IMG/VR virus record: IMGVR_UViG_3300008266_008316
Span: 1 to 64,000 of that record
DNA length: 64,000 nucleotides
DNA from: a virus
Reading direction: 5' to 3' (one strand)
Below are positions 1 through 64,000 of this stretch, one piece after another (the first letter of the stretch is position 1; every line of letters starts with the position of its first letter). A program made the position numbers and the translations under genes. The notes beneath the pieces were generated by a model that had not been told where the DNA came from, searched no databases, and worked only from the letters and a program-made list of their open reading frames with translations.

Positions 1-2
1 CA

Positions 3-110
3 CCAGTAACGCCTTCGCCAGTGACGCCTTCACCAGTAACACCTTCGCCAGTGACGCCTTCGCCGGAAACACCTTCGCCAGTGACGCCTTCGCCTGAAAT
101 ACAATGTCCT
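3..110 (+). repeat. 15-bp tandem repeats coding TPSPV/E (block 1)
   Basis: About seven near-identical 15-bp units of the form ACR-CCT-TCR-CCR-GTR run to about position 97. A second block of about five units lies at 207-272. Differences are mostly synonymous third positions, so the array can expand or contract in frame. Confidence 0.8.
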
Positions 111-398
111 ACAATACCATGTGTTGATGCTCAAGATTGTTCACCGTGTGCATATTGCTGTGCTGGGCAATGTCAAAATACACCATGCCCACCCGTAGCA
201 CCAACGCCTTCACCGGTAACACCTTCACCGGTAACACCTTCACCAGAAACACCTTCACCAACACCATCACCAGCAACATGTACTTTTGGAGCTACTCAAT
301 GTGTGGGCCAAGATTTGTACACTTGTAATGGTACAGAATATGTATTATCGTGTACAAATTATATTGATTGCGGCGGATCGAACAGTTCGTGTGAGTAA
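3..398 (+). CDS. Pro/Thr/Ser-repeat, Cys-rich surface protein (5' end outside window)
   Basis: The frame is open to the left edge, so only the C-terminal 131 codons are seen and the start lies outside the window. Two blocks of a TPSPV/TPSPE pentapeptide (about 8 and 5 copies) flank a Cys-rich knot with nine cysteines in about 30 residues. A second Cys-rich tail (five Cys) closes the protein with a stop at 396-398. Pentapeptide Pro/Thr/Ser repeats suggest a rigid extended stalk, and clustered cysteines suggest small disulphide modules, as in surface adhesins or fibres. An assignment as tail-fibre, head-fibre or exported protein is inference. The Pro, Thr and Ser content makes it the obvious candidate substrate for the hydroxylase and glycosyltransferase genes that follow. 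Confidence 0.6.
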   Translation, partial: PVTPSPVTPSPVTPSPVTPSPETPSPVTPSPEIQCPTIPCVDAQDCSPCAYCCAGQCQNTPCPPVAPTPSPVTPSPVTPSPETPSPTPSPATCTFGATQCVGQDLYTCNGTEYVLSCTNYIDCGGSNSSCE

Positions 399-492
399 AA
401 TCAATTGGTGAGGTAAAAACGTAAATATGTATTATAGTACAGTACGAATATACTAAATTGTAATACTGAAAAATAATTAAGAGGAAATGGTT

Positions 493-1464
493 ATGAAAAC
501 AATATTGGTTACGGGAGCCGGTGGGTTTATTGCCGGACATATAGTAAAGAAATTAGCAGAAATATATACAGTACGAGCAATTGATAAAAAGCCGTTTGAT
601 AAATGGTATCAAATTACCGAGTCAGCAGAAAACATCGTCGGAGACTTAACGGATTACGATGTTGCTCTAAACGCCACGCAAGGTATTGATGAAGTCTATC
701 ATTTAGCGTGTGATATGGGTGGAATGGGATTTATCGAACACAATAAGACATTGTGTATGTTATCCATTATTCCAGACACCAATACATTAAAAGCAGCACA
801 CCTAAACGGAGCAAAGAAGTTTCTCTTCGCATCGACCGCTTGTGTCTATCCTGTGTATAAACAAAACACGACAGAACCAGAACCTTTAATTGAAGGTACA
901 GAATACCCAGCCGATCCCGAAGATGGGTATGGTTGGGAAAAGCTGTTTATGGAACGCATGTGTCGTCATTTCACCGAAGATTTTGGAATTGAAACCCGTA
1001 TTGTCCGATACCACAATGTCTACGGTCCAGTAGGTACGTGGCAAGGTGGACGAGAAAAAGCACCGGCCGCGCTCTGTAGAAAAGTCGCACATGCTTTACA
1101 CACTAACTCTGATACGATTGAAGTGTGGGGTGATGGTGAGCAAACACGGTCGTTTTTGTATATTGATGATGCAGTCGAAGGAACAATTCGTGTAATGGAT
1201 AGTCCACATCAATCGGCATTTAATATTGGATCAGACCGAATGGTGTCCGTTAATGAATTAATTACGATTATTGAAAATGCAGCTGGTGTCAAACTCCAAC
1301 GTAAACATATTGAAGGACCGTTGGGAGTACGTGGAAGAAACTCACATAATGACAAAGTAAAGGCATTGTTAAATTGGGAACCTGCTATTACATTAGAAGA
1401 AGGAATGACTCGTACATTTAACTGGATACGGGAACAATATGGATTATATCATAGTACCAACTAG
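493..1464 (+). CDS. GDP-mannose 3,5-epimerase-like SDR enzyme
   Basis: Extended short-chain dehydrogenase of 324 aa. The NAD-binding GAGGFIAG is at residues 8-14. A DMGGMGF block, the STACVYP catalytic-Cys segment (Cys about 117), the YGWEK Tyr/Lys pair (about 145-149) and the GTWQGGREKAPAA substrate loop all match the plant GDP-mannose 3,5-epimerase family. That enzyme makes GDP-L-galactose and GDP-L-gulose from GDP-mannose, so the product is probably a nucleotide-sugar donor for the transferases downstream. AGAGGA at 480-485 favours the ATG at 493 over the one at 487. The gene overlaps the next by 26 nt. Another GDP-sugar epimerase activity is possible; the family call is strong. Confidence 0.85.
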   Translation: MKTILVTGAGGFIAGHIVKKLAEIYTVRAIDKKPFDKWYQITESAENIVGDLTDYDVALNATQGIDEVYHLACDMGGMGFIEHNKTLCMLSIIPDTNTLKAAHLNGAKKFLFASTACVYPVYKQNTTEPEPLIEGTEYPADPEDGYGWEKLFMERMCRHFTEDFGIETRIVRYHNVYGPVGTWQGGREKAPAALCRKVAHALHTNSDTIEVWGDGEQTRSFLYIDDAVEGTIRVMDSPHQSAFNIGSDRMVSVNELITIIENAAGVKLQRKHIEGPLGVRGRNSHNDKVKALLNWEPAITLEEGMTRTFNWIREQYGLYHSTN

Positions 1465-4210
1465 TAATAGTGAGTATCAATCGTGGCAGTGTCGTTTATT
1501 AAACTGGTCACGGAAGAAAGTAAAGCAATCAGGTAAACTTGTGTTATTACGATGTGCAGATCCGATGGGTAGAAATAGACCGTTGGATGAATACACAGAC
1601 ACGGATGTAGTAGTAATAGATTTACCAGATTATGCTACAGAATGGGAAAATCTAGAATCAGAATCAAAACGTGGTGAAAAATATTGGTGGGGAGCTATAC
1701 CAAATAAATTCATGTCGATAAAATGGTTATGCGATAACTCTTCTTTTAAAGACGAAGATAATTTATTATTTCTAGACCCAGATATGATATTTTTACATCC
1801 AGTAGAATTTGTTCCTAAATATAACGAAATTATAGCACAAAGATTTATTCACTACGCACCGTTACAGAATTGGAAAATTGAAAATGATAGAGACGGGTTT
1901 GGTGTGATGTATCCATTTTGTATTAAGTTTGGTACATTAAAAAAAATAATAGACGATTATATTACCAGTTCAGAGCAAATTAAACGTGAAACGAAACGAT
2001 GGGAATCTGAAATGTGGGGATTGGATTACGCAGTTAAAAAGAACAATTTAAAAATTCAATACGTAGAGGACTTTGGATTCTGTACGGCATGGAAAGAAAA
2101 TGACAGTAATGAAGTCAGTCTTATCGCACATTTCCCGAATGAAATATTTGATGCGAATAATAATTCTTTATTTTTCAAACAAGATTACACACACAATCAG
2201 AATATGCAAATAGACGTAAATAGAGCAAGAAACAAATTAGATGAACTTTTGTTATCTAATATTGCACAAGAAAGAACGGATTATCTGTACCATTTAAAAT
2301 GGAATTTTTCTAATATATTTAACAATTACACTGGTAAAACCGGATATATTATTTTAAAACCGTGGCCGGGTGGATTTAACAACATACGAATGTCATTAGA
2401 ACTGGCGGTTTGTATAGCATATTTAACGAATAAGACATTAGTACTACCTCCAAAGTATAATATGTATTTGCTAAAAGATACGTTTGGGCTAGAAGATTTT
2501 TTTGATATGTCTGATTTAGGAATAAAAACAATGTCTTTTTTTGATTTCTGTAGACTGAAAAATATTACTCCTACGTTCGAAGCAGTTGCAGAAATTAGTA
2601 AAACCATAACAGAACCAGAATTTCACGTTTTAAATTTTACAGAATCACTACCAGACGAATCATTTAAACATGGACGTTCTGTAACTGATATGATTGAACT
2701 ACTTGGTCACAATGAGTGTTTATTTTTTGATGGTAAATTGTTAGGAAATTTTTATCAAACCATATATACGACATTTGACGTAGAACTTAAAAAATTAATA
2801 GCACGGCACGTTCATTACACTCCTAAATTAATGGAATTGGGTTGGCGGGCAATAGAAGTGTTGGGAGACAGAAAATACTATGCAATCCACATAAGAAGAA
2901 ATGATTTTCAGTATAAGCATTTGTTCATTACAGCGGAGCAAATCTATGATAATATCAAAGATATAATACCAGATGGTTCCACATTGTATATTGCAACAGA
3001 CCATACCGATAAATCATTTTTTGACAAACTTGCCCAACACTATCAGTTACACTATTACGAAGATATTGCACATTTAGCAAAACTAGAAAATGTGCACTAT
3101 AATTTTATTCCGATAATAGAACAACTCATATGTACAAGATCTATAAAGTTTATAGGTAACGATTATTCCACTCTTTCCTCGTATATATACAGACTTCGAG
3201 GATATATGAAAGATATAGAAGATAAAAACTTTTATATCAATACTAGTACGTTTAATCAAGATGAGCAATGTGATTCTACTGAAACAAAAAGATTCATAGG
3301 TAATTGGGCACGAGAATTTAAAGACGCCTGGGATTTTAAACCTAAAAAAATATTTGTTTCTGTAGCTAGCTATTGCGACCGCCAGTTATTAACTACATTA
3401 AGAAATTTATATGAAACGGCACAAGACTCATCACGAATTATGGTAGGTGTCCATCTTCAAGATAACGAAGAATATCATAAAGAATTACTTAATGAAAATT
3501 TTCCAAACATGAAAATATTATTTACTCCAGATGAAGATTCTCTGGGAGTTGTTTGGGCGCGTGAAAGAATAAAGCAAGAATTAATAACTGATGAGGATTT
3601 CTTTTTGCAGATTGACGCACACAGTAGATTTAAACAAAATTGGGATGGTATACTAATAAATCAATATAGAAGTATGCCAAACAAAAAAGTGGTATTCTCT
3701 ACATATCCAAATGGATTCGAACTTACCGATACGGAAAAAAACTTTTTATCTATAAAAACTAATGCCCCATTAGTTATTAGTGGACATATGGATGTTGAAA
3801 ATGTTAATCCAATAGATAACAGATTAGTTACAAAAAATTTAGTAGCAATGGATAAGTACGAAATATTCGACAACAAATGGATAGGTGCAGGATTTATATT
3901 TGCACCAATCGAATGGACTGGAGATATACAAGTACCTATGCAAATAAAATCTAAAGGTGAAGAAGAAGCACAAACGTTCTTATCTTATTTAAAAGGATGG
4001 GATATAAAATTACCCGCTGAGGCGACAGTATGGCATAATTATAATATACATGACTTGGACGGCACCGTATACAGAAAAACAAATCATAATGAAATAACAG
4101 ACAAGTCTGTTGAAATTATAAATGATATACTTTTTAATACTTCCAATTCATATTCTCGTTCATTAGAAGAATTGGAGGATTACTTGTCAATTAAATTTAG
4201 ACGGATCTAA
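1439..4210 (+). CDS. Three-domain glycosyltransferase (HPAT/SGT-like, O-fucosyltransferase-like, GT60-like)
   Basis: A 923-aa polyprotein-like enzyme. Residues about 1-240 resemble plant hydroxyproline O-arabinosyl-/serine O-galactosyltransferases: a YQSWQ start, NKFMSIKWL, and LFLDPDMIFLHPV with a DPD metal motif. Residues about 300-600 resemble the GDP-fucose protein O-fucosyltransferase fold, with GGFNNIRMSLE and the donor-binding HIRRNDF. Residues about 635-900 resemble the GT60/Skp1 GlcNAc-transferase family: VSVASYCDRQL near the start, then WARERIK, FFLQIDAHSRF and GAGFIFAP. The gene is AT-rich and starts inside the end of the epimerase gene. Three transferase activities on one chain suggest sequential assembly of a short O-glycan on one acceptor. 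The N-terminal assignment is the least certain of the three. Confidence 0.7.
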   Translation: MDYIIVPTSNSEYQSWQCRLLNWSRKKVKQSGKLVLLRCADPMGRNRPLDEYTDTDVVVIDLPDYATEWENLESESKRGEKYWWGAIPNKFMSIKWLCDNSSFKDEDNLLFLDPDMIFLHPVEFVPKYNEIIAQRFIHYAPLQNWKIENDRDGFGVMYPFCIKFGTLKKIIDDYITSSEQIKRETKRWESEMWGLDYAVKKNNLKIQYVEDFGFCTAWKENDSNEVSLIAHFPNEIFDANNNSLFFKQDYTHNQNMQIDVNRARNKLDELLLSNIAQERTDYLYHLKWNFSNIFNNYTGKTGYIILKPWPGGFNNIRMSLELAVCIAYLTNKTLVLPPKYNMYLLKDTFGLEDFFDMSDLGIKTMSFFDFCRLKNITPTFEAVAEISKTITEPEFHVLNFTESLPDESFKHGRSVTDMIELLGHNECLFFDGKLLGNFYQTIYTTFDVELKKLIARHVHYTPKLMELGWRAIEVLGDRKYYAIHIRRNDFQYKHLFITAEQIYDNIKDIIPDGSTLYIATDHTDKSFFDKLAQHYQLHYYEDIAHLAKLENVHYNFIPIIEQLICTRSIKFIGNDYSTLSSYIYRLRGYMKDIEDKNFYINTSTFNQDEQCDSTETKRFIGNWAREFKDAWDFKPKKIFVSVASYCDRQLLTTLRNLYETAQDSSRIMVGVHLQDNEEYHKELLNENFPNMKILFTPDEDSLGVVWARERIKQELITDEDFFLQIDAHSRFKQNWDGILINQYRSMPNKKVVFSTYPNGFELTDTEKNFLSIKTNAPLVISGHMDVENVNPIDNRLVTKNLVAMDKYEIFDNKWIGAGFIFAPIEWTGDIQVPMQIKSKGEEEAQTFLSYLKGWDIKLPAEATVWHNYNIHDLDGTVYRKTNHNEITDKSVEIINDILFNTSNSYSRSLEELEDYLSIKFRRI

Positions 4211-4212
4211 AA

Positions 4213-5136
4213 ATGGAAAAAATCTTTATAGCAATTGCAAGTTTTCGTGATTATGAACTACCACATACCATACTAGACCTAATTAGTAAAGCCGAAAATC
4301 CTCAAAGATTAGTATTTTCTGTAGTGCACCAATTTGATGAAGAGCCAGAGACGAATGAAAACTGCATCAATCATTTACTCGGCAAGTATCCAATACATTT
4401 AGAATTGCACCATTGGACAGAATCAAGAGGTGGTTGTTGGGCAAGAAATATAGCACAGAAATATTATGCAAATGAAAGATATGCATTACAAATAGATTCA
4501 CACACTCGGGTTATAAAACATTGGGACTCCGTGTTAATACGAAATATAGAAAATTTAAGAAACATATCACCAAAACCTATAATTTCATATTTATCTCCAT
4601 CATACTCTAGAAATGACGAATATGGTATAGACTATTTGTTTAGTAATATATTTGATATGGATAAAATACAAATACCTAAAATAAAAAATATAACTAGTCA
4701 ATACTGGATTGAATACGGTGGATATGAAAATGAACAGCGTACTGGATATAAAAATGTAAGAGTCCCCGTACTATATGGTGGGTTTATATTTTCAGACGGC
4801 CAATGGGTAGTTGAAGTGGAACAAGATCCATTACATTATTATACTGGTGAAGAATTTGCTTTAGCCGTAAGATCGTATACAAAAGGATATGATATATACA
4901 CGCCCGATAGAATAGTATCGTGGCATAGAGCACATAACGAACCAAACAAAAAACACTTTACCGTACTACCACCGGAATTTGGACAGTATAGACATAAAGT
5001 TGCGATGGAACGACTTCGAAGGTTATTTGAAGGTGGTGATCTGGGTAAATACGGTCTGGGTACACATCGAACTCTAGATGAGTACGAGCAATTTTCAGGA
5101 ATAGATTTCAAAAATAAACAAATTAAGACTCTGTAA
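4213..5136 (+). CDS. GT60-like (Skp1 GlcNAc-transferase family) glycosyltransferase
   Basis: A 307-aa single-domain relative of the C-terminal third of the preceding gene. It has IFIAIASFRDYEL at the start, GGCWARNIAQ, ALQIDSHTR with the D-x-H acidic motif, LYGGFIFSDG, and a late HY..GEEFALAVRSYTKGYDI block. In eukaryotes this family adds GlcNAc to hydroxyproline (Skp1) or to mucin-type Thr. The gene begins 2 nt after the previous stop and is followed by a carbamoyltransferase, so it belongs to the same operon. The real sugar and acceptor are unknown. Confidence 0.7.
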   Translation: MEKIFIAIASFRDYELPHTILDLISKAENPQRLVFSVVHQFDEEPETNENCINHLLGKYPIHLELHHWTESRGGCWARNIAQKYYANERYALQIDSHTRVIKHWDSVLIRNIENLRNISPKPIISYLSPSYSRNDEYGIDYLFSNIFDMDKIQIPKIKNITSQYWIEYGGYENEQRTGYKNVRVPVLYGGFIFSDGQWVVEVEQDPLHYYTGEEFALAVRSYTKGYDIYTPDRIVSWHRAHNEPNKKHFTVLPPEFGQYRHKVAMERLRRLFEGGDLGKYGLGTHRTLDEYEQFSGIDFKNKQIKTL

Positions 5137-5148
5137 CATAAAACGGTT

Positions 5149-6708
5149 ATGTTTAATTTATCAATATACACAGGACACAATGCGTCATTTACGATAAGTC
5201 GAGATGATGAAATTCTAGAAGTTGTGGAATTGGAAAGATGGCTAAACGTTAAAAATATAAGTTTAACGTGGTATCTACCTACCACTCATAATCCTATACA
5301 TGCTGTAAAAGAAATACTTCTATACTTCAAAATAAAATATGGTGCAGACAAATACCAAAATCTAATATGTAACCCTACAGATTTGGAAGTACTCACGGGT
5401 GGATATTGGTCTGCACACGGAAGTGTTTTAGATATTTTTAACGCAAAAAATTTAATAGAGATGGGTCACCAAGAAGGACACGCGTATAATGCATTTTATC
5501 AAACTAATTTAAAAGAAGCAACAATTATTAGTTTTGATGGTGGTGGTAATGATGGGTGTTTTAATTTTTATAAAGCAACTAGACAGAATGGAGTCACATT
5601 ATATAGAACGGAACCTGATTATAATATCGGAGAAAAATATGCACAAATTGGATTTTATTGTAGTTCATTGAGCAAACAAGATAGATTTCAAGGATATCTG
5701 GTACATTCGGGTAAGTTGATGGGATTGTCAGCATACGGTAAAATTTTACACAATAACATAAATAATTTTTTAGAATACTACAAAGGACATCATTCTACTT
5801 ACGAGGACAAGTATAACAATTATAAAAAATTAGGTTATCCAGATGAGTTAACTGGCCAGTTAGAAGTGGATGTAGTCAGAACTTCTCAATATGCGTTTGA
5901 GCAATTGTTTGAAAAGTTATCATACAAAGATATCATAGGTAGTGATGACAAATTATGTTTAACTGGTGGATGTGCTTTAAATGTACTGAATAACACACAA
6001 GTAAATAAATTAACAAAGACGCATGTAACGCCAAATCCAGACGATAGAGGATTGAGTTTAGGATTTATGTTAGGGTTTTTAAAGCCATCGGATGCATTTG
6101 ATTCCACTTATATCGGACCTGAAGTTTGGGATAGACATTTATTACATGAGTACGTAAACAAATATAATGCAACCGAAGTAGATTTCACAAAATTAGCAGA
6201 AGATTTAATTTCTGGAAAAATTATTGGAATTGTTCGTGGTCGTTCTGAACACGGGGCTAGGGCATTGGGAAACAGAAGTATTCTTTGCATGCCAACTGTA
6301 GGTATGAAAGATATACTAAATGCAAAAGTCAAACATAGAGAATATTATCGTCCGTTTGCACCCGTAACTAGATTGGAAGATGCAAATACTTATTTTGATT
6401 GGGAAGGTGAAGCACGTTGGATGACATTTAGCCCAAGAGTAAAAACGGAATACCGATCAATTTTACCATCTGTCACACATATCGATAACACGGCTAGATT
6501 GCAAACAGTAACAGAAATGCAAAATTCTTTTCTGTATCACCTATTAGGTGAAGTAAAACGACTTTCAGGAGTCGGTGTATTAATAAATACATCCTTCAAT
6601 ATCGCAGGAAAACCAATTCTGAATACATACAGAGATGCTGTCTGGATGCTAGAAAATGTGGAAATGGATGGGTTGATTTTGGAAAATTATTATATAAAAA
6701 AGGATTAA
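5149..6708 (+). CDS. NodU/TobZ-family sugar O-carbamoyltransferase (copy 1)
   Basis: A 519-aa protein with both halves of the family. The N-terminal ASKHA-like part has GHNASFTI, GHQEGHAYNAFY and SFDGGGNDG. The C-terminal YrdC-like carbamoyl-adenylate part has GRSEHGARALGNRSILC, REYYRPFAPV and LINTSFNIAGKPI. These enzymes transfer carbamoyl from carbamoyl phosphate, via carbamoyl-AMP, to a sugar hydroxyl, as in Nod factors and tobramycin. In this operon the likely substrate is the glycan built by the neighbouring transferases. It is paralogous to the gene at 7485-9041. Confidence 0.85.
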   Translation: MFNLSIYTGHNASFTISRDDEILEVVELERWLNVKNISLTWYLPTTHNPIHAVKEILLYFKIKYGADKYQNLICNPTDLEVLTGGYWSAHGSVLDIFNAKNLIEMGHQEGHAYNAFYQTNLKEATIISFDGGGNDGCFNFYKATRQNGVTLYRTEPDYNIGEKYAQIGFYCSSLSKQDRFQGYLVHSGKLMGLSAYGKILHNNINNFLEYYKGHHSTYEDKYNNYKKLGYPDELTGQLEVDVVRTSQYAFEQLFEKLSYKDIIGSDDKLCLTGGCALNVLNNTQVNKLTKTHVTPNPDDRGLSLGFMLGFLKPSDAFDSTYIGPEVWDRHLLHEYVNKYNATEVDFTKLAEDLISGKIIGIVRGRSEHGARALGNRSILCMPTVGMKDILNAKVKHREYYRPFAPVTRLEDANTYFDWEGEARWMTFSPRVKTEYRSILPSVTHIDNTARLQTVTEMQNSFLYHLLGEVKRLSGVGVLINTSFNIAGKPILNTYRDAVWMLENVEMDGLILENYYIKKD

Positions 6709-6709
6709 T

Positions 6710-7492
6710 ATGACTAAAATTATAGTACTAAACCAATCAACGTGGCATTTTGAATATAATGCAATAGATGCGTTAGCAAAAAGTACATGGGCAAGAGTAA
6801 AACACCCAGACGTAACAGTTATTCATTATTACGGAGGTTATGATTTAGAAGATAAACCGTATTCACATTTAAGTGGAACGCCCGCCAAGGGTTCTGCGAT
6901 TATGTATGATAACCACGGTAATAATATTCTTGTGTGTGGGGTACAAGATGTAGTAAGCAATCCTCTTACAGATCCACGTAATCAAAAACTTATCATAGCA
7001 TATGAGTGGTGTCTTAATAATTTAGAATTTGATTATATAGTTCGAATTTGTAATACGACTTACCTTGATATTAAAAAGATGCACAAATTTCTAGATTCAC
7101 TGGAAAGAAAAGATAAACAATATGATGGTGCACGAAATATGTACAACAATGAGTATTATTTTTGCGGAGGAAGTTTTAATTATCTATCAAAAGATTGTGT
7201 ACAACAATTAGTAAACAATAAAGAAGAATATTTATCTTTACCGTATCCGTTATCTATGGAAGATCTTGGTGTGGGAGTAATACTATTTAATAAATTAAAT
7301 TATGCCGTCTGGGACGAAGTACATCAAGATGTAAAAACATCCGCTACAAGTTTAGGCGATAACGGTGGCCCGTTAGTAGATTACGTCGATGACATAATAG
7401 CAAATGAAAAGTATTTTGCGTATAGATTTAGAATCAGTAGTACGGAAGAGTACATACAATTTCACAATAAGGTTTTACGAAAATATGTTTAA
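6710..7492 (+). CDS. GT31/fringe-like glycosyltransferase, metal motif altered
   Basis: A 260-aa protein. The order of motifs resembles beta-1,3-galactosyl/fringe-type GT-A enzymes: FDYIVRI....YLDIKKM in place of the usual DDDtYv segment, then FCGGSFNYLS (usual GGAGYVLS), then MEDLGVGVIL (usual EDVyvG). The canonical DxD aspartates are missing at the expected place (ICNTT), so it may be inactive, metal-independent or use other residues. It starts 1 nt after the first carbamoyltransferase and overlaps the start of the second by 8 nt. The family call is tentative. Confidence 0.5.
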   Translation: MTKIIVLNQSTWHFEYNAIDALAKSTWARVKHPDVTVIHYYGGYDLEDKPYSHLSGTPAKGSAIMYDNHGNNILVCGVQDVVSNPLTDPRNQKLIIAYEWCLNNLEFDYIVRICNTTYLDIKKMHKFLDSLERKDKQYDGARNMYNNEYYFCGGSFNYLSKDCVQQLVNNKEEYLSLPYPLSMEDLGVGVILFNKLNYAVWDEVHQDVKTSATSLGDNGGPLVDYVDDIIANEKYFAYRFRISSTEEYIQFHNKVLRKYV

Positions 7493-9041
7493 TATAGGAA
7501 TGTTTGGTTCTCATAATGCAACAATAGCTATATCAAAAGATGACAAACTTTTAGAAGTAGTGGAAGTAGAAAGATTTACTTCAATAAAAAATTGCGCATT
7601 ATGGTTTTACTATAACATAAGAGAGCCATATAATATAGCAGTGATTCACGAAATAAAAAACTACTTTAATCAAAAATATGGAGTAACGGAATATGAAAGC
7701 GTAATATATAATTCCGTGCACCAAGAATACTATAAAATATTTCCCGCTAAAAAATACACATGGTTACCACACCACACAGCTCACGCATACTCTGGATTAT
7801 ACCAATCCCCATATAGTAATGCGTTAATAGTATCAGCTGATGGTGGTTCAGATGAAGGATTTTTCAATGTGTTTATAGGTGATAAGCGCGCGGGTATTAC
7901 AAAAATATATTCTGGTAAAAGAGATTTAGCTGTTCCATATGGATTGGTTGCACATTATATTGAAGATATACGAAAGGAAGAACCGTTTTGGGGAAACTTG
8001 GTGTACGCCGGAAAAATTATGGGGTTTGCAAACTACGGAAACGCCACGGAAGAATTCGTCAATAAATTACATACTATATATAATAGCGGGGATGATGGGA
8101 AAATACCGGAAACGGTGACTACAATAAGGAAGGTTCTTGACATTCCAGAGGAATTTAGATTCACTGGCCAAGACGCTAAAGATTTAGCTGCTTCAAATCA
8201 ATTTGTCTTTGAGCAACTTTTTGAAGAAGAGATAACGCCATTTTTAAAGGAATACCCTTCATTACCCTTAATTTTAGTTGGTGGGTGTGGGCTTAATATA
8301 TTAAATAATACCAAACTTGCTAGAACTAGAAACGTATTTGTTCCACCTAATCCAAATGATTGTGGGTTGGCGGTTGGATTATTAGCATCTACTATCAAAC
8401 CAACAGAACCAATTGATTGTACATATGCTGGGCCCGTAGTATGGGATAGACATGAATTAATAAGAATTGCACACGAACGATCGGCACAAGTACTTGACAT
8501 CGCTAAATTAGCAGACTATATTATATCTGGTAAAATTGTAGGTGTGGTACGAGATAGATGTGAACATGGTCCAAGAGCACTAGGAAATAGAAGTATATTG
8601 TGTAATCCTGCTATTACTGGAATAAAAGATATATTGAATGCTAAAGTAAAAGGTAGAGAATATTATCGTCCCTTCGCTCCCGTGGTCCGTCTAGAAGATG
8701 TTAACAAATATTTTGAATGGAATACTGAAAGCCGTTGGATGAGTTTTTGTCCAAGAGTAAAAGATGAATATAAAAATAAACTAGAAGCAATAGTGCACGT
8801 GGATGGTACAGCGAGAGTACAAACTGTAACTAAAAAACAAAATGAATTTTTATATAATTTATTAACAGAAATGCATAATAAAACTGGAATAGGTGTATTA
8901 TTAAATACTTCGTTCAATGTGGCAGGAAAACCAATTTTGAATACGTATAAAGAAGCACTCACAGTTCTAGATAGTAAAGAGATGGACGCCGTTATATTGG
9001 AAGATTATATTATACAAAAAAACAGAGGATCACAGTTATGA
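7485..9041 (+). CDS. NodU/TobZ-family sugar O-carbamoyltransferase (copy 2)
   Basis: A 518-aa protein from the ATG at 7485, which overlaps the upstream stop by 8 nt. An upstream in-frame ATG at 7404 would add 27 residues without family resemblance and lies deep in the preceding gene. It carries GSHNATIAIS, LPHHTAHAYSGLYQ, SADGGSDEG, RCEHGPRALGNRSILC and REYYRPFAPV, so all catalytic blocks are present. It aligns along its length with copy 1 but is clearly diverged, which suggests an old duplication and perhaps a different acceptor hydroxyl. Its stop overlaps the next start by 4 nt. Confidence 0.85.
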   Translation: MFNIGMFGSHNATIAISKDDKLLEVVEVERFTSIKNCALWFYYNIREPYNIAVIHEIKNYFNQKYGVTEYESVIYNSVHQEYYKIFPAKKYTWLPHHTAHAYSGLYQSPYSNALIVSADGGSDEGFFNVFIGDKRAGITKIYSGKRDLAVPYGLVAHYIEDIRKEEPFWGNLVYAGKIMGFANYGNATEEFVNKLHTIYNSGDDGKIPETVTTIRKVLDIPEEFRFTGQDAKDLAASNQFVFEQLFEEEITPFLKEYPSLPLILVGGCGLNILNNTKLARTRNVFVPPNPNDCGLAVGLLASTIKPTEPIDCTYAGPVVWDRHELIRIAHERSAQVLDIAKLADYIISGKIVGVVRDRCEHGPRALGNRSILCNPAITGIKDILNAKVKGREYYRPFAPVVRLEDVNKYFEWNTESRWMSFCPRVKDEYKNKLEAIVHVDGTARVQTVTKKQNEFLYNLLTEMHNKTGIGVLLNTSFNVAGKPILNTYKEALTVLDSKEMDAVILEDYIIQKNRGSQL

Positions 9042-9568
9042 ACAACCAATCAGAATTTTTTGCTCGACATGGGTATGCATACATTAAAGACGTACTGACA
9101 CACCAGCAGTGCGACGACTTTGCTCAGTTGATGTATGACATGAAAGCTACAGATCGTTTAGTTTATGAAGGTGGTGACCAAAAGTTTTATGATAATTCGT
9201 ATGGTGGAAACCATCCAGAGTTTGAGGCCGCATTGCGATCATTAACAGACAGATTGCAAGACGAGTTGGGAGTTAAAATGACTCCCGCTAATTCGTTTGG
9301 ACGCATTTATTATAATGGTGGAACTTTACACAAACACGTTGATCGTCAAGGTCTTGATTACACTATGTCTATTACGCTATTTAATAGTTTAGATAAGGAA
9401 TGGCCATTGTGGTGTATTGATAAGACAAATAATCAAGTTCCTTTGAATATTGGTCGAGGTGATGGTGGTATGATGTTAGGAACAACAATGACACATTGGC
9501 GTGATGATTTAATTTGCGAACCACACCAGCATGTTGTTCAACTATTCATGCATTGGAGTTTTGCATGA
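9038..9568 (+). CDS. 2OG-Fe(II) oxygenase, prolyl-4-hydroxylase-like
   Basis: A 176-aa single-domain protein. The iron-binding HxD is at His100/Asp102 in LHKHVDRQG. A distal His follows in EPHQHVVQLF (163 or 165). The spacing and the double-stranded beta-helix pattern fit the P4H/PKHD-type dioxygenases common in phages. Such enzymes hydroxylate Pro or other residues using 2-oxoglutarate and O2. It is translationally coupled to both neighbours (ATGA overlaps). Given the Pro-rich repeat protein and Hyp-glycosyltransferase-like genes upstream, prolyl hydroxylation is an attractive inference. Sugar or lipid hydroxylation cannot be excluded. Confidence 0.7.
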   Translation: MNNQSEFFARHGYAYIKDVLTHQQCDDFAQLMYDMKATDRLVYEGGDQKFYDNSYGGNHPEFEAALRSLTDRLQDELGVKMTPANSFGRIYYNGGTLHKHVDRQGLDYTMSITLFNSLDKEWPLWCIDKTNNQVPLNIGRGDGGMMLGTTMTHWRDDLICEPHQHVVQLFMHWSFA

Positions 9569-10185
9569 ACGAAAAACTTAAACACGAATTTGAGATTATA
9601 ATACACGCTGTACATGCTATGAATCCAACGGCAAATGGGTGGGGATGCATAGAAACTCGAAGTGGTGGTGGTAGTACATTAGAATCTACAAAACCTTTAA
9701 GAAATGCATTGCCAAAATTATTTGATACATTTAATATCAAATCAATTCTAGACATACCGTGTGGTGACTTTCATTGGATGAAAGAAGTCAATTTGACGGG
9801 AATCGAATACGTCGGAGCGGACATTGCCGAAGTATTCGTCAATGACAACAGACTAAATTATCCACAGCATGAATTTCTACATTTAGATATTACAGAAGAT
9901 CCTTTACCTAAAAAGGATTTAGTTATAGTGCGAGATTGTTTTATACATCTTTCTTATGAGAATATAAAAAAGTCCCTAGAGAACATAAAAAATAGTGGAA
10001 GTACATACTTGCTAACCAGTAGTAGAAGGAATCTTATAGAAAATAAAGATATTTTAGACTCTGATTTTAGACAAATTAATATGGAAATAAATCCATTTTA
10101 TTTAAACCCTATATATTGTATTGATGAAGATACGTCTGAACCATATCGATCTATGATATTAATCAAAATAGATGATTTAAAATAA
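9565..10185 (+). CDS. Class I SAM-dependent methyltransferase
   Basis: A 206-aa protein starting at the ATG coupled to the oxygenase stop (ATGA at 9565). Motif I reads ILDIPCGDFHWM, followed by YVGADI and DLVIVRDCFIHL, which is a Rossmann methyltransferase core. The acceptor is unknown. Being last in the sugar cluster, it may methylate a glycan hydroxyl or a protein side chain. Confidence 0.7.
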   Translation: MNEKLKHEFEIIIHAVHAMNPTANGWGCIETRSGGGSTLESTKPLRNALPKLFDTFNIKSILDIPCGDFHWMKEVNLTGIEYVGADIAEVFVNDNRLNYPQHEFLHLDITEDPLPKKDLVIVRDCFIHLSYENIKKSLENIKNSGSTYLLTSSRRNLIENKDILDSDFRQINMEINPFYLNPIYCIDEDTSEPYRSMILIKIDDLK

Positions 10186-10206
10186 ACTTAAAATAAAGAG
10201 GTTACT

Positions 10207-11277
10207 ATGAAAATGATAGCATATCCCGCATCCGACAGACCGTTTAGACTACAGCCTGCTGGATCTAAACGTCCTTGGATGGACGATGCAGTAAATAAAA
10301 ACCCGTACAGATGTTTACCATTATCTATGGCTAATTCATTTGGGTGGGAAATATTGTCAGAGGCACACTTCACAGCAGAGTGGGATGGAAATAATGCGCC
10401 TTCTGGTGTAAAAATAAAACACCACGATGGTTATGGAACTCCATCGTCTCACTTTGGAGAAGGTACCTTAACTTGGCATGCTGGATGGTTATTCCAAATG
10501 GAATATCCATACGGACTATACGTTACTGGTGCACCGAACACACCTGTGCCAAACGTTATACCATTGTCTGGGGTAGTAGAAGCGCACTGGTTAAGATATT
10601 CCTTTACTCTAAATTGGAGATTTACACAACCTGGATCTTTTGAAGTAAAAATAGGAGATCCTATTGCGCTTATTTTCCCTATCGACTTGACGGTGTTTGA
10701 TAATACGGAAGCAGAAATTCGTTCGCTCCACGATCCAGAATTCAAAGAATTTCACGATGATTACTGGAATTGGAATGTTTCGAGATTAAAATATATGTCC
10801 GAACAACGAGCGGGTCACCATTCAGCAGATGTATGGCAGAAACACTACTTTAGAGGAGTATATCCGGCTGAAGTAAAGGATGGATCGCTTATGGGTGATC
10901 CAACTGCTTCAAGTAAAAAGTGTCCATTTCATACTAACGCGGAAGGTAAACAACAGTCCACGCATAGAACCAAACCAAATGTACGGGAATTTGTTGATAA
11001 ACGAATTGGTAAGTTTGAAACGCCGCCTATATACTGGGAACTGACAAAAAAGATTCAAGATCAACGTAATCTAGAATCTTCTCAAAACGCACAATCGACC
11101 AACCAGCAAGTTGCTGTAAATTCCAAAGAAATAGAAATGGAAAATAAAGTGAAGGAGTTAGAGTTGAAGTTGCGTATCGCTGAGACGCAATTAAAATTAC
11201 AAAGTACTCAACTTCCAAAAGCTAATAAGAGTAAGACAGCAACAAAGAAAAAGAAGATTTCAGTTGAGGTAAAATAA
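10207..11277 (+). CDS. DUF6065-like protein with C-terminal coiled coil
   Basis: A 356-aa protein starting MKMIAYPASDRPFRL after an AGAGG site. The first about 250 residues (PLSMANSFGWEIL, a GTLTWHAGWLF strand, NVIPLSGVVEAHWL) resemble the domain of unknown function DUF6065 found in phages and bacteria, often near oxygenase and sugar genes. A KKCPFH.. segment near residue 240 ends that domain. The last about 70 residues are a charged coiled coil with a Lys-rich tail. The function is not known. It is the last gene before the helicase block. Confidence 0.5.
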   Translation: MKMIAYPASDRPFRLQPAGSKRPWMDDAVNKNPYRCLPLSMANSFGWEILSEAHFTAEWDGNNAPSGVKIKHHDGYGTPSSHFGEGTLTWHAGWLFQMEYPYGLYVTGAPNTPVPNVIPLSGVVEAHWLRYSFTLNWRFTQPGSFEVKIGDPIALIFPIDLTVFDNTEAEIRSLHDPEFKEFHDDYWNWNVSRLKYMSEQRAGHHSADVWQKHYFRGVYPAEVKDGSLMGDPTASSKKCPFHTNAEGKQQSTHRTKPNVREFVDKRIGKFETPPIYWELTKKIQDQRNLESSQNAQSTNQQVAVNSKEIEMENKVKELELKLRIAETQLKLQSTQLPKANKSKTATKKKKISVEVK

Positions 11278-11508
11278 ATGAAAGAAGTAACGATGGACGT
11301 TCCTATCGCATTAGCGCAATTGATATTAAATAATAACGAAGCGTTAAAAAAATATCAATCACAATTAATGCAACAGATTAAACTTGCTAATGAACAAATG
11401 ATGCAAATATTAAAATTAGATCCAGAGGAGGGTTGGCAATTGGACATGGAACGAATGGTATATGTTCGTGCAACAACTCCAGAAGAAATACTAGAGGTTG
11501 AGGCTTAA
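11278..11508 (+). CDS. Small helical phage protein, unknown function
   Basis: A 76-aa protein whose ATG directly follows the previous stop and whose own stop overlaps the next ATG by one base (taATG). It is mostly a Gln/Leu-rich amphipathic helix, followed by a DPEEGWQLDMERMVYV segment. That arrangement is typical of conserved T4-like phage orphans, but I do not recognise the family. Confidence 0.6.
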   Translation: MKEVTMDVPIALAQLILNNNEALKKYQSQLMQQIKLANEQMMQILKLDPEEGWQLDMERMVYVRATTPEEILEVEA

Positions 11509-13391
11509 TGCATCCTTCGTTGGATGAAGTGGTCTTTACGTGGGGAAAATACTCGGGGCATACGTTGGGTAGCGTTCGGCGTACTGCCCCGCAGTATTTA
11601 CAATGGATAACCACAACTAAAACATTACCAGCAAAATGGATTGAAGCAGCACAACGAGCTTTGTTAGGTGATGATGTATCGGACTTACAACTACCCCGTG
11701 TCAAGCAATCCGATAAACCCAAAGAAGAACGAGAACAACAGACAGGTCCAATTGAAGTCCATTTGAAGGACACCAAGACGGCCTATATTGTCATGCCGTA
11801 CAACAAACTCCTATTGGAACAATTCAAGTATGAGATTGACGGACGGAAATGGAATGGTGATGAAAAGCATTGGGAGTTTCCCGCAGTACATCTTCCAAAA
11901 GTCAAGAAGTTGTTTCCAAATTCCGTTTTATCATCGTCGGCTGAAAAATTATTAGGTAAGTTACAAGAACGTCGGGAAGATTTAGATGAAATTCGTCAAA
12001 AGGAAGATACGGATTTTGAAATTAAGGGATTGAAACTCAACCTCTATCCATACCAAAAAGTTGGTGTACAATTCGTCGATAGAGCTGGTGGTCGGTGTCT
12101 CATTGCGGATGCGCCGGGATTGGGTAAGACGGTGCAAGCTATTGCGTACGCACAACTTCATAATCTCAAAACGTTAATTGTTTGTCCTTTGTCCGTAGTC
12201 GTGAATTGGCAACGTGAAATTAAAAAGTTCACGGGCAAAGAGAGTACTGTTTGGGATAGTAAGGTGTACGATGGAAACCTTAAACACCAGTTTCATATTA
12301 CCCATTACGATGCAGTTGCGAAAAATAATCATTGGCTTCGTGACCAAGGATTTGACTTATTGGTGTGTGATGAAGCAACCTATCTAAAGAATCGTCAGAC
12401 TATTCGAGCAAAGAGCATTCTTGGGTCGTGGAAAGAACGCCGTAAGTATCCCGGCATCAAAACCAAGTATACGATTTTCTTGACGGGAACGCCGGTCATG
12501 TCTCGTCCGATTGAAGCATTTAGTTTATTGAACTTCTTGGATAAGGAACGCTTCAATAACTTCTTCCATTTCACGCAAAGATATGGTGGATGGAAAGGTC
12601 AAGCACCAATGAATCTTCAAGACCTCCACGACCGCACAAAAGATTTGGTAATTCGACGAAAGAAAGATCAAGTACTAACGGAATTACCGGCTAAACAACG
12701 GAATGATTTATATGTGGAATTGACGAAGGACGAAAGAAAAGAATACAACGAATTATTGAAAGAATTATTTGGTAAATGGAAAATGGATGGGAAACCTTCT
12801 ATTAAACACATGCCAAAACTACAAAGCTTCCTAATTGAAAAGAAGTTACCTCGGTTGGTAGAAATGATTGATGAATTTCTGGATAACGACAAACCCATCC
12901 TCATCTTCAGTAATTATATTGCTCCATTGAAGTTCTTGCTGGAACATTATGGACATCACGCAGCACTATTGACAGGTGAAATGAATAAAAATGAACGCCA
13001 AGAAACTATTGACAAATTAGTTAGCGGGCAGGCTAAGATTGGATTATTCAGCCTGTTAGCAGCCGGTATGGGTATCGACGGATTGCAACACAAGATTGAT
13101 ACGGTTGTATTTCTGAATATGGATTGGGTTCCCGCAAATCACGAACAGGCAGAGGACAGAACCCATCGTATTGGCCAAAAGGCACAAGTACAGGTCTATT
13201 ATATGGTCTGTGATGGTACGATGGACGAGTATATGCGTGATATTCTAAAAGAAAAACAATCGGTAGCCGATATGATTGTAGATGGTGCATTGGTTACGCC
13301 GGATAAACAAAAGTCTTATTTTAAGGAGTTTGTCAGAAGATTAAATAGCGCATATAATGAACGCTTTGACATAGAAAACGATTCTGACTGA
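11508..13391 (+). CDS. SNF2/HARP-type DNA helicase (UvsW/SMARCAL1-like)
   Basis: A 627-aa protein. The N-terminal about 45 residues (GKYSGHTLGSV..PQYLQWI) match the small zinc-free module found at the C-terminus of exonuclease X-like proteins. Next comes a HARP-like substrate domain (KYEIDGRKWNGDEKHWEFP). The SNF2 motor follows: Walker A APGLGKT (about residue 200), DEAT box (about 286), LTGTPVMSRP, and C-terminal motifs LLTGEMNKNER and RTHRIGQ. SMARCAL1/HARP proteins anneal ssDNA and remodel forks, and T4 UvsW does a similar job, so a role in fork regression and recombination is likely. It sits apart from the other replication genes. Confidence 0.85.
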   Translation: MHPSLDEVVFTWGKYSGHTLGSVRRTAPQYLQWITTTKTLPAKWIEAAQRALLGDDVSDLQLPRVKQSDKPKEEREQQTGPIEVHLKDTKTAYIVMPYNKLLLEQFKYEIDGRKWNGDEKHWEFPAVHLPKVKKLFPNSVLSSSAEKLLGKLQERREDLDEIRQKEDTDFEIKGLKLNLYPYQKVGVQFVDRAGGRCLIADAPGLGKTVQAIAYAQLHNLKTLIVCPLSVVVNWQREIKKFTGKESTVWDSKVYDGNLKHQFHITHYDAVAKNNHWLRDQGFDLLVCDEATYLKNRQTIRAKSILGSWKERRKYPGIKTKYTIFLTGTPVMSRPIEAFSLLNFLDKERFNNFFHFTQRYGGWKGQAPMNLQDLHDRTKDLVIRRKKDQVLTELPAKQRNDLYVELTKDERKEYNELLKELFGKWKMDGKPSIKHMPKLQSFLIEKKLPRLVEMIDEFLDNDKPILIFSNYIAPLKFLLEHYGHHAALLTGEMNKNERQETIDKLVSGQAKIGLFSLLAAGMGIDGLQHKIDTVVFLNMDWVPANHEQAEDRTHRIGQKAQVQVYYMVCDGTMDEYMRDILKEKQSVADMIVDGALVTPDKQKSYFKEFVRRLNSAYNERFDIENDSD

Positions 13392-13407
13392 TATTTATTA
13401 ATATCAG
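13388..13407. repeat. 8-bp inverted repeat after the helicase gene
   Basis: CTGATATT (13388-13395) and AATATCAG (13400-13407) form a perfect 8-bp stem with a TATT loop overlapping the helicase stop. No clean U tract follows. It may be a weak 3' end or part of a late promoter region for the tail operon, because the sequence holds a TATTTAT element also seen upstream of other genes. Confidence 0.4.
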
Positions 13408-13440
13408 CAGTAAATATTTTATATTAATAAGGAGTTACAT

Positions 13441-14220
13441 ATGGAGCAAAAAACAGTTACAGAAAATCTATTTCCAACTGAAGTAATTGATTTACCTTCA
13501 AAGGGAGTCTTTTATGCAGAAGGAAGTCCGTTACGTTCTGGACAAATCGAAATTAAGTATATGACCGCAAAGGAAGAAGATATCCTTACGTCAACTAACT
13601 TAATTCAGAAAGGTGTTGTGTTGGATAAGTTGATGGATAGTTTAATCGTCACAAAGGGTGTAAAATCATCGGATCTATTAATTGGTGATTTAAATGCAGT
13701 GATGGTTGCTACCAGAATTCTTGGATATGGTAAAGATTATTCTGTAGGAATGACTTGTCCGAAGTGTGGCAAGACTATTGAAGAAACGGTTGATTTGACT
13801 ACATTAAAAACAGAAAACGAACCAGACGGAAATAGTCCGACTGAAATTAAAATAGTTCTTCCGGTGTCTAAAGCAGAAGTAACATTAAAGTTGTTGACCC
13901 GTGGAGATGAATTGGCTATTGAGAAGGAAACGAAGGCTCTTAAGAAGGCAAATTCAGAAATAGAATCCGATACGACCGCAAGACTTCGAGCAATGATTTC
14001 GTCAGTAAACGGTGAAACAAACAAAGGAAAGATTTGGACATTTGTGGAAAACTTGTTAGTTAAGGATACAAGATTCTTACGTGAACAGTACAGACAGCTT
14101 ATTCCAGATGTTGACTTCAATGTAAATGTTGATTGTGATTCATGTGGTTCTGACAACTTATCGGTGAGGTTGCCTATCGGCATCAACTTCTTTTGGCCTG
14201 ACGCCGGAGTACAAGGCTGA
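13441..14220 (+). CDS. 26: T4 gp26-like baseplate hub assembly / tail chaperone protein
   Basis: A 259-aa protein with a strong AAGGAG site. It begins with the family signature FPTEVIDLPSKGVFYAEGSPL, then IEIKYMTAKEEDIL. A zinc ribbon follows (CPKC about 103-106 and CDSCG about 237-241). The end, PIGINFFWPDAGVQG, is typical of T4-type gp26. In T4 the protein is needed for baseplate hub assembly and is not in the virion. It sits just upstream of the tape measure gene, where other phages encode frameshifting tail chaperones. The +1 frame downstream of the FF codons stays open into the next small ORF (see findings). Confidence 0.75.
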   Translation: MEQKTVTENLFPTEVIDLPSKGVFYAEGSPLRSGQIEIKYMTAKEEDILTSTNLIQKGVVLDKLMDSLIVTKGVKSSDLLIGDLNAVMVATRILGYGKDYSVGMTCPKCGKTIEETVDLTTLKTENEPDGNSPTEIKIVLPVSKAEVTLKLLTRGDELAIEKETKALKKANSEIESDTTARLRAMISSVNGETNKGKIWTFVENLLVKDTRFLREQYRQLIPDVDFNVNVDCDSCGSDNLSVRLPIGINFFWPDAGVQG

Positions 14221-14233
14221 AATCCATAAGTCG

Positions 14234-14383
14234 ATGCTGATAACAGCACACTATTCAAAAGGGGCGCTTAGCGTCATAGAGTTATATCAAATGCCTGTTT
14301 ATCTTCGAAATTTCTATATACGTGAGTTTGGTAAGTTGAAACAAGAAGAAGCAGACAGAATAGAAAAGGCATCTAAACGGTAA
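14234..14383 (+). CDS. 49-aa small tail assembly protein, possibly a +1 frameshift extension of gp26
   Basis: The ATG at 14234 opens 49 codons, MLITAHYSKGALSVIEL.. to ..EKASKR, with a YQMPVYLRNFYIREF core. No Shine-Dalgarno is seen in the preceding 15 nt. The same frame is open upstream to 14168 and reads GLTPEYKAEIHKS before the Met. A +1 slip on TTC-TTT-TGG (14188-14196) would therefore fuse it to the gp26-like protein. Either independent initiation or programmed frameshifting is possible; the coding character looks real. Confidence 0.6.
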   Translation: MLITAHYSKGALSVIELYQMPVYLRNFYIREFGKLKQEEADRIEKASKR

Positions 14384-14388
14384 TCCAT

Positions 14389-14763
14389 ATGATATTACTC
14401 AAAGAACTTTTAAGTGATTATGATAGAGGGTATAAAGGATGGGCACGAGCGGGTTCTCCAATGATAACGGTAGTGGACAACTTCCGAGTATTCGCTGGAT
14501 CGGCAACTCGTTCTGCCACTCCTTTGTATACTATTAAAGGTAATAAATTATTTAAAGGTTTAGCAACAGCTGGAGCACCATTAGCTACATTGGTCGGGGA
14601 TTTAATGTTTCCGGGGTGGCATGTTAATGGCGCACCAATGGCTCGATTAAAAAGAGATATTTCTATAAAAGGTGCAGCAACTATGGGACCAGCAATAGCA
14701 ACTGCACCAAGTGGAAATGTTGCTACGTTGTTTGCGGCAACATATCACGCACTTCGAGGATAA
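14389..14763 (+). CDS. Repeat protein with five about 20-aa units, unknown function
   Basis: A 124-aa protein. After a short helical start it contains five imperfect repeats of about 18-20 residues with the pattern [FY]xGxAxxGAPLxTLxGD (for example FKGLATAGAPLATLVGD and FPGWHVNGAPMARLKRD). This suggests a small beta-solenoid or propeller-like fold. It lies between the gp26-like gene and the tape measure, so a tail assembly or structural role is inferred. I do not recognise the family. Confidence 0.65.
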   Translation: MILLKELLSDYDRGYKGWARAGSPMITVVDNFRVFAGSATRSATPLYTIKGNKLFKGLATAGAPLATLVGDLMFPGWHVNGAPMARLKRDISIKGAATMGPAIATAPSGNVATLFAATYHALRG

Positions 14764-14766
14764 TGA

Positions 14767-17700
14767 ATGGCGGAAGATACTACGGTAAACACCGAAGAAT
14801 TATCTAGTACGATTGCTTCGCTTACAGCAAGTTTAAAAAAGTTATCTGAAGATGCCGGAAAGGTTAATCTTAAGGGTGCGTCAGATTCTGCTACAAAAAC
14901 ATCTTCCTCATTAAAAGAATTAAGTAGTACTGCAAATACTATTAAGAGCGCACTTAAGCAGTTCGGTGATGAGGTAGCCACGGCTACTAAACAGTTAGAT
15001 GCAACTAAACAATCACTTCAAGAGCAATCGACGCAAGCAAGTAGACTCAAGCGTTCGATGGGTGCCGCGTCTAATGAATTTTTAAATGTAATTCAGACAA
15101 CTAAAGCAGAATATGCCGTAGCAAAAGCTAAGGTATCAGTTGCACAAGCATCAGTTGCACAAGCACGAGAATTGTTGAATGCACAGAAACAACACACGGC
15201 TGCATTATTAAAAGAAGCAGATAGTACGTTTGCAACCCTAGAACAAAAAGTCCAAGAACAAGGTGGAGTGCAAGCATTAATTGATTCTAGAAACGAATCG
15301 TTAGGATACGTACAAGCTCAAATAAAAGCAGCACAAGGTGAAAAGCAAGCAACTGAAGAACGAATATCGCAAATAAAGAGCGCAAATCAAGCGTTACAGA
15401 GTCAAGCAGAATCTTCAAGAGATCTAGAAAGATTCATGCAATCTCAAATTAATGCTGCTAATGAAGATGTTGCAGCAAGTAACGATAGAATTAAATCATT
15501 ACGAGGTAATGAAGAAGTTCAAAAATCTCAAATTGATGCGGTAAATGAAGAGATACGTCGAATTCAAAAACGTGGTGAATTCAAAGGTAGAGGAAAACAG
15601 AAGGAATTAACACAAGAAGAAGAACAACTTGTAAAAACTCTACAAGCTAGAAAAGAAAGTATCCTTGCTGCGTTTAATGAAACAAAAGAAATGCGAAAAG
15701 CAGAGATTCAGTACAGAGACAGTATTGCTGCTTCAATTCCTGGTATGGAAGCAGATATGCAGTCAGCAGCCGATGCCGCAGGTGCTTACGAATCCGCTAT
15801 TGCACAAAACAATAATACTCTCACGCGAGAAAACTTACGTCGATTGGATTTAATTCAATCTATCGGTGGTATGGAATCTGAAGCACAACAAATAAGTGAA
15901 GGATTACAAGAATTAGAAGCAATAAATAACGATTATCAAAGTGAAATAGATAATTTAACAGACAAATTGCAACAGCAAGCTGGAGAGGTGCTACAGTCAA
16001 CAGCCGCTGAAAATAATTTACAAAAAGCTTTAGAAGATAGAATCGCCGAAGAAGAAACCGTTAGAAAGGAAGCAGCAAATACATTGGCGTCTGGTATAGC
16101 AAAGAGTATGAATGCGCTTGCGGGTACATTACAAACATTAGGTAATGCTCTTGGTAATCTAGTAGCTACGGTACGTCAAACGCAACAACAGTTTGGATTG
16201 TCAGCGGGTTCTGCTGCAAAATTAAAATTTGAAAATCTTGTAGCTAGTGTTAAGAGTTTTGCTGGAACATTTACTTCGTTAGGTAAACAGGCTGGCGTTA
16301 CTACGGAACAAATTCAAGAAGCACAAGCAGCATTCCAATCTGAATTTGGTGGCGTACTAACTTCTGGTGCCGCCGCTGATATAGCACGTCAAGCTAAAGA
16401 AATGGGTGTTGGTGCTGGTGAGTTGGCAAAAGCACGCCGTGTCTTTATGACCCAAACAATGGGTGATACTGGTGCTGCAAAGAAAGCACAAGATCAGTTC
16501 GTTAGTGAATTTGCTAAGAAGGGATTGACTTCTAAAGATGCAATGGCAGCAATTGGTCAAAATTCCGAATTGTTGGCTCGAAATGGAACACGATTTGCTG
16601 TTTCATTTGCACGCGCCGCAGCAGACGCAAAGAAGATTGGTGTAGATTTAGGTAAGATTGATCAAGTCGGTGATAATATTATTGGTGACTTTGAAGGCTT
16701 CCTAGAGAAACAGGCAGAACTTGGAGCAATGGGCTTCGGATTTGATAGTAGCAGACTGGCTGAAGTTGCGGAATCTGGAGACACCGGTGCGTTGATGGAA
16801 GAGTTGAGATCACAACTTGCATCGCAAGGTAAAGACCTAACTAAACTTCGTCGGTCAGAACAACTAGCTCTATCACAAGCGTTTGGTATTTCTATGGAAG
16901 AACTCCAACGTTTGGGAGCACCGAAAGGAACTGAAGGTTCTGGAGAAGCAACGTTATCACCGGAACAATTACAAAAAGATGCAAACGGATTCTTATCCAG
17001 ATTAGTTAACCTTGGGGAAGCACAGGCATTAGTATTTACTGGAATTGCTACAACACTTGGATTTATAGCAAAGGGATTGGGAACTTCAACTGCCCAAAAC
17101 ATAATTTCTAAATTTATAAAATTGCCTGGAACCGGAGCAGCGGGAACTGCAGCGACATCCGCCGCAGGCACTGCAGCGACATCCGCTGCAGGTACTGCTG
17201 CAACACAAACTACTTTCCTACAAGGATTACGTACCGCTATAACATCACCGTTACAAAGTATTAGAACGGCTATAGCTGCGCCTGGTCGAGTTACTGGTTC
17301 TATTATGCAGGGTGCGGGGTCAGTAGCAAAATCTCTAATATCGCCTGTAAGTAAAGGTGTGAAGCTGGGTGGATCTGCATTATCTGGTATATTTGGAGCA
17401 GCCGAAGGATTTATGACGGCTAGACAGCAAGGCAAATCTGGAACAGAAGCTGCGGGTTCCGGTTTGGTTCAAGGTGGATTGGCTGCTGTGGGAACTGCTT
17501 TGGGAGCAATGGGAGGTCCACTTGGTATGATGGTCGGTGGATTTATAGGAAACACATTAGGTAAATCAATTAACAAATACTTCCCAGGCGTTGCACACGT
17601 ATTCGGTCAACAAATATCAGGATTTATCAGTATGTTCACGCCAATTAAAGAAGCATTTGGTATGGTGTGGAAATCATTATCACCAGTAAAAGATGCGTTT

Positions 17701-18693
17701 ATGTCAATGTTTGCAGTCTTTTCTGGTCCCGGTGGTGAAACAAGTGAAACCGCTAAGAAATTAGGTAAAGCATTTGAAGTGGTTGGGTCGGTCATTGGTA
17801 TGATTGTACTACGTCCATTACAACTCTTGGCAGTAGTATTGAGAGTGTTTTCTGGTGGTTTGGAAATTACATTTCGTGGATTAGCCGTTATAACTAAATT
17901 ACTTTCTGGAGATTTCTCTGGAGCAAAAGAAGCGGTGGGTAAACTGTGGGATTCAGTCAAGAGTCTATTTTCTGATATAGGTAAAATGATGGTAGATTTC
18001 TTCTTTGGTCCAATAAAGAAATTCTTCCCAGACTTCTGGGCACTGGTAACCGAGAAGTTCAATAGTGTGGTTGATTGGTTTGCAAGTTTACCAGAAAAAA
18101 TAACGGCAGGTCTTTCATCAATAGGTGATTGGTTTACTTCATTACCAGAAAAAATATCTACAGCATTTGATACAGCAGTAACTTGGTTTACATCATTACC
18201 AGAGATGATTTGGAATGGTATAACTGGTGCGTTTACAAGAATATTTGATTGGATTAAGGAAAAGATTTCTTCCTTGAATCCGGTAAATGCTGTGAGAAGC
18301 GTGGCGAGTAAGTTGAACCCGATGAACTGGTTTGGTGATGACGTAGTATCTCGTTCAGGATATGGTGAACGTACTTTGGTTACACCGTCTGGTGCAATTG
18401 CATTGAATAATAGAGATAACGTTGTTGCATATGCTGATGATATGGTATCTGATGCAGTAAATACTGGTGTAAGATTCTTATCATTTGGTGCGTTGGGTAG
18501 AGATGCAAATAAACAAAAAACTGAAACTACACCATCTGTTTCGGTTGATTTGACCAAGTTAGAAGCAAAACTGGACCAAGTAGTAAACGCTATTGGTAGA
18601 ATGAATGTAGAAGTAGACGGTCAAAAAATTGGTAAGATTTTGGTGGGCAGAACCGATGCCTCAACAACTGTCGGCTTAATGCGTAGAGGATAA
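14767..18693 (+). CDS. Tail tape measure protein
   Basis: The 1308 aa fit the role and position. The first about 440 residues are Gln/Ala/Glu-rich coiled coil. A conserved central block (about 460-740) follows. Next is a glycine/alanine-rich hydrophobic region (about 790-960) with an AATSAAGT tandem repeat. The last 350 residues have WFTSLPEKI repeats and a C-terminal GERTLVTPSGAIALNNRDNVVAY block. Such proteins fill the tail tube, set tail length, and use the hydrophobic part to reach the inner membrane during DNA entry. It starts 3 nt after the repeat protein gene. Confidence 0.85.
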   Translation: MAEDTTVNTEELSSTIASLTASLKKLSEDAGKVNLKGASDSATKTSSSLKELSSTANTIKSALKQFGDEVATATKQLDATKQSLQEQSTQASRLKRSMGAASNEFLNVIQTTKAEYAVAKAKVSVAQASVAQARELLNAQKQHTAALLKEADSTFATLEQKVQEQGGVQALIDSRNESLGYVQAQIKAAQGEKQATEERISQIKSANQALQSQAESSRDLERFMQSQINAANEDVAASNDRIKSLRGNEEVQKSQIDAVNEEIRRIQKRGEFKGRGKQKELTQEEEQLVKTLQARKESILAAFNETKEMRKAEIQYRDSIAASIPGMEADMQSAADAAGAYESAIAQNNNTLTRENLRRLDLIQSIGGMESEAQQISEGLQELEAINNDYQSEIDNLTDKLQQQAGEVLQSTAAENNLQKALEDRIAEEETVRKEAANTLASGIAKSMNALAGTLQTLGNALGNLVATVRQTQQQFGLSAGSAAKLKFENLVASVKSFAGTFTSLGKQAGVTTEQIQEAQAAFQSEFGGVLTSGAAADIARQAKEMGVGAGELAKARRVFMTQTMGDTGAAKKAQDQFVSEFAKKGLTSKDAMAAIGQNSELLARNGTRFAVSFARAAADAKKIGVDLGKIDQVGDNIIGDFEGFLEKQAELGAMGFGFDSSRLAEVAESGDTGALMEELRSQLASQGKDLTKLRRSEQLALSQAFGISMEELQRLGAPKGTEGSGEATLSPEQLQKDANGFLSRLVNLGEAQALVFTGIATTLGFIAKGLGTSTAQNIISKFIKLPGTGAAGTAATSAAGTAATSAAGTAATQTTFLQGLRTAITSPLQSIRTAIAAPGRVTGSIMQGAGSVAKSLISPVSKGVKLGGSALSGIFGAAEGFMTARQQGKSGTEAAGSGLVQGGLAAVGTALGAMGGPLGMMVGGFIGNTLGKSINKYFPGVAHVFGQQISGFISMFTPIKEAFGMVWKSLSPVKDAFMSMFAVFSGPGGETSETAKKLGKAFEVVGSVIGMIVLRPLQLLAVVLRVFSGGLEITFRGLAVITKLLSGDFSGAKEAVGKLWDSVKSLFSDIGKMMVDFFFGPIKKFFPDFWALVTEKFNSVVDWFASLPEKITAGLSSIGDWFTSLPEKISTAFDTAVTWFTSLPEMIWNGITGAFTRIFDWIKEKISSLNPVNAVRSVASKLNPMNWFGDDVVSRSGYGERTLVTPSGAIALNNRDNVVAYADDMVSDAVNTGVRFLSFGALGRDANKQKTETTPSVSVDLTKLEAKLDQVVNAIGRMNVEVDGQKIGKILVGRTDASTTVGLMRRG
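17149..17208 (+). repeat. 24-bp tandem repeat in tape measure gene
   Basis: About two and a half copies of a 24-bp unit encoding AGTAATSA. The copies differ only at a few third positions, so this is a recent in-frame expansion in the hydrophobic linker of the tape measure. Confidence 0.75.
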
Positions 18694-18695
18694 TT

Positions 18696-20534
18696 ATGGC
18701 ATTTACTAATCTAGAAAAACGGTATAATCAGACAGTCAATAAATTATATAAAGGCGCAACCACTAAATTCGAAAATGGAAAACCGAGTACCGGTAGAAAT
18801 GACGACCCTCTTGTAGTTCGTCGCGTCGGTGATGGATATTTTGGTGGAGCAAGTAGAGCATTGGGACGCGCTCTACCAGTAACTAGTGCATTACAAGATG
18901 TAAAACGATTGACACTTTTTACATTTAGTGTTCGTGGAGTAACGTTTTTATTGAAACAGCAATTACTTCAAACTGGAAACACATTTGAGCAAACACGATT
19001 AATTAATCCTGTATTTGCTATTGGCAACGCCGTACCATTTCTGCATTTACGACGACACCTACGGCCATTAAACACTTTATTAAAAAAAACAGATACATCT
19101 TACTCAAACGTAAGAAAATTAGGACAGCTGCAAAAATCAACATATGATAGTTTTACAAAAAATGCAACTGGTGGTATAAAAGGACTACTGAAAAAAATAG
19201 CAGGACCAATTACCAGTACTATTTCTGCCTTCACTGCGAAGAAAAACGTTGGTGACGATTTTGGATATGATGCAGATGGTTGGAAAAAAACTAGACCGGA
19301 ATTAGGAACAAAAGATAGTGATTACATATTATCTTTTGTTAACCCGACAGTCAGATTCAAATACGGCGGTGTATTAAATCCAGAAAACGAAACGTTTGTA
19401 TTTTCGAATACGATTAGATATGGTGCAATACCTAATGGTGCTGGTAGGTGGGATGGATTATACAAAACGTATTTTTATATATCAAACGGATCATCAGATT
19501 GGTCATACAAGATATTCGATTCCGACTACACTAACGGTTCTTACACACGACCTGACCGTGGAGGTACTGCCGGAGGTGTTCCAAATGATGATGGTGTTAG
19601 CATAGGGGCCGATGTGTCCAGAACTGCATTGGTGTCCGACGTTGTAGAGGAATATGGACTGTTGGCGCTTTATAACAAAGAAGATATGCAAGCTAAGCAA
19701 CAGCTCATAGATAATCAGCAAAAGTTTATCGATGCAGAAAATGCTTGGATAAGTGAAATTACAAAAAATAACGAAGAATCAATACCATTCTTGAAATACT
19801 TTGAGGGTGATGTAGAATCTATTACGGGTGATAAGCAGTTTGAAGATAGTGGAATGACTTCTCAAAATGCAAAATATATTGCAATAAACAGAACAACTCC
19901 GAATAAAAGAATTTCTTATATCAAAGACCCATCAAATGAAACGGGTTCAAGTGCAGCAAACATACTACGACCATACAGAAATATTAATAATGATTTTGAT
20001 GATGCAATCACAATAGCAATAGCTATGGGTAATGATGACCCGATAAAATTCAGAGCGTTCATAAAAGACCTACAACAATCTGCATCACCTGAATACAAAA
20101 ATTATCAATATATCGGTAGAACTGAAAAGTTTATCAGTTATGTTACTGTGCAAAGAGAAATTAGTTTTAAACTCGGTGTGTTGGCGTTTTCTAAAGACGA
20201 GTTAGACGTTGTGTGGAAACGTATTAATTATTTAACGGGATTGGTCTATCCTTATGGAATTAATAAGGGTATTCTTCAACCAAATATTATTCGATTGACG
20301 ATCGGTAATATGTATGTAAACCAGCCGGGATATTTAACTTCACTGTCTACTAATTTCAATGAGATAACAGAATCGTGGGATATAGATAGAGGAGTTCCAA
20401 TGGGAGCACAGGTTGATATGAAGTTCGTATTGATAGAAAAGAAATCACGTATTGCAAGTTCACCGTTCTATGGTATTACAGAACAAATGTCTGGTTCAGT
20501 TGGTCCATTTGAACAGACAATCACAACGAGATAA
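18696..20534 (+). CDS. Baseplate/tail-tube structural protein, possibly gp48/gp54-like
   Basis: A 612-aa protein following the tape measure by 2 nt. The N-terminal third has a basic region and hydrophobic stretches. The C-terminal about 150 residues (VTVQREISFKLGVLAFSKDEL, then IRLTIGNMYVNQPGYLTSL, then WDIDRGVPMGAQVDMKFVLI) form a beta-rich domain typical of baseplate tube-cap and tail-tube-like proteins. Order (tape measure, this gene, gp53-like, hub) supports a baseplate role. The exact T4 equivalent is uncertain. Confidence 0.55.
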   Translation: MAFTNLEKRYNQTVNKLYKGATTKFENGKPSTGRNDDPLVVRRVGDGYFGGASRALGRALPVTSALQDVKRLTLFTFSVRGVTFLLKQQLLQTGNTFEQTRLINPVFAIGNAVPFLHLRRHLRPLNTLLKKTDTSYSNVRKLGQLQKSTYDSFTKNATGGIKGLLKKIAGPITSTISAFTAKKNVGDDFGYDADGWKKTRPELGTKDSDYILSFVNPTVRFKYGGVLNPENETFVFSNTIRYGAIPNGAGRWDGLYKTYFYISNGSSDWSYKIFDSDYTNGSYTRPDRGGTAGGVPNDDGVSIGADVSRTALVSDVVEEYGLLALYNKEDMQAKQQLIDNQQKFIDAENAWISEITKNNEESIPFLKYFEGDVESITGDKQFEDSGMTSQNAKYIAINRTTPNKRISYIKDPSNETGSSAANILRPYRNINNDFDDAITIAIAMGNDDPIKFRAFIKDLQQSASPEYKNYQYIGRTEKFISYVTVQREISFKLGVLAFSKDELDVVWKRINYLTGLVYPYGINKGILQPNIIRLTIGNMYVNQPGYLTSLSTNFNEITESWDIDRGVPMGAQVDMKFVLIEKKSRIASSPFYGITEQMSGSVGPFEQTITTR

Positions 20535-20537
20535 CAT

Positions 20538-20801
20538 ATGCCGAAGTATATAAATCCAATACTTATTGACAGAGACGATAATGAAAAACGTCATTATACG
20601 TCTGCGATACCAGACGCATACGATTCTTCTGATACTGATTTTAAATACGTTGCTCGTATGGGTGACAGATGGGATTCAATCGCGTATAGATTTTTGGGAT
20701 CTCCTAAATATTGGTACATTATAGCACGAGCTAACGGTGGTGCAAATGGGTCAATATTCATACAGCCAGGACAGCAAATAATAATACCACAACAGTTATA
20801 A
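20538..20801 (+). CDS. 53: LysM-like baseplate wedge protein (gp53 / P2 gpX-like)
   Basis: An 87-aa protein. The core RMGDRWDSIAYRFLGSPKYWYIIARANG, ending PGQQIIIPQQ, is the LysM-like fold used by T4 gp53 and P2 gpX tail proteins. T4 gp53 is longer (about 196 aa), so this is a minimal version. It lies between two baseplate genes, 3 nt from each. Confidence 0.7.
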   Translation: MPKYINPILIDRDDNEKRHYTSAIPDAYDSSDTDFKYVARMGDRWDSIAYRFLGSPKYWYIIARANGGANGSIFIQPGQQIIIPQQL

Positions 20802-20804
20802 TAT

Positions 20805-23800
20805 ATGCCAGAGTCTAAACACAATTTCGGTTCATTTGACTATAAAATCACGAATCCAGAAATACGAAAAATCCTAAAGGCACGAAGTGTGTTGGATAAC
20901 ACAATTCAAGTAGCAATGCCATTCGTCAAAGCAACCACCACTATTCAAATACCAGAATATTTGGGAGCGGGTAATATTGGATTCACAATTGGATTACACG
21001 CTATTAATTCAGACGTTAGAGCAGAAGATATGTTATCTAACGCTGGAGGAACAGCGCCGTATGTAGGATACACATATACTGGTGATGGTACGAATCAAAA
21101 AATATATGCACAATATCCTGCCGATAATCTTTTAGCTAAATTTTTTGAAGATAACATTCAATTAGCCACCTCTGCCGAAGGTAAAGACTTTTTAAGAATA
21201 CCACCGCCTGGTATAACCAAAATGACAATCGGTAGAAATAAGAATGGATTATTAGCAAGCGGACAGTTAGAAATTTCAGTACCATCGTTGGCTCAACTTG
21301 AAATATTGCATAGAACTTTTTTCATACCGGGTGTTGGTATGGTATTGGAGTGGGGGCAACAGTTTGCGGCAGAACTATCACCGTCGTTTGGAGAACGTGG
21401 TGATATTTCGGAACATTTATTTCCTTGGTACGACAGAGGTAGATTAACTTCGTTGTTAGATAGACTAGCGAAACGTGAAGTTGGCTTAGAAGAAATTTTA
21501 AATTGTTATGTGTATCCGACTCAAGGACAGTATATGTGGATGTTTGGTAGAGTAGCAAACTTTTCTACTAAAGCAAACTCTGATGGTTCATTCGACTGTT
21601 CTGTAAAAATAGTAGGTCCGTCTGAAGATGCGTGGGCATATTCTACTAAACAAACTGTTGTTCCACCAAAAGACAATTCCGGACAAATTTGTGCGGAAGG
21701 AGCTAATAGTGTCGAGTCGTTCTTTACTAAAACAGTCGGAGGCGGCCTTAATTTAAAGTCACTACTAGACGGTGTATATAAAGGAGAGTTATTACCAGAA
21801 TGGAAAGACCATGTGGAATATTTTCAGAATGGTAATAAAAAGGAAGGGGAGCCTGGCGCAGATACGCAAAAACCAAACACATCAGAAAAAAGTTTTGCGG
21901 AATCCGATGATGCATATTTTATGACATGGCGATTCTTTGTTAATGTAGTAATTAATCATCCAGAACATGGTGTTAAAGCGATATTCGAAAAAGCAGGACT
22001 TCCTGAAAGTACAAAACAAAAAATAGCATTGATACGACCATATTTGGATGGACCAGCACGTTCTTCTGCTCCAACTGCAATTAATTCGCCTGGAGGAGAA
22101 AATATTGATGATCCTTTAGAAAATTATATTGGTTTTAATCAATTCTTACGTTCGGTTGACCCCGGTACAATGATTGTTGTCAATGAGGCAGCCGCAGTAT
22201 TAGCTTCACAAGACAATAGCCCCAACCGTGCGGACCCAGAAGTTCGTAAATTATTAAACGAAACAGATAAATCTAAAGAATTTGCTAAGATAGGTAAGTT
22301 GGAAACGTCAACTAATGCAGCAGGAGACACGGCTCCAGCTAACTCTAGAGACAGAGCATTCTTAAGTACAGGTGTCTGGCTTAATCACAAAGCTGTTGCG
22401 GAAAGTATGGCAGGCGCAGATACGGTTTTAAGAGGTGTTGCTACGTTATTAGACCGTATGAACAGTGCAACCCGTGGATTCTGGGCACTTACACTAGACG
22501 TAGCGGAACCACAGACGTATACATGTCCAACAGTAGGAACCTCCACAGATTTTGGAACAGCTAAATATGAATATACGATTATTGACGCTAACTACCGACC
22601 AAACTCGGTTGCGGCAGTAGAAAGATTAAAAAACAATATTCATATTTTTAACAAGTACATAAGAAAAATTCCACGCGACGGTGGTGGTGTAGAATTAGTT
22701 GGGTCAGAATTAACAGATTGTACTGTAGACTTAGCATTACCGAAAAGATTATTCTCCCAAATTGCTACAATGGGATTGGTACAACCTAAAGATTTACAAG
22801 CAGCAGGTGGAGAAGTACAAGCTAATACAGATACCAACTGTAGTACAGCATTAATTTCGGATGCAAATGATTCTTTGAGAGAAATGTTTGCTATTACTAC
22901 GTTGTCACCTAGTGCAAACGGTGGGCAAGGTCCAGATTTAACTATCAAGCCAATCATACCATCACCAACTGGAACGTGTGGACAAAATAATACACAAGTG
23001 ACGGCTCAAGCGGCTGGTATCGGTAACCAGCCGGGACCAGCAAATGCAAGTTCCGCCGGTCAACCGCCAGCTAATAACGCAAATGCCGCAGAGAAAGCTG
23101 CAGCACAGTCAACTGTGGAAAGTGAAGAATGTAAGAAATGCCAACAATGTAATCCAACATCAACACCATCCGCCGCAGGTGTGGTTTCAATTCCAGGTAG
23201 TACACAAGAATTTGTGGTGTACGATAGTGTTCAAGGACCGTTTAATGTGCCAATTTCGTACACCAACAGAAGTACGAGATTAGCTGCAGCATCTCAACTG
23301 TATGACGCAGGATTCCGTAATGGTAGAATGCCCGCGAGTGCTATGGTAACTATTAATAAATATGCGGCATGTGGTAGCGCAAAAACATTTCCAGAAGCAG
23401 CAGATGCGCTTATTAGAATGTTGGATGCGGCGTGGGCCGCTGGGCATAAAATAAAATATTGTGAAGGATACCGGCCGATCGGTGTACAAATAAATTGTAT
23501 AAAAGACAAAGGATGGACCGGTGGACCTGCTCATGTAAGATCCCCAACACAATTAAAATCTAGAAGAACGGGAAATTATATTGGATTGTGTGCACAACCT
23601 GGTACTTCAAATCACGGTTGGGCATTGGCATTTGACTTAAGTACCGAGGGAGGTGGTTCTATTTCAAACGGTAGTCCTGCCCACAATTGGTTAAAGGCAA
23701 ACGCATCTAATTATCAATTCACACAAGACCCAGCGGAGGCGTGGCATTGGGAATTTAACGGTAGAGTTACATTCTCGGGCACCCCACCAACAAATCCAGC

Positions 23801-24347
23801 TGCTGCGCCCACGACTCCCACGCCACCAGCACAAAAACCAGCAATTTGTAATGACCCCAATACAGCTGCAGGTTCTGAAACATGTGCAAAATGCAATAGA
23901 GCTCAGGCACAATTGCAACAAATTCAAACCCAAGAAACTACAACGGCCGCCGCCGCGGCCGTAAAAGAAGGAATTATGAGAGAGTTTCCTGGATTAGAAG
24001 ATATCTTCCGTTACGTCGAAGTATTCCCAGAACTTATGTTAGCTAATATTCGTTGTGACGCAAATGGAGATAAATCTAATGCGTTTGGATCTTCACCGGG
24101 AACATTGTCACTTACCGCTGATTTAAGAATGCCTGGTGTTAATGGAATGCGTATTGGAGAATTATTCTGGGTTGATCGTATTCCTGCGTTTTACAAAGCG
24201 TTTGGAGCATTTCAGATTATGAGTATTGAAGATACAATAGATATTAATGGTTGGCAAACTGGAATACATGCTCAATTTAATTATTTAGGCACCAAGTGGA
24301 AGGAAGCAATTGTCGCATTACTTGACAGAGATATGGTACGAGATTAA
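20805..24347 (+). CDS. Baseplate hub/spike protein with internal M15 D,D-peptidase domain
   Basis: An 1180-aa protein. The first about 700 residues are structural, and the end (GTLSLTADLRMPGVNGMRIGELFWVDRI) looks like a hub domain split around an insert. Ala/Pro/Asn-rich linkers with CxxC pairs (about 770-790, 1035-1040) flank a peptidase at about 845-990. That domain has GYRPIG (about 888), TSNHGWALAFDL with zinc ligands His and Asp (about 936-943), and AEAWHWEF with catalytic Glu and third zinc His (about 976). This is the VanY/M15 D,D-carboxypeptidase signature. It probably opens peptidoglycan cross-links during tail penetration. T4 uses gp5 lysozyme in the same role, so the enzyme class is swapped. 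Confidence 0.75.
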   Translation: MPESKHNFGSFDYKITNPEIRKILKARSVLDNTIQVAMPFVKATTTIQIPEYLGAGNIGFTIGLHAINSDVRAEDMLSNAGGTAPYVGYTYTGDGTNQKIYAQYPADNLLAKFFEDNIQLATSAEGKDFLRIPPPGITKMTIGRNKNGLLASGQLEISVPSLAQLEILHRTFFIPGVGMVLEWGQQFAAELSPSFGERGDISEHLFPWYDRGRLTSLLDRLAKREVGLEEILNCYVYPTQGQYMWMFGRVANFSTKANSDGSFDCSVKIVGPSEDAWAYSTKQTVVPPKDNSGQICAEGANSVESFFTKTVGGGLNLKSLLDGVYKGELLPEWKDHVEYFQNGNKKEGEPGADTQKPNTSEKSFAESDDAYFMTWRFFVNVVINHPEHGVKAIFEKAGLPESTKQKIALIRPYLDGPARSSAPTAINSPGGENIDDPLENYIGFNQFLRSVDPGTMIVVNEAAAVLASQDNSPNRADPEVRKLLNETDKSKEFAKIGKLETSTNAAGDTAPANSRDRAFLSTGVWLNHKAVAESMAGADTVLRGVATLLDRMNSATRGFWALTLDVAEPQTYTCPTVGTSTDFGTAKYEYTIIDANYRPNSVAAVERLKNNIHIFNKYIRKIPRDGGGVELVGSELTDCTVDLALPKRLFSQIATMGLVQPKDLQAAGGEVQANTDTNCSTALISDANDSLREMFAITTLSPSANGGQGPDLTIKPIIPSPTGTCGQNNTQVTAQAAGIGNQPGPANASSAGQPPANNANAAEKAAAQSTVESEECKKCQQCNPTSTPSAAGVVSIPGSTQEFVVYDSVQGPFNVPISYTNRSTRLAAASQLYDAGFRNGRMPASAMVTINKYAACGSAKTFPEAADALIRMLDAAWAAGHKIKYCEGYRPIGVQINCIKDKGWTGGPAHVRSPTQLKSRRTGNYIGLCAQPGTSNHGWALAFDLSTEGGGSISNGSPAHNWLKANASNYQFTQDPAEAWHWEFNGRVTFSGTPPTNPAAAPTTPTPPAQKPAICNDPNTAAGSETCAKCNRAQAQLQQIQTQETTTAAAAAVKEGIMREFPGLEDIFRYVEVFPELMLANIRCDANGDKSNAFGSSPGTLSLTADLRMPGVNGMRIGELFWVDRIPAFYKAFGAFQIMSIEDTIDINGWQTGIHAQFNYLGTKWKEAIVALLDRDMVRD

Positions 24348-24350
24348 TAT

Positions 24351-24755
24351 ATGTCTGACATTAATTTGATAAACAAGATATACCCAAAAGATAAGAAAAA
24401 CATATTAGAACAGTTTGAAAAAAGTCCTGTAGTGACTCCTCCCATAGTCACATTACAAGACGTAGAAAATAAATATCTTAAACGATATTTTGTAAGACCG
24501 AGTAATCATATTGATTATGTATCGGAAATTGATGAACGCCAATATTCTGATTTTAAAACTAATCCACGATTTATAACAGCAATGGTAAAGTGGAGAATTG
24601 TCGGTAAAAAAGATAATACTATATTATCTAACGGGGTAACTTCTATGGGAGTACGGGATACTAACAAAGAGTCGGTTCGTAAAGCTGACTTGACATTTGG
24701 TGGTATCCACAAGTATATTACAGACTATACGGAGTATTGGCAGTCCGAGGGATAA
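24351..24755 (+). CDS. Small protein after the hub gene, unknown
   Basis: A 134-aa protein starting 3 nt after the hub stop and ending at the stop immediately before the polymerase-like gene. A Lys-rich N-terminal helix is followed by a beta-rich segment (FITAMVKWRIVGKKD). It is the last gene of the tail operon by position and may be a baseplate or tail assembly factor. I do not recognise the family. Confidence 0.55.
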   Translation: MSDINLINKIYPKDKKNILEQFEKSPVVTPPIVTLQDVENKYLKRYFVRPSNHIDYVSEIDERQYSDFKTNPRFITAMVKWRIVGKKDNTILSNGVTSMGVRDTNKESVRKADLTFGGIHKYITDYTEYWQSEG

Positions 24756-26030
24756 ATGGTTATTAATCATAAACAACAGTATGATGAATTGGTTGAACGA
24801 ATGAATCGGGAAATGCATTTATGCACCCCGATTTTTCGTGATATCCATAAACATCCTGCGTCTAATCCGACGTTATGCATTGGGTATACATTTTTTAATG
24901 GCGACTTTTATACATTATCTATTACACATCAAGATGCACCAATATTCGATGTACCTAAAAATACATTTCTTACACTCCACACAGATCGTATAAATACTTT
25001 AGGTTATGTAGCAAATATGTCTTTTCCAGAGATTGAAGATGTATTTTCTTGGTATGTAAAAGAAACGCATATGATGTTTCAGAATACAAAGGATGTGAAT
25101 AAAATAGTTCCTATTACAGTCTGGTCTAGTGTAATTAGAAAATATCATAACACTATATTACATAAACTAAATGGTGCAGATGATATAGCTGGTATGGAAA
25201 ATACATTTATTAAAATTGCTGTATCGGTTTTACGAAAAATTGAATCGGCTGGTTTGGCTGTAGATGAAAAGCTATTGATTTCACATTTTGGTGATAAGGT
25301 AAGTCGGTTGATTACAGATGGGTTGGTATACTCACAATATCATCCATATACTATGACCGGTAGACCTAGTAACAGATTTGGAAAAATTAATTTTGCCGCG
25401 TTAAACAAAACGGATGGCAGTCGTGCAGCGTTTATAAGTAGATTCGCTGGTGGAAATCTAGTGCAGATGGATTTTGAAGCATATCACTTAAGATTGATTG
25501 GACATTATATGAATATCGATATGCCAATCGAACCAATTCACACGTATTTGGCGAAGCAGTATTATCAAAAAGACTTTCTCACAAAAGAAGAATATGAGGA
25601 AGGTAAACAAATCACGTTTAGTATCCTCTATGGTGCTGATGTAGAAACTGACATTCCACTACTAAAAAGTATTAAGGAACTGTCACGCCGTATTTATTCA
25701 GATTATCAAGAAAGAGGATTTGTTGCACCAATCAGTAAAAGACGAATTCACGTTCAAGACCAAGATGTTTCCGAACATAAGTTGTTTAATTATTTTGTCC
25801 AATGTTATGAATTTGAAAAAACAATTCCTAAACTAAAAAGTGTTTTGGAATATCTTGAAGATAAGAAATCTAAATTGATTCTTTACACTTATGATGCAAT
25901 TCTGTTAGATTGCCATCCTGACGAGATAAGTACAATAAAACACGATATTCGGGAGATACTACAACAAGAAAACTTCCCAGTAAGATTGTATTCAGGAATC
26001 AATTATGATGTTCTAAAAGAGGAACTTTGA
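24756..26030 (+). CDS. Reduced family-A DNA polymerase-like protein
   Basis: A 424-aa protein. All family-A palm and finger landmarks are visible. They are MTGRPSNRFGKINFAALN (T/primer grip), motif A VQMDFEAYHLRLIGHY with Asp239, motif B EEGKQITFSILYGAD with Lys284, and motif C ILYTYDAILLD with Asp380. The usual steric-gate Glu of motif A is replaced (DFEAYH instead of DYSQIE), and the HDE of motif C reads YDA. There is no clear 3'-5' exonuclease motif in the 180 N-terminal residues. The phage also has a full family-B gp43, so this is a second, probably specialised enzyme (gap filling, lesion bypass or priming) or a degenerate one. Confidence 0.7.
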   Translation: MVINHKQQYDELVERMNREMHLCTPIFRDIHKHPASNPTLCIGYTFFNGDFYTLSITHQDAPIFDVPKNTFLTLHTDRINTLGYVANMSFPEIEDVFSWYVKETHMMFQNTKDVNKIVPITVWSSVIRKYHNTILHKLNGADDIAGMENTFIKIAVSVLRKIESAGLAVDEKLLISHFGDKVSRLITDGLVYSQYHPYTMTGRPSNRFGKINFAALNKTDGSRAAFISRFAGGNLVQMDFEAYHLRLIGHYMNIDMPIEPIHTYLAKQYYQKDFLTKEEYEEGKQITFSILYGADVETDIPLLKSIKELSRRIYSDYQERGFVAPISKRRIHVQDQDVSEHKLFNYFVQCYEFEKTIPKLKSVLEYLEDKKSKLILYTYDAILLDCHPDEISTIKHDIREILQQENFPVRLYSGINYDVLKEEL

Positions 26031-26047
26031 CATATCTAAATTATATT

Positions 26048-26072
26048 TATTGGAAGTATTTCTCTTTCAATA
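26048..26072. repeat. Inverted repeat in the 26031-26081 intergenic
   Basis: TATTGGAA (26048-26055) and TTTCAATA (26065-26072) can form an 8-bp stem with one G-U pair and a 9-nt loop, just before the start at 26082. It could act on ribosome access or as a 3' end. Confidence 0.35.
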
Positions 26073-26081
26073 GGTATAGAT

Positions 26082-26483
26082 ATGGAAGAACAAACCCAAC
26101 TACTGTGTACGTTTACAACGGTAGACGGATTGGAAAAGACAATAGACGACATAAAAGCTACATATAAATTAATGTTTAATAAAGTCTATTTGTTGGAAAA
26201 CGTTGAAGATGCTTCACAACTCATTCTAACGTATAACGTTGCAAAGAGTGATAGCTTGAAGTTAACACCACCACCGTCAACAATTTCAGTACACAGAAAA
26301 AAGCACACAAATACAATTTATACTATAAACGCAATCAACAAATTGATAGAACAAAAAAATGGTGGCGTTTTAGATACATCGTACAAAATTGATTGGACCG
26401 AGTTAAAAAATATGGTGTTAGTAACAGCTTACGGAAAACTTAAGGCTATTAATACAAAATTATCTAAAATTATTGACTGTTAA
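26082..26483 (+). CDS. Unknown 133-aa phage protein
   Basis: ATG at 26082 after a weak site. The sequence alternates strands and helices, with CTFTTVDGLEKTIDDIKATY near the N-terminus and a Pro-rich turn (TPPPST). No motif is recognised. It lies between the family-A polymerase and the Ntn-hydrolase, so it belongs to an accessory segment before the gp32 promoter. Confidence 0.55.
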   Translation: MEEQTQLLCTFTTVDGLEKTIDDIKATYKLMFNKVYLLENVEDASQLILTYNVAKSDSLKLTPPPSTISVHRKKHTNTIYTINAINKLIEQKNGGVLDTSYKIDWTELKNMVLVTAYGKLKAINTKLSKIIDC

Positions 26484-26488
26484 AACAT

Positions 26489-27313
26489 ATGAACACACCA
26501 TCACATCTTGGGGAATGTATTGTAGCCGCATCTACAATCGGTTCTAATGTCATTATAGCAAAGAATCGTGATAGATCATACAACCCACAAGTTGAAATTG
26601 TTCGACGATTGGTGGATAATACCGAGGTGTGTTTATTTCATGATATGACAACTGGATGGGTTGAAGGTATGAATGAACACGGTATTGGTATTTTAAATAC
26701 CGCATTGATGGTAGGATTTGACGAAAAAGAAAAACAATTAGTTAAAAAGTCTGGACAAAAATCCCAAGACGCTCCACGCGTTATGGCTGCGTTAGGTCAC
26801 AAAGATTTAAAAGGAGCCATAAAGTCTGCGGCTGGATTTGACGGTGGCATCAAGGGACACACGATTGTAGCAAACGCTCGACAAGGAGCGGTCATAGAAA
26901 ATACGTCAAGACATGCGGTGAGCATCAAACCATTGAATATGGAAGATATTACTGTTCGTACCAATCACGGGCACTTATATACCGACGCAGGATATACAGA
27001 AGGTATAAAATATTTATCTTCAAAGATTCGTAAGATAAGTGCAGAAAAACAGTTATCAGCAGTTAATGATTATCACGATATAGCGCGTGCTCTTCGACAA
27101 CCGTTCTACCCAAAAAATTCTATGTTAAATATGGCACGTGATACAGCGGAAATGAGTACCACAAGCCAAATCGTATTAAATTTGAATACTAATGAAATGT
27201 TAGTATATTTATTTCGTAGTAAGATTGAAGAATTTCACGGTCTTAATAATCAATTACCAGAAGGCCGACAATCAAAAATTAAAGTAAGAGTATTTTGGAT
27301 AAATAATCGCTAA
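26489..27313 (+). CDS. Ntn-hydrolase, C45/acyltransferase-like
   Basis: A 274-aa protein. The segment GECIVAASTIGSNVIIAKNRDRS places a candidate nucleophile Cys at residue 10 and the NRD motif at 26-28. This is the layout of the penicillin acyltransferase/choloylglycine hydrolase (AAT, peptidase C45) superfamily, where cleavage before Cys exposes the catalytic amine. The following GMNEHGIGILNTAL and TNHGHLYT blocks fit the same fold. Such enzymes hydrolyse or transfer amide-bound acyl groups; the substrate here is unknown. Possible roles include breaking down an acyl-amide such as a host signal or lipid. It is directly upstream of the gp32 promoter. Confidence 0.65.
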   Translation: MNTPSHLGECIVAASTIGSNVIIAKNRDRSYNPQVEIVRRLVDNTEVCLFHDMTTGWVEGMNEHGIGILNTALMVGFDEKEKQLVKKSGQKSQDAPRVMAALGHKDLKGAIKSAAGFDGGIKGHTIVANARQGAVIENTSRHAVSIKPLNMEDITVRTNHGHLYTDAGYTEGIKYLSSKIRKISAEKQLSAVNDYHDIARALRQPFYPKNSMLNMARDTAEMSTTSQIVLNLNTNEMLVYLFRSKIEEFHGLNNQLPEGRQSKIKVRVFWINNR

Positions 27314-27319
27314 ACACAC

Positions 27320-27348
27320 TTGACATATAAGCAGGGCCCTATTAATAT
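27320..27348 (+). promoter_or_regulatory. Sigma70-like promoter of the gp32-like gene, with inverted repeat
   Basis: TTGACA (27320-27325), 17 nt, TAATAT (27343-27348). CCCTATTAA (27337-27345) and TTGATAGGG (27351-27359) form a 9-bp stem whose left arm and loop contain the -10 box. The gene starts 54 nt downstream with an AAGGAG site. Confidence 0.8.
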
Positions 27349-27401
27349 TATTGATAGGGAGTTGTAAACTCACTAAACACTAAACATTAAGGAGAAGTAA
27401 A

Positions 27402-28184
27402 ATGAGTCTAAACATTGCCGCACTAAAAGCTAAACTTAACCAGTTTAATCGCCAGGGTGAACGTTCAGAAGCACTTTGGAAGCCGACCGAAGGTAAGACG
27501 GTCGTTCGTATTGTTCCGTGGAAGGAAAACAAGGAAAATCCTTTTGCTGAACTGTATTTTCATTATCTAGGTAACAAGACCTATCTTTCCCCGACCTCGT
27601 ATGGTAATCGCGATCCGATTATGGAATTCGCTGAGGAGATTGCGTCGGGAGGTACTAAAGACGATTACGCACAGGCTCGTCCTTTCCGTCCGAAGCTCCG
27701 TACCTTTGTTCCCATCGTCGTTCGTGGTGAGGAAGAGAAGGGTGTTCGATTTATGTCATTCGGTAAGACGGTTTATCAGGAACTTCTTTCTATCATCGCT
27801 GACCCCGATTACGGCGACATCACAGACGTAAAGAATGGTCGTGATATTGTGGTTGAGTATATCCCACAGGAGAAGTCCGACACGAACTTCGCCAAGACGA
27901 TGGTTCGTCCAAAGCCGAACCAGACTCCGCTTTCGGATTCCGCTGACAAGATCAAGGGATGCCTTGAGAATCAGCCCGACCTTCGTGCAATCTTTAAGGA
28001 ACCCACTTATGAGGAGCTTAAGGTCGCTCTCGAGCGTTATCTTGACCCTGATAGTAAGGCAACGGTATCGGCGCCTGTCGCTAAGGACGAACCAAAGTCC
28101 GTGACAGCAACAAAGTCTGCGACTACGCAGAAGTCAACGTCAGTCAAAGATATGATTGACGAATTCGACGAAGTATTTAACTAA
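27402..28184 (+). CDS. 32: gp32-like single-stranded DNA-binding protein
   Basis: A 260-aa protein. The N-terminal LNQFNRQGERSEALWKPTEGKTVVRIVPW leads into the T4 gp32-type OB core (YFHYLGNKTYLSPTSYG). The C-terminus is a Thr/Ser/Lys linker ending in an acidic tail, VKDMIDEFDEVFN, as used for protein contacts. The Cys/His zinc site of T4 gp32 is not seen. Codon use (AAG, GAC, TTC, CGT) is richer in G/C than its neighbours, fitting high expression from the strong promoter just upstream. It coats ssDNA for replication and recombination and works with UvsX and the helicase encoded downstream. Confidence 0.8.
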   Translation: MSLNIAALKAKLNQFNRQGERSEALWKPTEGKTVVRIVPWKENKENPFAELYFHYLGNKTYLSPTSYGNRDPIMEFAEEIASGGTKDDYAQARPFRPKLRTFVPIVVRGEEEKGVRFMSFGKTVYQELLSIIADPDYGDITDVKNGRDIVVEYIPQEKSDTNFAKTMVRPKPNQTPLSDSADKIKGCLENQPDLRAIFKEPTYEELKVALERYLDPDSKATVSAPVAKDEPKSVTATKSATTQKSTSVKDMIDEFDEVFN

Positions 28185-28189
28185 TACAC

Positions 28190-28219
28190 TTGACAACGCA
28201 GGTGGTACCCTACTATATT
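28190..28219 (+). promoter_or_regulatory. Promoter of uvsX within an inverted repeat
   Basis: TTGACA (28190-28195), 18 nt, TATATT (28214-28219). Two nested stems surround the -10: AACGCA (28195-28200) with TGCGTT (28233-28238), and GGTACCC (28204-28210) with GGGTACC (28224-28230). The -10 box lies in the 13-nt loop. A GAGGA ribosome site at 28248-28252 precedes the ATG at 28258. Confidence 0.8.
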
Positions 28220-28257
28220 TGTGGGGTACCCTTGCGTTTTCACATTTGAGGACATAT

Positions 28258-29368
28258 ATGGCAAAAGAAAAGAAGGTTATTCAAGAACCAGACCGCGACG
28301 AGTTGGCGTCTCTTATCGCAGAGTCACTAAACAAGTTAAACAAAGACAGCGACCAGATTGCATTCTTCCTTGATGGTCGTGAAGAAACGCCTACCGACTT
28401 TACAGATTTTATTTCTACCGGTGCTACGATGCTTGACGTTGCTATTAGTAATCGTCCGCATGGTGGTATCGCTGTTGGTCGTATGTGGTAAGTCTCTACT
28501 CGGTGCACAGCTCATTGCAAACACACAGAAACGCGGTGGTGTTGGTGTTCTGATTGACACAGAAACCGCAGTCAATCCAGAGTTCTTCCGTGCAGTTGGG
28601 ATTGATACGAACAAGCTGGTTTATGTTCATCTCCAGACTGTTGAGGAAATCTTTGATGCAATTACTACAATTATTGAAAAAGTCCGTTCTGGAAAGGATA
28701 AGGACAAGTTGGTTACGATTGTCGTGGACTCTGTTGCCGCAGCTTCGACGAAGAAAGAAATGGAAGCCGACTTCGGTAAGGATGGGTATGCAACGGACAA
28801 GGCTATCATCATCAGTAAGGCGATGCGAAAGATTACCGGCCTACTTGGCAGAGAAAAGATTGCACTCGTCTTTACCAATCAACTCCGTCAGAAGCTCAAC
28901 GCTATGGCATTCTCTGACCCGTGGACAACCTCGGGTGGTAAGGCGATTGCGTTCCATGCTTCGACTCGTCTCCGATTGAATTTGATGGGAAAGATTAATA
29001 ACTCATCGGGTGATGTAATTGGTGTAAAGGTGAAAGCAAACATTGTGAAGAATCGTTTGGGACCGCCGCATCGTACTGCTGAGTTTGAGATTTACTTCAA
29101 TCGTGGTATTGATGATACGGGTGCGTGGCTTAAGATGATGAAGGATTTGAAGCTTGTGAAGCAAGCTGGTGCGTGGTACACCTATGAAGATCCTGAAACG
29201 GGTGAAGAAACCAAATTCCAATCGAAGGAGTTCGCAGGATTCCTTGAATCAGATATGGAACGTAAGGAACTACTCTACAACGAGATTTGTGATTCGTTAA
29301 TTATGAAGTATCAGAGTGAGTTTGATCCTGAAGCAGTGAGTATCGCAGATGCATCAGACGACGAATAA
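28258..29368 (+). pseudogene. uvsX: UvsX/RecA recombinase with a frame break that removes the P-loop
   Basis: Both halves are clearly RecA-like. Frame 1 runs from the ATG at 28258 and ends ..RPHGGIAVGRMW with TAA at 28489-28491. The next frame resumes with CGKSLLGAQLIANTQ at 28484 and runs to 29368 with intact RecA blocks: GVLIDTETAVNPEFFRAVGID, TIVVDSVAAASTKKE, LVFTNQLRQK, SGGKAIAFHAS. Between Arg and GKS a RecA has about 10 residues (EIxGPESS-type P-loop), but here only 4 nt exist. About 26 nt therefore appear to be missing, which destroys the frame and the Walker A loop. The gene is otherwise undamaged. The cause is either a recent natural lesion or a sequence/assembly error; no slip can restore the missing residues. 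In an active form it would drive strand exchange with gp32 and UvsW. Confidence 0.75.
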
Positions 29369-29570
29369 TACACGGACCTATTCCAATTTCTCACATGCCG
29401 CTATTGTTCCAGCGTTGCATGTGGGACATTGGGATATCGGTGGTACACGATTTCCAGTATATAAGAAGCATCCAAATTGGTTTCATAAATTTATGGTAAG
29501 ACTTTTGTTCGGATGGAAATATTCTCCTGAAACAAAAAGTACTACCACAAGGCAATTACTAAATGGTTAA
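29349..29570 (+). CDS. Small unknown protein between uvsX and the exonuclease
   Basis: A 73-aa frame overlapping uvsX by 20 nt and the next gene by 8 nt. The C-terminal half, KKHPNWFHKFMVRLLFGWKY, looks like an amphipathic or membrane-associated helix. It has no strong ribosome site. Its fit between coupled genes supports it, but I do not recognise it. Confidence 0.5.
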   Translation: MHQTTNNTRTYSNFSHAAIVPALHVGHWDIGGTRFPVYKKHPNWFHKFMVRLLFGWKYSPETKSTTTRQLLNG

Positions 29571-30615
29571 CTTACAAGATATATTTCAAAATATGAAGTT
29601 TGAAAACGACGAGCAGGGCATGGGATATAATTCCCATGTCCTGTTAATCGATGCGATGAATTTATTCATACGTTCTTATGCCGCTGTTCCTTCGATGGAT
29701 GAAGATGGTAATCATATTGGTGGAATGATGGGATTTCTTAAGAGTCTTGGTCTTGCCATCCGTACCTTTAAACCGACACGTTGTGTTGTCGTGTTTGACG
29801 GGAAAGGTGGAAGTCAACGCAGACGTAAGATATACCCACAGTACAAGGCAAACCGAAAGCCACCAGTGCGTTTGAATCGTGCATATGATTTAACAACGGA
29901 TGAGCAAGAAAAAGAAAATATGAAGTGGCAATTGGTCACTCTGATAGAAATGTTAGAATGTTTACCGTTGACAATTCTTGCGTTGGATAACGTGGAAGCA
30001 GACGATGTGATTGCATATCTTTCACAACTGGTTACACAAGAAGGTGGGAAGAGTATTATCTATTCAACGGATAAAGACTTCTTTCAGCTAGCAAGTGAAA
30101 ACGTCAAGGTATATAATCCTGTTAAAAAGAAAACATTTGATGTGGATGTTATCTTGGAAGATTATGGTATTCATCCCGCACACTTTCACTTCTTCCGTGC
30201 ATTAAACGGTGACAAGAGTGATAACATTGATGGAGTAAAAGGCGTTGGAGAAACTACATTAAAGAAGTATATTCCAGAAATCGCAGATCCATCGGCAACC
30301 ATCTCTATTGATTTTATTGAACAAAAATATGCAAATGAAAAGAAAGTACCCAAGATGATACAAAACATTTTAGGTAATAAAGATATAGTTGAACGTAATA
30401 TAGTATTAATGAACTTGCATGAAGGAATTATGTCAAACGATGCACGTTTAAAAGTTGCGAATATGTTTCATAATCATACTGTTGAGTTGCGTAAATACGA
30501 CTTGACAAAGTTGATGATGAAGAATAAGTTACTAGGAGGTTTCCAACATTACGACAGTTGGATAGCTCAGAATTTTATACCATTAAATAGGTTCCACAAT
30601 GACTCCACAGCATGA
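29563..30615 (+). CDS. FEN-type 5'-3' exonuclease (T4 RNase H-like)
   Basis: A 350-aa protein. VLLIDAMNLFIRSYAAVP carries the first metal Asp, and CVVVFDGKGGSQRRRKIYPQYKANR is the helical-arch entry. Then come VEADDVIAYL and IYSTDKDFFQLA (metal sites) and GDKSDNIDGVKGVGETT (H3TH DNA-binding loop). This is the T4 rnh / Pol I 5' nuclease family, which removes RNA primers and flaps on the lagging strand. The end overlaps the helicase start by 17 nt, so the two are co-translated. Confidence 0.85.
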   Translation: MVNLQDIFQNMKFENDEQGMGYNSHVLLIDAMNLFIRSYAAVPSMDEDGNHIGGMMGFLKSLGLAIRTFKPTRCVVVFDGKGGSQRRRKIYPQYKANRKPPVRLNRAYDLTTDEQEKENMKWQLVTLIEMLECLPLTILALDNVEADDVIAYLSQLVTQEGGKSIIYSTDKDFFQLASENVKVYNPVKKKTFDVDVILEDYGIHPAHFHFFRALNGDKSDNIDGVKGVGETTLKKYIPEIADPSATISIDFIEQKYANEKKVPKMIQNILGNKDIVERNIVLMNLHEGIMSNDARLKVANMFHNHTVELRKYDLTKLMMKNKLLGGFQHYDSWIAQNFIPLNRFHNDSTA

Positions 30616-31987
30616 TACGAACGTAGACAATCTAGCAAAGTTTGGTCCTTCATTTCAAGCAAAGGTAATGGCATGTATTTTGTCATCTACTGAATTTTTG
30701 CAGCAATCACTTGATGTGTTGAATCCAAACTTTTTTGAGAATGATGCTGGTAAATGGATTGTCGAAGAAACTATAAATTATTTTGGTAATTACAAGTCCC
30801 TTCCAACACTTGAGGTTTTTAAGCTTGAGTTAGAAAAGGAAAAGGATGAAGTTTTGAAGGTTGCTGTAAAAGAGCAACTTCGTACCGCATTCCAAAGAAA
30901 GAACGATGATGATTTGGAATACGTTAAGGATAGTTTCTTGGACTTTGCAAAGAATCAAGCATTAAAGTCTGCGATTGTAAAATCTGTTGATCTTTTGCAA
31001 GTTGGTCAATATGGTGAAATCAAAAATATTATTGATGGGGCACTCCGAGCAGGACAACCTCGTAATATCGGACATAATTGGAAAGAAGATATTGCGATGC
31101 GTCTTGCTGGCGTCTCTCGTATTTGTGTACCAACGGGTTGGGACGCTATTGATGCGTTCACGGGTGGTGGATTGGCTGCTGGAGAGCTTGGAGTCATTGC
31201 CGCACCTTCTGGTATTGGTAAGAGTTGGGCGCTTGCTACGATTGGAGCAAATGCTGCTAAAGCTGGAAAACGTGTTGTACACTATACACTTGAATTAAAT
31301 GAAAATTACGTTGGGCTTCGATATGATACCATCTTTACGGGAATCGAACCTGGTAGTATCACAAGCCATCCAGATAAAGTGCGTGATATGGTAGATAACA
31401 TACCTGGCGATATTATTATCAAGTATTATCCTGCACGTAGTGTAACTGTACACACACTTCGAGCACATCTTGAACACTTAATCGGTAATAAGATGAAGCC
31501 GGATATTATGTTGATTGACTACGCTGATTTGATGCGGTCTGTGGATAGAGCAGATGCCCGTTATCAAGAGTTGGGTGCCATCTATGAAGAAATTCGTGGA
31601 ATGAGTGGTGAGTTGGGTATTCCGTGTTGGACGGCCTCACAAACTCAACGTTCTAGTATTCAGGATGACATCATTCAGGCCGATAAGATTTCCGAATCCT
31701 ACAATAAGATTATGACCGCCGACCTCGTAATCTCCCTATCCCGTAAGCTAGAAGATAAAGCCAATCACACAGGTCGTGCACACTTAATGAAGAATCGATT
31801 TGGGGCTGACGGTATTACGCTTCCCGTATACATGAATACTAGCCTCGGTAAGATTGAAATATATGATGAAAACTCCTCAAAGGGTATTTTGTTGAAGAAG
31901 CAAATGCAGGCTGGAGAGAGTATGTTAAAGAAAACGTTGGCGAAGAAATTTAATGAATTACACAGCGATTTTTCTGACGAAGAGTGA
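30599..31987 (+). CDS. 41: DnaB-family replicative helicase (gp41)
   Basis: A 462-aa protein. The N-terminal about 150 residues form a helical primase/loader-contact domain. The RecA-like core begins GGLAAGELGVIAAPSGIGKS, with Walker A at about residue 200. Walker B is DIMLIDYADLM, and RFGADG is in the late motif region. Length and layout match T4 gp41. It moves 5'-3' on the lagging strand template. No separate gp61 primase or gp59 loader is visible in this window. Confidence 0.85.
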   Translation: MTPQHDTNVDNLAKFGPSFQAKVMACILSSTEFLQQSLDVLNPNFFENDAGKWIVEETINYFGNYKSLPTLEVFKLELEKEKDEVLKVAVKEQLRTAFQRKNDDDLEYVKDSFLDFAKNQALKSAIVKSVDLLQVGQYGEIKNIIDGALRAGQPRNIGHNWKEDIAMRLAGVSRICVPTGWDAIDAFTGGGLAAGELGVIAAPSGIGKSWALATIGANAAKAGKRVVHYTLELNENYVGLRYDTIFTGIEPGSITSHPDKVRDMVDNIPGDIIIKYYPARSVTVHTLRAHLEHLIGNKMKPDIMLIDYADLMRSVDRADARYQELGAIYEEIRGMSGELGIPCWTASQTQRSSIQDDIIQADKISESYNKIMTADLVISLSRKLEDKANHTGRAHLMKNRFGADGITLPVYMNTSLGKIEIYDENSSKGILLKKQMQAGESMLKKTLAKKFNELHSDFSDEE

Positions 31988-32035
31988 TATACTTATTAGA
32001 ACCTATAAACTTTAACCGATGTGGAGAATAGCAAG

Positions 32036-33886
32036 ATGTTGCTAGAATCAAAGATTTTGTCGGAAATCACGACATTTATGAAATACTCAAAATACCTTCC
32101 AAATAAGGAACGACGGGAAACGTGGAAGGAGCTTGTTGATCGAAACAAGAAGATGCATTTAGAAAAGTTCCCAAATTTAGAAAAAGAAATTGAAGAAGCT
32201 TACAAATTTGTATATGACAAAAAGATTCTCCCATCTATGCGTTCACTACAGTTTGCTGGTAAGCCAATTGAAATTAATAACGCTCGGTTGTACAACTGCT
32301 GTTTCCTACCAATCGACCACCCAGATGCATTTAGTGAAGTAATGTTCCTTCTACTTTCTGGTACCGGTGTAGGATATTCCGTACAACGTGCCCACGTAGA
32401 GAAGTTGCCAGAAATCAATAAACCCACCAAGACTCGTCGTTACCTTGTTGGTGACAGCATCGAAGGATGGGCGGATGCAGTCAAGGTACTTGTCTCCGCA
32501 TACATGCGTGGTAAGGCAATGCCTGTTTATGATTTCTCTGACATTCGACCGAAGGGTGCGATGTTGATTACGAGTGGCGGAAAGGCACCTGGTCCAGAAC
32601 CGCTCAAGGATGCGCTTCATAATATTCAAAAGATTTTCGACCGTAAGCAAAACGGTGAACAACTTACCACACTCGAAGTGCATGACATTCTTTGTTATAT
32701 CGCTGATGCAGTATTGTCGGGTGGTATTCGTCGTTCCGCAATGATTTCGTTGTTTGATTTAGATGACGATGATATGTTGACCTGTAAGTTTGGTAACTGG
32801 TGGGAAACCAATCCACAACGTGGTCGTTCAAACAACAGTGCGGTTATCGTTCGTCATAAGGTAGAGAAGGAAGTATTCTTGGAACTTTGGAAGAAGATTG
32901 AAATGTCTGGTTCTGGTGAACCTGGCTTCTTCTTCACAAATGACCCATCGTGGGGATTGAATCCGTGTGCAGAAATTTCACTTCGTTCATTCCAATTCTG
33001 CAACCTCACTACGATTAATGCTGGGGACGTTAAAGACCAAGATGATTTTAACGCACGTGCGAAGGCAGCAGCATTCATTGGAACACTTCAAGCATCATAT
33101 ACTAACTTTCACTATTTGAGAGATATATGGAAGAGAACAACGGAAAAGGAAGCTCTCATCGGAGTGAGTATGACGGGTATTGCAGCGGGTGCTGTTCTGA
33201 ACTTGGATATGAAGAGCGCGGCAAACATCGTGAAGGAGGAAAATGCCCGAGTTGCGGAGCTAATTGGAACGAACCGTGCATCCAGATGTACTACAGTAAA
33301 GCCGGAGGGAACTTCGTCGTTAGTTCTAGGGACATCATCTGGTATTCACGCATGGCATAACGATTTCTACATTCGTCGCATCCGTGTTGGTAAGAATGAA
33401 AGTATTTACAACTACTTGATTGAAAACCATCCAGAGATTCTTGAAGATGAATTCTTTAAGCCAAATCAACAGGCGGTTATCAGTATTCCACAACGTGCTC
33501 CAGAAGGCGCGGTAACACGCCAAGAAACGGCACTTGATCTTTTGAAGCGTGTATCAAAGGTTTGGAAGGAATGGGTGAAGCCTGGTCATCGTGGTGGAGC
33601 AAACAAGAATAACGTATCCGTTACCGTCACTATTAAGCCAGATGAGTGGGAAGGTGTTGGTGAGTGGATGTGGGAAAATCGTGAAAACTTTACGGCATTA
33701 AGTGTCCTCCCATTTGCAGACCATACTTATATGCAGGCACCCTTCGAAGATATTAGCGAAGCAGAATATAAAGAATTGGTGTCACATCTCCACAATATCG
33801 ATTTACGGAAGGTTGTAGAAACAGCAGATAACACCAATCTACAAGGTGAAGTTGCTTGTGGTGGTGGTGGATGTGAAGTACAATAA
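32036..33886 (+). CDS. nrdJ: Class II (adenosylcobalamin) ribonucleotide reductase
   Basis: A 616-aa protein. GGAG at 32023-32026 favours the ATG at 32036 over the in-frame GTG at 32021. The catalytic set of monomeric B12-dependent reductases is visible. It includes a thiol in YNCCF (about residue 86), NPCAEI with the thiyl Cys and Glu (about 308-312), a second FCNL Cys, LLLSGTGVGYSVQ, and the C-terminal CGGGGC redox pair. Size matches a compact RTPR. It makes dNTPs without oxygen, using host cobalamin, and is re-reduced by thioredoxins such as the two encoded at 36.5 and 37.3 kb. Confidence 0.85.
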   Translation: MLLESKILSEITTFMKYSKYLPNKERRETWKELVDRNKKMHLEKFPNLEKEIEEAYKFVYDKKILPSMRSLQFAGKPIEINNARLYNCCFLPIDHPDAFSEVMFLLLSGTGVGYSVQRAHVEKLPEINKPTKTRRYLVGDSIEGWADAVKVLVSAYMRGKAMPVYDFSDIRPKGAMLITSGGKAPGPEPLKDALHNIQKIFDRKQNGEQLTTLEVHDILCYIADAVLSGGIRRSAMISLFDLDDDDMLTCKFGNWWETNPQRGRSNNSAVIVRHKVEKEVFLELWKKIEMSGSGEPGFFFTNDPSWGLNPCAEISLRSFQFCNLTTINAGDVKDQDDFNARAKAAAFIGTLQASYTNFHYLRDIWKRTTEKEALIGVSMTGIAAGAVLNLDMKSAANIVKEENARVAELIGTNRASRCTTVKPEGTSSLVLGTSSGIHAWHNDFYIRRIRVGKNESIYNYLIENHPEILEDEFFKPNQQAVISIPQRAPEGAVTRQETALDLLKRVSKVWKEWVKPGHRGGANKNNVSVTVTIKPDEWEGVGEWMWENRENFTALSVLPFADHTYMQAPFEDISEAEYKELVSHLHNIDLRKVVETADNTNLQGEVACGGGGCEVQ

Positions 33887-33901
33887 AACAATTTAGAGGT
33901 T

Positions 33902-36472
33902 ATGTATATGGGACATAAGAAAGTAGTAATTACCGGCGGGTTGGGATATATCGGGTCGGAACTGACAAAGTTATATTCCGGTGAAGCACGATTTAAGAAA
34001 ATTGTAGTTACCGACAATAGATTCGTTTCAGAACGTGTTAAGCAATTACGTGATTGGGGAATCGACTTCGTTCAATGTAGTATTTTGGACGACGAAAAAA
34101 TGTCTGAAATTTTAAAGGATGCAGATGTTGTTCACCATCTCGCCGGTATTACTGATGTAGCTTATACGAAAACCGAATCAAATACAGAAAAGGATAACGA
34201 GATTCAGCGTACTGCAATTCAGGGTACGCTGAATATTCTGAAACACATTCCTTCACATTGTAAGATTGTGTTCCCTTCCACACACGTTGTGTTCGAAGGA
34301 TTCCCCGACGCAAAGTTTGATATTGAAGAAACAGAGCAACCTACTCCGGTATTAACATATTCTCGTAGTAAATACCAGAATGAACTTGATATTAAATCAT
34401 CTGGCAAGGATTATGTTATCTTACGATTGGGTTCGGTATATGGATACTCTACGGATACAATGCGTATCGGTATCATGCCAAATCTCTTTTCAAAGATGGC
34501 ATCGCAAAATGCTACATTGAAACTATTCGGCCGCGGCGTACAATTAAAGTCGTTGGTTTGTATTCACGATGTTGTGCGTTCTTTTAAGTTTATGGAAGAA
34601 CGTAGTGACATCAAGAATGAAATCTTCCATCTAACTGATGAGAATATGACAGTTAAGCAGGTAGCAGAAATTGTCAAATCGATTGAACCAGATACCAATC
34701 TCATTGAAACGGATGATGAGATTCCAAACGTAGGATATACGTTATCAAACAAAAAGTTGCTATCAACGGGATTTACATTCCAAAATAAACTTACATCCGC
34801 TATTAAAGAGATGGTAACCAACTGGTCGGAACGTGAACAGCCTGAACGATTGGAATATATTCTTCGTGGTGGTGATGAATATGTTGATTCACGCGGAAAG
34901 ATTAGTAACTACGAATTAACAGAACCTATTAATTTGATTGGATACATTGAATCAAAGGCAGGATCTGTTCGGGCAAATCACTATCATCCTGTACAAGAGC
35001 AGAAGTGCTTACTCATTAAGGGTCAGTACATTAGTGTCATCAAAGATTTGTCTGTACCAAACGCAAAGATTGAAACACAGGTAATTAATGAAGGTGACTT
35101 GTCTGTTATCCGTCCAAATGTTGCACATACAATGGTGTTTACTAAAGACTCTATCTTTTTAAATCTGGTTCGTGGTGAACGTAAGCATGAAAACTATGGC
35201 GTTACACACACGATTCCATACGTACTGGTAGACGAGAAGTTTAGAGATGAACTGTTACGGGATTACAAGACATCAGATAGAATTACGGGAAACGATAATA
35301 TCAAGCCGGTATTATCGTTGGGACTGTCACCGTTAGCAAACAACCTACTAGACTCATCAGAAGAACCGTGTGAAATGTTTCCACTAGAGTTGATGTATAG
35401 TCCAGACAGTCATAACTGTCAGCTATCATATTCAGTACCATCAGAAAAAATGTTCAAGCATTATCTGTATGTGTCGTCAACATCAAAATCATTTAGAGAA
35501 CATTTCGTACAAGCAGCCGATTCATACACGAAGCAGTTTAATTTGACAGAAGAGTCGTTGGTCGTTGATATTGGTTCGAACGATGGTATTGCTTTGAAGC
35601 CATTTATGGAAAAGAATGTAAGAGTTTTGGGTGTAGAACCTGCTGAAAATATTGTAGAGTTGGCACGAAACGCAGGAGTTCCTACAATATGTTCCTTCTT
35701 CAATACAGGAGTAGCAAATGAAATCGTTAGTACTCACGGTCATGCCGATGTAGTTACTGCATCAAATGTATTTGCTCATGCGAACGACTTGAAGGAAATG
35801 GCAAACGCCGCATTTACGTTACTTAAGCCAGATGGTTCGTTGATTATTGAAGTACAATACCTATTAAACACAATACAAGATTTGACGTTCGATAACATCT
35901 ATCACGAACACTTCAATTATTGGAGTGTGTTGTCACTCAATAACTTCTTTAATATATTGGGTTATAAAGTCTATAAGGTTGAGCACGTGAATACTCACGG
36001 TGGTTCTATCCGAGTCTATATCGCAAAGAATCCAGAGAATGTGGATGCAAGTGTTTCATACTTTTTAGCACAAGAATTGGAATGTGGTCTTGACAAATAT
36101 GAAACGTATGTTAACTTTGCCAAGAGAGTGGAATCGGCAAAAAACAACATCGTTAAAAATGTTAAGATGATGAAGAAGAACGGTTTAAAGATTGTTGGAT
36201 ATGGAGCACCAGCGAAAGCAACCACAGCTTTAAACTATTTCGGATTGACAAATGAAGAAATTTCTTACATCGTTGAGGACAACACACTAAAGCATGGAAA
36301 GTATGTTCCAGGTGTGAAGATTCCTATCTTCTCAAAGGATAAGATTAACGAGGATAAACCAGATATTATTTTAGTGTTGGCATGGAATTTCTTTGAAGAA
36401 ATCAAAAAGAACAATCAGTCTTTAATTGATTCTGGAATTACCTTTGTTAACATAAAAGAATTGATGGGATGA
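33902..36472 (+). CDS. Fusion: sugar SDR epimerase + cupin + C-methyltransferase
   Basis: An 856-aa protein with three parts. Residues 1-310 are an extended SDR (VVITGGLGYIGSEL, HHLAGITDV, and SRSKYQNEL where the usual YxxxK reads SKYQN). Residues about 320-450 are a cupin like dTDP-sugar epimerases/isomerases (ANHYHPVQEQKCLLIKG, IRPNVAHTM). Residues about 460-856 are a sugar C-methyltransferase: VLSLGLSPLANNLL, Rossmann motif DIGSNDGIALKPF, and the C-terminal GYGAPAKATTALNYFG domain. The Cys residues that bind zinc at the start of this methyltransferase family are mostly gone. The AGAGG site fits ATG 33902 or 33908. It probably builds a branched deoxysugar. Confidence 0.75.
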   Translation: MYMGHKKVVITGGLGYIGSELTKLYSGEARFKKIVVTDNRFVSERVKQLRDWGIDFVQCSILDDEKMSEILKDADVVHHLAGITDVAYTKTESNTEKDNEIQRTAIQGTLNILKHIPSHCKIVFPSTHVVFEGFPDAKFDIEETEQPTPVLTYSRSKYQNELDIKSSGKDYVILRLGSVYGYSTDTMRIGIMPNLFSKMASQNATLKLFGRGVQLKSLVCIHDVVRSFKFMEERSDIKNEIFHLTDENMTVKQVAEIVKSIEPDTNLIETDDEIPNVGYTLSNKKLLSTGFTFQNKLTSAIKEMVTNWSEREQPERLEYILRGGDEYVDSRGKISNYELTEPINLIGYIESKAGSVRANHYHPVQEQKCLLIKGQYISVIKDLSVPNAKIETQVINEGDLSVIRPNVAHTMVFTKDSIFLNLVRGERKHENYGVTHTIPYVLVDEKFRDELLRDYKTSDRITGNDNIKPVLSLGLSPLANNLLDSSEEPCEMFPLELMYSPDSHNCQLSYSVPSEKMFKHYLYVSSTSKSFREHFVQAADSYTKQFNLTEESLVVDIGSNDGIALKPFMEKNVRVLGVEPAENIVELARNAGVPTICSFFNTGVANEIVSTHGHADVVTASNVFAHANDLKEMANAAFTLLKPDGSLIIEVQYLLNTIQDLTFDNIYHEHFNYWSVLSLNNFFNILGYKVYKVEHVNTHGGSIRVYIAKNPENVDASVSYFLAQELECGLDKYETYVNFAKRVESAKNNIVKNVKMMKKNGLKIVGYGAPAKATTALNYFGLTNEEISYIVEDNTLKHGKYVPGVKIPIFSKDKINEDKPDIILVLAWNFFEEIKKNNQSLIDSGITFVNIKELMG

Positions 36473-36512
36473 TATTTATACACAAGGGATTCAACACAAG
36501 GAAATATATTAT

Positions 36513-36830
36513 ATGATTTCTAGTATTCAGACTATTGATGAGTTAAAGGAAGCGGTTACTGCTGATGATGTAGTGGTGGTAGATTTATACGCTTCTTGGT
36601 GTCAACCGTGTCAAGAGATGCTACCAGTAATTGAAGAGTTATCGGAAGAGATTCCACTACAATTTTATAAGGTAGACATCGACACGGTGCCGGATGCAAA
36701 GACGTTCACAGGAGCAAAGGCGGTACCTATGTTGTTGGTGTACAAAGATGGACGTAAAAGAGAATTTGCTTTTGGTGTAACTCCAAAAGATAAAATTAAA
36801 AGTAAAATTGAACGTGCTATAAAATTTTGA
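36513..36830 (+). CDS. Thioredoxin (WCQPC)
   Basis: A 105-aa full-length thioredoxin fold with DLYASWCQPCQEM as the active site. The cis-Pro is in KAVPMLLVYKDG. It likely re-reduces the class II ribonucleotide reductase encoded 2.6 kb upstream. A TATTTATA element and an AAGGA site precede it. Confidence 0.85.
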   Translation: MISSIQTIDELKEAVTADDVVVVDLYASWCQPCQEMLPVIEELSEEIPLQFYKVDIDTVPDAKTFTGAKAVPMLLVYKDGRKREFAFGVTPKDKIKSKIERAIKF

Positions 36831-36863
36831 GATACGTCAAATGAATTCTTGTAGAGTTTAACT

Positions 36864-37295
36864 ATGGGCCGAAAGCCCAAACTTAAAAAACAGTCTATTA
36901 GTTCTCTCAACAACATAGAAACTAAAATTTATAATATGCTAAAAGAGATGAATGTCTCTTTTAAGATTCAAACTTCTATTGACAAATACAATGTTGACTT
37001 TTTAGTAGAAGATAAATATATTATAGAAGTATATGGAGATTTCTGGCATTGCAATCCACAGAAATACTCATATGATTTTTTCAATAGAGGTAAAAAGAAA
37101 ACTGCAGCACAAATATGGAAGAGAGATGAGTGTAGAAAAACTCATTTTGAATCACTAGGGTTTAAGTTTTTATCGTTGTGGGAATCGGAAATAAACGGAA
37201 ACACCAAATCAGTTAGAAACAAAATAAAGAAGTTGATAAACAAAAATGGAGACAGTTATGGTTACAGAAATAACAATGAAAGACATGCAGCCTGA
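36864..37295 (+). CDS. Vsr-like/EDxHD endonuclease, possible homing enzyme
   Basis: A 143-aa protein. KYNVDFLVEDKYIIEVYGDFWHCNP followed by WKRDECRKTHFESLGFKFLSLWESEI is the core of the very-short-patch-repair-like nuclease fold, also used by free-standing EDxHD homing endonucleases in T4-like phages. A Lys-rich N-terminus would help DNA binding. It sits between two thioredoxin genes and overlaps the second by 38 nt, consistent with a late insertion. Confidence 0.7.
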   Translation: MGRKPKLKKQSISSLNNIETKIYNMLKEMNVSFKIQTSIDKYNVDFLVEDKYIIEVYGDFWHCNPQKYSYDFFNRGKKKTAAQIWKRDECRKTHFESLGFKFLSLWESEINGNTKSVRNKIKKLINKNGDSYGYRNNNERHAA

Positions 37296-37635
37296 ATCAG
37301 GCGTTCCCGCAGATGATGCGATGCATGTTCTTATGTTCTTCGGAGCAACATGTGGTCCGTGTAAAGCTACAATGCCTCATTATGAATCAGCTGCGTCGTA
37401 TTTTGATAAACTTAATGCCAACATAAAGTTTTACAGAATAAATGCATGGGAACCACAAGAACAAAAAGATTATTGCTTAGAAACTTGGGGAGTAAAAGGA
37501 GTTCCACATTTCAAAGTGTTCTATAAAGGTCAGCAAATACATACAAGAGAAGGTGGTGGTGATGAAACCGCAATGTTAGGTTTTATACAAGAAGCAGTGG
37601 ACACAGCCTTCAGAAATCATAGTGAGATTATATAA
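37258..37635 (+). CDS. Thioredoxin-like protein (TCGPC)
   Basis: A 125-aa protein from the ATG at 37258 (GGAG at 37247-37250). FFGATCGPCKATMPHY is the active site and GVPHFKVFYKG carries the cis-Pro. It is clearly different in sequence from the thioredoxin at 36513, so the two probably serve different partners (reductase versus another reductant pathway). Its stop overlaps the dUTPase start by one base. Confidence 0.8.
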   Translation: MVTEITMKDMQPESGVPADDAMHVLMFFGATCGPCKATMPHYESAASYFDKLNANIKFYRINAWEPQEQKDYCLETWGVKGVPHFKVFYKGQQIHTREGGGDETAMLGFIQEAVDTAFRNHSEII

Positions 37636-37967
37636 TGAAAGTAAAAAGGTTATCTAGAACTGCGACACTGCCGCAGAAAGCACATGCTGGTGATTTGGGA
37701 TATGATTTGTTTTGTGATGAAGCCACGGCAATATTCCCAGCAGAAACGCGAGTTGTTAAAATTGCAGGAGTTATTGATAATGGATACATCGGTGAAATTT
37801 GTATCGCATTATATAATGGGACAGAGAGCTTAATCAATCTTACTCCTGGTGAAAAGATTGCACAACTTGTACTAATCCCTACAGTTAATTTTAGTGTAGA
37901 AGAAGTTACGGAAGTAATATCATCTGACCAACGTGGAGCTGGGGGATTCGGTTCAACGGGAGTGTAA
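37635..37967 (+). CDS. dut: dUTPase, short form lacking motif 2
   Basis: A 110-aa protein, versus about 140-150 usual. Motif 1 AGDLGYDL, motif 3 GVIDNGYIGEI, motif 4 GEKIAQLVL and motif 5 RGAGGFGSTG are all present. The stretch between motifs 1 and 3 is about 35-40 residues too short: ETRVVK runs straight into IAGVIDNGY. The motif 2 strand with its Ser (xRSGLx) is therefore absent. dUTPase hydrolyses dUTP to dUMP. Without motif 2 this copy may be inactive or depend on a partner. The reading frame is intact, so the loss is in frame. Confidence 0.75.
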   Translation: MKVKRLSRTATLPQKAHAGDLGYDLFCDEATAIFPAETRVVKIAGVIDNGYIGEICIALYNGTESLINLTPGEKIAQLVLIPTVNFSVEEVTEVISSDQRGAGGFGSTGV

Positions 37968-37969
37968 CT

Positions 37970-38392
37970 ATGACAACTAGAGCTAAACTAATACTTGTTT
38001 TAACTGCTATTATATTAATAGTATTAATTGTTATTTTTGGCTCAAAACCATATCCAGAAATTACTCCAGAAGAAAATACTAAACTAGAAGTTATAAGGCG
38101 ACGGGCTTATAATGATGCCGTGGAATGTAGTAATACAAAACAGCCTAAACTGAAATATGAAGATATATACTGGGTAGTTATTCCCTCTTCGAAATTACGA
38201 GTACAGGCAGTAGATGGTAGTATTGATTTGGCAGGATTTTTTAATCCAACTGATTCAGCTATTTATCTTCCTTACCCAAGTCGTAATAAACGCTGGATAT
38301 TAGTACACGAAAGTTTACACGCTATTGGATATTTAGGACACCCCGATTTCCCATTCAGACAGCCGTGTGGAGTAATGTCAGACCAAAACTAA
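37970..38392 (+). CDS. Membrane-anchored zinc metallopeptidase-like protein
   Basis: A 140-aa protein. Residues 6-23 form one N-terminal membrane segment (LILVLTAIILIVLIVIF), so the rest faces the periplasm. VHESLHAIGYLGH gives HExxH at 113-117 with further Gly and His as in metzincins, although the last His is one position later than in the classic HExxHxxGxxH. CGVMSDQN near the end resembles a Met-turn. It may cut or bind a cell-envelope protein. The peptidase activity is inferred from the motif only. Confidence 0.6.
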   Translation: MTTRAKLILVLTAIILIVLIVIFGSKPYPEITPEENTKLEVIRRRAYNDAVECSNTKQPKLKYEDIYWVVIPSSKLRVQAVDGSIDLAGFFNPTDSAIYLPYPSRNKRWILVHESLHAIGYLGHPDFPFRQPCGVMSDQN

Positions 38393-38419
38393 AACCCTTG
38401 ACTTCGGTTGAGGGTTTTT
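38392..38419 (+). terminator. Intrinsic terminator with UUCG loop
   Basis: An 11-bp stem (38392-38402 with 38407-38417) contains two G-U pairs, is closed over a TTCG tetraloop, and is followed by more T residues. It ends the operon that stops at 38392. It shares bases with the next promoter. Confidence 0.85.
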
Positions 38420-38426
38420 GTATATT
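38398..38426 (+). promoter_or_regulatory. Promoter of the gp43 gene overlapping the terminator
   Basis: TTGACT (38398-38403), 17 nt, TATATT (38421-38426). The -35 box lies inside the terminator stem. The polymerase gene starts 28 nt after the -10, with an ACGAGG site. Confidence 0.75.
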
Positions 38427-38453
38427 TAAGAGTGAAACTTAAAACGAGGTTAT

Positions 38454-40976
38454 ATGGCTTATAAAAACATATATGTTGATATGCACGGTGATGAATCACC
38501 TACTGTTTATATTTGGGACGATAAACAGGGGTTGATTATTTTGCCGTGGGCAGATTTCAATTATGCATATGTAAAAGACCCGAAGGGCAAGTTTATAAGT
38601 ATGACGGGTGAACGTTTGAGTAAGACACGCCGATTTATGCGTGGACACCCAAACGTGTTTGAGAGTGACTTGCCAAAAGAAACACGGGTGTTGACGGATG
38701 TTTATCTAGACGAGGATACGCCGTCCGAAGGGAACATTGTGATGTTTTTCGATATTGAGGTGTCGATGGCAAATGGTATTCCAAATATTCATAAGCCTAA
38801 TAATGAAATCACTTCAATTGCTGCATATGATCCAACAACAAACAAATACACGGTGTTCGTACTTGATACAACAAAGTTGTACGACAATAGAATGACGGAA
38901 GAAGTGGATACGATATTCTGTCCTACGGAAGTTGACTTACTCCATAAGTTCATCTCCTTGTACGAAGAAATTCAACCCACAATCATCACCGGTTGGAATA
39001 GTAACTATTTCGACGTACCATATTTGTATAATCGTATCCGACAAGTCTGCGGTCCCTCTGTTGCCAATCGGCTGTCCCCAATCGGTAAGGTAAAATATTC
39101 CGAACGACAGGAAAAATATAGAATTGCTGGAGTAAGTTCGCTGGACTATCTTGACCTATACAAGAAGTTTACTTATACACAGCAACCAAACTATCGACTT
39201 GATACAATTGGTCGCATTGAAGTCAATATGGGTAAGATTCCATATGAAGGTTCTCTCGATCAATTGTTTCGAGATGACCTTGATAAGTTTATTGAGTATA
39301 ACCTACAAGACGTGCGTATCATTGTTGAGCTTGACAAGAAGTTGAAGCTCATCGAACTTGTGCGTGGTATTTGTCACATCGGACACGTGCCGTATGAGGA
39401 CTATCCAATGTCGTCACGATTCCTCGAAGGCACCATCGTCACTTACCTTCATCGTAAGGGAATTATCGTGACGGATAAACCGCAAGATAGTCGTGAGAAG
39501 ATGGAAGCACTTGACCGTGGAGAGGAAGGGTTTATCGGTGCATATGTGAAAGAGCCGGTACCTGGTTTGTATGATTGGGTATATTCTCTCGACTTGCAAT
39601 CGCTGTATCCATCCATCATTATGAGTCTTAACATCAGCCCAGAAACGAAGATTGGATTTGTTCGGAACTGGAATATGGAACAACATTTCCGTAAAGAGAT
39701 TACTGCTTATGTTGTTGAGGAAAAGGGTACAGACTCTTCTATGGAAATGGACTACGATACATTTATGGAATTCATTACGGATAATAATCTATCGGTAAGT
39801 TCGAATGGTGTACTGTATACGAACGATAAGAAGGGTATTATTCCAGAAGTTCTTGATACGTGGTTTAGTCAGCGTGTCGAATATAAGAACACGATGAAGA
39901 AGTATGTCAACGAAGGAAACAAGGAAATGGCAGACTATTATGACCGACGCCAACATATTCAGAAGATTTTCTTGAATTCGTTGTATGGTGTTCTTGGGTT
40001 GCCTGTGTTCCGTTTCTATGACGTTGACAACGCTGCTGCGGTTACAATTACAGGACAAGACGTTATTAAATCTAGTGCCAAATTAGTAAACAAGCAGTAT
40101 GAAAAGTTGTTGGGAGAGGCGGGGGACTATGTAACGTATATCGACACCGACTCCATCTATGCTTCAGCAAAACCTATCCTTCCACCAGACGCTGATGCAA
40201 AGCAGTTTACGATTGAAAAAGCACGTGAGATGGAAGCATTGTTAAATAAATTTTATGACACGTTCGCAAAACGTGCTTTTAATTGCAATTCGCATCGTTT
40301 TTACATCAAGGGTGAATCCGTTGCATCTACGGGGTTCTGGGTATCAAAGAAGCGATATGCACTTGATAAGGTGTATGATTTGGAAACGAGTCAAGATGTC
40401 AGTAAGATGGTGGTTAAGGGATTGGATGTAGTTCGTTCAAGTTTCCCGAAAGCATTTGGTGACTTCATGCGTCAGATGTTGAAGGATATTTTGAAGGGTA
40501 TGCATAAAGAGGAAATGGACACTAAAATCTTGGAGTTCAAGGCATCGTTGGATGATAGAAACTATCTAGATATTGCTCGAAATACTGCGGCAAATAACAT
40601 CTCTGAATATGTAATGGATAACGTGGTGGGGTTGAAGGCGGCAAAGAAGTCTACTCCCGCCCACATTAAGTCGGCTATTATCTATAATCGATTGCTGGTA
40701 CACTTTGGAATCGATGACCGATACGAACCGATTTCAGATGGTGAAAAGATTAAGTATGTTTATCTGAAAAAGAACCCGTTACAGATTGAAGCGGTAGCAG
40801 TTAAGGGATATCAAGATCCTCCACAAATCACCGACTTTATTCAACAGTATATCGATACCGATGCCTTGTTCGATAATGAATTAAGAAATAAATTGGATGA
40901 TTTTTATTCCGCACTGAAATGGGGAAACATTCCCACCGAAGTCAATCAGAATGCGTCGGAGTGGTTTGCGTTTTGA
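38454..40976 (+). CDS. 43: Family-B DNA polymerase (gp43)
   Basis: An 840-aa protein, slightly shorter than T4 gp43 (898). Exonuclease motifs are FFDIEVS (about residue 99), WNSNYFDVPYLYNR and LQDVRIIVELD. Polymerase motifs are A SLDLQSLYPSII (about 378), B KIFLNSLYGVLG (about 503) and C YIDTDSIY (about 561). It is the replicative polymerase working with the gp45 clamp and gp44/62 loader encoded at 49.7-56.8 kb. It has its own promoter, and the end overlaps no other gene. Confidence 0.92.
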   Translation: MAYKNIYVDMHGDESPTVYIWDDKQGLIILPWADFNYAYVKDPKGKFISMTGERLSKTRRFMRGHPNVFESDLPKETRVLTDVYLDEDTPSEGNIVMFFDIEVSMANGIPNIHKPNNEITSIAAYDPTTNKYTVFVLDTTKLYDNRMTEEVDTIFCPTEVDLLHKFISLYEEIQPTIITGWNSNYFDVPYLYNRIRQVCGPSVANRLSPIGKVKYSERQEKYRIAGVSSLDYLDLYKKFTYTQQPNYRLDTIGRIEVNMGKIPYEGSLDQLFRDDLDKFIEYNLQDVRIIVELDKKLKLIELVRGICHIGHVPYEDYPMSSRFLEGTIVTYLHRKGIIVTDKPQDSREKMEALDRGEEGFIGAYVKEPVPGLYDWVYSLDLQSLYPSIIMSLNISPETKIGFVRNWNMEQHFRKEITAYVVEEKGTDSSMEMDYDTFMEFITDNNLSVSSNGVLYTNDKKGIIPEVLDTWFSQRVEYKNTMKKYVNEGNKEMADYYDRRQHIQKIFLNSLYGVLGLPVFRFYDVDNAAAVTITGQDVIKSSAKLVNKQYEKLLGEAGDYVTYIDTDSIYASAKPILPPDADAKQFTIEKAREMEALLNKFYDTFAKRAFNCNSHRFYIKGESVASTGFWVSKKRYALDKVYDLETSQDVSKMVVKGLDVVRSSFPKAFGDFMRQMLKDILKGMHKEEMDTKILEFKASLDDRNYLDIARNTAANNISEYVMDNVVGLKAAKKSTPAHIKSAIIYNRLLVHFGIDDRYEPISDGEKIKYVYLKKNPLQIEAVAVKGYQDPPQITDFIQQYIDTDALFDNELRNKLDDFYSALKWGNIPTEVNQNASEWFAF

Positions 40977-41007
40977 TATGTATATAAACACCCCCAATGA
41001 GGTGCGT

Positions 41008-41715
41008 ATGAAAGATTTACTGACGATTGTTATCCCGTGTAAGAATGAAGAAAACTATATTGTCCCTTTATTGGAAGATTTGCTTCAACAGCACGATATT
41101 GGAGATGTCCGCATCATTATCGCAGATGCCGATAGTACCGATGCTACTGTCCCTCTTATAAACACGTACAAGGGTGACCTCAATATCGAAGTCATCAAAG
41201 GTGGAAATGTATCTGTTGGACGAAACAACGGTGCGAAATTAGTTACTACTCCGTATATACTGTTCTTGGATGCTGATGTCCGATTCTTTCATCCACGAGC
41301 GATTAGTGATACCTTATATCAGATGCGAACATTCAATCTGGATTTGATGACATTGAACATCAAAAATTATGGAAGTGATTTACGTGCTTCATTCTTTTTC
41401 TGGGCATTCAATATTATCAATAAGATTATGACCAAAAAAACTCCATTTGCGATTGGGGCATTCTTTCTCACTAGACGAGATGCATTTGAGTACTTCGGTG
41501 CATTTCCGAACAAGTATGAGACATCAGAAGATTATATATTGAGCAGAGAATATCATGCTAAATATTTTCAAATCGGTGACCACTACTTCGGTCAAGATGA
41601 ACGTCGATTCAAGAAGTTAGGATACTTGGGGATGCTATGGTATATGACCGTCAACTTCTTCAATAGAAATAATCTCAAACACTTTGAAAAAGCCAAAGTA
41701 AATTACTGGAACTAG
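41008..41715 (+). CDS. GT2-family glycosyltransferase
   Basis: A 235-aa protein from the ATG at 41008, which has GAGG 5 nt upstream. Earlier in-frame ATGs at 40951 and 40978 lie in or right at the end of gp43. LTIVIPCKNEENYI starts the GT-A fold. IIIADADSTDAT and LFLDADVRFF (DxD) follow. A hydrophobic C-terminal stretch suggests membrane association. It is paired with the LpxH-like gene, so an envelope glycolipid substrate is possible. Confidence 0.75.
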   Translation: MKDLLTIVIPCKNEENYIVPLLEDLLQQHDIGDVRIIIADADSTDATVPLINTYKGDLNIEVIKGGNVSVGRNNGAKLVTTPYILFLDADVRFFHPRAISDTLYQMRTFNLDLMTLNIKNYGSDLRASFFFWAFNIINKIMTKKTPFAIGAFFLTRRDAFEYFGAFPNKYETSEDYILSREYHAKYFQIGDHYFGQDERRFKKLGYLGMLWYMTVNFFNRNNLKHFEKAKVNYWN

Positions 41716-41716
41716 T

Positions 41717-42445
41717 ATGAAACACCACAAAGCAATTATCATCTCTGATGTGCATTTAGGGACCGAGGCAAGTAAAGCAGCAGAGTTATTGGAATTCTTA
41801 AATGAAAATCACACCGATATCCTTATTATTAACGGAGACTTTGTTGACGGGTGGGCGTTGGCAAAGGGGTATAAGTGGAGAGCAAAACACACGAAGGTGA
41901 TCTCAAAGATACTAGACATTTCCAGAAAGATACCTGTAGTCTGGATACGTGGAAATCACGATGAGTTCTTACACGAATTCATGCATATGCACTTGGGAAA
42001 ACTCCAAGTAGAAGAAAACTATATCCTTGACTTGGGTGAAGGAAAGAAATACTTTATCTTCCACGGAGACATTCTGGACGTATTCGTTGCCAAGTGGAAG
42101 TGGATTGCAAAGATTGGAGCAAGTGGATATGAACTCGCCCTTCGTATTAATACCTTATATAATAAATGGAGAAAGTGGAGAAAACTTCCGTACTACTCTA
42201 TTTCCAAGGATATTAAGAATGGAGTGAAAGCGGCAGTCAACTATATAACCGACTTTGAAGTAAGTGCTATAAAACTCGCTCGCCAGAATAATTGTTCTGG
42301 TGTTATATGCGGACATATCCATAAACCAGAGAATAGACAAATTGCAGGTGTTCATTATGTAAACTCTGGGGATTGGGTGGAGAATTTAACAGCAGTTATT
42401 ATTGACCACAATAATAATATTATAATAAAAGAATTTCACAAATAA
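41717..42445 (+). CDS. LpxH-like metallophosphoesterase
   Basis: A 242-aa protein. Calcineurin-type metal motifs are in order: IISDVHLG, INGDFVDGW, WIRGNHDEF, FHGDILDVF and ICGHIHKP. The WxxxK(R)-rich middle and the overall layout match UDP-2,3-diacylglucosamine diphosphatase relatives of the lipid A pathway. It begins 1 nt after the GT2 gene. A phage copy could alter host LPS or act on another nucleotide-sugar lipid. Confidence 0.7.
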   Translation: MKHHKAIIISDVHLGTEASKAAELLEFLNENHTDILIINGDFVDGWALAKGYKWRAKHTKVISKILDISRKIPVVWIRGNHDEFLHEFMHMHLGKLQVEENYILDLGEGKKYFIFHGDILDVFVAKWKWIAKIGASGYELALRINTLYNKWRKWRKLPYYSISKDIKNGVKAAVNYITDFEVSAIKLARQNNCSGVICGHIHKPENRQIAGVHYVNSGDWVENLTAVIIDHNNNIIIKEFHK

Positions 42446-42464
42446 TACTTTATAATAGATACAC

Positions 42465-42493
42465 TTGACAAATTGGGGGATGAGTGATATATT
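42465..42493 (+). promoter_or_regulatory. Promoter with the -10 box as the hairpin loop
   Basis: TTGACA (42465-42470), 17 nt, TATATT (42488-42493). A 12-bp inverted repeat (42476-42487 with 42494-42505, one G-T pair) leaves exactly the six -10 bases as its loop. It drives the lipoprotein and ligase genes. Confidence 0.85.
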
Positions 42494-42522
42494 TCATTCA
42501 TCCCCTATTCTTTGGAGTATGC

Positions 42523-42744
42523 ATGAAAAAGTTACTAACATCAATGTTACTGTTGGTGTCGTGTGTAGACCCAGATGCAGAAAAAACATATGTCGTTACT
42601 TGTAGATTCCCCCAAGAAACATTTACGGATACGATAGTAACCGGAGCTAATGTGTGGCATTTAAAAGAATCGTATCGTATCGACAACGCATATTATCCCA
42701 CATCCTTTTGTACTATGAGGTTTACTATCAATGAACAACGTTAA
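42523..42744 (+). CDS. Small predicted lipoprotein
   Basis: A 73-aa protein from the ATG at 42523 (GGAG at 42514-42517). MKKLLTSMLLLVSC is a lipoprotein signal with lipidation Cys14 (VSC box). The mature part is 60 residues with two more Cys. It may be a superinfection-exclusion or lysis-related outer-membrane lipoprotein; the function is not known. It overlaps the ligase start by 14 nt. Confidence 0.65.
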   Translation: MKKLLTSMLLLVSCVDPDAEKTYVVTCRFPQETFTDTIVTGANVWHLKESYRIDNAYYPTSFCTMRFTINEQR

Positions 42745-43831
42745 ATCTAGTGAGTGGCTGATTTCTGAAAACAAGAATGGTGGTGAGAAGTTCTGGCGTC
42801 TCCATGTCGTTCGGGACGGTGATGAGTATTATACACAAACCGAATGGTATCAAATTAGCAAGACGGGTCGTGAGACAAAGCGCCAGTTCTCTGATCCATA
42901 TTTCGCAGCTCCTACTAACGTTGGTCGTGCGAATGAGCGCAACTCACGGGAGCAGGCTGACTTCGAGTTCGATGCTATTATTAAGAAGCAGCGTGACAAG
43001 GGATTTCGTGCCAAGGGTGAACGGAAGAACGTTCGTCCGATGCCGATGCTCGCCCACAAGTTCGCTGACCACAAGGGTAAGATGGATTTTCCCGTTTACG
43101 TCCAACCCAAGTTGAATGGTATGCGGATGCTGTTTGACGGGGAGAATGGATGGAGTCGTGGAAACAAGGAAGTCATTCCCGAAGTGATTGAACACTTGAA
43201 GTTTGATACGATGGGATACGTCTTGGACGGTGAATTGATGTTGCCCGATAATGTTCTCCTTCAAGAGAGCATGAAGGCTATCAAGAAGTATCGTCCAGAC
43301 TTGTCTCCAAAACTTCTCTATCACGTTTATGACATTGTGGAACCAGACCTTCCGTATGGTGCCCGTAAGGAAATTCTAGACAGTCTACTTCAGAATGTGC
43401 CAGAGAATGTGGTTCGGGTCAAGACTGTGAAGGTAGATGATGAGTCACAGGTGATGCACTTACACAATCTGTTCGTGCACGATGGGTTTGAGGGTACGAT
43501 GGTGCGTGATCCTGGTATGAATTATGAAATTAATAAGCGGTCTTATTCACTTCTTAAACTTAAGGATTTTACAGATGCAGAGTATCGTATTGTTGATGTT
43601 GTTGACGGCGATGGTAGTGATTCCGGCCTCGCAATTTTTGAACTGGAAACTGATTCGGGTGCTCGTTTCAATTGCCGCCCAGAGGGTTCGCAGGAAAATC
43701 GTAGTGAACTTTATAAGAACCGCAAGAAGCTTATCGGCAAATACTTGACCGTTCGCTATTTTGAATTGAGCAAGGATGGAATTCCGATTTTCCCTGTTGG
43801 CGTGTCGGTGCGTGAACGAGGAGAATTCTGA
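42731..43831 (+). CDS. ATP-dependent DNA ligase with N-terminal WGR-like part
   Basis: A 366-aa protein. The N-terminal about 80 residues (KFWRLHVVRDGDEYYTQTEWYQISKTGRETKRQF) resemble a WGR nucleic-acid-binding module. The ligase core has the adenylation motif VQPKLNGMRM, with Lys about residue 129 and Asn in place of the usual Asp. It also has GELMLP, YDIVEPDLPY, FEGTMVRDP and SYSLLKLK, followed by an OB fold. It seals nicks after primer removal. Confidence 0.8.
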   Translation: MNNVKSSEWLISENKNGGEKFWRLHVVRDGDEYYTQTEWYQISKTGRETKRQFSDPYFAAPTNVGRANERNSREQADFEFDAIIKKQRDKGFRAKGERKNVRPMPMLAHKFADHKGKMDFPVYVQPKLNGMRMLFDGENGWSRGNKEVIPEVIEHLKFDTMGYVLDGELMLPDNVLLQESMKAIKKYRPDLSPKLLYHVYDIVEPDLPYGARKEILDSLLQNVPENVVRVKTVKVDDESQVMHLHNLFVHDGFEGTMVRDPGMNYEINKRSYSLLKLKDFTDAEYRIVDVVDGDGSDSGLAIFELETDSGARFNCRPEGSQENRSELYKNRKKLIGKYLTVRYFELSKDGIPIFPVGVSVRERGEF

Positions 43832-43832
43832 T

Positions 43833-44207
43833 GTGACAGATGAATATAAAAATCCTAATGCTTTAACGTATGGAACTACACCCAACACTCCAGCATCTCT
43901 GAAACCAGTAGAGATTGATAAGTGGAAGGCTGATGTAAGTCCTACGTTTAAGCATTATTATACCGAACGATATAATGAGTTAGTACGTCAGTTTCAAGAA
44001 CTAGTTTCAGATTATGACATCAATCAGATGTGTTATGAAGCATCGATTGGGTTTAAACCGATTATGGGTCAATCATATCATCTTTATGAGAAACCCAATG
44101 GAACTAGATTCTTTTCATTAGTCCCACCACAGTCTGCCTTTTGGGGTGGATACGTTGGAATGTTTAAACTTAACGCACAGTATGCATGGGAACGAATAGA
44201 TGAATAA
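43833..44207 (+). CDS. DUF2452-like protein
   Basis: A 124-aa protein from GTG at 43833, with AGGAG at 43819-43823. The ATG at 43776 would lie inside the ligase gene and lacks a site. NPNALTYGTTPNTPASLKP and the later FKPIMGQSYHLYEKPNGTRFFSLVPPQ resemble DUF2452, a small domain of unknown function in bacteria and phages. Confidence 0.6.
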   Translation: MTDEYKNPNALTYGTTPNTPASLKPVEIDKWKADVSPTFKHYYTERYNELVRQFQELVSDYDINQMCYEASIGFKPIMGQSYHLYEKPNGTRFFSLVPPQSAFWGGYVGMFKLNAQYAWERIDE

Positions 44208-44460
44208 CATTTGTCATCACGACGAACTTTGGTACGCCTGTAAAAAGTGTTATACTGAACTTCTTGTGTGGGAAGCGTATGATAAGGTGAAAGAAGAGTT
44301 GGCAGATGAACGTAGTAAACGCAAACAGATTGAAGAGTTGTATGATAATTTGAAAGCTGATGTTGCTCCACTCATTAAAGCCGCAAAGGAACTCAATGTT
44401 GCGGGAAACGATGACACTCGCACCATTCATAACATTCGGAGAGCGGTAAAGTATTTATGA
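44200..44460 (+). CDS. Small protein with Cys/His cluster and coiled coil
   Basis: An 86-aa protein. CHHDELWYACKKC near the N-terminus could bind one zinc. A charged helix (VKEELADERSKRKQIEEL) follows. It overlaps both neighbours by 4-8 nt, so it is a coupled real gene of unknown role. Confidence 0.6.
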   Translation: MNNICHHDELWYACKKCYTELLVWEAYDKVKEELADERSKRKQIEELYDNLKADVAPLIKAAKELNVAGNDDTRTIHNIRRAVKYL

Positions 44461-44837
44461 AACTAGATAATTTTGTTCATGAAATGGATGAATACTTTGA
44501 CGAAGATGGGTATCCTACTGAACATGCACTTGACATGATTGCCAAATGGGATTGGCGTCATACGGATGAATGTTTTGAATTCGTTCGTCAGATGTGGCGG
44601 TGGAATGATATGTTGTGGACACAGACAGATGACGGAGAAAAGATTACCTACGACTTCAGTACAGGTGGGTGGAGTGGGAATGAGAGTTTGATTGCCGCGT
44701 TGCAAGAGAACCATATGATTTGGATTTTTACTTGGGTACAGTCTCAGCGGGGTGGGCATTACGTCTTTGAGTTACCATACAAACGTCAACCATCTATGGT
44801 GGGAAAGGAAAATGAAAACACGAACATTAACACTTAA
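44457..44837 (+). CDS. Unknown Trp-rich acidic phage protein
   Basis: A 126-aa acidic protein with many Trp (WDWRHTDECFEFVRQMWRWNDMLW-type composition) and a STGGWSGNESLI..L segment. It is a common type of T4-like phage orphan. ATGA-type coupling links it to the gene before, and it overlaps the next gene by 26 nt. Confidence 0.6.
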   Translation: MKLDNFVHEMDEYFDEDGYPTEHALDMIAKWDWRHTDECFEFVRQMWRWNDMLWTQTDDGEKITYDFSTGGWSGNESLIAALQENHMIWIFTWVQSQRGGHYVFELPYKRQPSMVGKENENTNINT

Positions 44838-45261
44838 TCTCAAAGTTCCCCGCTGGATTCCTACTGGATATCAATGGAGAGCGTGGAAGAAGAAGGTTAA
44901 ACTCTTTGTCTTTCCTCCCCGTTGTGGTTCGTGTGAATGTAAACTCCCTGTGGAATATCCTGTGTATTACAAATATCGCACGGGACATCACATGGGGTAT
45001 GCAAATGTACGGAGTGATTTCGCAATTAATACGTCTCGTAAACAGCTGTGTACATCATGCCTAAAACAGTATATTCACCAACTGGATTTGAAAAAGGGAA
45101 CCTGTGAATTGTGTCAAACGAAAGACACTAAAGTTATCGGGTACTCTTTCAGCAAAGAGATGACGATTACGTTCTTGTGGCAATGGTGGAATGGTCGAGA
45201 CTTTTGTTTACCGTGTGTAGATGACCTATTGGATACCGGTAAAGCGCGTAATGCATTTTAG
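44812..45261 (+). CDS. Protein with four CxxC pairs, putative zinc binder
   Basis: A 149-aa protein from the ATG at 44812 (AAAGGA site). CGSC, CTSC, CELC and CLPC pairs suggest two zinc knuckles. It is basic and Trp-rich near the start. It may bind nucleic acid; no family is recognised. Confidence 0.6.
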   Translation: MKTRTLTLNLKVPRWIPTGYQWRAWKKKVKLFVFPPRCGSCECKLPVEYPVYYKYRTGHHMGYANVRSDFAINTSRKQLCTSCLKQYIHQLDLKKGTCELCQTKDTKVIGYSFSKEMTITFLWQWWNGRDFCLPCVDDLLDTGKARNAF

Positions 45262-45271
45262 AGGAGAAACT

Positions 45272-45955
45272 ATGAAAGAACATAAAATTATTACTAAACT
45301 CCGTAGACCGCTTGAGAACTTTTCGTCATATGACCTTGACGAACTGATTCAGGCGTATGATGAAGTGCGGGCCGAATGTAATCGGGTGAAGGAAGATGTA
45401 TCTATTGCACTACGGCAACCGTATTGGATGAACCCTCGTCAAGAGTGGGATTGTCCGAAGTGTGGGAAGTTAAACTATGGTACTGCATCATTGTGTGACT
45501 GTATGGTTACTACTACCAAGAATTTCAAGTTGTGTATGATTGATAGGCACGGGTTTGCCTACTTCACTACTAAAGAGCTTAGCAAGCAATGGGGTGATGA
45601 TTGGAATGATGCTCCATATGAACACAATGCTGGAACGCCATACGAACCGACTATCTTCTACTATTCAGATGGACGTAGGGAAAAAGACCCGAGGGATTGG
45701 AACGAAGATGGTACTCCGAAGTGGGAAATCTATAAGGTTGCTTATGACTATTGTGGAGCAGAAACGCCTGGTGATATGGGACCAAATAGCCGATACTCTG
45801 TAGAAATGATTAACAATAAGTTGACTCCGTGGTTGATGAAGTATCCTGATAAGGCGTTGTTTGCTGGTGCAAGTGTTGATGAGTTTGTTACTTTTATTGA
45901 AGAGTGTGGTGGTACCGTTTATTTACCAAAGGAGAAGTATCATGCAGAAACGTGA
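45272..45955 (+). CDS. Unknown protein with zinc-ribbon-like centre
   Basis: A 227-aa protein from the ATG at 45272 with a GAGGAG site at 45261-45266. A helical N-terminus is followed by CPKCGKLNYGTASLCDC (about residues 56-74), which looks like a zinc ribbon, and an acidic, aromatic C-terminal half. It is in the same operon as the other zinc-knuckle gene. The function is unknown. Confidence 0.6.
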   Translation: MKEHKIITKLRRPLENFSSYDLDELIQAYDEVRAECNRVKEDVSIALRQPYWMNPRQEWDCPKCGKLNYGTASLCDCMVTTTKNFKLCMIDRHGFAYFTTKELSKQWGDDWNDAPYEHNAGTPYEPTIFYYSDGRREKDPRDWNEDGTPKWEIYKVAYDYCGAETPGDMGPNSRYSVEMINNKLTPWLMKYPDKALFAGASVDEFVTFIEECGGTVYLPKEKYHAET

Positions 45956-46220
45956 CCGATTTTTATTTGAAGAGATGATTATGCAGTGTTGGCATGTAAC
46001 CGATGATGTGGATACCATCGCTAGTTATGTTGCGGATAGTGAGATCCCAGCAAAGCATCAAGATGAGATTATGAATATGTTGTTTGGAATCAAATCTATT
46101 TATAATCAGAGGTTCAATGATACGATGAACCTGTTTAACGAACTGGTCGAGAATGGACAGTTTAGAGGAACAGAGAAATTGTATGAAACGCACATGCGAA
46201 TGATTGATGATCTAAAATAA
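45942..46220 (+). CDS. Small helical phage protein
   Basis: A 92-aa protein from the ATG at 45942 (AAGGAG site), overlapping the upstream gene by 14 nt. It is predicted mostly helical and acidic. No known motif is visible. It ends 7 nt before the tRNA-like RNA. Confidence 0.6.
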   Translation: MQKRDRFLFEEMIMQCWHVTDDVDTIASYVADSEIPAKHQDEIMNMLFGIKSIYNQRFNDTMNLFNELVENGQFRGTEKLYETHMRMIDDLK

Positions 46221-46227
46221 TAAAAAA

Positions 46228-46332
46228 TGGCGGCGCAGTCGGTCGGGACGACGGTAGTAAATTGGGCTCGCTACTTGTTATATCCTTTACTACGCTAGGC
46301 CAAGGAATAGGAGTTCGAATCTCCCGCCGCCA
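46228..46332 (+). tRNA. tRNA-like RNA with oversized anticodon region (105 nt)
   Basis: TGGCGGCG (46228-46235) pairs with CGCCGCCA (46325-46332), an 8-bp acceptor. GTCG/CGAC (46238-46241, 46249-46252) form a D stem with GG in the loop. GGAG-TTCGAAT-CTCC (46310-46324) is a standard T arm. The middle is odd: GTAGTAAA (46254-46261) pairs with TTTACTAC (46286-46293) around 24 nt, instead of a 5-bp stem with a 7-nt loop. About 15 nt then form the variable region. No clear anticodon can be read and CCA is not encoded. It may be a variant tRNA with an 8/4 acceptor branch, a tRNA with an insertion, or a tRNA mimic. Confidence 0.55.
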
Positions 46333-46344
46333 CTAGGAGAAGAT

Positions 46345-46890
46345 ATGTTTGTATACACACTACTTTTATTTTTTCAACTAACAGTTCCTACAGTATTGAA
46401 TAGGCCGCTACCAATACGGCACTTGACAATTCGAGATACAACGGTTAACTATATAGTATTACACAATGATGGTGGGACCGCTGGTTATAATACAGCACGG
46501 CGTACTTTGATTAAACGTCGATTGAGTTATCATTATTATATTCAAGCAAATGGTACGATTGTCAAACTATTAGATCCAAAATATGAGGCGTCTCACGTTG
46601 GGTTGTCATATTGGAATGGAATGCTTCGTATTAATCGATATAGTATCGGGATATGTTTGGAAAACGGTATTAGTGGGCCATATACATTGAATCAGTATAA
46701 TAGTTTAACGTGGTTGATTCTATCGTTACAAGAACGATTTCCCGATAGTACATCAAGAACAATCATAGGGCATTCGGATGTGGCAACGCCTTTAGGACGT
46801 AAACGTGACCCAGGTCCGCTTTTTGATTATCAACTTCTGAATAGGATGTTACGAAATGAAAGTCTACATAGGCAGATATCCAAAGAATAG
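46345..46890 (+). CDS. N-acetylmuramoyl-L-alanine amidase (amidase_2), exported endolysin
   Basis: A 181-aa protein. The first about 20 residues (MFVYTLLLFFQLTVPTV) form a signal or signal-anchor segment. The zinc amidase core has VLHNDGG, SYHYYIQANGTIVKL, YSIGICLEN, IIGHSDVA and RKRDPGPLFDY. It cuts the bond between MurNAc and the stem peptide and is the likely lysis endolysin, exported by the host Sec system. AGGAGA precedes the start. The end overlaps the next gene by 35 nt. Confidence 0.8.
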   Translation: MFVYTLLLFFQLTVPTVLNRPLPIRHLTIRDTTVNYIVLHNDGGTAGYNTARRTLIKRRLSYHYYIQANGTIVKLLDPKYEASHVGLSYWNGMLRINRYSIGICLENGISGPYTLNQYNSLTWLILSLQERFPDSTSRTIIGHSDVATPLGRKRDPGPLFDYQLLNRMLRNESLHRQISKE

Positions 46891-47257
46891 CAAAAAAGAA
46901 CGGAAGATTTCTGTGAAGATTGATCCGTGGGATACTTGGAGCATGGACCATACGTTGGCCTATATCGTTGCTCCTATGCTGAAACAGTTGAGAGAAACCA
47001 AACATGGTGCTCCATTTACAGACGATGCAGATGTTCCTGAACACCTTCGTACATCAGCAGCACCACCTACCGAAAATGAATGGGATACAGACGATAACCA
47101 TTTCAAGCGGTGGGATTGGATAATGGATGAAATGATTTTTGCGTTTGAAAGTAAATTAATAGATGATGTTGATTGGGAACATCGTGAAGCACATCACGAA
47201 CGTATTGCCAATGGATTTCGATTGTTTGGAAAGTATTACGAACATTTGTGGGATTAA
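46856..47257 (+). CDS. Conserved phage protein, unknown
   Basis: A 133-aa protein. KIDPWDTWSMDHTLAYIVAPMLKQLRETKHGAP and the C-terminal RIANGFRLFGKYYEHLW are blocks I recall from many T4-like phages, always unannotated. It is acidic and rich in Trp and His. It starts inside the amidase gene. Confidence 0.65.
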   Translation: MKVYIGRYPKNSKKERKISVKIDPWDTWSMDHTLAYIVAPMLKQLRETKHGAPFTDDADVPEHLRTSAAPPTENEWDTDDNHFKRWDWIMDEMIFAFESKLIDDVDWEHREAHHERIANGFRLFGKYYEHLWD

Positions 47258-47289
47258 AATAATATTTATAGATACACATCCAACTGATA

Positions 47290-47550
47290 ATGTTTATGGG
47301 CTTAGATGATAATATTCTATGGGAAATGTCTTTGCCTGGTGTTGGATGTGGACACGCTTTTAAGATAAAATCAAAACAAGAAGGACATTATTTTGTGTCG
47401 AGTAGTGGAGAACTATACAGAGAAATATCTGGAAGTTATCAGCACTTGAAAAACTTTACAGGTGATATTACATTTTATGATGAGCGAACCGATTTGTTCA
47501 CCGCTAATTTTAAAAACGGTATAGCTAGAATGGTTCACTTTAAATCATAA
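47290..47550 (+). CDS. Small protein of the GMFD-type phage family
   Basis: An 86-aa protein. It shares a layout with the gene at 49349: an N-terminal loop, then a beta strand ending GDITFYDERTDLFTANFKNG. ATG at 47290 or 47296. No clear ribosome site is seen, but a TATTTATA element lies 27 nt upstream. The function is unknown. Confidence 0.55.
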   Translation: MFMGLDDNILWEMSLPGVGCGHAFKIKSKQEGHYFVSSSGELYREISGSYQHLKNFTGDITFYDERTDLFTANFKNGIARMVHFKS

Positions 47551-47563
47551 TAACGGGGTACAA

Positions 47564-48469
47564 ATGACTAAACGGTTATATAAACAAACACTTCCATTTT
47601 ATGAAGATGCAAAGGTAGCGGACCAATTTGGTTGGCTACCATTGTCTATTATAGAACCAACGCGGGAAAGTAAAGCAAAATGGGATGTGGCATATATTGA
47701 TCAAATTGATGAAGAAAAGCGTAGAAGTGATACGTCGGAATATTTGCCTGGATTGGGATTTAGTGAATTTCACGCAGGTCTATGCGAAAACATTGTTAAA
47801 TACTGGAGCCTACCCGGCTCACATATCGTTGACCCATTTATGGGACGTGCCACACGTGCCGTAGTTTCTACTACATTAAACCGTACATATGAAGGGTACG
47901 AAATTTCTCCTAGTACCCATAAACGTGTAACGGAGCATATGAAAGAAATTGGATTGTCGGCAAGTTTACATCTTGACGATGGGACACAATTGAAACACAC
48001 GGCTGACGCTACTGTTGATTTAGTGATGACTTGTCCTCCATACTGGAACATTGAAAAGTATGAGGATGTAGATGCACAACTTTCCAGTACAGAGTCTTAT
48101 GATGAGTTCATGCAGATGATTACTGTATGTGGAAAGAATATTGCACGTGTTCTAAAACCCGGTGCGTTTTGTGTGTGGGTCTGTGCTGACTTCAGAGATT
48201 GGAGTGGGAAGAACAAATTCTATCCATTCCATTCAGATACTATTAATACATTTACAAAAGACGCTGGACTACTGTTTCACGATATTGTAATTATCAAAAA
48301 CAATTCTCCGTTTGCCGCACTTCAAGCCGGAAAGGTTGCGGCAAAACGATACACCAGTAAAGTTCACGAATATGTGTTGGTTTTTAGAAAAGAAGGAGAA
48401 TATGTTGTACCTGAACATTGTACGTTAAACCCTATAAATGAGAACGCTGAAAAGTTCTTTGAGTTTTGA
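47564..48469 (+). CDS. DNA methyltransferase (N4-cytosine/N6-adenine, beta class)
   Basis: A 301-aa protein. The catalytic motif is MTCPPYWNIEKYED (about residue 154). The SAM motif HIVDPFMGRATRAV lies before it at about residue 86-99, with EGYEIS following, close to the order of beta-type DNA methylases. No restriction endonuclease is adjacent, so it is a solitary modification enzyme, likely shielding phage DNA. Whether it acts on N4-C or N6-A is not settled from TCPPY. Confidence 0.7.
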   Translation: MTKRLYKQTLPFYEDAKVADQFGWLPLSIIEPTRESKAKWDVAYIDQIDEEKRRSDTSEYLPGLGFSEFHAGLCENIVKYWSLPGSHIVDPFMGRATRAVVSTTLNRTYEGYEISPSTHKRVTEHMKEIGLSASLHLDDGTQLKHTADATVDLVMTCPPYWNIEKYEDVDAQLSSTESYDEFMQMITVCGKNIARVLKPGAFCVWVCADFRDWSGKNKFYPFHSDTINTFTKDAGLLFHDIVIIKNNSPFAALQAGKVAAKRYTSKVHEYVLVFRKEGEYVVPEHCTLNPINENAEKFFEF

Positions 48470-48472
48470 TAT

Positions 48473-49345
48473 ATGATACCGTCTAAAGTTGAAATAGGAG
48501 TTGTGGGATTGGGATATGTTGGTAGTGCCGTATTGAATGCGTACAAACTTGCTGGATATAACGTTCATACATTTGACATAGATCAATCTAAAAATCCATC
48601 GTGTCAATCATTTGAGGAATTCTTAAATACAGCAAATGTTATATATGTCGCTGTACCAACGCCTATGTTAGAAACTGGTGAGTGTGATACAAGAATAGTA
48701 GAAAGTGTTGTTCACGATTTATGTATGACGGAAGATAAAAAAATAATCGTCATAAAATCCACAGTTCCTCCTGGTACAACAGAACGACTACAAAACTTAT
48801 ATAATAATCAAACCATTCTGTTTAATCCAGAATTTCTCACGGAGGCTAACTATTTAGACGACTATCTAAATCAAGAAGTTATGTTAATAGGAAAACCTTC
48901 GTTGGCTTCCCAAGAGACATCGCAGTGGGTATTGGAGAATCAATCCAAAGTACTTAAAACCTTGCGATTAGGAAAAGTAGTTTCTGCCACAACAGCAGAG
49001 TTATTCAAATACACAGCCAATCTGTTTCTAGCCACAAAAGTTTCATTTGCTAATGAGATGTCAGATATCGCAAATAATGCTGGTGTTGAATGGAAGGAAA
49101 TAGAACGGTTGTTAGTTGAAGATAGTAGGTTAGGAAAAACGCACTGGAAGGTGCCTGGTCCAGATGGACATAAAGGATTTGGTGGAACCTGTTTTCCCAA
49201 AGATTTATCCGCATTAATTTCCTATGCTAAAAACAACAACACACCTACACCACTACTACGTGCGGTATGGGGTCGTAATGTTTTAGTAGATAGACCAGAA
49301 CGTGATTGGGAACAATTAAAAGGAAGAGCAATTTCTGGAGAATAA
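48473..49345 (+). CDS. UDP-glucose/UDP-sugar 6-dehydrogenase, short form
   Basis: A 290-aa protein, shorter than the usual 390-450. NAD-binding GVVGLGYVGSAV is at residues 7-18. VAVPTPM, VIKSTVPPGTT, FNPEFLTE and the catalytic GHKGFGGTCFPKD Cys are present. The C-terminal UDP-binding domain is largely missing. It oxidises UDP-glucose (or a similar sugar) to the uronate, fitting the sugar-building theme of the phage. The short length may still allow activity as a dimer. Confidence 0.75.
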   Translation: MIPSKVEIGVVGLGYVGSAVLNAYKLAGYNVHTFDIDQSKNPSCQSFEEFLNTANVIYVAVPTPMLETGECDTRIVESVVHDLCMTEDKKIIVIKSTVPPGTTERLQNLYNNQTILFNPEFLTEANYLDDYLNQEVMLIGKPSLASQETSQWVLENQSKVLKTLRLGKVVSATTAELFKYTANLFLATKVSFANEMSDIANNAGVEWKEIERLLVEDSRLGKTHWKVPGPDGHKGFGGTCFPKDLSALISYAKNNNTPTPLLRAVWGRNVLVDRPERDWEQLKGRAISGE

Positions 49346-49348
49346 GTT

Positions 49349-49711
49349 ATGGGAATGTTTGACTATCTTGAAGTACAACAAAAAATACCTGGATACGCAG
49401 GTATTCCTGACGAAGAGTTTCAAACAAAATCATTTGAAAACTTAATGGATAAATATATTATAACTGTTAAAGGTCATTTATACAGAGAGAGATGGCAATA
49501 CGAGTGGGTGGAAGAACCAGAGCATTTCTTAAAAGGATATATTAGAAAAATAGAAGGTTCACTTACAAGAGAGTACTTGACAGACTTCCACGGCGATATT
49601 ATATTTTATACAAGTAAACCTATTACAGAGAACCGTGTTTGGAGAGATTATACCGCTAGGTTCACCGAAGGTAGGCTCGCTCGTATTTGGTACGAAGATA
49701 AACAATATTAA
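49349..49711 (+). CDS. Conserved MGMFD-type phage protein
   Basis: A 120-aa protein. It starts MGMFDYLEV and contains FQTKSFENLMDKYII and FHGDIIFY, the signature of a widespread unannotated phage/bacterial family. It is related in layout to the gene at 47290. The function is unknown. Confidence 0.65.
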   Translation: MGMFDYLEVQQKIPGYAGIPDEEFQTKSFENLMDKYIITVKGHLYRERWQYEWVEEPEHFLKGYIRKIEGSLTREYLTDFHGDIIFYTSKPITENRVWRDYTARFTEGRLARIWYEDKQY

Positions 49712-49732
49712 ACAATCAAGAGGTTAAAGGTT

Positions 49733-50458
49733 ATGGAAAAGTCAAAGTTTGAAAAGTTCATTGGAAAATATAATCTGGGTGGTTCGTGTGAGAGTGTTCT
49801 TTATAACGTAGAGAACTCTTCTATCACGACACGTGCTATTTCCGATGACAAGAATGTACTCTGTGAAGTAATTGCCCCGTCGATGGGATTGAAGGATGGT
49901 AACTATGCCGTCTATGAAACCGCCAAGCTCCGTTCACTCCTTGGGGTTCTTGGTGAGACGCTTTCTGTGAACGTAAAGAAGTCTGGTGATAAGGCTGTTG
50001 GTATGACGTTTGATGATACGAATACGGAAGTCACGTTTGTTCTCGCTGACGCTACCGTAATTCCAGCTGTTCCCGATCTAAAGAAGCTTCCGCCATTTGA
50101 GATGACAATTGAGATGGATGAACAGTTTATCAACACGTTCGTTAAGGCTAAGGGTGCTCTTGCCGATGTTGATACATTCGCTGTAATGAGTGAGGGTGAG
50201 GATGAAACGGCAAACGTTGTTCTTGGGTTCTCGTCGCTTAATACCAATCGTGTGAAGCTCAAGGCTAAGACGACTGAAGCTACGGAACTGAAGCCCACTT
50301 CGTTCTCCGCCAAGTATCTCCGTGAAATCCTCGTTGCCAATAAGGACGCGAAGGGTGGTAAGCTGGAAATATCTTCAAAGGGATTGGCTCGTACCTCGTT
50401 CAACGTAGACAATATCAAGTCTACCTATTATCTCGTACAGATTGATACGAAGGAATAA
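49733..50458 (+). CDS. 45: Sliding clamp (gp45)
   Basis: A 241-aa protein. Length, position upstream of gp44/gp62, and strand patterns such as FEMTIEMDEQFINTFVKAKGALAD and KLEISSKGLARTSFNVDN agree with the T4-type trimeric clamp. It tethers gp43 to DNA and in T4 also activates late transcription. Codon use is G/C-rich like gp32, suggesting high expression. Confidence 0.75.
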   Translation: MEKSKFEKFIGKYNLGGSCESVLYNVENSSITTRAISDDKNVLCEVIAPSMGLKDGNYAVYETAKLRSLLGVLGETLSVNVKKSGDKAVGMTFDDTNTEVTFVLADATVIPAVPDLKKLPPFEMTIEMDEQFINTFVKAKGALADVDTFAVMSEGEDETANVVLGFSSLNTNRVKLKAKTTEATELKPTSFSAKYLREILVANKDAKGGKLEISSKGLARTSFNVDNIKSTYYLVQIDTKE

Positions 50459-50577
50459 TGACAACCGAACAGAATGACATCGACCAGTATTGGGGATTGT
50501 TCGTGTTTGGATTTGGATTGTTCGTGATGGGTATGCACAAACTTCTTAAAAAACTTTTTGGAAATAATAATGACTAA
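50458..50577 (+). CDS. 39-aa single-pass membrane peptide
   Basis: The ATG at 50458 overlaps the clamp stop by one base (taATG) and the ORF ends at 50577, 8 nt into the next gene. About 18 hydrophobic residues (WGLFVFGFGLFVMGMHKLL) follow an acidic head, and a Lys-rich tail comes last. It could be a real small membrane protein. Coupling to both neighbours supports it. Confidence 0.55.
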   Translation: MTTEQNDIDQYWGLFVFGFGLFVMGMHKLLKKLFGNNND

Positions 50578-51751
50578 ATTCGCTGAATTCTTTGATGTAC
50601 CAGAAATTTCTATTGACGATGCGAAGAAACGCTTCGTTGATAATATGGACATGCTTAAAACCATGCCCGTGCAGGAACAGACGCTCTACAAGAAGTGGAA
50701 GGAAGTCAAAGGATATTATGCGAATAAGGTGGACCCGTCCAGAATTGTGAAAGCAAAAATCTGGACGCCCACCGACATTATGAATAAAGAACAGACCGTG
50801 GCTGAAATCAACGCTCTTCAGCCACGGATTCGTTACGTTGTACCCAAGAGCAATGATGAAGTAGATTGGTTGATGCTTCGAGTGTTTTCACATACAATGG
50901 AGTTCGACCAGAACCCCGGTCGTTTCTTGAAGTTTCTTGTTTATGATGAACCTACTGGAAAGTATCTTGGTGCTGTCTCGTTGGGTAGTGATGTTATTGC
51001 GATTACGTGCCGTGACAGCTGGATTGGTTGGGACAAGGACACCAAGCTGAAGGGAAAGTTGAATAACTCTGCTATTGGCACGTGTATTATGGCAACCCAG
51101 CCATTCGGATATAACTTCTTGGGTGGGAAGCTTGTTGCATCAATGTTGACTACAAAAGTTGTTGCTGATGTATGGGAAAAACTGTACAATAATAAACTGG
51201 CGGGACTCACCACAACGTCTTTGTATGGTGGTCACAGTATGTACCAACGTATTCCGTTCTGGAAGGAGATGGGTTTGAGTAAGGGAGCAATCGCTATCAA
51301 ACCCGATGATGATGTATACGATGAATGGCACCAATGGATTAAGGAGAATATGGCAGATGAATACGATAAAAAGATTCGTTCGAAAGATACGGCTCACGGC
51401 CCTGTTACTGGAATTAAACAGCAAATCCTTTCTATCATCTTTAAGGCTGTGGGAATAAGTCAGTCCAAGTATAAGCATGGATTTGAACGTGGAGTGTATT
51501 ATGCTCCGTTGTATGAGAATACACGGGAGTTCTTGAAGGGAGAGATTACAGAGGAACAATTGGTACCGCTGAAGAAACTTGAAAAGGATGTGGACGCTGT
51601 GTTAGATTGGTGGAGGCCGAAGGCCATTCAGCGGTATCTTAATCTCTATGAGCAGGGACGTATCAAGCCAGAGATTTTGTATTATAATAATTTGATTAAT
51701 CTGTCGTGGGATGAGGCAAAAGAAACTTATCTAGGAGATGTCGGACGATGA
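50570..51751 (+). CDS. DUF4338-like (DruA-related) protein
   Basis: A 393-aa protein from the ATG at 50570 (GGAA site). The centre, FLKFLVYDEPTGKYLGAVSLGSD, then CRDSWIGWDKDTK, then CIMATQPFGYNFLGGKLVASMLTTK, resembles the DUF4338 core found in the Druantia protein DruA. The C-terminal about 100 residues are helical. DUF4338 looks GNAT-like and its activity is unknown. Here it is part of a phage operon, so it may modify DNA or nucleotides. It overlaps the next gene by ATGA. Confidence 0.5.
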   Translation: MTKFAEFFDVPEISIDDAKKRFVDNMDMLKTMPVQEQTLYKKWKEVKGYYANKVDPSRIVKAKIWTPTDIMNKEQTVAEINALQPRIRYVVPKSNDEVDWLMLRVFSHTMEFDQNPGRFLKFLVYDEPTGKYLGAVSLGSDVIAITCRDSWIGWDKDTKLKGKLNNSAIGTCIMATQPFGYNFLGGKLVASMLTTKVVADVWEKLYNNKLAGLTTTSLYGGHSMYQRIPFWKEMGLSKGAIAIKPDDDVYDEWHQWIKENMADEYDKKIRSKDTAHGPVTGIKQQILSIIFKAVGISQSKYKHGFERGVYYAPLYENTREFLKGEITEEQLVPLKKLEKDVDAVLDWWRPKAIQRYLNLYEQGRIKPEILYYNNLINLSWDEAKETYLGDVGR

Positions 51752-51999
51752 TTACTGTTACTACTATGGGATTTATTATTGGTCTTGCAGCATATTTCGC
51801 ATTTGGTTTTCTGTTTATGATTATCTGTGCTAAAATGGGATTGATTGGAAAGTATGAACCGTCGTTGTTCTACTGGATTTTTTGGCCGGTTGCTATTTTT
51901 ATGAAGATACTGGATGGGATACTTTTGTATCTTGCACAGATTTCATATCGGATTGAAACATTCGTTGATACACTAAAGCCACAAACAAAAGGCGACTAA
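51748..51999 (+). CDS. Small membrane protein
   Basis: An 83-aa protein with two hydrophobic stretches (about 5-28 and 38-60) and a short C-terminal cytoplasmic tail. ATGA coupling to the upstream gene and a one-base overlap with the next start support it. The function is unknown. Confidence 0.6.
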   Translation: MITVTTMGFIIGLAAYFAFGFLFMIICAKMGLIGKYEPSLFYWIFWPVAIFMKILDGILLYLAQISYRIETFVDTLKPQTKGD

Positions 52000-53324
52000 T
52001 GGATATTACAAACTTTTTAGAATCAACATACGATGCTCATCAGCAGTATGATTATCGTGTGTTGATTTATGGTAACTACACCGATATTGAAAACCTTGAA
52101 CGAGATAGTTTTGTTCAAGTATTGAAACCCGTGCTTACCAATATGGATGACCGGCATAAAATTCATTATACGTTGCTGACCCCATCCACGATTAAAAGTT
52201 TGAACAAGCCCAACGTCAAGCAAGTCATTTACAAGTTGCCCACGTATCCCAATCTGATGCGGACACACTTTGATGCAACGGAGTTCTTGAAGGTAATTGA
52301 TTGGAGACACAATGACTATGATATTATTTATAGTCATCTCCCAGAACATACCTCACAGATTGCGAACGTCATTCATAACAGCACACATCTCATGCCAAAG
52401 ATTATCGGATATTGTCATTGGTTTGAAGTAGCGGAGAACGCTCCCTACGCCAAGACAATGTTCCTTAACAACATTTTGGGCATACTGGAAATGGAAGAAT
52501 GTGGGGTAAATAGTAAGTGGTTGAAGAACTTTGTGATTGAATATGCAAAAGAACATTTCAACGACAATGTGATTGCACAGCTTGACAAGATTATTCAGCC
52601 ACATTACTTGGGCGTAGATAGAAGTGAAGTACGAGATGTCAGTAACATTATTCCCAAGTCGGTTATCTTCAATCATCGTGCGAATGACTACACGGGCTGG
52701 AATTGGTTTGTGAAAGCAATGGATGATCTCTGGCAGAAGCGTCAAGACTTTACCGTCTATACGACCTATGCCAAGATTGACCGTCCGTGGAATAAGCAGA
52801 TTGATGAACCAACGCGTGAAGGATATATGGCACAGATGCAACGGATGCAGTTTGGGGTTGCGTGCTTTGAAGGATATTCGGCATGGAGTATCAGCACCAC
52901 CGATGGGTTGTCAATGAACGTTCCATACTTGCTCCCGAAGAAACTCTGCTATCCCGAAATGGTTCCCGCTGATTATCCATACTTCTATAAGAACCGAGCG
53001 GAATTCGTAGAGAAGTTTGAAGAAATGCTAGATAACCCATTAACCTATAATACTAAAGAACTGTCATATAATATGTTATGGGGTATTAGAATTGACCAAT
53101 GGTTTGATAAGTGGGATAAAGTATTTACGTTTAAGAAGATGTTAAACTCAAAAGCAATTGATAACATCATTGACATTATCCATACTCGGAAGTATATTTC
53201 AAAGTATGACTTATTGAATGAACTCGGATGGGGTGTTCAAATTAAATGGAGCCCGTATCGAAATACGTTACGAGAACACCCAAACATTAAACTAACGGCG
53301 GATGGTTATGAGTGGAAAGACTGA
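51999..53324 (+). CDS. GT-B-type glycosyltransferase with C-terminal HTH-like tail
   Basis: A 441-aa protein. A two-Rossmann layout is suggested by DYRVLIYGNYTDI at the N-terminus and the nucleotide-sugar part near AWSISTTDGLSMNVPYLLP (about residues 300-318). The last about 55 residues (YISKYDLLNELGWGVQIKWSPYRNTLREHPNIKL) look like a small helix-turn-helix module. It lies between clamp and clamp-loader genes, so a DNA-base glycosyltransferase is possible, but protein or glycolipid targets are not excluded. Confidence 0.5.
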   Translation: MDITNFLESTYDAHQQYDYRVLIYGNYTDIENLERDSFVQVLKPVLTNMDDRHKIHYTLLTPSTIKSLNKPNVKQVIYKLPTYPNLMRTHFDATEFLKVIDWRHNDYDIIYSHLPEHTSQIANVIHNSTHLMPKIIGYCHWFEVAENAPYAKTMFLNNILGILEMEECGVNSKWLKNFVIEYAKEHFNDNVIAQLDKIIQPHYLGVDRSEVRDVSNIIPKSVIFNHRANDYTGWNWFVKAMDDLWQKRQDFTVYTTYAKIDRPWNKQIDEPTREGYMAQMQRMQFGVACFEGYSAWSISTTDGLSMNVPYLLPKKLCYPEMVPADYPYFYKNRAEFVEKFEEMLDNPLTYNTKELSYNMLWGIRIDQWFDKWDKVFTFKKMLNSKAIDNIIDIIHTRKYISKYDLLNELGWGVQIKWSPYRNTLREHPNIKLTADGYEWKD

Positions 53325-54228
53325 ACATACGATTTGGGTTGAACGATATCGACCTGATACATTAGAAGGATATGTTGGTAACGATGCTGTCAAGGCAAAG
53401 CTTGCACAGTATATTGAAACACAGGATATTCCTCATCTGTTGTTTTATGGAACGGCCGGAACGGGAAAGACAACTGCGGCAAAGCTCTTGGTGAAAAATA
53501 TTGAGTGTGATTATATGTTTATCAATGCTTCAGACGAACGTGGTATCGATACAGTTCGTGACAAGATTAAGGGATTTGCTTCTACGATTGGATTTAAACC
53601 GTTGAAGATTGTGGTGTTGGATGAAGCAGACTTTTTGGGTCGAGAAGCACAACCCGCTCTTCGTAACTTGATGGAAGCGTATTCGGCTACGACCCGATTC
53701 ATCTTGACGGCAAACTATATCGAACGGATTATTGACCCACTTGTTTCACGAACGCAGGTCTATAAGTTGACTCCGCCCAGTAAGAAAGATGCGGCATTGA
53801 AACTTACCGAGATACTTAAGAATGAAGGCGTTGAATATGATAAACAGACTGTCGTACAGATCGTCAACGCGTATTATCCCGACCTTCGGAAGATTATCAA
53901 TACCGCACAACTCCAAACCCGTGACGGAAATCTGCATGTCAGCGTTGAGGAACTGATTGGCCAGGATATGAAACTGAAAGTGGTGGATGTGCTTACCAAC
54001 TCAATTCCACTAAAGGAAAAAATCAATCAGATTCGACAGATTGTTGCAGACCAACAAATTCAAGATTTTACGGAACTGTATCAACTATTATATCAATATG
54101 TAGAAACATACGCTCCGAATAAAGTACCAGAAGCAGTAATAGCTATCGCTGAAGGATTGTATAGAGATGGTCAAGTCCCCGATAGAGAAATTAATTTCGT
54201 AGCAACTTTGTATACAATTTTAAATTAA
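53302..54228 (+). CDS. 44: Clamp loader ATPase (gp44)
   Basis: A 308-aa protein. WVERYRPDTLEGYVGN is the classic RFC/gp44 start. Walker A is FYGTAGTGKTTAAK (about residue 50), Walker B VVLDEADFLG, the SRC-type motif DPLVSRTQVYKL, and sensor ILTANYIERI. It loads the gp45 clamp with ATP, together with gp62. The start is 53302 or 53308, inside the upstream gene. Confidence 0.9.
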   Translation: MVMSGKTEHTIWVERYRPDTLEGYVGNDAVKAKLAQYIETQDIPHLLFYGTAGTGKTTAAKLLVKNIECDYMFINASDERGIDTVRDKIKGFASTIGFKPLKIVVLDEADFLGREAQPALRNLMEAYSATTRFILTANYIERIIDPLVSRTQVYKLTPPSKKDAALKLTEILKNEGVEYDKQTVVQIVNAYYPDLRKIINTAQLQTRDGNLHVSVEELIGQDMKLKVVDVLTNSIPLKEKINQIRQIVADQQIQDFTELYQLLYQYVETYAPNKVPEAVIAIAEGLYRDGQVPDREINFVATLYTILN

Positions 54229-54237
54229 GAGGATTAT

Positions 54238-54519
54238 ATGTCACAACAGCAACCACCGATGAATTTGGATTTAACTAATGCACAAGATATCACGTGCGAT
54301 AACTGCGGAAACTATACTTTCCAAGAAGTTGCACTGATGAAGCGTATTTCCGCTCTTGTTTCTCCAACTGGTAAGGAAGCAATTGTTCCGATTCCTACAT
54401 TTGCATGTAACGCGTGTGGATTTATCAACAAGCAATTCCTACCTGTTCGTATTCGTGAAGAAGAACTCGCGGCAAATGAACATGCGACCAGCAAGCCGTC
54501 TCTTACTTTAGAGAAGTAA
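54238..54519 (+). CDS. Small zinc-ribbon protein
   Basis: A 93-aa protein. CDNCGNYTF and CNACGFINK form a four-Cys zinc ribbon. An N-terminal Gln/Pro stretch and an acidic C-terminus surround it. I recall similar unannotated proteins next to clamp-loader genes in T4-like phages. The role is unknown. Confidence 0.6.
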   Translation: MSQQQPPMNLDLTNAQDITCDNCGNYTFQEVALMKRISALVSPTGKEAIVPIPTFACNACGFINKQFLPVRIREEELAANEHATSKPSLTLEK

Positions 54520-54520
54520 A

Positions 54521-55099
54521 ATGAATAATGAGGATATGCAGGGATATGGAATTCCCGACATGCGTTCCAGTTCACTAACAGATAAAGGTATTTATTATTT
54601 TGCTGGGGAATTCAACCAAGGTAGTGTGAAGGATTGTATTACTTGGATTCTTGACGCAAACTTTCAAGACAAGACACAATATGAAGCACTTACGCTTATT
54701 ATCAGTAGTTATGGCGGCGATTTGTTTTCAGCATTTGCTCTCATTGATGTAATGCGTGGAAGTGCAATTCCAGTTCGCACAATTGGATTGGGTATTATCG
54801 CAAGTGCAGGATTGATGACCTTTATTGCAGGAGAAAAGGGACATCGAATTATTACACCAAATACCAGTATCCTTTCTCACCAATGGTCTGCTGGTACTTA
54901 CGGAAAGGAACACGAACTAATGGCAAGTCAGAAGCAGTTTGATTTAACCACCAAGCGTATGATTTCACATTATAAGAAGTGTACGGGTCTAACTGACAAG
55001 CAAATTAGAGCAAAGTTACTTCCAGCACAAGATGTCTGGTTGAGTGGAGAGGAAGCTAAGGAGTATGGTCTAGCTGATCAAGTTAGAAGCTTGAGGTAA
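54521..55099 (+). CDS. clpP: ClpP-family serine protease
   Basis: A 192-aa protein. The triad is visible as Ser95 (GIIASAGLM), His120 (SILSHQW) and Asp171 (AQDVWLSGEEA). The size is that of ClpP. No Clp ATPase is seen in the window, so it may work alone on capsid/tail proteins or with the host ClpX/A. Its place between clamp loader and Mom-like genes is unusual for a head maturation protease. Confidence 0.8.
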   Translation: MNNEDMQGYGIPDMRSSSLTDKGIYYFAGEFNQGSVKDCITWILDANFQDKTQYEALTLIISSYGGDLFSAFALIDVMRGSAIPVRTIGLGIIASAGLMTFIAGEKGHRIITPNTSILSHQWSAGTYGKEHELMASQKQFDLTTKRMISHYKKCTGLTDKQIRAKLLPAQDVWLSGEEAKEYGLADQVRSLR

Positions 55100-55101
55100 A
55101 T

Positions 55102-55920
55102 ATGGAAGAAGGTTACGTCAATACTGGTAAAACGATTGTCCGCCATATCAACAAAGATGTGGCGGCGTCGTTTATCATTAAACATCATTACACGCATAAG
55201 TCGTCTAGTTGTCGATATGCGTTAGGGCTCTATCATATCGAAGAATCACATTCATTCTTTGAAGGACAGAGTGAAAAGCTTATTGGCGTAATGACATATG
55301 GACATCCCGTAAGTAATCGCACAGTAGCTTCTATTACAAAAACTCATCCGTTAGAACTGGATGAGGTGTTGGAACTTACTCGGTTAGTGTGTTTGGATGG
55401 ATATGGGAAGAACTTGGAAAGTCATTTTCTTGGGGAATCCTTTCGGTGGTTAAAGTACAACGCGCCAGAAGTGAAAGTCTTGGTGAGTTACGCTGACCCA
55501 GAACAAGAACACACGGGAACTATCTATCGGGCAACGAATTGGTTATATCAAGGATGTGGTGTATCGAAGCTGATGCCTGATTATTCCATCAGATTGTTTG
55601 AACATAGTGATTGGATTCATAGTCGTACAGTAGGGGAGCGATACGGAAATAAAAACGTAGAGAACCTTGCCAGTACGATTGGACATACATTCTGGCGTAA
55701 AGAAGAAACGGCAAAACATCGATACATCTATTTCCTCTGTAATAAGAAAGAGAAGAAACGGATACTAAACGATTTGAAGATTCCTATTATGTCGTATAAG
55801 GATATTAAAGAATACACACAACTTATCCAGAAGGTGTATGTAAAAGATGGGAAGATGGACAAGATAGAAGTGCTACAAGGTGTGGATAACGGCTGGGCAA
55901 ACAAACAACAGGTTATGTAA
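55102..55920 (+). CDS. Mom-like DNA modification protein
   Basis: A 272-aa protein. Blocks IKHHYTHKSSSCRYALGLYH, LIGVMTYGHPVSN, LELTRLVCLDGYGKNLESHFLG, VKVLVSYADPEQEHTGTIYRATNW are the signature of the phage Mu Mom family (GNAT-like). Mu Mom turns adenine into N6-methylcarbamoyl-adenine in phage DNA and blocks host restriction. This copy is longer by about 60 C-terminal residues. Together with the methyltransferase and DUF4338-like genes it suggests that phage DNA carries modified bases. Confidence 0.75.
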   Translation: MEEGYVNTGKTIVRHINKDVAASFIIKHHYTHKSSSCRYALGLYHIEESHSFFEGQSEKLIGVMTYGHPVSNRTVASITKTHPLELDEVLELTRLVCLDGYGKNLESHFLGESFRWLKYNAPEVKVLVSYADPEQEHTGTIYRATNWLYQGCGVSKLMPDYSIRLFEHSDWIHSRTVGERYGNKNVENLASTIGHTFWRKEETAKHRYIYFLCNKKEKKRILNDLKIPIMSYKDIKEYTQLIQKVYVKDGKMDKIEVLQGVDNGWANKQQVM

Positions 55921-55921
55921 T

Positions 55922-56470
55922 ATGTTCGACAAACTTATAGATTTCATTATTAAAATTGGTAAAGACGCTCTTCCATATGTTATTGTGGAGCAGTGGAACG
56001 GTGCCGTACAAACTCGTTTCGGGAAATTCTATAAGGACTTGAAGCCGGGTATTCATCTAAAGCTACCATTCTTCGATGGGATATTTGAAACTACCGTGAT
56101 TACACAATCGGTCAGTCTACCAGCACAGACCTTGACAACACAAGACGAACAAACTATTGTTCTTAAAGCAATCATCAGATACCACGTTTCTGATGTTAAA
56201 AAGTATTTAACAGAAGTGGAACACGCTAACGTTGTATTGGTTGATACCACACAAGGAATGATTCGTGATATTGTCGAGGTTACTGATTGGGTAAATCTCG
56301 TTGACGTTAACAATACTATTACCAAAAAGGTAAAAACATTTGTAAAACGATGGGGAATTTCTATTGAACGTATAACGATTACTGATTTGGGTATCGTTAA
56401 AACCTATCGTATCCTTGGCGATGGTACAGGTACAAAAGTGTTACCTACAGAAGAAGAGAGATTTAACTAA
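55922..56470 (+). CDS. SPFH/band 7 (stomatin-like) protein
   Basis: A 182-aa protein from the ATG at 55922. After an N-terminal hydrophobic/amphipathic stretch it reads EQWNGAVQTRFGKFYKDLKPGIHLKLPFFDGIFETTVITQ, then a SLPAQTLTTQDEQTIVLKAIIRYHVSDV block typical of prohibitin/HflC-type SPFH domains. The long coiled-coil tail of host homologues is missing. It may organise membrane or protease complexes during infection. Its stop overlaps the next ATG by one base. Confidence 0.75.
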   Translation: MFDKLIDFIIKIGKDALPYVIVEQWNGAVQTRFGKFYKDLKPGIHLKLPFFDGIFETTVITQSVSLPAQTLTTQDEQTIVLKAIIRYHVSDVKKYLTEVEHANVVLVDTTQGMIRDIVEVTDWVNLVDVNNTITKKVKTFVKRWGISIERITITDLGIVKTYRILGDGTGTKVLPTEEERFN

Positions 56471-56836
56471 TGCCACCAAAGAAGAAAACACAAACGGATG
56501 CACCAAAGGGAAAAGAACTCTTTGACTTCATCAATATGATATATCAAGATCAGCGTATGGAATCTTTTGATGAGATGACTACCAGAACGTGTACACTATA
56601 TGTTTTTAACTTCTATGTTACCGAAGGGTAGACAGTTTAATAAGTACATCAAAGGACAGAAAGAAGATACCTATGAGTCGTGGCTTGTGGAATTGGTTTC
56701 TAAATATTTTAATGTCTCTACGGTAGAAGCAACAACATATCTTGACATTTATTATGAACACAATAGAGGCGCTCTTCGGATTTTATGTGAACTCCACGGT
56801 ATCGATTCCAAGCAACTTAAGAAGGCAAAACTATGA
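56470..56836 (+). pseudogene. 62: Clamp loader small subunit (gp62-like), interrupted by an apparent +1 shift
   Basis: Frame 1 from ATG 56470 reads MPPKKKTQTDAPKGKELFDF..FDEMT, then runs off to a TAG at 56629-56631. The next frame gives PERVHYMFLTSMLPKGRQFNKYI at about 56582 and continues to 56836. The second part (MLPKGRQFNKYIKG, ESWLVELVSKYFNVS) resembles T4 gp62 (AAVPRGKRYGKWAKL). Dropping one base near 56579-56582 (ATG-ACT-ACC) restores one protein of about 121 aa. It may be a sequencing error, a mutation, or a programmed shift. The 3' part could also start at ATG 56600. Its partner gp44 is 2 kb upstream. Confidence 0.6.
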
Positions 56837-57279
56837 ACTGGCAAACATATTTTAGAACTATAGTTCGCACGATAAAGTTAAAGTCAAAAGATAAATACAC
56901 ACAGATTGGTGCGTTAGTTGTTGGAAAGAATAACGAAATCGTTTCAACTGGATACAATTCCTTTCCACGGGGTATAGATGACTCACACTCTGAACGACAA
57001 GAACGACCGGAAAAATATTATTGGTTTGAACATGCCGAAAGAAATGCTATCTACAATGCGGCACGTATTGGTGTCTCTACTGAAGGTTGTACGATGTACC
57101 TTACTTGTGGTATACCCTGTGCTGATTGCGCTCGCGGTATTATCAATGCTGGTATTACCAAGGTAGTTTGTGAGATTGATCCATCATTCGGTGCACATGG
57201 GAGTATTTGGGAAGAGCATGCAAAACGTAGTCTGATTATGTTTGAAGAAGCTGGAGTGGAGGTTGAATACTATGAGTAG
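56833..57279 (+). CDS. dCMP/deoxycytidylate deaminase
   Basis: A 148-aa protein. Zinc/catalytic residues are His67 and Glu69 in WFEHAERNAI, then CGIPCADCARGI with Cys96 and Cys99. It deaminates dCMP to dUMP for thymidylate synthesis. ATGA coupling links it to the gp62-like gene. Size and motif fit the zinc-dependent deaminase family, although the dCTP-regulated form cannot be confirmed. Confidence 0.85.
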   Translation: MNWQTYFRTIVRTIKLKSKDKYTQIGALVVGKNNEIVSTGYNSFPRGIDDSHSERQERPEKYYWFEHAERNAIYNAARIGVSTEGCTMYLTCGIPCADCARGIINAGITKVVCEIDPSFGAHGSIWEEHAKRSLIMFEEAGVEVEYYE

Positions 57280-57487
57280 TAATGGAAAAGGTGACAATCC
57301 TCGCCCGCTTAGCATAAGCGTGGAGGAATATGCAAATAATTTTGAACGTACATTCGGGTCGAAGAAAACAAAAATGGAGCAACGTATTCAAGAGTTACAA
57401 AACGATATTAATGCAGTCCGAGAAAAATTAGATAATTGCGAGTATAGCGGACTACCTGCTACCTCATCATACAACGAAGGAGAATAA
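57272..57487 (+). CDS. Small NGKGDxPRP-type phage protein
   Basis: A 71-aa protein from the ATG at 57272, 8 nt overlapping the deaminase. SNGKGDNPRPLSISVEEYANNFERTFG is a motif seen in many unannotated phage and prophage peptides. A coiled coil follows. The function is unknown. Confidence 0.65.
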   Translation: MSSNGKGDNPRPLSISVEEYANNFERTFGSKKTKMEQRIQELQNDINAVREKLDNCEYSGLPATSSYNEGE

Positions 57488-57488
57488 T

Positions 57489-57617
57489 ATGGTACATCCA
57501 AATGAAGTCAGAGTTACAGAGTCTAATCGGGATATGTTATTCGCTCTTGCAGAATCGCTTGGTGACAAATATGTACAAGCATTGAAGGAGCAAATCGCCC
57601 GACAAGAAGGTAAGTAA
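57489..57617 (+). CDS. 42-aa peptide, unknown
   Basis: A 42-codon frame starting 2 nt after the previous stop, with AGGAG just upstream. The sequence (MVHPNEVRVTESNRDMLFAL..) is helical and acidic to neutral. Its stop overlaps the next ATG (taATG at 57617). Tight spacing and ribosome site support it. Confidence 0.55.
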   Translation: MVHPNEVRVTESNRDMLFALAESLGDKYVQALKEQIARQEGK

Positions 57618-57841
57618 TGCATCAACTGTATACTGGTAAAGAGTCAGGGAAAACGACAATGGGGAATCACTATGCAATATTGCAGGATTCCCCAGTATCG
57701 TTTCATATAACGGTTGCCGTTGGTGACAATTTAATTTACGAACACCTCGAACGTCCAAGTAGTATAGACGAGGTTCGAAACAAAATAAATGAGCTGGAAC
57801 TAGAATTAATTAATAAGAACCAGACACAAAATAACACATAA
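57617..57841 (+). CDS. 74-aa protein, unknown
   Basis: Coupled to the 42-aa frame by one base. It has an N-terminal Lys/Thr stretch, then a beta-like part and a charged C-terminal helix. It is the last + strand gene before the - strand pair and ends 32 nt inside the convergent gene. Confidence 0.5.
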   Translation: MHQLYTGKESGKTTMGNHYAILQDSPVSFHITVAVGDNLIYEHLERPSSIDEVRNKINELELELINKNQTQNNT

Positions 57842-58013
57842 CAGTACCACCACCTTCACCGTTGATAGGTGACATAGGAATTACATTTACAAGGTTCCAG
57901 CTACCGGTCGGTGCACCTGTAAAAGAATGTGATACATTTGAACCTACATTGTTCAACCACGTTCTGTTCATAGACCCAGATGGCATTTGTGCTACATAAT
58001 ATTGAAATGGCAT
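57810..58013 (-). CDS. 67-aa protein, minus strand, unknown
   Basis: A minus-strand frame starting about 19 nt after the stop of the 455-aa gene, so both are likely one operon. The sequence is rich in Ser, Gly and Asn with a FQYYVAQMPSG start. It may be a small virion component. Its end overlaps the convergent + strand gene by 32 nt. Confidence 0.55.
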   Translation of the reverse strand: MPFQYYVAQMPSGSMNRTWLNNVGSNVSHSFTGAPTGSWNLVNVIPMSPINGEGGGTVMCYFVSGSY

Positions 58014-58032
58014 ATTTTATACTCTACAAGGG

Positions 58033-59400
58033 TTAATAAATTTCGGACCATAACATCGTTCCACCAACATTTGTTGAGTCGGCAGTCATATTCTTTGCGA
58101 TTAATACATAGATTTCACTATCTGTACTATCGTAATTTTGTGCGATAAAGTTTTGTTTGTTGGTAACACCGGATTGATTTTGTACTAATGGATTTGCTTG
58201 ATTGATATTCAACGAGTTTGCTCCAACAAATCCGGTCAATAAAGTTTTTCCATCACTATATCCTGTAGCGCTTACATTATATTCCACAACAGAAGTATTG
58301 TTATCTACCGATACCCATGCACTACTAGTGGTTAACATTGACCCACTTGGTAGTTTCGTTAAGGTGTATCGTATCGTTTGTTGGTCCGTAAACACTGCCG
58401 CTTCTTGAATACGAATAAATGCACGATTTGGTAATCCGTTCACCGAGTTCTTTAATCGGATTGCAAGTACGGGTAATGTGGAACCACTTGATAAGGTACG
58501 GAATGATTCGTTAGATATGGAGTATGCTTTACCTGCTTCACTATACCCACCTTCACTTGCGACCGTAGAACAGATTTGTTCCATGTATGATGCGGTAGTC
58601 ACCGAGTTTCTAATTTCACACCGAACGGGAAGATTGGGATTCTGCATATATGCCACATTTAAAATATTCGTGTGGTCAAATACGTGAGTAAGAACTGTAA
58701 TACCCTTGTGTACGAACCCACAACGAACGCGGCCGACTGCTAACCATTGGAAATCAACGTAGAATAATTGCGTCTTGGTTACATCTAATGTGAAGTCACC
58801 ATCCAATAACGTATTCACATTCCAGTTTTCTTGTTTGACACGTTGTTCTGTTACCGACCCCGTGCCGTTGGTAGCAGAACGAATAACGATTTGTAAACTA
58901 CCGGTTGCGTCTTGTTCCAAGAAAATACCATTGTAGTCGTCAAAATATCCTGTACGTTTGGTGGACCCACTTACTGGTGAACCAAATATGAAACTGGAAA
59001 GAATCAATTGACTCTTGCCAGGCATATAATGGTGATACATTTTAGTTTGATGAATAGCGTAACTTGTACTACTTGTTGCGGCAATCGTGACGGATGACCG
59101 ATTAATATTATTGGTCACAGAACCATCACCGTTTAATTTATTGAGGAATACATCTTCAATTCCATAGGTGTGTTTATAATCACCCAACGTAAATGGTTCC
59201 GACATACGGGTACGTCCGAACGCATCAACGGCTGCATTCAGAGAACCGCTAGATATAGACCCTACTGCGGTAGACTTTAGATATGCGTGTTGGTTATATA
59301 GATGGACTAATTCCCATCCTTCCTTACCAACATCATTTAAATACCCCTCTACATCTGGCAATACCCAATCTGGTATCTTGACTATCTTGTGCTGGGACAT
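58033..59400 (-). CDS. Virion structural protein (phage fibre/tail-like), minus strand
   Basis: A 455-aa protein. The N-terminal GYLNDVGKEGWELVHLYNQHAYLKS is followed by FGRTRMSEPFTLGDYKHTYG, YAIHQTKMYHHYMPGKSQLI, GYFDDYNGIFLEQD and VDFQWLAVGRVRCGFVHKG. I recall this set from conserved structural proteins of T4-like and pelagic phages. The rest is Ser/Thr/Gly-rich, as in beta-structured fibres. It and the small gene after it are the only - strand genes in the window. Confidence 0.65.
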   Translation of the reverse strand: MSQHKIVKIPDWVLPDVEGYLNDVGKEGWELVHLYNQHAYLKSTAVGSISSGSLNAAVDAFGRTRMSEPFTLGDYKHTYGIEDVFLNKLNGDGSVTNNINRSSVTIAATSSTSYAIHQTKMYHHYMPGKSQLILSSFIFGSPVSGSTKRTGYFDDYNGIFLEQDATGSLQIVIRSATNGTGSVTEQRVKQENWNVNTLLDGDFTLDVTKTQLFYVDFQWLAVGRVRCGFVHKGITVLTHVFDHTNILNVAYMQNPNLPVRCEIRNSVTTASYMEQICSTVASEGGYSEAGKAYSISNESFRTLSSGSTLPVLAIRLKNSVNGLPNRAFIRIQEAAVFTDQQTIRYTLTKLPSGSMLTTSSAWVSVDNNTSVVEYNVSATGYSDGKTLLTGFVGANSLNINQANPLVQNQSGVTNKQNFIAQNYDSTDSEIYVLIAKNMTADSTNVGGTMLWSEIY

Positions 59401-59464
59401 TTTATTACCTTATTAATATGAAAATACAAGATTAACTCCTAGTATAAATATCAAATAGTTCGAC

Positions 59465-59493
59465 TTGACTTCTAAATTACTAGATGTTATATT
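59465..59493 (+). promoter_or_regulatory. Sigma70-like promoter
   Basis: TTGACT (59465-59470), 17 nt, TATATT (59488-59493). It sits in the 64-nt space between the - strand gene start (59400) and the + strand gene at 59522 and drives the latter. No inverted repeat is seen here. Confidence 0.7.
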
Positions 59494-59521
59494 TCAAAAT
59501 ACCACAGATATGAGGATTTTT

Positions 59522-59929
59522 ATGAGTAAAGAACCTAGACTTCCTGGTTTTGTAATTTACGAAGATGGCGGATACGACCGTGACCTTGCCAAACGTAGTG
59601 TTGGTACGGGGTGGGTTGGTTTGATTGACGAAATCTTTGACAAGAAGGAAAAGCTACAGCTGAACACCGTCAAGATTGTTCAGGTCAAAGAGAAGTATGG
59701 TGGACTCCGTGTATATATTGATGGCTATGAGATGGATGAAAACCATCCTGTTTATAAGTTTGAAAAATTTCTACATGAAGTTGAGAATCGTAGTTTTAAG
59801 ATTTGTGAAGCCTGCGGAAAGCCTGGTGCTGTTCGTGGTCGGCATTGGTATTATACTTCTTGCGACGAACACGCTAAAAACGGTGACCTTCCCCTAAAGG
59901 ACGATAACGATGCCAAAGAAGAAAACTAA
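59522..59929 (+). CDS. Conserved phage protein with zinc-like CEACGKPG motif
   Basis: A 135-aa protein from the ATG at 59522 (GAGGA site). CEACGKPGAVRGRHWYYTSCDEHA is a common signature in unannotated phage proteins and may bind zinc. It is acidic in the middle. An in-frame start at 59465 would lie in the promoter and is rejected. It overlaps the next gene by 20 nt. Confidence 0.65.
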   Translation: MSKEPRLPGFVIYEDGGYDRDLAKRSVGTGWVGLIDEIFDKKEKLQLNTVKIVQVKEKYGGLRVYIDGYEMDENHPVYKFEKFLHEVENRSFKICEACGKPGAVRGRHWYYTSCDEHAKNGDLPLKDDNDAKEEN

Positions 59930-60143
59930 ACCAGAAGAGTTCCACTTGAAGTTTACGGGCAAGATGAGTATCCTTATTGAACTGGAAGGTCATGGTCCGT
60001 TGGAATTTCGAGTCAATGATTTACAAGTGGTGAAGGATGCTGTACAAATTATACTAGACCACACAAATAATAAAACACCCGTAAATTCATACGGCAAGCG
60101 TGAACAGAAAACGATGCAGAAAATACTGGATGGTATCGAATGA
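59910..60143 (+). CDS. Small basic phage protein, unknown
   Basis: A 77-aa protein with a Lys-rich start (MPKKKTKPEEFHLKFTGKMSI) and a compact alpha/beta body. ATGA coupling to the nuclease gene suggests a helper or a regulator. No family is recognised. Confidence 0.55.
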   Translation: MPKKKTKPEEFHLKFTGKMSILIELEGHGPLEFRVNDLQVVKDAVQIILDHTNNKTPVNSYGKREQKTMQKILDGIE

Positions 60144-61015
60144 ACAAGATTAGTTATAGTCAATATACAATGTGGGCGAATTGTCCCCAAGCGTGGAAGT
60201 TGAAGTATATTGATGGACACAAGTTTGATGATACGTCTATCAATACCATCTTCGGTACAGCTATTCACGAAGTGGTGCAAGAGTGGCTAGACACATTGTA
60301 TAACAAGAGTGAGACTGTTGCCAAGTCCGTGTATTTACATGACACGTTCAAAGATAAGCTCATTACCTTGTTTAAGGAAAATGTAATTATTGATGCTAAT
60401 GGGGAGAAAACCTTTCTGTCCGATAAGAAAACGTTGATGGAGTATTACGAACAAGGCTGTCAGATTATTACTTACATCCAACAGAACTATAAGAAAATCT
60501 TTCCTACGTCTAATACGCGGCTCTTTGGTATCGAATACGAACTTCATGCCGAAATCAAACCTGGCGTAAACTATATCGGATACATTGACATCGTGACGTA
60601 TAACGAACTGACGGGCAAGTATGTTCTATATGATTTGAAAACGTCACGGGCTGGCTGGGACCAAAAAACAAAGACTGACCCGTATAAGGTTGGACAGTTG
60701 CTTCTATACAAGACGTTCTTCGCACAACAAGAGGGAGTCGATATTGACAGTATTTCGGTAGAGTTTATTATTCTCAAGCGTACGATTTTCGAGAACTCTC
60801 CATATCCAATCCCACGCGTCAGTAAGTTTGAACCACCCAACAAGACGCCTTCGCTAAACAAGAATTGGGATCGATTCCAGCAATTCGTAGACACGGCTTT
60901 CGACGAGGAGGGTAACTACATCACGGAACAGAAAGCAACCCCGAGTAAAGAGGCATGTCGGTGGTGTGTATATCGGGATAAGAAAGAATTGTGTTCCGTT
61001 GGGGTGAAAAAGTAG
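60140..61015 (+). CDS. PD-(D/E)XK nuclease with Cys cluster (Cas4/RecB/AddB-like)
   Basis: A 291-aa protein. SYSQYTMWANCPQAWKLKYI has the first Cys. GTAIHEVVQEW, then YIGYIDIVTYN and YVLYDLKTSR give the nuclease core (D..DLK), and a Q-motif (KVGQLLLYKTFF) follows. CRWCVYRDKKELC near the end adds three Cys, so a 4Fe-4S cluster like Cas4/AddB is possible. It may process DNA ends in recombination or degrade host DNA. Confidence 0.75.
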   Translation: MNKISYSQYTMWANCPQAWKLKYIDGHKFDDTSINTIFGTAIHEVVQEWLDTLYNKSETVAKSVYLHDTFKDKLITLFKENVIIDANGEKTFLSDKKTLMEYYEQGCQIITYIQQNYKKIFPTSNTRLFGIEYELHAEIKPGVNYIGYIDIVTYNELTGKYVLYDLKTSRAGWDQKTKTDPYKVGQLLLYKTFFAQQEGVDIDSISVEFIILKRTIFENSPYPIPRVSKFEPPNKTPSLNKNWDRFQQFVDTAFDEEGNYITEQKATPSKEACRWCVYRDKKELCSVGVKK

Positions 61016-61050
61016 ATTAAGAAAATATAATAAACATAGTATAGGACTAG

Positions 61051-61068
61051 ATAGTAATACATTACTAT
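61051..61068. promoter_or_regulatory. Palindromic operator-like site
   Basis: ATAGTAAT (61051-61058) and ATTACTAT (61061-61068) form an 8-bp perfect inverted repeat with a 2-nt spacer in the 101-nt space before the lipoprotein gene. A TATTTATA element overlaps its right end. This arrangement suggests a dimeric repressor site over a promoter, but it is AT-rich and could be chance. Confidence 0.4.
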
Positions 61069-61116
61069 TTATAGATACTAATGGTTATTTCCACAAAATG
61101 ACCAGAGGTTTATTGT

Positions 61117-61779
61117 ATGACTCGCAACGGAGTTTCTGCAAAGCTCAAAGGTATTCTTTTTATTGCAATTACGGTTCTGTATGCGTGTTCAGACTCATCA
61201 ACACAAGCGGTAGACCCAGTAATACCGCCGGATGACGCTGGAGTATCATTTTCGATGTTGTCTAGTATCATCACCGCCACGGACACGAACATCAATATTC
61301 GTGTTTCGTGGAAAGCTCCAAATGACCCATTTGGTGCACCAGAATTTTACAGACACACGATGGTATCATCAAAAGTCGTAACAGACTCTACTACTGGAAA
61401 TTTACCTACACTTAAGCAGGTAAATGGATTGGCCGATACTGTTCGTATTTCCCTAAAAAAGATAAACGATACGGTTACACTTACGTCGAACGTGTGGTCA
61501 GTTCGTCGTAGTTTACAATCCACAACGCCTGGAATTGGAAAGCTCTTTGTAAGAAGAGGCGACCGAGCACCGTTACCACCTGACTCTATTAAGGTGGATA
61601 CCATTGTAATACCAGCTGCGCCCGTAATAGGAAGTATGTCATCTGTCCTATTTCAAAATAATGCAAATACAAGATTGATAAATGAACAATCGTACAACTC
61701 TATGTTTGGAAGTTACAAAAATGGAGTTAGTATATACAAACTAGGAAACACCACCTACTTAACGATTATTCCACAATAG
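61117..61779 (+). CDS. Predicted exported lipoprotein
   Basis: A 220-aa protein. A basic N-terminus, hydrophobic stretch and the box LYAC (Cys24) mark a lipoprotein signal. The mature part is Thr/Ser/Val-rich and beta-like (VRVSW/..VSWKAP fibronectin-like patterns are hinted). It looks more like a bacterial envelope protein than a virion protein. It may change the host surface. Confidence 0.65.
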   Translation: MTRNGVSAKLKGILFIAITVLYACSDSSTQAVDPVIPPDDAGVSFSMLSSIITATDTNINIRVSWKAPNDPFGAPEFYRHTMVSSKVVTDSTTGNLPTLKQVNGLADTVRISLKKINDTVTLTSNVWSVRRSLQSTTPGIGKLFVRRGDRAPLPPDSIKVDTIVIPAAPVIGSMSSVLFQNNANTRLINEQSYNSMFGSYKNGVSIYKLGNTTYLTIIPQ

Positions 61780-61795
61780 TATTTACGAGGTTACT

Positions 61796-62413
61796 ATGAA
61801 ATGGTTATCTAGTATTCTTGCAACATTAGTGATTTCCACTACAGCATATGCACAACCAACCCGACCGGTCGCATCGGTCAGTATGTTAACCGCCTCTCGA
61901 CAAATTGCATTTCAATTGACTTGGACACAACGAGAGGCGGTTGATAGTACGATGGTAGCAGTCTTTCTGTCGAGTGATACGGTTCCAATCTTATACAGAC
62001 GAACACAGTCACCAGACACTATTCGATTTACTATTCCAACCGACACAACCACATACAGATTCTTGTTGGTAAACGTCCGTAGAAATATTGTAAGTCCGCC
62101 GGCAAATGTGAATTTCTATTTCGACGCAGATGCATACTATGTACCCAGCGGATTGTCGGTGTATCCTAAAACAGTCACTATTGATTCAACGAGCGTCACT
62201 CGTCAAGTACAGTTTTGCGCCTTCATTAAGTTTGCAGATGGTACTACAGTAATGCGAGATAGAGATTTGGTTATTCCAAAGTGTATTGAATACTACAATA
62301 CAATTCCCGTGGACCAACGTTCTACTGGTGGAGCAAAGCAACGAGTGGCAAATAAAATGTGTTTGTCGTGGACAACTACGGGCGGAACGATTGAGAACGA
62401 AGTGTGTTCATAA
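61796..62413 (+). CDS. Predicted secreted protein
   Basis: A 205-aa protein. A signal peptide ends TTAYAQP (signal-peptidase site after AYA). The rest is Thr/Val-rich beta structure, with four Cys in the C-terminal half that may form disulphides. It follows the lipoprotein by 16 nt in the same likely operon. The role is unknown. Confidence 0.65.
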   Translation: MKWLSSILATLVISTTAYAQPTRPVASVSMLTASRQIAFQLTWTQREAVDSTMVAVFLSSDTVPILYRRTQSPDTIRFTIPTDTTTYRFLLVNVRRNIVSPPANVNFYFDADAYYVPSGLSVYPKTVTIDSTSVTRQVQFCAFIKFADGTTVMRDRDLVIPKCIEYYNTIPVDQRSTGGAKQRVANKMCLSWTTTGGTIENEVCS

Positions 62414-62730
62414 AAGCTATAACGTTTAGTCTCGCTCTACAGACAAGTCAAATTAAAGTCGTTTATTCCTACGACAGAAAAACATATGATAGTTTGGAAG
62501 TCATTGTCAACAAAAATCAAAAAACGATTTACCACAAAAATCATACGTTATTCGCCGATATTGATTCAACTGATATTGGGTATGCTAGAAAAGCTGATAC
62601 GGTTGAAGTAATCCTACGGGGCTATAAAAAAGATTTATATTGTTTCCCCCTTATAGACAGACTAATATATCCTTATTATAGGATTTCGTATGGGCTAAAC
62701 TTTGAATGTACCAAATTAAATGGTATTTAA
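62404..62730 (+). CDS. Predicted exported or small beta protein, GTG start
   Basis: A 108-aa protein beginning at GTG 62404, overlapping the secreted protein gene by 10 nt. The first about 15 residues (MFIKAITFSLALQTSQ) are signal-like but weak. It is otherwise a Lys/Asp/Tyr-rich protein. It ends just before the next promoter. The function is unknown. Confidence 0.5.
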   Translation: MFIKAITFSLALQTSQIKVVYSYDRKTYDSLEVIVNKNQKTIYHKNHTLFADIDSTDIGYARKADTVEVILRGYKKDLYCFPLIDRLIYPYYRISYGLNFECTKLNGI

Positions 62731-62735
62731 TAGAC

Positions 62736-62764
62736 TTGACAAGTGGCCTCGCAGATGGTATATT
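62736..62764 (+). promoter_or_regulatory. Promoter within a long inverted repeat that also covers the ribosome site
   Basis: TTGACA (62736-62741), 17 nt, TATATT (62759-62764). An 11-bp stem (62745-62755 with 62776-62786, one G-T) encloses a 5-bp inner stem (62758-62762 with 62770-62774). The right arm contains the GAGG ribosome site (62781-62784) of the SpoU-like gene. Confidence 0.8.
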
Positions 62765-62792
62765 TAGAGTATACTTCTGCGAGGTCATTTCT

Positions 62793-63404
62793 ATGAAAGA
62801 AAATCCAATGGTGAACTATAGTAAGATTATTGCCGATACGGCTAGTAATCATTACAACGTTCGTGATGAGTATAAGACGAATACCTACGAACAGAATGTC
62901 GCTATCACGATGAGTGAACAGCGTCGGTTCTCCGTGGCGTGTATCAACATTACGGGTGAACTCAATATCGGAATGATGATTCGGTCTGCGTGTCTATTGG
63001 GTGCAGAGAACTTTTATATCTTTGGACGAAAGAAATTCGATAAGCGGTCCACAGTAGGGGCTGAGAAATACATTAATATCGTCCAGTATACGTTTGATGA
63101 CCCGATACACGCGGATACCGAAATCAACGAACGATTGGAGTATTTGCTGAAGTGGAATAGCGTGGTCTTGTGTGAACATGGTGGTGTTGAAATTGGTTCA
63201 TATATGTCCACGCCGATGTATAAGGAATTGAAGAATCCGTTGTTCGTGTTCGGTTCGGAGAGTCACGGGCTACCAGAAGTAGTAATAAACAATCCACACT
63301 TCTATAAGTTGAGTATTCCGCAACGTGGAGTCCTTCGTTCGTTTAACGTCAGTGCGGCAATGAATATTATGTGTTGGGATTATATTAAGGAGACGCATCT
63401 GTGA
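62793..63404 (+). CDS. SpoU/TrmH-family RNA 2'-O-methyltransferase
   Basis: A 203-aa protein from the ATG at 62793, 8 nt after GAGG. The knotted-fold motifs are complete: GELNIGMMIRSACLLGAENFYIFG, PLFVFGSESHGLP and LSIPQRGVLRSFNVSAAMNI. These enzymes methylate ribose in rRNA or tRNA. A phage copy may protect or tune host or phage RNA. The next gene starts in its stop (GTGA). Confidence 0.8.
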   Translation: MKENPMVNYSKIIADTASNHYNVRDEYKTNTYEQNVAITMSEQRRFSVACINITGELNIGMMIRSACLLGAENFYIFGRKKFDKRSTVGAEKYINIVQYTFDDPIHADTEINERLEYLLKWNSVVLCEHGGVEIGSYMSTPMYKELKNPLFVFGSESHGLPEVVINNPHFYKLSIPQRGVLRSFNVSAAMNIMCWDYIKETHL

Positions 63405-64000
63405 TTAAGTTAGTTATATTTGATTTGGACGGGGTGTTGGTAGAGGCCAAAGAGATTCATTATCAATCCCTCAACAACGCAATACTTGAAGTCACAAATA
63501 ATCCCAAGTGGGTGATTGGATGGGAAGAACATCTGTCGGTATATGATGGTCGTAAAACCAATGAAAAGTTGGAAATACTTACAGCAAATAAAGGATTGCC
63601 AGAGGGATTCCACGAACCAATTTGGAAATGTAAACAGAGTAAAACGTTAGAAGCGTTAGGTGGTCTTACGATTGATACACGATTGCAACTGCTGTTCAAA
63701 AGATTGATCAGTGAAAAATATAAGATTGCATGTTGTTCTAATTCCATCCGCCGGACTGTATTGACAGTCTTGGCTAAGATGGGATTAATTGAGTATATGG
63801 ACTTGATTATTTCAAATGAAGATGTAAAGAACAGTAAACCCCATCCTGAAATGTACTGGAAAGCAATGAGTACGATGGGGGTTTTGCCGGAAGAAACATT
63901 AATTGTCGAAGATAGTCCGCCGGGATTGTTGGCAGCTGCACGTAGTCGAGCTAATGTACTACGTGTCAATAATCCAAAAGATTTGACGGAAGAAAAGATA
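63401..64000 (+). CDS. HAD-family phosphatase (partial, cut by window edge)
   Basis: Starts at GTG 63401, overlapping the SpoU stop (GTGA), and stays open to the window end (200 codons). Motif I is VIFDLDGVLVEA (Asp8/Asp10), motif II ACCSNSI, the Lys KNSKPHPEMYW, motif III/IV IVEDSPPGLLAA. It resembles the beta-phosphoglucomutase/phosphatase branch of HAD hydrolases. The 3' end is outside. Confidence 0.75.
   Translation, partial: MIKLVIFDLDGVLVEAKEIHYQSLNNAILEVTNNPKWVIGWEEHLSVYDGRKTNEKLEILTANKGLPEGFHEPIWKCKQSKTLEALGGLTIDTRLQLLFKRLISEKYKIACCSNSIRRTVLTVLAKMGLIEYMDLIISNEDVKNSKPHPEMYWKAMSTMGVLPEETLIVEDSPPGLLAAARSRANVLRVNNPKDLTEEKI

What the first reader, a model, noticed from the sequence alone, without database searches (positions are those of the whole stretch)
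3..10185. Possible phage-encoded eukaryote-like Pro/Ser O-glycosylation system for its own Pro-rich surface protein
A TPSPV-repeat protein is followed by a donor-making GDP-mannose 3,5-epimerase-like enzyme, a fused transferase with Hyp-O-arabinosyl/Ser-O-galactosyl-like, protein O-fucosyl-like and GT60 (Skp1 GlcNAc) domains, a second GT60 enzyme, a GT31-like protein, two carbamoyltransferases, a prolyl-hydroxylase-like oxygenase and a methyltransferase. In Dictyostelium, Skp1 is prolyl-hydroxylated and then extended by GT60 and GT31-type enzymes; plant extensins use Hyp and Ser transferases. Here all classes are clustered in a phage operon beside a Pro/Thr/Ser-rich candidate acceptor. The motif matches are direct; the pathway is inference.
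Basis: partly seen in the sequence, partly recalled or inferred. Interest (0 to 1): 0.85.

Follow-up and report, generated by a model that had tools for sequence, protein, structure and literature searches.

The report
Phage kit for glycosylating mucin-like fibres
A large freshwater bacteriophage carries a gene cluster that most likely decorates its own long, threonine-, proline- and serine-rich fibre proteins with sugars, using enzyme families otherwise known from mucin and plant cell-wall protein glycosylation in eukaryotes; related phages add a prolyl hydroxylase to the same kit.

Summary
The window opens a 93.9-kb fragment of a ~221-kb myovirus. The GT31 call is not supported. The TPSPV protein is the tail of a 678-aa fibre-like protein, one of five Thr/Pro/Ser-rich repeat proteins found in this phage.

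Two tests support protein glycosylation. In 28 of 61 deduplicated viral GT60 loci, GT60 directly follows a Pro/Thr/Ser-rich ORF, against 30 of 708 other ORFs in those loci. In 24 of 27 HPAT-fusion loci, a prolyl-4-hydroxylase-like gene abuts the fusion gene; in this phage's lineage the epimerase sits there instead, and no canonical P4H was found.

Best reading: a virion O-glycosylation cassette, mucin-type here (GlcNAc-Thr-like) and hydroxyproline-linked in relatives. Closest precedents are T. cruzi GT60 and jumbo phage XacN1, which has a GT60 homologue and reported glycoproteins. Chemistry is inferred; nothing biochemical was tested. New variant of phage-encoded virion glycosylation.

The parts
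3..398 (+). C-terminal fragment of a Thr/Pro/Ser-rich (TPSPV) fibre-like protein, candidate acceptor; 678 aa in L007:6924-8960
   Evidence: ORF; window 1-14926 is 99.99% identical to L007; full-length ORF with collagen-like GPKGTPG and TPSIT/TPSPV repeats
487..1464 (+). GDP-mannose 3,5-epimerase-like SDR enzyme, candidate GDP-L-galactose maker
   Evidence: segments STACVYP, DGYGWEK, GREKAPAA, GVRGRNS present (that they hold the active site is recalled)
1439..2248 (+). HPAT-like GT-A domain of the 923-aa fusion (DPDM motif at 1775-1786)
   Evidence: PF23452 in 22 of 23 aligned members, window included; AlphaFold model pLDDT 80.5 matches GT-A enzymes; motif invariant
2345..3208 (+). O-FucT domain of the fusion, HIRRND motif at 2888-2905
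   Evidence: PF10250 99 bits, residues 303-590, also 5 of 5 relatives; H484, R486, R487, D489 invariant in 10 fusions
3338..4210 (+). GT60 (GlcNAc-transferase) region of the fusion, QIDAHSRF at 3608-3631
   Evidence: PF11397 109 bits; D726 and H728 invariant in 10 fusions
4213..5136 (+). stand-alone GT60 glycosyltransferase
   Evidence: PF11397 169 bits; QIDSH present
5149..6708 (+). Nol-type O-carbamoyltransferase 1
   Evidence: PF16861, PF02543; phrog_1601
6710..7492 (+). conserved protein of unknown family, perhaps a divergent Fringe-like GT
   Evidence: no Pfam/PHROG match; weak Fringe in 1 of 4 homologues; homologues in L036, L035, L300
7485..9041 (+). Nol-type O-carbamoyltransferase 2
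   Evidence: PF16861, PF02543; start inferred
9038..9568 (+). 2OG-Fe(II) oxygenase, divergent, prolyl-hydroxylase-like predicted fold
   Evidence: H100, D102, H153, R155 invariant in 10 rows; model pLDDT 93.5; P. putida P4H Z 17.9, rmsd 2.9, 167 aligned
9565..10185 (+). methyltransferase
   Evidence: phrog_3382 E 2e-44; start inferred
10207..11277 (+). DUF6065 protein, conserved neighbour of the oxygenase
   Evidence: PF19541 217 bits; next to the oxygenase also in L008 and L036

Best explanation
The cluster is a phage-encoded O-glycosylation cassette for the phage's own mucin-like (Thr/Pro/Ser-repeat) fibre proteins. Sugar donors are made or tailored by the phage (GDP-mannose 3,5-epimerase-like enzyme here; GMD-like and GDP-fucose-synthase-like genes elsewhere). 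GT60 enzymes start or extend glycans on Thr (GlcNAc-like sugar), the O-FucT domain adds a fucose- or galactose-like sugar from a GDP donor, the HPAT domain glycosylates (hydroxy)proline or a neighbouring residue, and carbamoyltransferases and a methyltransferase cap the glycans. In related phages a tandem, P4H-like gene abuts the HPAT fusion and would make the hydroxyproline acceptor; in this phage's lineage that slot holds the epimerase, and only a divergent 2OG oxygenase was found. Shown: domains, motifs, gene order, genomic association. Inferred: acceptor, sugars, linkages, order of steps, and that the repeat proteins are in the virion.
For: Domain families and motifs. Repeat proteins: five ORFs among 265 called with over 50% Pro+Thr+Ser in a 60-aa window, up to 1690 aa; the two largest lie 9-14 kb downstream of tail sheath and tube genes and are followed, after one 143-aa ORF, by two further GT60 genes. 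Association: GT60 directly after a Pro/Thr/Ser-rich ORF in 28 of 61 viral loci against 30 of 708 other ORFs in the same loci; such ORFs in 40 of 61 GT60 loci against 6 of 42 sheath and 6 of 46 terminase loci. P4H-like gene directly upstream of the HPAT fusion in 24 of 27 loci; PF13640 in 5 of 5 tested; the one searched matches solved P4Hs, best E 1.3e-21. O-FucT + GT60 fusion kept in 5 of 5 relatives. Donor genes: GMD-like and GDP-fucose-synthase-like best matches. Known GT60: alpha-GlcNAc on Thr of mucins. XacN1 has a GT60 homologue and its authors report at least two glycoproteins by proteomics.
Against: No biochemistry. No proteomic evidence that the repeat proteins are virion proteins; PHROGs gives no match for the 678-aa and only unknown-function families for the 1690-aa repeat protein. 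No PF13640 match in this phage. In full-length scans HPAT did not reach E 0.01 in any of 5 relatives' fusions; it did only when the domain was scanned alone (22 of 23 at E up to 0.1). HPAT loci are richer in repeat ORFs than controls overall (13 of 29), but 'within 2 kb' does not differ from sheath loci (5 of 29 against 4 of 42, p 0.47). 21 of 61 GT60 viral loci show no same-strand repeat ORF; flanks are short in some. GMD and GDP-fucose-synthase matches lie below NCBIfam's curated cut-offs. In bacterial genomes the GT60 link is weak (4 of 75 against 9 of 826, p 0.018).
Confidence: 0.68

Rival explanations
1. The cluster modifies host surface polysaccharide (LPS, O-antigen or capsule), for superinfection exclusion or receptor change, and sits beside fibre genes only because fibre regions gather cargo genes.
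For: The phage has ordinary O-antigen-type genes elsewhere (RmlB over cut-off; RmlA- and RfbH-like best matches under cut-off); Nol-type carbamoyltransferases act on small glycans in known systems (recalled).
Against: Known GT60 members act on polypeptides, as do HPAT and P4H (recalled); GT60 follows repeat ORFs far more often than other genes of the same loci (28 of 61 against 30 of 708); sheath- and terminase-centred controls are poor in repeat ORFs.
Confidence: 0.17
2. The cluster hypermodifies phage DNA bases (as TET-linked glycosyltransferases and carbamoyltransferases do in other phages, recalled).
For: Weak sub-cut-off TAGT match in the fusion (21.8 bits, cut-off 27.5) and in 1 of 5 relatives; oxygenase, GTs and carbamoyltransferases together fit such pathways (recalled).
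Against: No Tet/JBP match in two large records of this phage (though the family rang in no control genome either); TAGT matches only part of the GT60 region, which scores far higher as GT60; linkage is to repeat proteins; relatives carry a P4H-like gene.
Confidence: 0.06
3. Mucin-type only (a narrower form of the best explanation, so the odds overlap): the repeat proteins are glycosylated on Thr/Ser, and proline is neither hydroxylated nor used as a linkage in this phage; the HPAT domain acts on Ser/Thr or on sugars.
For: No PF13640 match here; GT60 can act on Thr; the HPAT model resembles several GT-A families about equally.
Against: A P4H-like gene abuts the HPAT fusion in 24 of 27 related loci, and this phage keeps an oxygenase with a P4H/PHD-like predicted fold.
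Confidence: 0.4

Closest known systems
GT60 polypeptide alpha-GlcNAc transferases (T. cruzi TcOGNT, Dictyostelium Gnt2; Skp1 GnT1 recalled)
   Same: Same Pfam family with a DxH motif kept; the acceptor in T. cruzi is a Thr/Pro-rich mucin (assayed on KPPTTTTTTTTKPP)
   Different: Phage-borne, presumably cytoplasmic, one copy fused to HPAT and O-FucT domains; activity untested
Plant/algal extensin-type pathway: prolyl 4-hydroxylase + HPAT (GT95)
   Same: Related phage loci pair a P4H-like gene with an HPAT-family GT, several beside Pro-rich repeats
   Different: No secretory pathway; arabinose donor not identified; no canonical P4H found in this phage
Xanthomonas phage XacN1
   Same: GT60 homologue ORF334 followed by a carbamoyl transferase gene, a Pro/Thr/Ser-rich ORF350 about 12 kb away; at least two glycoproteins reported
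   Different: HPAT/O-FucT/P4H not looked for in its genome; which proteins carry glycans is not named in the passages read
Virus-encoded virion glycosylation (PBCV-1; mycobacteriophages)
   Same: Glycans on the virus's own structural proteins, with virus-encoded glycosyltransferases in PBCV-1 (passage); mycobacteriophage capsid and tail tube glycans (passage in another paper)
   Different: No mucin-like repeats or P4H-HPAT pair in the passages read; GT families not compared here

Membership tests
GT60 / PF11397 | Score over the curated Pfam cut-off | tested here: met
   109 and 169 bits, cut-off 21; two further copies in the phage
GT60 / PF11397 | DxH/DxD donor-site motif kept (motif recalled) | tested here: met
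   QIDAH / QIDSH; D and H invariant in 10 fusions
GT60 / PF11397 | Transfer of GlcNAc to Thr or hydroxyproline of a polypeptide | not testable with these tools
   needs an enzyme assay
HPAT (GT95) / PF23452 | Score over the curated Pfam cut-off | tested here: met
   27.6 bits whole protein, 31.5 domain alone, cut-off 23.9; 22 of 23 aligned members match at E up to 0.1, best 2e-13; 0 of 5 relatives at E up to 0.01 when scanned full length
HPAT (GT95) / PF23452 | Structure specific to HPAT | tested here: inconclusive
   GT-A fold; best Z 15.6, rmsd 3.4, 212 aligned with a GT6 enzyme; glycogenin and LgtC at Z 14.8; no HPAT entry listed
HPAT (GT95) / PF23452 | Arabinosylation of hydroxyproline | not testable with these tools
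   needs an assay
Protein O-fucosyltransferase / PF10250 | Family score over cut-off and HxRR motif (motif recalled) | tested here: met
   99 bits, cut-off 31.5; H484, R486, R487 invariant in 10 fusions
Prolyl 4-hydroxylase (in this phage) | PF13640 match | tested here: not met
   no match in G003 and G001 at E up to 0.001; the control rang in 2 of 14 genomes
Prolyl 4-hydroxylase (in this phage) | 2OG oxygenase fold with His-x-Asp...His | tested here: met
   triad invariant in 10 rows; Z 17.9 to P. putida P4H, tied with non-prolyl oxygenases such as SnoN 17.5
Prolyl 4-hydroxylase (in related loci) | PF13640 match and similarity to solved P4Hs | tested here: met
   PF13640 in 5 of 5 scanned; best E 1.3e-21 for the one searched in the PDB; the rest of the 24 by similarity to that one
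GDP-mannose 3,5-epimerase | Overall similarity and active-site segments | tested here: met
   E 5e-91 to 2c59; segments found; NCBIfam matches all below cut-off, none of them a GDP-mannose 3,5-epimerase model
GT31 | Family score / DxD | tested here: inconclusive
   Fringe E 0.049 in 1 of 4; chondroitin synthase 3 E 0.16; DxD not seen by eye
TET-linked DNA hypermodification | Tet/JBP oxygenase in the same phage | tested here: inconclusive
   no match, but the control rang nowhere

The most novel reading that the evidence does not exclude
Phages have a hydroxyproline- and threonine-linked protein glycosylation pathway of their own (P4H + HPAT + O-FucT + GT60 + carbamoyl caps) that turns giant Thr/Pro/Ser-repeat fibres into mucin- or extensin-like bottlebrushes on the virion. 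It would be a bacterial-virus counterpart, and perhaps a source or relative, of eukaryotic complex O-glycosylation.
Probability: 0.4. Interest if true: 0.88.

Novelty: new variant of a known kind. Interest (0 to 1): 0.76.

Why it matters
If true, phages build mucin/extensin-like glycoproteins in bacterial cytoplasm with eukaryote-type enzyme families, which would bear on the origin of P4H-, GT60- and HPAT-based glycosylation, explain giant Thr/Pro/Ser repeats in aquatic phages, suggest a function (shielding, adhesion to mucus or particles, receptor decoys), and offer enzymes for making mucin-like proteins in E. coli.

Tried and rejected
GT31 for 6710-7492: not upheld. PHROG label 'ferrochelatase' for the oxygenase: rejected on motif and fold. 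PDB sequence search with the 923-aa fusion: no match up to E 1. PDB sequence searches with the oxygenase alone and as a profile: only chance-level lectin/peptidase rows. Carbamoyltransferase scan as a control set: returned only this phage's own records, so unusable. GT60 in bacterial genomes: the window-based count of 38 of 77 includes 12 opposite-strand cases, probably GC-rich antisense artefacts; ORF adjacency is weak. The sheath control differs by measure: 10 of 42, 0 within 2 kb, by 60-aa windows on either strand; 6 of 42, 4 within 2 kb, by same-strand ORFs. No solved HPAT structure was among the rows shown.

Literature: full-text searches on phage + jumbo + glycosyltransferase + TPSIT, virion glycosylation + proline-rich, mucin-like + P4H, hydroxyproline + tail fiber, phage-encoded virion glycosylation, HPAT + bacteriophage, GT60 + phage, O-glycosylation + repeat proteins (no paper) showed no listed paper that is visibly about this cassette; only openly licensed papers are held, and of most lists only the top 10-15 rows were seen. 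Papers: passages only of PMC12619734, PMC3769586, PMC9472816, PMC5852040 and PMC12774648; all others listing only. The paper PMC10527164 (Freeman et al. 2023) is not held.
Full report
What the window is. The window is bases 1-64000 of a 93,922-base IMG/VR virus record. Five near-identical records of the same phage came up; window 1-14926 is 99.85-99.99% identical in them. Two of these, 166.6 kb and 114.5 kb, overlap at both ends, which implies a circular or circularly permuted genome of about 221 kb, a jumbo phage. It has a T4-type tail sheath, tail tube and terminase. The nearest isolate records by terminase and sheath are Flavobacterium phage immuto and Microcystis phage Mel-JY01, at 40-52% identity, so the host is not settled.

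The operon. Genes from 487 to 11277 run on one strand with gaps from -89 to +21 bases as called; the large overlaps shrink once likelier starts are used for two of them. The epimerase is closest among solved structures to GDP-mannose 3,5-epimerases, with active-site segments kept (which residues are catalytic is recalled). The 923-aa protein joins HPAT-, O-FucT- and GT60-family domains; the DPDM, HxRR and DxH motifs are invariant over 10 aligned fusions. The first-stage domain reading was therefore good, except for GT31.

The acceptor. The 131-aa TPSPV ORF is cut by the contig start. In another record it is 678 aa, with a short head, a collagen-like GPKGTPG stretch and long TPSIT and TPSPV arrays, next to small proteins with SFA-SAS-like motifs (the reading of these as fibre motifs is recalled). 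Repeat number differs among records. Among 265 called ORFs the phage has five such proteins of 384 to 1690 aa; TPS[IV]T occurs 171 and 168 times in the two largest. These two start about 9 and 14 kb downstream of the sheath gene and are followed, after one 143-aa ORF, by two more GT60 genes.

Test 1: is GT60 tied to such repeats? A Pro/Thr/Ser-rich stretch (at least 50% Pro+Thr+Ser with at least 15% Pro in 60 aa) lies within 10 kb in 42 of 61, on the same strand in 40 of 42, at a median distance of 558 bases and within 2 kb in 33. By called ORFs, GT60 directly follows such an ORF on its strand in 28 of 61 loci, against 30 of 708 other non-repeat ORFs in the same loci (odds ratio 19, p about 1e-18). 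Loci collected with unrelated genes of the same phage are poor in such ORFs: 6 of 42 (sheath; best 80 of 498 before deduplication) and 6 of 46 (terminase; best 80 of 213), against 40 of 61 for GT60. Flank lengths differ between loci, loci are not fully independent, and p-values should be read as orders of magnitude.

Test 2: what goes with the HPAT fusion? Fifty loci (29 after deduplication) encode an HPAT-domain relative. In 24 of the 27 with room upstream, the ORF directly upstream (0-24 bases) is a roughly 415-aa tandem oxygenase, all similar to that of L309. Five of five scanned match PF13640; the L309 protein matches eight solved prolyl-4-hydroxylase sequences at E 3.5e-16 to 1.3e-21, human P4H alpha-2 and PBCV-1 vCPH among them (further organisms, Bacillus and Chlamydomonas, recalled). 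The three exceptions are this phage, its relative L308 (both with the epimerase in that place) and L348 (an ORF taken as O-FucT-like by eye only). At 70% identity the 24 proteins form 7 clusters, at 50% one, so they are diverse but one family. On a midpoint-rooted tree, P4H loci lie on both sides of the epimerase clade, which fits replacement of the P4H by the epimerase, but the root is not fixed and the program warns of a long branch (L348). Thirteen of 29 HPAT loci hold a same-strand repeat ORF, against 6 of 42 and 6 of 46 in controls (p 0.006 and 0.003); within 2 kb the difference from sheath loci is not significant (5 of 29 against 4 of 42) and that from terminase loci is (0 of 46, p 0.007). 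Several of these repeats are Ala-Pro-Thr-Pro, the kind that plant and algal P4H/HPAT systems use (recalled).

The oxygenase here. It has no Pfam match, but a confident model. Foldseek ranks P. putida P4H and the Dictyostelium prolyl hydroxylase at the top; with VIA-align several non-prolyl oxygenases tie (Z 17.9 to 16), so the fold supports a prolyl-hydroxylase-like enzyme but not its substrate. Its relatives occur in loci with repeat proteins in 5 of 9 deduplicated cases.

Other syntenic loci. L036 (the contig of L308) keeps repeat protein - epimerase - HPAT/O-FucT/GT60/GT60 fusion - 6710-homologue - oxygenase - DUF6065; L008 keeps repeat protein - epimerase - O-FucT - other genes - oxygenase - DUF6065, with no GT60 match in the stretch held; L035 (the contig of L347) has P4H - fusion - GT60 - carbamoyltransferase - 6710-homologue - repeat protein. 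Carbamoyltransferase homologues occur in 11 of 61 GT60 loci.

Donors. Best matches elsewhere in the phage are GDP-mannose 4,6-dehydratase, GDP-L-fucose synthase, RmlA and RfbH (all under NCBIfam cut-offs) and dTDP-glucose 4,6-dehydratase (over cut-off). GDP-fucose or GDP-L-galactose for the O-FucT domain is therefore plausible, not shown.

Precedent. T. cruzi GT60 enzymes put alpha-GlcNAc on Thr of mucins and the activity is assayed on KPPTTTTTTTTKPP (PMC3769586, PMC9472816; passages). Among 50,697 phage records, only XacN1 and two Stenotrophomonas phages have a GT60 match at E up to 1e-5 with either of two queries; the XacN1 authors report at least two glycoproteins and suggest that phage glycosyltransferases make them (PMC5852040, passage). 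XacN1 has a Pro/Thr/Ser-rich ORF350.

Verdict. Guilt by association, not chemistry, but specific and controlled: GT60 and HPAT/P4H cassettes in phages most likely glycosylate the phages' own repeat fibres. In this phage a mucin-type scheme is the safer reading; the hydroxyproline scheme is well founded for relatives and open here.

Noticed in passing
L019:7719-18319; L020:7635-9875; L018:18245-18582 (G003 fragments): The phage carries at least 31 tRNA genes and a tmRNA gene with tag GNYNLALAA (L021-L025 and L029 not scanned).
   Followed up: no
window 10207-11277; L008:14094-15644; L036:13287-14210: DUF6065 lies just after the divergent oxygenase (here with a methyltransferase between) in three different phages; its function is unknown and it may belong to the pathway.
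   Followed up: partly
window 1-90; L003, L005, L006, L007: The 30-base TPSPV tandem repeat differs in copy number among near-identical records of the same phage, giving repeat proteins of different length.
   Followed up: partly
L309:8759-10000, L313:8747-10000, L325:8747-9997, L339:8754-10001, L349:8685-9998, L035:1272-2543: The P4H-like gene of relatives looks like a tandem: its C-terminal half is distantly similar to the window's 9038-9568 oxygenase.
   Followed up: partly
L197-L276: GT60 homologues also sit in bacterial assemblies (Morganella, Massilia, Synechococcus, SAR86, Limnobacter and others), of unknown role.
   Followed up: no
L110:881-2911: XacN1 ORF350, annotated hypothetical, has a Pro/Thr/Ser-rich stretch and lies about 12 kb from its GT60 gene.
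   Followed up: partly
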